The notes beneath the pieces are model-generated. The model saw only the letters and a program-made list of their open reading frames with translations. It was not told the DNA's origin and made no database searches. 20,126 nucleotides of DNA from assembly GCA_017622115.1 (NCBI GenBank), contig JAGART010000105.1, positions 1-20,126 of the forward strand, in the 5' to 3' direction. A program made the position numbers and the translations under genes. The DNA comes from Clostridia bacterium. GTDB lineage: Bacteria; Bacillota; Clostridia; Christensenellales; UBA1242. Below are positions 1 through 20,126 of the stretch, in pieces; the first letter of the stretch is position 1, and each line of letters begins with the position of its first letter.

Positions 1-246
1 AATTATAGCAACTTTTTTGCCTTGCTTTATTAAATTTATAATTTTTTGTCCTGCTGTTTTTTCGTTAAATTTGTGATAAGAAAATGTAGGTTTATCAATA
101 TCATAATGATTTAACAAAATTTTACTATGGCGAGTGTCTTCACAAGCAATATAATCTACATTATTAAGTGTTTCTATTGCACGAATAGTAATGTCTGCTA
201 AATTTCCGATAGGAGTACCTACAAAATAAACTTTACCATTATTCAT
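1..246 (-). CDS. rsmI: 16S rRNA 2'-O-ribose C1402 methyltransferase RsmI, N-terminal part
   Basis: This is the first 82 codons of a gene that runs off the left edge of the window. The start is ATG at 246, and the frame is open to base 1. The N-terminus reads [20 protein letters not shown], followed by [15 protein letters not shown]. These are the hallmark SAM-binding and active-site motifs of RsmI (YraL/YabC family), which 2'-O-methylates C1402 in the ribosomal P site with SAM. Its start overlaps the end of ricT by 8 bases, implying translational coupling. In Bacillus subtilis the rsmI homologue also lies downstream of tmk-holB-yaaT, which supports the call. The C-terminal domain is not visible. 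Confidence 0.93.
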
Positions 247-1045
247 CTTCCACTTCCGCAATAGAAATTATTTGTAAATCTTCTAAATTATACTTCAAAA
301 TCGTTTGGTCAGGGAAACGAACAGCTACCATTTCACTTAAAACATCATTATAAGCAACAACTCCCTCGCCTTTTTCTGGGGCAACAACTTTACTACCGAT
401 TGTTGGCATTTTTGATAAGACTTCGCTATAATGAGCGAATTCATATTGCAAACAGCACATCAATTTGCCACAAGCACCATTAATTTTTGTTGGAGTTAAA
501 GATTGACCTTGTACTTTTGCCATTTTAATAGAAGTTTGTTTTGGTTGTATTAAAAATCTACGACAACAAATTGGCTGACCACATATTCCACAACCACCCA
601 AATATCTTGCTTCATCACGCTCACTAATTTGACGCATTTCTACACGCATTCTAAAAATACCCGCCAAATCTCTAACAAGCATTCTAAAATCCACCCTATC
701 ATCAGCGGTATACATAATTAATATTTTTTTACTATCAAAAGAACGCAAAACTGTAACTAACTTCATTTCCAGTTTAGCAATATTAACTCTCTCGGAAACT
801 TTCTTTTTGTCTTCTTCGATATTTGATAAAACTTGTTTATTTTGCTCAATATCTTGTGGAGTAGCAATTCTCAAAACTTTGTTAATTACGTTTTCTACTT
901 CTTCTTTTGTCTTATAAAGAGCAGTACCAAACTCCAAAATTCCATCACAATCTACTACAACTTTGCTATTTGGCTCAATATCAAAATCACAAATACAAGG
1001 CAAAATGCGAGCATCATTAAATCTAATATTTATTAAATTGGCCAC
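239..1045 (-). CDS. ricT: RicT/YaaT-like PSP1-domain protein (iron-sulfur Ric complex subunit)
   Basis: A 268-residue protein starting at GTG (1043-1045), overlapping the end of holB by 13 bases. The PSP1 core contains the cysteine-rich motif [15 protein letters not shown] (Cys152, 155, 160, 161) and GACGKLMCC (Cys192, 197, 198). These are the clustered cysteines typical of RicT (YaaT). In B. subtilis, RicT with RicA and RicF binds [4Fe-4S] clusters and assists RNase Y in mRNA processing and in development. The length is close to the Bacillus protein (about 275 residues). It sits between holB and rsmI as in Bacillus, but the genes that usually lie between yaaT and rsmI there (yabA, yabB, yazA) are absent. 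No RicA or RicF is seen in the window. The family call is firm; the role here is inferred. Confidence 0.93.
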
Positions 1046-1989
1046 TTATGTCTAACCTCCAAAATCATAAATAAAAAGGAATCAATTAAAGCACTGAAAT
1101 TGCAATTTCTTTTACGTTTCTCTAAAAATTTGTTGCACTCCAAAACTAAATTTGTAATCGCATTTATACTAAATTCTTTTGCCACAACCAAAGCGGTGGG
1201 ATTATCATTTTTTACCCCACACAACAATTTTACAGCATCACTACAATTTTGCAAAAATATAGTTAAAAATTCCTCAAAATTATCATTGAGTTTATATAAT
1301 TTTGCTGAATAATCTATCATTTGAGAAGAATTTCTAAAATTCTTTAAAATTTCTTGCACCAAAAGCACACAGTCGTAGAATTCAGTTGATTGAGCATATT
1401 TAAGAGCTAGACTACAATTTCCTCCACAAAAGGCAAGTACTTGTTGTTGTACATCTTGTGCAATATTTTGCTCATTTAAAATTGTAGAAATCTCATTTTG
1501 CGAAGTCTTTGGTAAGAAAACACTACGACAACGAGATTTTATAGTTGGCAAAATATTGTTATCTTCTGTTGCCAAAAGTATAAAAAATGTATTGTGAGGC
1601 GGTTCTTCAAGAGTTTTTAAAAGTTTATTTTGCATAGATGCATCAATATTATTTGTATTATTTATAATAAAAACTTTTTTGTCAGAAGCATAAGGCGCTT
1701 GAAAAGCCAAATCTACAAGTTCGGCAATTTCACTTGAATTTAAAGCCTTATTTGCCTTTGGATAATACATAATATCTACGTGATTGTTATGCTCAATTTT
1801 GCGACATTCCGCACACTCACCACAAGGTTTATTTTCACCCGAACACATTAAAGTTTGAGCCAAAAATTTTGCATAATTTTGCAACGCATAATCGTCTGGA
1901 CTAATCAACAAAACACTATGTGCAAGCATTCCACTACTAGCATCTTTGCAAATTGCACTTTGCTTAAAATTTAGTAAACTCTCTTTCAC
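1033..1989 (-). CDS. holB: DNA polymerase III delta' subunit
   Basis: The frame extends upstream to 2067, but I place the start at GTG 1987-1989, because AGGAAAG lies about 5 bases ahead of it and the protein then begins MKESLLNF at the family's usual distance from the core. This gives 318 residues and a 26-base overlap with tmk. Visible features: the clamp-loader zinc module Cys49, Cys56, Cys59, Cys62; the conserved NKLLKTLEEPP segment (about 121-131); and the SRC sensor motif (152-154). The Walker A loop is degenerate (ISPDDYALQN), as expected for delta', which does not bind ATP. It is a clamp-loader subunit at the replication fork. The tmk-holB-ricT order is conserved in Bacillota. Confidence 0.93.
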   Translation of the reverse strand: MKESLLNFKQSAICKDASSGMLAHSVLLISPDDYALQNYAKFLAQTLMCSGENKPCGECAECRKIEHNNHVDIMYYPKANKALNSSEIAELVDLAFQAPYASDKKVFIINNTNNIDASMQNKLLKTLEEPPHNTFFILLATEDNNILPTIKSRCRSVFLPKTSQNEISTILNEQNIAQDVQQQVLAFCGGNCSLALKYAQSTEFYDCVLLVQEILKNFRNSSQMIDYSAKLYKLNDNFEEFLTIFLQNCSDAVKLLCGVKNDNPTALVVAKEFSINAITNLVLECNKFLEKRKRNCNFSALIDSFLFMILEVRHKWPI

Positions 1990-2641
1990 AATTCTTTCCT
2001 TTTTTAGAGTTTTTCTCATTATATTTTTGTTCAAAAGCGGTTGTAATTTGTTTAAAAACTTCGGCAATAGGCAAAGTAGAATCTACGACCAAAAATCTAT
2101 CTGGATTTTCTTTTGCTAAAATGTCAAACCCTTTTCTAATTCGTTCGTGAAAATCTGCTCCGCTTTGTTCGATTGCATCATTTTTATCTGCTCCACCCTT
2201 GCGAGCAAAAGCATCTTGTTGTGGAACTTTTAAATAAATAGTTAAATCAGGCACAAGACCTTGTGAAGCCGCTTTATTAAAGTTTTCTACATCGGCTCTA
2301 TTTAAGCCACGACCAAAACTTTGATAAACTGTTGTAGAATCATAAAATCTATCCATAATTACAATCTTGCCCTCTTTGAGTGCTGGAATAATTCTTTTTT
2401 CTACAATATCTGCACGAGCGGCTTCAAACAAAAACAACTCACTTAAACTGCTTTTATCTTGAAATCTCATATCTTTTGTCAAAGCACGTACCGCTTCTGA
2501 AAAATCCGTACCACCTGGTTCACGAGTTGCAAAAAAAGACAACCCTTTTTGTGTTAAATAATTTTTAAATAATTCTGCGTGAGTTGTCTTTCCAGCACCC
2601 TCACCGCCCTCAAATGTAATAAGCATTCCTTTTTTAGTCAT
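1964..2641 (-). CDS. tmk: Thymidylate kinase
   Basis: A 225-residue enzyme that phosphorylates dTMP to dTDP with ATP. The start is ATG at 2641, with GGAGG 7 bases upstream; a TTG at 2656 would lie upstream of that SD site and is unlikely. Motifs: P-loop GGEGAGKT (12-19); TREPGGT (39-45), which contacts substrate; MDRFYDST (96-103), the DRX-type motif; and DLTIYLKV (132-139). Length and motif spacing are normal. The C-terminal tail is lysine- and asparagine-rich where the gene overlaps holB. It is the first gene of the tmk-holB-ricT-rsmI unit and has its own promoter at 2668-2696. Confidence 0.97.
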   Translation of the reverse strand: MTKKGMLITFEGGEGAGKTTHAELFKNYLTQKGLSFFATREPGGTDFSEAVRALTKDMRFQDKSSLSELFLFEAARADIVEKRIIPALKEGKIVIMDRFYDSTTVYQSFGRGLNRADVENFNKAASQGLVPDLTIYLKVPQQDAFARKGGADKNDAIEQSGADFHERIRKGFDILAKENPDRFLVVDSTLPIAEVFKQITTAFEQKYNEKNSKKGKNCEREFTKF

Positions 2642-2667
2642 AACAATTTCCTCCAAATTTTTATTTC

Positions 2668-2696
2668 ATTGTATCATACTTTTACACTTTTGTCGA
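2668..2696 (-). promoter_or_regulatory. Sigma-A-type promoter of the tmk operon
   Basis: On the minus strand TCGACA (2691-2696) is followed by a 17-base spacer and TACAAT (2668-2673). The bases TGA just before the -10 box give an extended -10 element (TGATACAAT). The predicted transcription start lies about 20 bases before the tmk start codon, leaving room for its SD site. The same TGATACAAT element occurs in the tadA promoter. Confidence 0.75.
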
Positions 2697-2764
2697 TATA
2701 TTTCAATACAAAAAGCATTTCTATAACTAATTTTACCCTTAAAACTAAAATTTACATAACAAAC

Positions 2765-2797
2765 AAAAAAACACCCTTTATAAAAGGTGTTTTTTTA
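2765..2797 (-). terminator. Intrinsic terminator after the PrsA-like gene
   Basis: Inverted repeat ACACC(T)TTT...AAA(G)GGTGT at 2771-2790, directly downstream of the PrsA-like stop codon (2799). It is flanked by A-runs on one side and T-runs on the other. On the minus strand the hairpin is followed by seven Ts, so it is a good rho-independent terminator. The opposite strand also has a T-run, but no plus-strand gene needs it. Confidence 0.8.
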
Positions 2798-2798
2798 G

Positions 2799-4511
2799 TT
2801 AAGCATAAAGGTCGCTATAAACTTTTTCATTTTTTGTCAAAGATTTATCTTTTTTAATTGTAGTTAAAATATTATTTTCGTAATCAGAATAACTAGACAA
2901 AGTTACACTTTCGATAATTTTATCTAACATAGTTTTGTTGTAAAGAGGGTTAAGTCTGTAAGCATCAAGACTTGTAATTAAAGTATTGATGTTACCTGTT
3001 GCTTCTACATTTGTAGGTGTACCAGTGTACATAATTACGTGGTAACCATAACTTGTTTCAATCCATTGAGCAGAGATATCCCCTACTTTGCCTTTACCCA
3101 AATTATACAACTCACGGCTATTGTCTGCAAATGCTTTTTCCATACTATCTTTACTACTATCCAAAGGAATGTAGTAGCAAGCCTCTCCACCGAGAGTGGC
3201 AGTATCTTCTGAATATTTGTGCATTAATGTAGCAAATGCAGACATTTTTGCACTTTCTGTACCAGCAGAATTGAGTGCACTTGTAATCTCGTTGTAAACA
3301 GTAGATAATGTAGCACCATTTTGTGCTTTTGTTTCAGACTTTATGATTGCAACGTTTTGCTCATAAGTTGCTTTGTCGATTTCAAGATTTGTCAATTTTT
3401 TCTTTTCTGCTTCAATTCGACTATTTTGTTCATCACTAAATTTAATCAAAATGTGATTAACTTTAAAGTAGCCTGTTGTATCTTGCATATAATAAACATT
3501 TTGAGCACTTGTTGGCACAGCAGAATGGAAAACAGAACTATCAGTAGTATATTTTTCTACTTGTGCATCATACAATTCTTTATATTTTTGATAAACCATA
3601 TTGCTAGTTACATTAACACTATCTTCATAACGTTCTTGAAAAACTGTCAACACAGCGTTTTGATAATAAACATCATAAACTTTTTCGATTTGACGCAAAA
3701 ATGCATCTTCGCTTGTTTTACTTAAATTTCTATCAACTTCGTTACGTAAAAGTTGATTGATAAATTTACTCCAAGCACGGTCGCTATAACTTGTCTTGTT
3801 TGTTGCATTTTCGTTCATCAAGATACTATCAGTCCAATGCCAGTAGTTTTTGCGGAAAGTTTCGTAAGCAATTTCTGCTTTTTCGCTAAAACTTAAACCA
3901 CCATCAACATTAAACAAAGCGATAGATTTATTTGATACTTCTACATCTTTTGCAACTTTTTGCAATACAAAGTTGCCATCATTATCTTCTACCAAAATAT
4001 AAGTTTTGTCATAAAGAGCATCTTCGTAAAGAGATTCTGCTTCTTCATCAGTTGTACCACTAGGGAGCATAGCATCATCTTCTTGTCTTAAATCTTTTTC
4101 GTAAGATTCCACAGAATCATTTACATAATCATAAACTTTTTGCCAAACTTCGTTTTGTTGGAATGTAGTCAACTCAACTTTTTGTATTTTGAGAGCCTCT
4201 CTTTGCTCTGCCATATCATTTGCTGTCAAAAAGTCAACCAAAATCTCACGATTTAAAGCCAAATCAAGAGTTGATTCTATACCCTCTTTTGTAGGAGTAG
4301 AAGAATCATCAAATCTACTATTACCGATACTATTGTAAGTAGAAATTAATTCTTCACGAGTAACAGTTACTCTACCATTATCATAACTCATAGCCACTTC
4401 GTTTAAATATTTATCAACGTTGGTAGTAACCAAAGTACAACCAGCAAAGATAGGAATAATTAAAACGCAAAGAAGCAAAGCGAATAGTCTAATTGATTTT
4501 ATTTTAGCCAC
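2799..4511 (-). CDS. PrsA/SurA-like parvulin peptidyl-prolyl isomerase lipoprotein
   Basis: A 570-residue secreted foldase candidate. It starts at GTG (4509-4511) with GGAGAG 6 bases upstream. The N-terminus is a lipoprotein signal: basic residues, a hydrophobic stretch, then the lipobox IFAGC with Cys25 as the lipidated residue. The C-terminal part carries a PpiC/rotamase domain (about 348-497): VNHILIKF, HKYSED, GGEACYYIP, a phenylalanine-containing FADN segment, and SYGYHVIMYTG. Known family members fold exported proteins outside the membrane. The protein is about twice the usual PrsA length, with a long SurA-like N-terminal region (30-345). About 40 extra residues lie between the HILIKF strand and YSED. 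A PrsA-type gene downstream of mfd is common in Clostridia. Confidence 0.88.
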   Translation of the reverse strand: MAKIKSIRLFALLLCVLIIPIFAGCTLVTTNVDKYLNEVAMSYDNGRVTVTREELISTYNSIGNSRFDDSSTPTKEGIESTLDLALNREILVDFLTANDMAEQREALKIQKVELTTFQQNEVWQKVYDYVNDSVESYEKDLRQEDDAMLPSGTTDEEAESLYEDALYDKTYILVEDNDGNFVLQKVAKDVEVSNKSIALFNVDGGLSFSEKAEIAYETFRKNYWHWTDSILMNENATNKTSYSDRAWSKFINQLLRNEVDRNLSKTSEDAFLRQIEKVYDVYYQNAVLTVFQERYEDSVNVTSNMVYQKYKELYDAQVEKYTTDSSVFHSAVPTSAQNVYYMQDTTGYFKVNHILIKFSDEQNSRIEAEKKKLTNLEIDKATYEQNVAIIKSETKAQNGATLSTVYNEITSALNSAGTESAKMSAFATLMHKYSEDTATLGGEACYYIPLDSSKDSMEKAFADNSRELYNLGKGKVGDISAQWIETSYGYHVIMYTGTPTNVEATGNINTLITSLDAYRLNPLYNKTMLDKIIESVTLSSYSDYENNILTTIKKDKSLTKNEKVYSDLYA

Positions 4512-4543
4512 GTTAATCTCTCCAAATAAAATTTAGTGCTATT

Positions 4544-4572
4544 ATTTTAACACAAAAATTGCACTTTGGCAA
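4544..4572 (-). promoter_or_regulatory. Sigma-A-type promoter of the PrsA-like gene
   Basis: On the minus strand TTGCCA (4567-4572), a 17-base spacer and TAAAAT (4544-4549) lie just upstream of the GTG start at 4511. The -35 box overlaps a weak hairpin at the end of mfd, so the gene may be fed both by this promoter and by read-through from mfd. Confidence 0.7.
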
Positions 4573-4577
4573 TCTTT
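4553..4577 (-). terminator. Possible weak terminator after mfd
   Basis: On the minus strand ATTGC and GCAAT (stem) enclose a 6-base loop (4558-4573), flanked by A-rich and T-rich arms that could extend the stem, and followed by TTTTG. It lies 6 bases after the mfd stop codon. The stem is short and AT-rich and overlaps the next promoter, so termination is probably partial at best. Confidence 0.35.
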
Positions 4578-4578
4578 T

Positions 4579-7500
4579 TTATATACATTTCGCAAGCAAT
4601 TCATTTAAATAATCAAAAACTTGCGTCCAAACAATATTAAGGCTAATATTTTGATTGCTATGAGAAATTATTACCATAGAATCTTTTTTATATACTATGA
4701 AATCTTTACCTGCACACATTGTAGCACAATTTACCAAATCTGTTTTTGATTGAGGAATGTAAATATTTGTTTTTTGCTTTGTAACACTTACTCTTTCAAT
4801 TCCCAAAACTTGACATTTTGCCTTTAATGTAGCGACTTTGATTAACCCCTCAATACTATTTGGCACAAAACCATATTTATCTTGAATTTGCTCTGTAACA
4901 TTTTGAGCATCATTATCGTTTGCAATATTTGCTATTGCACTATAAATTTCCATACGCTTAATTTTGTCTGTTTCAAATTTATCAGGTACAAAGGCATCAA
5001 TATCAACTTCAATTTTTACAGGTTTAAATTCTTGTACTGCTTCGCCTTTTGCCATAGCAATCGAACTATTAAGCAATTTACAATACAAATCATAACCTAC
5101 TTTTTCCATTTGTCCGTGTTGCTCTGGACCTAATACATTTCCAGCCCCACGTAATTCTAAATCTCTCATAGCAATTTTAAAACCACTACCCAAAGCAGTA
5201 AATTGCATTAACACGGAAAGTCTTTCGTAAGCGGTGCTAGAAAGTTTTCCTTCATCCATATAAGTAAAATACGCATAAGCGAGTTGATTACTTCTACCCA
5301 CTCTACCACGTAATTGATATAATTGAGATAAACCTAATTTATCAGCAGAAACAACAAACAACGTATTTGCGTTTGGCAAATCTACACCATTTTCAATTAA
5401 TGTAGTAGCCACCAAACAATCTATATCACCTTGATAAAGGGCGAGGATTACCTCCTCAATTTTGCTCTTTTCCATTTGTCCGTGAGCCACACCTATACGT
5501 ACATCTTGTCCTAATTCTGCACGCAAACTCTGCGCAAAAGCATCTATATTATCTACACGAGGATAAACTACCAATGCTTGCCCACCACGTGCAAGTTCTC
5601 GTCTAATTGCAGTAGAAATTAAACCATAACTAAACTGCGAAACAATAGTTTGCACAGGCAATCTATCTAGTGGAGGTGTTTCAATAGTACTTATATCACG
5701 AATTCCCACAAGCGAAATATGCAATGTACGAGGAATAGGTGTAGCCGAAAGGGTAAGCACGTGAATATTCTTTTTGACATTTTTTAGTTTTTCTTTATCA
5801 CCCACGCCAAAACGTTGTTCTTCATCTAAAACTAACAAACCTAGATTATCAAACTCAACATCTTTGCTTAACAACCTATGTGTACCTATTAAAATATTTA
5901 CTTTTCCTTGTCTAACTTCTTCAATAATCTTTTTTTGTTCTTTTGGTGATTTAAATCTATTTAAACAACGAACTTCAATACCATAATTTTTTAATCTAGC
6001 AGAAAAAGTATTGTAGTGTTGTTCGCTCAAAATAGTTGTAGGCACGATTACAGCCACTTGAAAACCGCTCATAACAGCCACAAAACTGGCTCTTATAGCA
6101 ACTTCTGTCTTACCGAAACCAACATCACCGACTACAAGTCTATCCATAATTTTGCCACTAGCCAAATCATTATAAACATCATTAAAAGCACTTTCTTGGT
6201 CTGGTGTTGGAGTATAACCAAAACTTGCCTCAAACTCTGCCATAGTGCTTTCATCAACTTTCATAATGTTGCCTTGTGATTTTTCTCTCTCACGATATAA
6301 TGCAAGCAAATCAAATGCAAGTTGCTTTACGCTTTCTCGTACTCTTTGTTTGGCTTTTTCAAAGTTTGTGCCACCTATTGCACTTAATGTTGGGGATTTA
6401 TCGCTACCTATGTAACGTCCTAGCATATCGAGTTGTTCTGTTGGAATATAAAGTCTGTCATTATTTTTGTAACTAACTACAACATAATCACGTTTTGCTC
6501 CACCGACAGAAAGTTGTGTTATGCCCTCACAAATTCCTATTCCGTGAATAGCGTGCACAACATATTCCCCAACCTCGGGCAAAGTAAATCTATCGGTTAC
6601 TTTGAGCATTTGCTTTTCCCAAGTCTTATTTTTTGCACGAGTATATTTTGTTTCATTACTGCCTAGTATTAGCAATTTATCTTCTGTAAAGCAAGCCCCC
6701 AAAACAAGTGGCGAAACTAAAATATTTACACGGCTTGCCATAGCATCATTAATATTTGAAATTTTTTCACAAGCGATATAATTTTTTAGTTTATTATAAA
6801 ATTCTTCTGCACTTGCAGGTTCACTAGCACACAAAACAACACGATAAGCATTTAAAGTGAATTCGTGCAAATGGTCTGCGAATAATTTATAGTCATCTTT
6901 TAACTTTGGCAAAGGCAAAGTTTCAAAATTTGCTAAATCTTTTGGGTTGAAAAATTTATTTTGTGTCATTATTGACTGAAAGGCAACTGCCTTAAAATCA
7001 GACAAAGTATGCGTAAAATCGTCAAAATCTGTAATTAAATTTTTATGTAACGGAAGCAACTGCCCTGTTTCTAAATTTTGATTAATATTTGTCTTAATAT
7101 TATCTAAAAATTCATTATATTTTGCATTACATTGCTTTGGTTGATCAATTACAATCAAAGTTTCACTCGGCAAAAGTTGCAAAAAATTTTCTGTTTGAGT
7201 AAAAGCAGACAAAAATGCCCACGCATTTCTAGGAATATAGTCTTTAAGACTATCTTTAATAAATTTTAAATTTTCAATATTTTGTAAAAAGTCGTTTGGG
7301 TGTTTTACCTTACTCACCCTTTTTTGAGCTTGAGAGTATTCGCTGTCTAAAATTTGTTTTATGTTTTGTATTTCTTGTTCGCTTACTTTAAAAGCATTTG
7401 GGCAAATTGTAACTTTCTGCTCTTTTTGTATAGAAAATTGTGTTATTACATTAAATGTTGAAATTTTTTCGATAATTGTATCAAAAAAGTGCAAACGGAA

Positions 7501-8046
7501 AGGTAATTCGCTATTTATAGGGAAAACATCAAGCACATCACCACGCACAGCAAATTGTCCCACACTTTCAACAGCATCTACTCTTGTATAACCACAAGAA
7601 GTCAATTTTGCAATTAAATCATCAATAGCGATATCTTGATTGTCTTCTATTTGAAGTAAACTATCTTGCCAAACTTTTTTTGGTGCAAAATGCGTGCAAA
7701 GGATTTCAGGAGTAATCACACAAGCATTTACTTCGTTATTTATGATTTTATTTAACTCAACTTGAGTAGTTACACCAGCATTACCAAATTCCATTAAGTG
7801 AAAAGTAAAATCATCATTAAAATTAGTTAAAAGAGCAACTTTTTTACCGAGTGTTGTTAAATCTTGTGCAACTAACTTTGCAATATTTTCATTTTCTGCG
7901 ACATAACACAAAAAGTCATCTGTTTGAGCAGAAATTAAAACTCTTTCACCCAAATTTAAGCCAAAAACGCTCACTTGTGTACGTGAGCGTAATTTATTTA
8001 TTAAATTAGATAAATTATTTGCTAAAAATTTTTGTGGTAATTTCAT
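4579..8046 (-). CDS. mfd: Transcription-repair coupling factor Mfd
   Basis: A 1155-residue DNA translocase that removes RNA polymerase stalled at lesions and recruits UvrA. The UvrB-homology module is near the N-terminus (about 150-205, including [14 protein letters not shown]). The RNA-polymerase-interacting and linker region contains [17 protein letters not shown]. The RecG-like motor follows: Walker [12 protein letters not shown] (about 640), [11 protein letters not shown] (about 739), [24 protein letters not shown] and QLRGRVGRS (about 908). The C-terminal TRCF domain (about 1010-1110) is present. Length is normal for the family. The start is ATG at 8046; the SD-like AGGGAA upstream is weak. 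It follows pth by 14 bases, the usual Bacillota pth-mfd pairing. Confidence 0.98.
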
Positions 8047-8060
8047 AGTTCCCTACTTAA

Positions 8061-8609
8061 TTATTTAGTATCTGAAATATCTTCGCCTTTCATAAAAATT
8101 TTAGCATATTTAACAGCATTGTCAATACCAACTGCAACATTTTCTAGCACTTGTGGCGACATTTTTTTGAGTACAAATTGCGCTAAATCGCTACCACGTT
8201 CGACAGAGTCAACACCTATTCTTATACGAGTGAATTCCGTTGTGCCTAGTCGAGCGGTTACAGAACGCAAACCATTATGAGTACCAGCAGAACCAGATGG
8301 ACGCACACGACACAATCCAGCAGTCAAATCAACATCATCTAAAAGCACACATATATCTTTGGGTTTTATATTGTATTTTTTTGCTATTGCAAACACACAA
8401 TCACCAGAATTATTCATATAAGTCAATGGCTTTAATAACAAAACATCATTGCCCTCAAACTCCGTTTCTATAACCAAACCATTTTTACGTTTTTTCTTAA
8501 ATTCAACATTTAATTCGCTTGCAATTATATCAAGGGCATTAAAACCCACATTATGTGGAGTTTTGTCATATTCTGCACCCGGATTTCCCAAACCAACTAT
8601 CATTCTCAT
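8061..8609 (-). CDS. pth: Peptidyl-tRNA hydrolase
   Basis: A 182-residue enzyme that releases peptides from peptidyl-tRNA that has dropped off ribosomes. Conserved motifs and the equivalents of the Escherichia coli active-site residues are all present: GLGNPGAEYDKTPHNVGFN with His19 (E. coli His20), LTYMNNSG with Asn66 (Asn68), LLDDVDL with Asp92 (Asp93) and GTHNGLRS with Asn112 (Asn114). The start is ATG at 8609, with AGGTAA 8 bases upstream; a second ATG two codons in is less well placed. It lies 10 bases after the glmU-like gene and 14 before mfd, in one operon. Confidence 0.97.
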   Translation of the reverse strand: MRMIVGLGNPGAEYDKTPHNVGFNALDIIASELNVEFKKKRKNGLVIETEFEGNDVLLLKPLTYMNNSGDCVFAIAKKYNIKPKDICVLLDDVDLTAGLCRVRPSGSAGTHNGLRSVTARLGTTEFTRIRIGVDSVERGSDLAQFVLKKMSPQVLENVAVGIDNAVKYAKIFMKGEDISDTK

Positions 8610-8619
8610 AAATCATTAC

Positions 8620-9453
8620 CTACTTTTTAATTTCGCCATTTTTAATATAACTAAAAGGCTCTATTATACTATTATCTCTTATTTTGCTTGTTTCTATTAC
8701 ACTATGCATAACTTGACAATTTTTGCCAATCAAACTATTGTCTATCGTGTTACCCGCCTTTAAAATAACATTGTCGCAAATATGTGTCTTACCTTGTAAA
8801 ATATTTTGCGGATAAATCACAACATTTTTGCCGATAGTTACATCAGCATCAATACTTGTCCAGTTTGAATCTAAAATTTGCACTCCGTGCTGTAAATGGA
8901 AATTTATAATACGCTTCTTTAACTTTTCAGAAGCATAATTTAAACTATCCATATCACTAACCATATAAAAATCATCTTGAAAATCCAAATTTGCAGTTGT
9001 GCTTGCATAGATTTTTTCTGCTGTACGCAAATAATCAGTAACAAATACAAAACCACGCTCTAACTTACAAACATTCATTCGTTTCGTTTTTGCATAATCC
9101 AAAACAGATAAAAAGGTCTTACGTTGTAAAAGCGGAGTATCAGCATAAAAAACAGCAGTATATTTTTTATCACTCAAACAAGGCTTTATTGTTTGTAAAA
9201 TATCAGCATTTAAAGATGTTTCAATTTCTAAAATCGGACAAGTATCAAAAGCAAGACTTACCCATTCTGTAAGTGTTTTACCCCAAATAGAATAATCATA
9301 ACTTTTTTGATTTGAAGCAAATGCTGGGTGATGAATTTTTAAAATAATAACCGCCACATCATTATCCAAAGGCTCGCTAGTACGAGCAAAAACGCTGTCT
9401 AATTCTTCCCAATCTCTTGTTTTAATTTCCTCTTGCATACTTAAAATCGCCAT
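8620..9453 (-). CDS. Truncated, catalytically degenerate GlmU-like protein
   Basis: A 277-residue homologue of GlmU, the bifunctional UDP-GlcNAc synthase of about 450 residues. The C-terminal third (about 176-273) follows the GlmU linker and first left-handed beta-helix coils, for example VTIGKNVVIYPQNILQGKTH and NSLIGKNCQVMHSVIETSKI. It stops at IEPFSYIKNG, where GlmU has IGPFARLRPG, so the acetyltransferase active site is missing. In the N-terminal half the LAAGxGTRM nucleotide loop is replaced by ILKIHHPAFAS (37-47). YADTPLL (103-109) matches the GlmU YGDxPLL strand, but the GYGRI and EHKDA segments are deleted. Start ATG at 9453, GGGAG 8 bases upstream. In Bacillus the true glmU lies upstream of pth and mfd, so this is probably a relic or repurposed form at the ancestral position. 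Activity as an enzyme is unlikely. Confidence 0.72.
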   Translation of the reverse strand: MAILSMQEEIKTRDWEELDSVFARTSEPLDNDVAVIILKIHHPAFASNQKSYDYSIWGKTLTEWVSLAFDTCPILEIETSLNADILQTIKPCLSDKKYTAVFYADTPLLQRKTFLSVLDYAKTKRMNVCKLERGFVFVTDYLRTAEKIYASTTANLDFQDDFYMVSDMDSLNYASEKLKKRIINFHLQHGVQILDSNWTSIDADVTIGKNVVIYPQNILQGKTHICDNVILKAGNTIDNSLIGKNCQVMHSVIETSKIRDNSIIEPFSYIKNGEIKK

Positions 9454-9456
9454 TTT

Positions 9457-9915
9457 TTATACTCCCTTTCGTTTACTCTTAAAAAATTCAGTTAAAATCG
9501 TTGCACACTCTTGCCCTAAAATCCCGCCAACAACTTCCACTCTATGATTAAATCTTTTATCTTCTGGCAAGTTATACAAACTACCACAGCAACCAGCCTT
9601 TGGGTCATAAGCCCCAAAATAAACAGCACGCAATCTAGTATTGATACAAGCACCAGCACACATAGGACAAGGCTCTAATGTAACATACAAATCACAATCT
9701 AATAAATGCCAGTCGCCTAAAACTTTTTGTGCCTTTTTTAAGACTTCCAACTCTGCGTGTAGTAAAGCATTTTTATTTTTATTTTTAGTATTATACGCCC
9801 TAGCAATCACTTCACCATTTCGCACAACAACCGCACCCACAGGCACTTCATCTAACTCTTTTGCTTTGACCGCTTGTTTTAAAGCCTCACGCATAAACTT
9901 TTCTCTTTGTTGCAT
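9457..9915 (-). CDS. tadA: tRNA-specific adenosine deaminase TadA
   Basis: A 152-residue zinc deaminase that converts A34 to inosine in the wobble position of tRNA-Arg(ACG). The zinc and catalytic motif is complete: HAE at 53-55 (His53 ligand, Glu55 general acid/base) and PCPMC at 82-86 (Cys83, Cys86). The segment VPVGAVVV (24-31) is also typical. Length matches the family. The start is ATG at 9915 with AGGAG 9 bases upstream. It is the first gene of tadA-glmU-like-pth-mfd; the next gene begins 3 bases after its stop, with its SD inside the tadA end. Its promoter is at 9983-10011. Confidence 0.96.
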   Translation of the reverse strand: MQQREKFMREALKQAVKAKELDEVPVGAVVVRNGEVIARAYNTKNKNKNALLHAELEVLKKAQKVLGDWHLLDCDLYVTLEPCPMCAGACINTRLRAVYFGAYDPKAGCCGSLYNLPEDKRFNHRVEVVGGILGQECATILTEFFKSKRKGV

Positions 9916-9936
9916 ATATTTTTGCTCCTAAAATAA

Positions 9937-9954
9937 TTGCTTAAATTAAAGCAA
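9937..9954 (-). repeat. Small inverted repeat in the tadA leader
   Basis: TTGCTT and AAGCAA form a 6-bp stem with a 6-base AT-rich loop inside the predicted 5' leader of the tadA transcript, between the promoter and the SD site. No T-run follows, so it is not a terminator. It might affect mRNA stability or bind a protein; nothing further can be said from the sequence. Confidence 0.5.
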
Positions 9955-9982
9955 CGTAAACTTTCGCATTTTATACAAATAC

Positions 9983-10011
9983 ATTGTATCAAAAGTACAC
10001 AAAAAACGCAA
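9983..10011 (-). promoter_or_regulatory. Sigma-A-type promoter of tadA-glmU-like-pth-mfd
   Basis: On the minus strand TTGCGT (10006-10011), a 17-base spacer and TACAAT (9983-9988), with an extended -10 TGATACAAT as in the tmk promoter. The predicted leader is about 60 bases long and contains the inverted repeat at 9937-9954. Confidence 0.75.
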
Positions 10012-10025
10012 ATAATTTTATAAAA

Positions 10026-10060
10026 TTAAAAATAAAAAGATAGCCTAATTTGCACTATCT
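10026..10060 (-). terminator. Intrinsic terminator of the orphan gene
   Basis: On the minus strand AGATAG and CTATCT form a 6-bp stem (10055-10060 with 10038-10043) around an 11-base loop, followed by TTTTATTTTT. The left arm overlaps the TAG stop codon of the small gene at 10059. It separates that gene from the tadA operon. Confidence 0.65.
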
Positions 10061-10394
10061 ATTTTGATTTATTTAAATTTTTCCAAATATATTCAACTCC
10101 GCCATCATCGTAAAATATAAATTTTTCTTTTCCAATTTCTTCTATTAATTTATTAAAGCCAACAAAAATTTCCTCTGTTATCGATAATAGTTCTTGCTCA
10201 TTCATTGTTGCTTTATTTTCTCTAAAAAAATTCAATTTTTTAAATGGTTCAAAATTATAAATTTGCTCATCATTTGTATCATCTGCATAATCTTCCAAAG
10301 CCAAATCTCTACTTAAATTACATTTTAAAAATTCTTTATATTTAAAGTAAATCTTTTCACTTGACCACTCTTTTCCTTTTTCATCTATGTACAT
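10059..10394 (-). CDS. Small acidic protein of unknown function
   Basis: A 111-residue protein that I do not recognise. It starts at ATG 10394 with an unusually G-rich SD (GGGGGAG) 4 bases upstream, and ends at TAG inside a terminator stem. It is charged and soluble-looking: MYIDEKGKEWSSEKIYFKYK at the N-terminus, an acidic stretch ALEDYADDTNDEQIY (about 32-46), a predicted helical centre (about 64-90) and a C-terminal KFIFYDDGGVEYIWKNL. There is no signal peptide or membrane segment. The tryptophan-, tyrosine- and acid-rich composition is reminiscent of small immunity or adaptor proteins, but that is only an impression. A candidate promoter at 10462-10489 and a terminator make it a stand-alone unit, which supports it being real. 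Confidence 0.72.
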   Translation of the reverse strand: MYIDEKGKEWSSEKIYFKYKEFLKCNLSRDLALEDYADDTNDEQIYNFEPFKKLNFFRENKATMNEQELLSITEEIFVGFNKLIEEIGKEKFIFYDDGGVEYIWKNLNKSK

Positions 10395-10461
10395 TTAACT
10401 CCCCCTCATACAAACATAAAATATATTTTTAAGTGCTTTTCCTCGCCTTTTTATTATAATA

Positions 10462-10489
10462 ATTTTAACACATATTTTAATATTCGTAA
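10462..10489 (-). promoter_or_regulatory. Candidate promoter of the small orphan gene
   Basis: On the minus strand TTACGA (10484-10489), a 16-base spacer and TAAAAT (10462-10467). The sequence TGTGTTAAAAT around the -10 box also occurs in the PrsA-like promoter. A second TATAAT (10453-10458) lies 3 bases further downstream but has no convincing -35. The leader would be about 60 bases. Confidence 0.45.
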
Positions 10490-10501
10490 AGCAAAATAAT
10501 T

Positions 10502-11356
10502 TTAATTTTTTATGGATTTTTTTCGTAAAAATTCAAGCAAATCTAACATTATATTTTCGTTTTTTTGCCATATTTGAGGAAGGGCTTCTATTTTTATAGG
10601 GTGAGTTAAAAAATCTTGCCCAACCTCGATTGTTAAGGCGGGAATATTGCATTCCATAATACACCAATCTTTGTAACCTCCTGCACTTTTACCTGTTGGC
10701 TCGATTTTATAACCTGTACTACGGCTTGCCACCTTTGCAATTTGCTTATGTTTGTGTTTTACGCATAGTTTTTGATGAAAATCGTAATAAATCACTTCAC
10801 CCTTACTATGAAAACTTAATGTTAAATCTGGCTTAATTTGTTTTGTAAAATTCATTAAACATTGTGTTTCTGGCTCACTTGCAGGAAATTCGCCTATATA
10901 GTTTTGAAAATTAGGCACACGCAAATTAGATTTACCCAGCCCCCACTTTGCAGGGAAATTTACATTTAAATCCACCGCCCTAATATTTGCTTTCCAGCGA
11001 GAAAAGTCTAAATTCGGCTCTAATTTTTTTAGCAAATCTTGCTTTTCGTTTGGCACAGAACTTAATCCATCTAAAACAAGCCCAACACCATCAATATTTA
11101 CAATAGGTACAAAGTATATTGTGCCTTGCCCGTGTTTAAGTGTTTTTAACATTTTGATAATATGTAAATTTGCTAAATAGTATGTAATATATTCTCTTGC
11201 GTGAATTGCATATTGAGCAATTATTTTAGGTTCACCACACCCCACCGCAAAAGCATAAATAGGACGATTTAATACTGTTTTGCCTATAAGTATTTTTTCC
11301 GCCCCCAAAGTTTCTAATTTTTTATAATCTTTTTCTAAATTTTCAATAAAACTCAT
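10502..11356 (-). CDS. M14-family zinc carboxypeptidase-like protein
   Basis: A 284-residue metallopeptidase homologue made up of the M14 domain alone. Zinc ligands and the catalytic glutamate are visible: HAREY (His52, Glu55), LSFHSKGE (His183), LTIEVGQ (Glu244). Bacterial relatives include gamma-D-glutamyl-diamino acid peptidases that cleave peptidoglycan peptides. Here there is no signal peptide, LysM or other wall-binding module, so it may act inside the cell on recycled muropeptides or other peptides (inference). In VDLNVNFP (128-135) valine 132 replaces the arginine of the usual NRNF motif, which binds the substrate carboxylate, so specificity may be altered. The ATG at 11356 has no SD site; a promoter placed so that transcription starts at the ATG suggests a leaderless mRNA. 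Confidence 0.87.
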   Translation of the reverse strand: MSFIENLEKDYKKLETLGAEKILIGKTVLNRPIYAFAVGCGEPKIIAQYAIHAREYITYYLANLHIIKMLKTLKHGQGTIYFVPIVNIDGVGLVLDGLSSVPNEKQDLLKKLEPNLDFSRWKANIRAVDLNVNFPAKWGLGKSNLRVPNFQNYIGEFPASEPETQCLMNFTKQIKPDLTLSFHSKGEVIYYDFHQKLCVKHKHKQIAKVASRSTGYKIEPTGKSAGGYKDWCIMECNIPALTIEVGQDFLTHPIKIEALPQIWQKNENIMLDLLEFLRKKSIKN

Positions 11357-11363
11357 ACAATAA

Positions 11364-11391
11364 ATTATGTGTTTAATTTATGGATTGTTAA
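11364..11391 (-). promoter_or_regulatory. Candidate promoter giving a leaderless M14 peptidase mRNA
   Basis: On the minus strand TTAACA (11386-11391), a 16-base spacer and CATAAT (11364-11369). The A of the ATG (11356) is 8 bases after the last base of the -10 box, where transcription would be expected to begin. The -35 box lies inside the inverted repeat at 11383-11400. Confidence 0.5.
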
Positions 11392-11400
11392 AAAGCAATC
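11383..11400. repeat. Inverted repeat in the divergent intergenic region
   Basis: GATTGTT and AGCAATC face each other around four As (one G-T pair). It lies in the 71-base gap between the divergent M14 and membrane-protein genes and covers the -35 box of the M14 promoter. No T-run follows on either strand close to the stem. It could be an operator, but no regulator gene is adjacent. I could not find a convincing promoter for the plus-strand gene in this gap. Confidence 0.45.
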
Positions 11401-11427
11401 TAAAAAACTTTTTATAAGGTGTGTATT

Positions 11428-12168
11428 ATGGATTTTAGTCCTATTTTAGTATTTTTAATTACTATGGTACTCGCTATGCTTCCTATTGTAGAAATCCGTG
11501 GAGCATTGCCAGTAGGAATGAGTGTTGCGCTTTGGGGCACAGGTGCATTATCCCCTGCTTTATCGTGGCTAGCAAGTTTGCTGGGTGGTATAATCGCTTG
11601 TTTTATAGCAGTACTTGTGTTTTTGCCTTTTAGAAAATTTCTATCACGATACAAGATTTTTCAAAAAGTATTTACTCATTGCGATAAATCCGTGCAAGAC
11701 TGGGTGGAAAAATTTAGCCAACAACAACTAAAACGCAAAAATAAAAAAGAGAAGAAACTAGATAAAACAGTCATTAATAATCCAACAATCATAGAAAATA
11801 AGCAAATAGAATTTACCCCTCAAACAAAAGTTGAAAACGTACAACAGAAGCCCGCTAAAAAACGAGATAAAGCAACGTTTTTAAAATCTGCTATTGTATT
11901 TATATTTTGTGCATTGCCTATTCCTTTTTCTGGTGTTTGGAGTGCTGGGGCTTTGTGTAGTATTTTAAAGTTAAGTTTTACACCTAGCGTAATAGTGCTA
12001 ATTTTAGCAAATATTTTGAGTAGTGTCGTTGTTGGCTTCTTTTGTATAATGTTTGCCGAATTTATTGATTTAGTGCTTGTCGTTATGGTGCTTTTAATGC
12101 TATTCGTTTTTATTTATAGTGGCCTTGCTTATGTTTTAAATCGTAAATCAAAAAATCAACAACAATAA
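11428..12168 (+). CDS. Small multidrug export family membrane protein (PF06695-like)
   Basis: A 246-residue membrane protein. The start is ATG at 11428, because AAGGTG lies 7 bases upstream; an in-frame GTG at 11419 has no SD ahead of it. Two motifs mark the family called putative small multi-drug export protein (COG2426 type): MLPIVEIRGALPVGM (17-31) and ALPIPFSGVWSAGAL (about 161-175). Hydrophobic segments lie at about 5-30, 45-68, 152-175, 178-205 and 212-236. Between the second and third is a long, lysine-rich, asparagine/glutamine-rich hydrophilic loop (about 80-150), longer than I would expect for the family and probably cytoplasmic. The transport role is only the family's working name; the substrate is unknown. 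Confidence 0.82.
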   Translation: MDFSPILVFLITMVLAMLPIVEIRGALPVGMSVALWGTGALSPALSWLASLLGGIIACFIAVLVFLPFRKFLSRYKIFQKVFTHCDKSVQDWVEKFSQQQLKRKNKKEKKLDKTVINNPTIIENKQIEFTPQTKVENVQQKPAKKRDKATFLKSAIVFIFCALPIPFSGVWSAGALCSILKLSFTPSVIVLILANILSSVVVGFFCIMFAEFIDLVLVVMVLLMLFVFIYSGLAYVLNRKSKNQQQ

Positions 12169-12203
12169 AATTATTAAAAATTTACGAATTTATCTCTTTT
12201 TTA

Positions 12204-12232
12204 TTGTGAACAGCAATTAAATGTGCTATAAT
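12204..12232 (+). promoter_or_regulatory. Sigma-A-type promoter of the CPBP gene pair
   Basis: TTGTGA (12204-12209), a 17-base spacer and a consensus TATAAT (12227-12232). The predicted start is about 23 bases before the ATG, leaving room for the AAGGAG SD. The 94-base gap upstream has no convincing terminator for the preceding gene. Confidence 0.8.
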
Positions 12233-12262
12233 ATTTAAACATTATCTTACAAGGAGAAATAA

Positions 12263-13231
12263 ATGCAAAAACGATTGCGTTTTGAATATCCAGACGGAGT
12301 AAAAGCAAGCCTTTGGGGAATTTTATCACCCTTAATAGTTGCATTAGTCGTAAGTATCGTGGCTTCTATTGTTTGCGTGATTGCAGAAATTGCACCCGAA
12401 ACACTTGACACAAATCCCGCATTTCACTTAATTACTAATGCTATAACACAATTAGGATTTTTATCTGTTGCTTTGATTTTGGCGTACAAAACAAAAACGA
12501 ACATTGTAGAAGCAACAGGACTTAAAACTACTTCGCCGTGGTGGATTTATATACTTTGTGCAGTACTCGCTATTGCAATTAGTTTACTTTTAAATCCTAT
12601 TATCGCAAGTTGGCAAGAATTATTAAGTTTAATTAATTTTAACGTACCTGATTTACCTATTGAAGTAAACAGTGTTGGTAACTTATTTTTGCTATTAGGT
12701 CTTATGGCTGTACTTCCTGCTATTTGTGAAGAACTTTTGTTTCGTGGTGTACTTTTAAATAGTTTACGTAAATATGGTGCTGTCGTTTCAATTTTTTTAA
12801 GTGCTACATTTTTTAGCCTTATGCATATGAGTTTGTTGCAACTTCCATATACTTTTGCTTTGGGTGTGTTGTTGGGTATCGTTGTTTACTACACTCGAAA
12901 CCTCACATTAAGTATGATTATGCACTTTACTAACAATGCCTTTGTATTAATTTTAGAATATCTCACCTATGGACAAGCACAATCAGCCTTTCCGTGGTAT
13001 ATGGTACTTATCGGTTTAGCAGGTGTAGCAATCTTTGTATTAATTATTTATTTCGTGGCAAAATTATTAAATAAAGTTTGTTTTGCTAAAACGCAAAGTA
13101 CAGAACAACAATATTTAGCCATTCAACAAGATTTGCCTCAAAAAGTACGTAAATCTATGTGGCTTATGCCTAGCCTTGTAGCAGGATTTTGCTTAATTAT
13201 TATGAGTTTAGTTTCTTTTGGAGTATTATGA
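12263..13231 (+). CDS. CPBP-family intramembrane glutamic/metallo-protease, first copy
   Basis: A 322-residue polytopic membrane protein with all three conserved blocks of the CPBP (Abi, Rce1-like) family: CEELLFRG (Glu156, Glu157, Arg161), FFSLMH (His188) and HFTNN (His221, Asn225). In this family the paired glutamates and the histidines form the active site. Members process prenylated proteins in eukaryotes, and in bacteria are linked to bacteriocin self-immunity or surface-protein processing. The start is ATG at 12263 with AAGGAG 7 bases upstream and a consensus promoter. Its stop overlaps the start of a second CPBP gene (ATGA). No bacteriocin precursor is visible nearby, so the substrate is unknown. 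Confidence 0.9.
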   Translation: MQKRLRFEYPDGVKASLWGILSPLIVALVVSIVASIVCVIAEIAPETLDTNPAFHLITNAITQLGFLSVALILAYKTKTNIVEATGLKTTSPWWIYILCAVLAIAISLLLNPIIASWQELLSLINFNVPDLPIEVNSVGNLFLLLGLMAVLPAICEELLFRGVLLNSLRKYGAVVSIFLSATFFSLMHMSLLQLPYTFALGVLLGIVVYYTRNLTLSMIMHFTNNAFVLILEYLTYGQAQSAFPWYMVLIGLAGVAIFVLIIYFVAKLLNKVCFAKTQSTEQQYLAIQQDLPQKVRKSMWLMPSLVAGFCLIIMSLVSFGVL

Positions 13232-14403
13232 AAAATTTAATTACTAATAAAAAAATATTTTATAGCGGACTAGTTTATTTTATATGTATTTTACTATTTA
13301 TAGGTGCTAGAATACTTTGGGGTACAGGTTTTTTAAGCGGGATTGACCCTCTTTGGGGGGACTTAATTTTTAGTATAGTAATCCAGTTGGTTATACTTAC
13401 TGCCCTACCTCTATTGTTGTGGAAAACACTTTGTAAACAAACATTTAAACAAACAGCCGAACATTTCTTTATACGAAAAATATCTTTTAGAACAGTTGTT
13501 TATTCTATCTTATTAGGAATATTAGTTTACGTTTTAATTATTTTTGTATCTACATTTTGGAGTTTAATTTTAAGTTTCTTTGGTTATTCACCTAGTGGCG
13601 GTGGTACAACAACAGACTTACCAGTTTGGCTTGCTTTTATCGTTTCGATTGTTTCTACCTCATTTTTACCTGGTTTCGGCGAAGAAATGGCACATCGTGG
13701 AATGTTGCTAGGCAACGCACGAGGCAACGGGCTAAAACGAGCAATTTTAATTACAGCACTTATGTTTGCACTTGCTCACCTAAATATCAGTCAAGCAGGT
13801 TATGCTTTTGTAGTTGGTTTAATTTTGGGTGCTAGTACACTTATTACTCGTAGTATATGGCCTGCTGTGATTGTTCACGCAACTTCAAACTTCTGCTCTG
13901 TTTATATGTCTTTTGCAGAAGCAAACGGCTGGTTAGGTGGCTCTATAACTTCAACAATGACAAACTTTATCACTCAAAACTGGCTTGCAGGATTAATTGT
14001 TTCTTTCTTGATTTTAATGATTGTACTCACATTAATTGCAATTATTATTAGTAGATTTTTTGAACAAACCAAATATAAACGTTTTCAAGAATTTTGTACA
14101 AGACTTAAATCTTCTGTTACTGGCACACAATTAGAAAAAGAAATTGATTTTAACGATAAACTTCAACTTTACACTTTATATAGTCAGGCAGCAGCAAAAG
14201 ACTTAAAAGATAAAGTAGAAAGCGGACAACTACCTATTTCCCATTTAGAAAAAGAAGTCGGCAATAACCCACTTTACTCAATGCTGTATAGTGAATTTGA
14301 CGAGTACAAAAAACCAAACTCCATAGACTATCTATTCTATTATATCACGATATTTATGGCAGGTATAGTAACATTAATTACTCTAATTTGGGGAATATTA
14401 TAG
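13228..14403 (+). CDS. CPBP-family intramembrane protease, second copy with C-terminal extension
   Basis: A 391-residue protein. The start is ATG at 13228 inside the ATGA overlap with the preceding gene, with GGAG 4 bases upstream; an in-frame upstream extension to 13189 lies within the first CPBP gene and is unlikely. The active-site blocks are complete: FGEEMAHRG (Glu152, Glu153, Arg157), FALAH (His184) and HATSN (His217, Asn221). After the protease core comes a charged soluble stretch of about 100 residues (about 268-365), then a final hydrophobic segment (about 369-389) at the C-terminus. The extension is absent from the first copy. Coupled translation suggests that the two proteases work together, perhaps as a heteromer, but that is inference. 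Confidence 0.9.
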   Translation: MKNLITNKKIFYSGLVYFICILLFIGARILWGTGFLSGIDPLWGDLIFSIVIQLVILTALPLLLWKTLCKQTFKQTAEHFFIRKISFRTVVYSILLGILVYVLIIFVSTFWSLILSFFGYSPSGGGTTTDLPVWLAFIVSIVSTSFLPGFGEEMAHRGMLLGNARGNGLKRAILITALMFALAHLNISQAGYAFVVGLILGASTLITRSIWPAVIVHATSNFCSVYMSFAEANGWLGGSITSTMTNFITQNWLAGLIVSFLILMIVLTLIAIIISRFFEQTKYKRFQEFCTRLKSSVTGTQLEKEIDFNDKLQLYTLYSQAAAKDLKDKVESGQLPISHLEKEVGNNPLYSMLYSEFDEYKKPNSIDYLFYYITIFMAGIVTLITLIWGIL

Positions 14404-14406
14404 ACA

Positions 14407-14435
14407 AAAAAACACTAGAAATTCTAGTGTTTTTT
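14407..14435. terminator. Bidirectional intrinsic terminator between convergent genes
   Basis: A near-perfect inverted repeat: arms AAAAAACACTAGAA and TTCTAGTGTTTTTT (14 bases each) around a single A. It lies between the CPBP stop (14401-14403) and the tyrS stop (14437-14439), so it can end both converging transcripts. The symmetric A/T tracts give a T-run on either strand. Confidence 0.9.
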
Positions 14436-14436
14436 G

Positions 14437-15663
14437 TTATTTTAACACACAAAAGAAATATTTCTTTTTACCCCTACGAATAACAACAACTTCATCATCA
14501 ATAGCAATATCTTTATTAATCACTAATTTATTGTCTTTTATAACCTCTCCATTTATAGAGATTGCACCACTATCTATAAATTCATTAGCCTCTCTTTTAG
14601 AAGAACAAATTCCTGTTGAAACCAAGATTTCTAAAATCGTATTTTCTGTTATATCAAAATGCGGCACACTTCTTAAGCCAACATACAAATCATTTACTGG
14701 TATTTTTTTAATTTCACCAGCAAACAACATTTGACTTATCATTTCAGCTTCTTTAAAAGCATCTGGTCCATGTAAATCTGTAATAATTTCTTGAGCAAGA
14801 CGTTTTTGAGCAATTCTTAAATGAGGCTCTGCTAGGTGTTGTTTTTCGATTTCTTCAATTTCCTCTTTTGTTAAAAAAGTTAATCTTTTAAGATAATCGA
14901 TTATCACAACATCTTCACTATTAATTAAAAATTGATACAATTCATAAGAGCTTGTTTTTTCTCTATCTATCCAAACAGCATTTCCTTCACTTTTACCAAA
15001 TTTCTTCCCATTAGCATCGGTAATCAACGGCATTGTCATGGCATAAACCTCTTCACCAGTAGTTTTACGCACTAATTCTATACCAGTAGTAATATTACCC
15101 CATTGGTCTGACCCCGCGACTTGTAAATCAACATTCATATTTTCATGTAGAAATTTAAAGTCAAGCCCTTGAATAAGCATGTAAGAAAATTCCGCGTAAG
15201 AAATTCCACTACTTTCCATTTGCCTTCTTACCAAGTCTTTACTTAACATGTATCCTACATTAATATATTTCCCATAATCCCTTAAAAAATCAATAACATT
15301 TATTTCTTTTACCCAATCATAATTATTTATAACAGGATAAGGAAAAACTTTTTGAATCTGCTTTTTTAATTTTTCAAAATTATACAAAATCTCATCACGA
15401 TTTGCTAATTTTCTTTCAGTAGTACCACGTGGGTCTCCGATTAGACCTGTTGCCACGCCTATTAAAATTAATGGATTATGACCCGCTTTTGCAAGTCTTC
15501 TTGTGATTAAAAAAGAAGAATAATGTCCCAAATGTAAACTATCAGCAGTAGGGTCTGTTCCTATATAAAAAGTCATTCCACCATTATTTAATTTTTCAAT
15601 TAATTCCGGACTTGAAATATCTTGTATAAGTCCTCTCCACTTTAAATCTTCATAAACTGTCAT
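14437..15663 (-). CDS. tyrS: Tyrosyl-tRNA synthetase
   Basis: A 408-residue class I enzyme that charges tRNA-Tyr. Present are FYIGTDPTADSLHLGH, with the HIGH equivalent HLGH (44-47); GLDFKFLHENMNVDLQVAGS and DQWGN (186-190) of the tyrosine pocket; KFGKS (221-225) as the KMSKS loop; the alpha-helical anticodon domain; and a C-terminal S4 RNA-binding domain (about 340-400). The start is ATG at 15663 with GGAG 7 bases upstream. It is the last gene of the unit that begins with cysS. There is no T-box leader, because the preceding gene ends 16 bases upstream. Whether it is the only tyrS of the genome or a second copy belonging to the cassette upstream cannot be decided here. Confidence 0.97.
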   Translation of the reverse strand: MTVYEDLKWRGLIQDISSPELIEKLNNGGMTFYIGTDPTADSLHLGHYSSFLITRRLAKAGHNPLILIGVATGLIGDPRGTTERKLANRDEILYNFEKLKKQIQKVFPYPVINNYDWVKEINVIDFLRDYGKYINVGYMLSKDLVRRQMESSGISYAEFSYMLIQGLDFKFLHENMNVDLQVAGSDQWGNITTGIELVRKTTGEEVYAMTMPLITDANGKKFGKSEGNAVWIDREKTSSYELYQFLINSEDVVIIDYLKRLTFLTKEEIEEIEKQHLAEPHLRIAQKRLAQEIITDLHGPDAFKEAEMISQMLFAGEIKKIPVNDLYVGLRSVPHFDITENTILEILVSTGICSSKREANEFIDSGAISINGEVIKDNKLVINKDIAIDDEVVVIRRGKKKYFFCVLK

Positions 15664-15679
15664 AAAAAATCTCCATTAT

Positions 15680-16420
15680 TTAAACTTTATTTTTATATTT
15701 ATCTTTTAACAATAATATATAATTATCTAATTCTTCTTGAGTCCAATTCATAGACTCGACACTTTTTTTAAAAAGATGCCTAACAATATCACTTTTTAAA
15801 TTTGATAAAATTTCAATTACTTTTATATAAAAATCTTTTAAGCAATCTAATGCAATCCATCCCTCATTAATTAAAACTGAATTTAATATCATAGAATGAA
15901 TATTTGACATTCGATAAACACCTTTATCAAACGGATAGTATAAAAATTTTAGAATATAGCCACTTGAATCTTCAGATTTTGTTTCACTATATTTCATAAT
16001 ATCTTCTTTTCCATTCGATGTTGGAAAAACCTCAAAAGATTTATATTGCGATAAAGGAAATTGTCTCCAACTCTTATATTCAATTTTTTCAAAATTAACC
16101 AATCGAAAAAAATCTTTATATGATATGTATTTGATATGTATTTGATTTCTCCCAATTCCATATATAGATGTAAAATTTAGCATCTGAATTTTTTCATTAA
16201 TAAATAAATCCCATTCATCTTTATTTAAAAATTTTTTTATTGAATTTTTATCCTCTAAAATTATAATAATATCTATATCAGATTTACCATTATTAAACCT
16301 AGAAAAATCCCCATTCATCATACAAGATGTCGCAAAACTACCAGTAACCAAAACAACATCATTTTTTGTATATAATTTTTTATCACATAAATAATTACTT
16401 AAATCCTTCAATGTATACAT
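15680..16420 (-). CDS. Pol-beta-superfamily nucleotidyltransferase-like protein
   Basis: A 246-residue protein. The N-terminal part shows the superfamily signature VLVTGSFA (Gly27, Ser28) followed by KSDIDIIII (Asp48, Asp50), the two metal-binding carboxylates. The family moves a nucleoside monophosphate onto small molecules, proteins or RNA. The third carboxylate is not evident: the strand where I would expect it reads NQIHIKYIS. The rest (about 70-246) is helical with many aromatic and basic residues and matches nothing I recognise. The start is ATG at 16420 with AGGAG 6 bases upstream; the gap to the preceding gene is 9 bases. It is very AT-rich. It is the fourth member of the cassette between cysS and tyrS; its substrate may be a cassette product (inference). 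Confidence 0.75.
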   Translation of the reverse strand: MYTLKDLSNYLCDKKLYTKNDVVLVTGSFATSCMMNGDFSRFNNGKSDIDIIIILEDKNSIKKFLNKDEWDLFINEKIQMLNFTSIYGIGRNQIHIKYISYKDFFRLVNFEKIEYKSWRQFPLSQYKSFEVFPTSNGKEDIMKYSETKSEDSSGYILKFLYYPFDKGVYRMSNIHSMILNSVLINEGWIALDCLKDFYIKVIEILSNLKSDIVRHLFKKSVESMNWTQEELDNYILLLKDKYKNKV

Positions 16421-16429
16421 TTCATTCTC

Positions 16430-17026
16430 CTAAAAATCATCTACAATTATAAATTGATTTTGCGAATTTACATATTCATGATAAAAATAGGCAATATTTG
16501 AACTTCTTTTACCCAATAATAAAACATCGCAAAAAGTAAACGCAAATTCTATTGTTTTTATTTCTAAATATGTATGCATTAACTCTCCCAAAGTTAAATC
16601 ACTTAAATTTATCCTTTTCTTTTTGGGAAGAAAATTATAATACGATTTATGTGGAATTTTTTGCAAGAATGCAAAAAAGTCTTCTATGGATATTTTGTTT
16701 TGTTTGGAGCTTAAAAAAATCTGACAACGATTACCAAAGAAATCATAATACAAATCAATTAATTCATCTTGAACAGACTGCTCTAATTTCATATATATCT
16801 TTGAACAATTATCATCAATAATAACATTAAGCTTATTTTTTGTTAATAAATTATTTAAATCAATAAAATTATTGAATATGTCTTTAGGCTTACTTCTCGC
16901 CCATACAAAAAAACCAATATTTAGTTCTTTTTTTAATAATTTCAATTCATTCAAAGGACTTCCCACAACATCTATAAAAAGACTTGAAAATTTTCTTAAT
17001 AAGTCTAAATCATTTCGCTTTTTCAT
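16430..17026 (-). CDS. Small protein resembling a degenerate class I aaRS Rossmann domain
   Basis: A 198-residue protein with no family that I can name securely. Its order of segments follows the TyrRS catalytic domain: strand GFFVWARSKP, a helix, strand LNVIIDDN, a helix DELIDLYYDFFG, then CQIFLSS and ISIEDFFAFLQKI. Last comes LGELMHTYLEIKTIEFAF with DVLLLGKRSSNIAYF, which parallels the TyrRS segment ending VDLQVAGSDQWGNI. There is no HIGH, no KMSKS and no C-terminal domain, so tRNA charging is not expected. It overlaps the preceding TyrRS-like gene by 17 bases; the ATG at 17026 has no SD, so translation is probably coupled. The paralogy with TyrRS is my own visual alignment and could be wrong; it may be an unrelated alpha/beta protein. 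It is strongly AT-rich. Confidence 0.6.
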   Translation of the reverse strand: MKKRNDLDLLRKFSSLFIDVVGSPLNELKLLKKELNIGFFVWARSKPKDIFNNFIDLNNLLTKNKLNVIIDDNCSKIYMKLEQSVQDELIDLYYDFFGNRCQIFLSSKQNKISIEDFFAFLQKIPHKSYYNFLPKKKRINLSDLTLGELMHTYLEIKTIEFAFTFCDVLLLGKRSSNIAYFYHEYVNSQNQFIIVDDF

Positions 17027-17996
17027 TTTTTTGAACCAACTTAAATAACAAATTCTTCCCTACTTTTATTTTAATTTCAGGCTCAACTATTGTATCTACC
17101 TGCAATATTTGATTGTTCATAGTTCTAACAGCATTTTGTGCAAATAATCTTTTTAATTCACTTTTTGATTTAAAAACATTAGATGACAATAAAATTTCAA
17201 TAAGTTGTTTGTTATTATCTATTTCTATTTTTTTAAAATCACTATCTTTGTATTTATGTTTTGCAATTTTTGACATATACAATGCTAACATTTTAGTTCC
17301 TATATTTTTCTGTTTATTTGCATAAACTATATTAACAATAAATTCCGCCAAATTTTTTTTAGCATCATAAGGATTTTTATTAACTAAATTTTGAATATCC
17401 ATTGTATTAGAAAACAAATAATTATATAAATCTATCATTTTATCATCTGATAATGACATAATTATCATAAATAAATCAAACGGATTGTCTAAAATCTTAT
17501 TAATTTGATTTTTATCCAAATATACATTTATTTTCCTAACAATAAAATCTTCATTTTTGTAAAAATTTTTATATTCATTGAAAATTATTTGTTTACTATC
17601 TAACATCTCTCTTTCTAATTCGAAAAGAAAAATATTACTTTTTTCTATAAAGGAACTATCATTTTCAGGATTCCAAAGCTTAATATCTTCTAACTTATTA
17701 AAAACATCTTCAAATGTACATCTTCTTAATAAATATTTATCATCAACTATATCAAAACTTTTTAACATAGATAATTTTCTTAAAATATAAATACAAAAAT
17801 TCTTATTTTCATCTTTTAAAAATATATCCAAAACTAAATATGCTTTTTTATCTAAAACTAATTTTAACTTTATAACTGTTAAAATAAAATCAAATAAAGT
17901 GTTTGTATTAAATAAAGTATTCGAAACATGCAATATTAAAGAGTCTTCATTGTTATAGCTATTTTTTTCTTTATTGTAAAAATCAATCAAATTCAT
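17010..17996 (-). CDS. TyrRS-like protein lacking HIGH and KMSKS motifs
   Basis: A 328-residue protein whose C-terminal half reads as a tyrosyl-tRNA synthetase. NPFDLFMIIMSLSDDKMIDL (about 171-190) and NPYDAKKNLAEFIVNIVYA (about 208-226) parallel the TyrRS anticodon helices (SSYELYQFLINSEDVVIIDY). LIEILLSSNVFKSKSELKRL and IKVGKNLLFKLV (about 265-323) parallel its S4 domain. The N-terminal part (about 18-100) looks like a shrunken Rossmann fold, with strand LILHVSNTLF, strand AYLVLDIF and a helix, but the HIGH, DQWGN and KMSKS motifs are absent. It therefore probably binds tRNA or an aminoacyl group without classical activation. The ATG at 17996 has AAAGG 5 bases upstream, and the gene overlaps the Nudix/MurA-like gene by 14 bases. 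A very low GC content suggests a different origin from the neighbouring core genes. Confidence 0.65.
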   Translation of the reverse strand: MNLIDFYNKEKNSYNNEDSLILHVSNTLFNTNTLFDFILTVIKLKLVLDKKAYLVLDIFLKDENKNFCIYILRKLSMLKSFDIVDDKYLLRRCTFEDVFNKLEDIKLWNPENDSSFIEKSNIFLFELEREMLDSKQIIFNEYKNFYKNEDFIVRKINVYLDKNQINKILDNPFDLFMIIMSLSDDKMIDLYNYLFSNTMDIQNLVNKNPYDAKKNLAEFIVNIVYANKQKNIGTKMLALYMSKIAKHKYKDSDFKKIEIDNNKQLIEILLSSNVFKSKSELKRLFAQNAVRTMNNQILQVDTIVEPEIKIKVGKNLLFKLVQKNEKAK

Positions 17997-19644
17997 AATA
18001 ACCTTTTACATCTGCAAGAGGTGAAATTTGAGCTACATTTTCATAACCACGCAAAAGTTGTTTCAGATTTGTTATCTTGCATTCTATCTCTAATTCCATT
18101 AACATAATCAATACAGCAGAAGCTCTAATATCCAAACATTCAAAGGAGTTTGGAATGCTATCTTGTAATTTATTATCCATTTTTGCAATCATAATGTTAT
18201 TATTTATTTCTGATATAGAATTAGAATAAACACTAGATATTTGCTCAAAATAACCAAATCTATTTTCAAACACATTATCAATAATTTTTGCTTGTCCTTT
18301 ATTTTTTAAAGCCAAGTATGCTAGCATTGGTTGCCAATCACTACATAATGCTGGATAATGGTCACATAAAATATCCTTATCTTTTAAATTACCCAATTGA
18401 TTTTCATATATTTCAATACTATTATGTTTGTATTTATATTTTACTCCAATTTCATCAAAATAATGCAACAAAGATGTTAAATATAAGTTTTCTTCATTAC
18501 TGAAATAAAAAGGTTGTTTATTAATAAGACAATCCACTATTCTAGTAACTACCACATTTCTATCTGGCGGAATAATAATTTCAACATTGCGAGGTTCATT
18601 ATAATTAGGAAATATTAACAAATCTCTTTCTTTTCTCCTTATTTCCCAACCCATTTCTTTAATTATATTTATCAAAAACAAAATCTCAGGCTCTAAAGAA
18701 ATATTTTTTAAATAAGTTTTACCTTCATTCAATAATGCACAATAAATCGCCATTGACGTACCTGTAAACGAAGGGAACGGAAGTGTAACTGTCAAATCTT
18801 CATTACATTTACAAAATTTTATTTCAATATTATTATATTTTTGGGTTTTAACAGAAAAACCAAACTTTTTCATAATATCCAAATATAATTTGATTGAGCG
18901 TTGTCCAATTTTACAACCAGTTGGCTTGCTTTTTAACAAGATTTTTTTATGATTGTATACCAAAAAAGGTAAAATATTTACAGTTGACCAACAATTCCCA
19001 ACATCTTCTTCATATAAAATCATAGGTTGTCCATGCAAAACTTTAGATTTTTTTATTATTCTATACATATAGTATGAATCCATGATATTAGGCGCATTTT
19101 TAATTCTTACTTTATCACTAAACTCCACCAATGGAATAACTCGTGAAAATATATGTTTGGAAGGCATTATATTTTCTTTTAATATCACATTATTCTTTAA
19201 GCCTAAATTAACCCAGCATATGGGTCTTTTTATCAATTCCTCTATTTCATTAACAATTGTATAACTTTTAAACGTAGGTATTGAATACAATTCCGAAACT
19301 TCAACCCATCTGCAATCTTTAAAAACTGTTTCTAAAATATATTCTGTATTACATGTAACACCAATATAATAAATAATATTTTTATTTATTATATTATTAT
19401 TACTATCCAAATAACTATATTTTTCAACAAAAAAGTATTTATTTGGATTCATATAGAAATTACATGTAATACCAACTTCTTCTTTCAACTCTCTTTTTGC
19501 TGTTTCTAACGGAGATTCTCCTTTCTCTATATACCCCTTACTAAATCCCCAATGTCCATCCGGATGTTTAATAAGTAAAACTTTCCTTTCCTCAAATGAA
19601 ATCAATATTGTTCCAGCTGATGTATATGTTTCCAATTTTTCCAC
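17983..19644 (-). CDS. Nudix hydrolase fused to MurA/EPSP-synthase-like enolpyruvyl transferase
   Basis: A 553-residue two-domain protein. Residues 1-135 are a Nudix domain with a perfect box, GX5EX7REUXEEXGU, from Gly37 to Ile59 (RELKEEVGI at 51-59). Residues about 137-553 have the MurA/AroA fold at full length. Key MurA residues are conserved: MPSKHIFSR (Lys163 for Lys22; His164 where MurA has Asn23), PTGCKIGQRS (Cys244 for Cys115, Arg249 for Arg120), LPFPSFTGTS, YPALCSDWQ (Asp436 for Asp305), VFENRF (Arg462 for Arg331), LDIRASA (Asp505, Arg507 for Asp369, Arg371) and LRGYEN (Arg532 for Arg397). Transfer of enolpyruvyl from phosphoenolpyruvate to an acceptor hydroxyl is likely; the acceptor is unknown, and a nucleotide would fit the fusion. 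The listed GTG start has a weak SD; TTG at 19635, with AAGGTGG 5 bases upstream, may be the true start (550 residues). It follows cysS by 11 bases. Confidence 0.87.
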   Translation of the reverse strand: MEKLETYTSAGTILISFEERKVLLIKHPDGHWGFSKGYIEKGESPLETAKRELKEEVGITCNFYMNPNKYFFVEKYSYLDSNNNIINKNIIYYIGVTCNTEYILETVFKDCRWVEVSELYSIPTFKSYTIVNEIEELIKRPICWVNLGLKNNVILKENIMPSKHIFSRVIPLVEFSDKVRIKNAPNIMDSYYMYRIIKKSKVLHGQPMILYEEDVGNCWSTVNILPFLVYNHKKILLKSKPTGCKIGQRSIKLYLDIMKKFGFSVKTQKYNNIEIKFCKCNEDLTVTLPFPSFTGTSMAIYCALLNEGKTYLKNISLEPEILFLINIIKEMGWEIRRKERDLLIFPNYNEPRNVEIIIPPDRNVVVTRIVDCLINKQPFYFSNEENLYLTSLLHYFDEIGVKYKYKHNSIEIYENQLGNLKDKDILCDHYPALCSDWQPMLAYLALKNKGQAKIIDNVFENRFGYFEQISSVYSNSISEINNNIMIAKMDNKLQDSIPNSFECLDIRASAVLIMLMELEIECKITNLKQLLRGYENVAQISPLADVKGYYEFD

Positions 19645-19655
19645 CTTGTTTTTTG

Positions 19656-20126
19656 TTATATTTTTTCTGCAAAAGAACCTTCTTTTGTATCAACAATTTT
19701 ATAACCTAAATCTGTTATTTGTTGTCTAACTTCGTCCGCTTTTCCCCACTCTTTTTCACTTCTATATTTATTACGCAAATCTAAAAGTTGCAAAATTTCA
19801 GCAGGTACTTCTTGTTCAGTTTTTTCTTCTTGCATATCAGCAATATTTAGCCCAAATACTTTATCAAAATCAAGAAGTAAAGTGTATTTTTCATCAGCAG
19901 ATAAATCATTATCTTTAATCATAGTCCACATAACAGCCATTGCTTGCGGAACGTTTAAATCGTTGCAAATTGCAGATTTAAATTGATTTAAATAATTTTT
20001 AGCATATTCACTTAAATCACCCAAATCTACTATTTTAGGGTTTGTTGATTTAATTTTTACTACTGCACTTGTTAAATTTTTAAATCCATTGTTTGCACCT
20101 TGCAAAATTTCCATACCATAAAGAAG
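19656..20126 (-). CDS. cysS: Cysteinyl-tRNA synthetase, C-terminal part
   Basis: The frame is open to the right edge (the last codons before the internal Met read LLYG), so this is the C-terminal 156 residues of a longer protein. The pattern matches the helical end of CysRS: AICNDLNVPQAMAVMW (usual form DDLNTPxAL), LLLDFDKVFGL, LLDLRNKYRSEKEWGKADEV (usual RxxARxxKDWxxAD) and ITDLGYKIVDTKEGSF. The catalytic domain lies outside the window. The stop TAA at 19656 is followed after 11 bases by the Nudix/MurA-like gene, with no terminator between, so the cassette is probably co-transcribed with cysS. Confidence 0.93.
   Translation of the reverse strand, partial: LLYGMEILQGANNGFKNLTSAVVKIKSTNPKIVDLGDLSEYAKNYLNQFKSAICNDLNVPQAMAVMWTMIKDNDLSADEKYTLLLDFDKVFGLNIADMQEEKTEQEVPAEILQLLDLRNKYRSEKEWGKADEVRQQITDLGYKIVDTKEGSFAEKI

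What the first reader, a model, noticed from the sequence alone, without database searches (positions are those of the whole stretch)
15680..19644. Four-gene accessory cassette lodged between cysS and tyrS
Seen: cysS, a Nudix/MurA-like fusion, a TyrRS-like protein without HIGH/KMSKS, a small aaRS-Rossmann-like protein, a nucleotidyltransferase and tyrS lie on one strand with gaps of 16 bases or less or with short overlaps. Known: MurA-type enzymes outside peptidoglycan synthesis exist (for example the enolpyruvyl-UMP synthase of the nikkomycin/polyoxin pathways), and aaRS paralogues are used in natural-product and amino-acid modification pathways. Inference: the four genes could make or modify a nucleotide- or aminoacyl-linked small molecule, with tyrS as housekeeping gene or self-resistance copy. 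I know of no described system with this combination.
Basis: partly seen in the sequence, partly recalled or inferred. Interest (0 to 1): 0.82.

Follow-up and report, generated by a model that had tools for sequence, protein, structure and literature searches.

The report
Mobile gene cassette with extra TyrRS
A rare four-gene cassette, found in very distantly related bacteria and travelling with a spare copy of the enzyme that loads tyrosine onto tRNA, probably makes an unknown tyrosine- and nucleotide-related small molecule.

The parts
19656..20126 (-). C-terminal 156 aa of a cysteinyl-tRNA synthetase, cut by the contig end; probably foreign to the genus
   Evidence: cysS models; 23-30% to seven same-genus cysS, six of which are 57-87% alike among themselves (the seventh, G003, is 28-33% to those six); only copy found in this genome
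17983..19644 (-). NM: Nudix domain (about residues 10-121) fused to MurA-type enolpyruvyl transferase (about 155-540)
   Evidence: MurA K22/C115/R120/D305/R331/R371/R397 equivalents kept in 12 of 12, N23 replaced by H in 12 of 12 (numbering recalled)
17010..17996 (-). ORF2: descendant of a cassette TyrRS without the catalytic motifs; keeps the TyrRS C-terminal domain (residues 167-322), N-terminal 166 aa unmatched
   Evidence: C-terminal tree with the cassette TyrRS clade 97/95 (24 rows); open frame not by chance
16430..17026 (-). SM: stand-alone TyrRS catalytic-type (HUP Rossmann) domain without HIGH or KMSKS
15680..16420 (-). NT: nucleotidyltransferase-like protein, G-x-S-D-x-D motif, no clear third acidic residue
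   Evidence: all family matches below cut-off or weak
14437..15663 (-). tyrS2: complete second TyrRS (LHLGH, KFGKS), not the genus's native tyrS
   Evidence: (358.2 bits against 113.8)
14407..14435 (+). Terminator-like hairpin between tyrS2 (-) and the CPBP-like gene (+); the scan lists it on the + strand
   Evidence: 2 found, 1.2 expected by shuffle

Best explanation
It is a small, horizontally spread biosynthetic cassette for a nucleotide-type small molecule, with its own extra TyrRS as self-protection. Proposed steps (all inferred): the Nudix half of NM trims a nucleoside polyphosphate or nucleotide sugar; the MurA half moves enolpyruvyl from PEP onto a sugar hydroxyl of that nucleotide, not onto UDP-GlcNAc; SM, a TyrRS catalytic domain that can no longer bind ATP the usual way, holds an aminoacyl group (from Tyr-tRNA or Tyr-AMP) and joins it to the nucleotide; NT adds or removes a nucleotidyl group. 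The product resembles tyrosyl-adenylate and would poison TyrRS, so the cassette carries a TyrRS that tolerates it. In the window that TyrRS has decayed to ORF2, keeping only its RNA-binding end, and a TyrRS from another Clostridia-class lineage (tyrS2) has taken its place at the end of the operon. Shown: gene content, co-occurrence, extra TyrRS copies, SM fold (as a prediction), loss of ORF2 catalytic motifs, foreign character of tyrS2. Inferred: substrates, product, resistance.
For: Co-occurrence in 4 of 4 full-length NM loci, with NT and SM fused into one protein in L022. An intact extra TyrRS in all five loci: the four genomes have another TyrRS elsewhere and the window genome has native tyrS on C92. 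Cassette TyrRS together with the TyrRS of G014 is a distinct clade (100/100, stem 1.06); the two scored pass TIGR00234. It has M at the Q173-equivalent pocket position in 4 of 4, where 36 of 41 TyrRS keep Q: an altered amino-acid site, as target resistance could give. The swap of ORF2 for a TyrRS of another type fits a role that any tolerant TyrRS can fill. A TyrRS of this clade is the only one found in G014 apart from one weak match, so the type can probably serve translation. An MccF/MccC-type S66 hydrolase gene lies upstream of NM in L022. MurA-type catalytic residues are kept 12 of 12 while the N23 position is H in 12 of 12. SM has H151-x3-E155 (E in 13, Q in 2 of 15) and no HIGH/KMSKS. 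Precedents: albomycin's divergent serS2 in the cluster (PMC9032320, passages); NikO on UMP (PMC6801904, passage); MccF (PMC7916415, passage).
Against: No product; no transporter shared by the loci was noticed (ABC genes adjoin in L021 and occur in L023); no peptide gene noticed. The host genome is about 1 Mb and one NM relative comes from a Patescibacteria record (P0008): unusual producers. The MccF-type gene is in 1 locus only (the upstream side is visible in four of five, L021 being cut there), and S66 proteins also act in peptidoglycan recycling (only NCBIfam hit is muramoyltetrapeptide carboxypeptidase, 36.6 bits against 378). The Q173 position is V in G014, where no cassette is near, so the change may be clade drift. 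tyrS2 itself keeps Q and looks ordinary. NT lacks an evident third acidic residue and may be inactive. The native/foreign junction in the window could be an assembly or binning error.
Confidence: 0.37

Rival explanations
1. Same kind of biosynthesis, but the extra TyrRS is a biosynthetic supplier of Tyr-tRNA (or an analogue-tRNA) to SM, not an immunity gene; ORF2 keeps the RNA-binding end to hold the tRNA.
For: TyrRS stays within the cassette and its Q173 position is M in 4 of 4; ORF2 keeps the RNA-binding C-terminal domain under an intact, tightly packed frame; SM resembles tRNA-using cyclodipeptide synthases in being a lone class-Ic domain (PMC4159871 passages).
Against: Any housekeeping TyrRS could supply Tyr-tRNA; in Baia and Paenactinomyces the TyrRS gene is on the opposite strand from the other three, as an independently controlled gene.
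Confidence: 0.27
2. A toxin-immunity or anti-phage system acting on tRNA-Tyr or nucleotides: NM/NT/SM disturb charging or nucleotide pools on infection and the extra TyrRS protects the host.
For: Very sporadic distribution, low GC of the four genes (0.20-0.27 against 0.30-0.38 in 12 scored flanking genes), degraded second SM/TyrRS remnant in Baia.
Against: No match among PADLOC models beyond a Nudix part; no relative found in viral contigs (NM, SM) or, for SM, in phage or plasmid records; enolpyruvyl transfer is unknown in defence (recalled).
Confidence: 0.12
3. NM is simply the cell-wall MurA of this organism and the rest are unrelated neighbours.
For: No other MurA was found in the window genome, whereas 95 of the 97 other genomes match NM, nearly always over its MurA half.
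Against: The MAG is 86.6% complete; NM scores 151 bits against the murA cut-off 392.7; N23 is H in 12 of 12 NM and the PSVGAT loop is changed; co-occurrence with NT/SM/TyrRS in four other genomes.
Confidence: 0.05
4. The window junction is a chimera: the cassette with tyrS2 and cysS belongs to another organism in the sample.
For: tyrS2 and probably cysS are foreign, native tyrS exists elsewhere, GC of the four cassette genes differs, contig ends inside cysS.
Against: Continuous 20-kb contig with a compact junction; horizontally acquired islands look the same. It would not touch the cassette's existence or the other four loci.
Confidence: 0.12

Closest known systems
Albomycin-type clusters with a self-resistant aaRS (serS2/abmK)
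   Same: Divergent extra aaRS gene travels with biosynthetic genes while the housekeeping copy is elsewhere (PMC9032320 passages; here)
   Different: TyrRS instead of SerRS; no siderophore or thionucleoside genes noticed; resistance untested
NikO / enolpyruvyl-UMP synthase of nikkomycin biosynthesis
   Same: MurA-type enolpyruvyl transferase outside peptidoglycan synthesis (PMC6801904 passage); NikO is among NM's PDB matches (1.7e-21)
   Different: NM scores better against MurA (best 3.3e-44), has an N-terminal Nudix domain, and its acceptor is unknown
Cyclodipeptide synthases
   Same: Lone class-Ic aaRS-type catalytic domain without tRNA-binding domain (PMC4159871 and PMC9437257 passages); SM has H-x3-E where CDPSs have Y178-x3-E182 (residues named in PMC4159871; the correspondence is mine)
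   Different: No Pfam match; W-A-R with no conserved Ser after the first-half strand; its own invariant WARxxPK, DDxC, SS, PxK set
MurA (UDP-GlcNAc 1-carboxyvinyltransferase)
   Same: Sequence match over most of the MurA half and catalytic residues
   Different: N23 to H in 12 of 12, R91 to W in 9 of 12, changed PSVGAT loop, Nudix fusion
Microcin C self-immunity hydrolase MccF
   Same: S66 protein upstream of NM in L022 is nearest to structures named MccC family or MccF
   Different: One locus only; 3.4e-13 at best, function untested
Bacillus TyrZ-type second TyrRS
   Same: Auxiliary TyrRS beside housekeeping TyrS (PMC9437257 passage)
   Different: Cassette clade is separate in the tree made here (no TyrZ itself was included), has M at Q173 and travels with NM/NT/SM; T box not looked for

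Membership tests
Cyclodipeptide synthase (SM) | Class-Ic (TyrRS-like) catalytic fold as a separate protein | tested here: met
Cyclodipeptide synthase (SM) | Match to a curated family model | tested here: not met
   no Pfam family at E<=1 for SM of the window, L021 and L023, nor for the NT-SM fusion of L022
Cyclodipeptide synthase (SM) | Catalytic Ser nucleophile in the loop after the first-half Rossmann strand | tested here: inconclusive
   Loop reads W-A-R in 15 of 15 with no conserved Ser right after it, but the residue mapping is by secondary structure and eye only
Tyrosyl-tRNA synthetase (SM) | HIGH and KMSKS ATP-binding motifs | tested here: not met
   None seen in the 15 aligned SM
Tyrosyl-tRNA synthetase (cassette TyrRS of L021-L024) | HIGH, KMSKS and tyrS equivalog score | tested here: met
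   Motifs in 4 of 4; 243.6 and 266 bits against 113.8 for the two scored, L021 and L023
Tyrosyl-tRNA synthetase (ORF2) | Catalytic domain with HIGH and KMSKS | tested here: not met
   Only residues 167-322 match; 33.2 bits against 113.8
MurA (NM) | Catalytic Lys22, Cys115, Asp305, Arg397 equivalents | tested here: met
   12 of 12; numbering recalled
MurA (NM) | Asn23 equivalent and curated murA score | tested here: not met
   H in 12 of 12 against N in 23 of 23 comparison proteins, read from the alignment; window NM 152.8 bits against 392.7
Enolpyruvyl-UMP synthase (NikO) | Transfers enolpyruvyl to the 3'-OH of UMP | not testable with these tools
   Sequence only; NikO ranks below the MurAs
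Nudix hydrolase (NM N-terminus) | Nudix box GX5EX7REUXEEXGU | tested here: met
   Box read in the window; G34 R48 E49 E52 E53 invariant, E40 nearly so, in 12; PF00293 over cut-off
Nucleotidyltransferase (NT) | Glycine-serine and DxD motif, third acidic residue and family match | tested here: inconclusive
   GxSDxD in 5 of 5; no clear third acid; matches weak or below cut-off; fold not predicted
aaRS-inhibitor cluster with self-resistant aaRS | Extra, divergent aaRS next to candidate biosynthetic genes, native copy elsewhere | tested here: met
aaRS-inhibitor cluster with self-resistant aaRS | Extra aaRS confers resistance to the product | not testable with these tools
   No product known
Known anti-phage systems (PADLOC 2.0.0) | Match to a system model | tested here: not met
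   of 10 proteins only NM matched, PDC-S07 over its Nudix part (2.7e-8)

The most novel reading that the evidence does not exclude
SM founds a new family of TyrRS-derived enzymes that use charged or activated tyrosine without ATP motifs, and with an enolpyruvyl-nucleotide made by a Nudix-MurA fusion builds a new class of TyrRS-directed molecule; the cassette spreads between distant phyla together with exchangeable TyrRS immunity genes.
Probability: 0.33. Interest if true: 0.87.

Novelty: new variant of a known kind. Interest (0 to 1): 0.7.

Why it matters
Natural inhibitors of TyrRS with a known gene cluster are scarce (recalled; PMC7916415 names SB-219383 as a tyrosine analogue that targets TyrRS, passage). 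A compact cassette that pairs a MurA-type transferase with an ATP-motif-free TyrRS domain and a mobile extra TyrRS would give a genetic handle on such molecules, and a new example of an aaRS catalytic domain turned to other chemistry. Two carriers that are named strains (Baia soyae DSM 46831, Paenactinomyces guangxiensis CICC 11033) make it directly testable.

Tried and rejected
Housekeeping tyrS/cysS with a cassette dropped between: rejected for tyrS, unlikely for cysS. A first comparison misread loci whose match lies on the minus strand, and one search repeated this for cysS; one search replaces both. In one search L080 gave a 17-aa ORF and two cysS rows (G002, G058) gave nothing; these were dropped. 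In the C-terminal tree 17 of 41 rows were left out because my motif search did not find their KMSKS variant.

SM as TyrRS-like by sequence: no support; only the predicted fold shows it. ORF2 against SM: none. No CDPS is among the 50 rows shown; that list is filled by TyrRS and excludes nothing. NT against PDB sequences: none.

Phage or plasmid carriage: SM not in plasmids or phages; no relative of NM or SM in viral contigs by the pattern scans. NT and TyrRS were not searched there. (single-sequence NM scan of genome contigs) confirmed nothing; with the alignment gave 7 relatives, 4 of them full-length fusions. L025 is a lone MurA-like gene; L026 and L027 match the Nudix part only and were not opened further.

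MetK and the ABC genes of L021, the epimerase and lanthipeptide genes of L023, the TPR regulators and small proteins of L023 and L024 and the S66 gene of L022 are each in one or two loci, so not counted as core.

Equal contig lengths (P0002/P0025 4109; P0003/P0029 89090) suggest that NM and SM lie together there too, but those contigs could not be opened. The contexts of P0004-P0008 are unknown, and the SM search reported no protein whose longest contig has the length of theirs, so co-occurrence there is unproven.

Hairpins behind the CPBP gene in G006 and G005 differ from the window's and do not settle the junction.

Literature: searches returned 0 papers for the combinations; followed single leads. 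Papers were seen as search listings and, for five (PMC7916415, PMC9032320, PMC6801904, PMC4159871, PMC9437257), as passages only. 'Not described' means not found by these searches in that library.
Full report
What is there. The six minus-strand ORFs and their tight junctions are as described. The reading is cysS C-terminus, NM (Nudix + MurA-type), ORF2 (TyrRS-like), SM (small protein), NT (nucleotidyltransferase-like), tyrS. A terminator-like hairpin at 14407-14435, listed on the + strand, separates tyrS from a convergent CPBP-like gene (that family name is read from the sequence, not scanned). Promoter-like sites are no more frequent than in shuffles (39 against 45.1), so they say nothing.

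It is a conserved cassette. A protein search found 11 relatives of NM, of which 8 (one being the window's own) carry both domains; the other seven are 35-63% identical and one comes from a Patescibacteria record. An alignment scan of one genome per species confirmed 7 relatives, 4 of them full-length fusions: Erysipelotrichaceae MAG L021, Clostridia MAG L022, Baia soyae L023, Paenactinomyces guangxiensis L024. In all 4, NM is followed by NT (overlapping it as called ORFs), SM and a TyrRS. In L022 NT and SM are one protein; in L023 and L024 TyrRS lies between NT and SM on the opposite strand. The other three relatives are a lone MurA-like gene and two Nudix matches. SM searches hit 1 of 391 genomes of the class and 1 of 398 of the phylum, both times the window genome itself (the two samples overlap), and 2 of 23 in the family of Baia, both already known. 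A protein search with the SM profile gave 13 proteins including the window's. In the relatives search no match in the other 97 genomes spans both NM domains.

The window island looks foreign. mfd on the same contig is 53-70% identical to that of six of eight same-genus genomes and the left part keeps its gene order, so the contig is native there. The four cassette genes have GC 0.20-0.27 against 0.30-0.38 for 12 flanking genes (two short or cut ORFs not scored); tyrS2 has 0.31, within the host range, and cysS 0.29, just below it. The genome carries another tyrS on contig C92, 72-85% identical to seven same-genus copies (56% to the eighth, G003), to which the window tyrS is 36% identical. The window cysS end is 23-30% identical to seven same-genus cysS, six of which are 57-87% alike; the seventh, G003, is itself only 28-33% like those six, so cysS divergence is not unique to the window. 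The nearest relatives of tyrS2 are in another part of the class (three genomes of one family 59-60%, one of another 55%, of 391 searched) without cassette or cysS in the fetched stretches. Beside the conserved CPBP-like gene, G006 has a glycosyltransferase-like gene and G005 a gltX-like gene instead (names read from the sequence). A chimeric contig cannot be excluded.

ORF2 and the TyrRS swap. ORF2 residues 167-322 match the C-terminal domain of the cassette TyrRS (hhalign 99.1%) and group with the cassette TyrRS clade plus the TyrRS of G014 (97/95, 24 rows; long branch). The other 166 residues match nothing here, yet the frame is open far beyond chance. So ORF2 most likely descends from a cassette TyrRS that lost its catalytic motifs, and tyrS2 is a complete TyrRS of another type beside it. 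In L021-L024 the cassette TyrRS is intact and is an additional TyrRS in each genome. Full-length tree: cassette TyrRS + G014 100/100 with a stem of 1.06 changes per column. The position of TyrRS Q173 is M in the four cassette enzymes, V in G014 and Q in the other 36 of 41. G014's copy is the only TyrRS found there apart from one weak match (its genome is 91% complete) and stands beside genes that read as proS and pheST, so enzymes of this clade probably work in translation.

NM. The Nudix half matches CT771 (4ilq) and Ap4A hydrolases best among solved structures; the other half matches MurA (best 3.3e-44), with NikO at 1.7e-21. Across 12 NM and 23 MurA-type comparison proteins, the catalytic Lys, Cys, Asp and Arg positions are kept in all NM (the Cys is Asp in two comparison proteins); the Asn after the catalytic Lys is His in 12 of 12 NM and Asn in 23 of 23 comparison proteins; the R91 position is Trp in 9 of 12 NM; the PSVGAT loop reads PSFTGT or a close variant (read from the alignment). 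This argues for enolpyruvyl transfer to an acceptor other than UDP-GlcNAc. No murA was found elsewhere in the 86.6%-complete MAG, which limits that argument for the window organism, but not for the cassette.

How it may work. An MccF/MccC-like S66 hydrolase gene lies 139 bases upstream of NM in L022; MccF cleaves the aspartyl-AMP bond of microcin C (PMC7916415, passage). Albomycin producers protect themselves with a divergent SerRS in the cluster (PMC9032320, passages). Together with the constant extra TyrRS, this makes a TyrRS-directed aminoacyl-nucleotide my first choice (0.37), with a supplier role of TyrRS next (0.27). The steps 'Nudix trims, MurA half adds enolpyruvyl, SM transfers tyrosyl, NT adds a nucleotidyl' are conjecture; NT may be inactive.

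Novelty. I found no described system with this gene set (0 papers in the held library; PADLOC). Each part is of a known superfamily, so I file the whole as a new variant of a known kind (biosynthetic cassette with aaRS paralogues), with SM as a possible new aaRS-derived family.

Noticed in passing
L025 (Paenibacillus glycinis), 2040-17844: Cluster with MurA-, MurB- and two MurC-like paralogues, UMP-kinase-like, phosphopentomutase-like, carbamoyltransferase-like and Nudix-like genes; its MurA-like protein (D in place of the catalytic Cys) shares the PSFTGT loop with NM. Looks like another nucleoside pathway built on Mur paralogues (names read from the sequences, not scanned).
   Followed up: partly
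L072:8375-8967 (Baia soyae C1 about 171.4-172.1 kb): Degraded second copy of the SM/TyrRS part of the cassette, divergent orientation as in L023.
   Followed up: partly
L070:8326-9573 (G014): The only clear TyrRS found in this family member is of the cassette clade, with V at the Q173 position, beside proS- and pheST-like genes: possible takeover of translation by a cassette-type TyrRS.
   Followed up: partly
L022:11640-13022: NT and SM fused into one 460-aa protein, which suggests that the two act together.
   Followed up: no
L023:8386-8727, L024:8529-8873 and 9441-9827: Small 'RLEGP' proteins next to a divergent HTH-TPR protein upstream of the cassette in both Thermoactinomycetaceae-type loci; no family match above cut-off for the two scanned.
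   Followed up: partly
L023:15596-21627: LanB/T/C-like lanthipeptide genes downstream of the cassette in Baia soyae (read from the sequences).
   Followed up: no
window 12263-14403: Tandem pair of CPBP-like membrane proteins, conserved in 4 of 6 same-genus loci examined.
   Followed up: no
window 20126: Contig ends inside the probably foreign cysS, so the right end of the island is unknown; this is the only cysS found in the MAG.
   Followed up: partly
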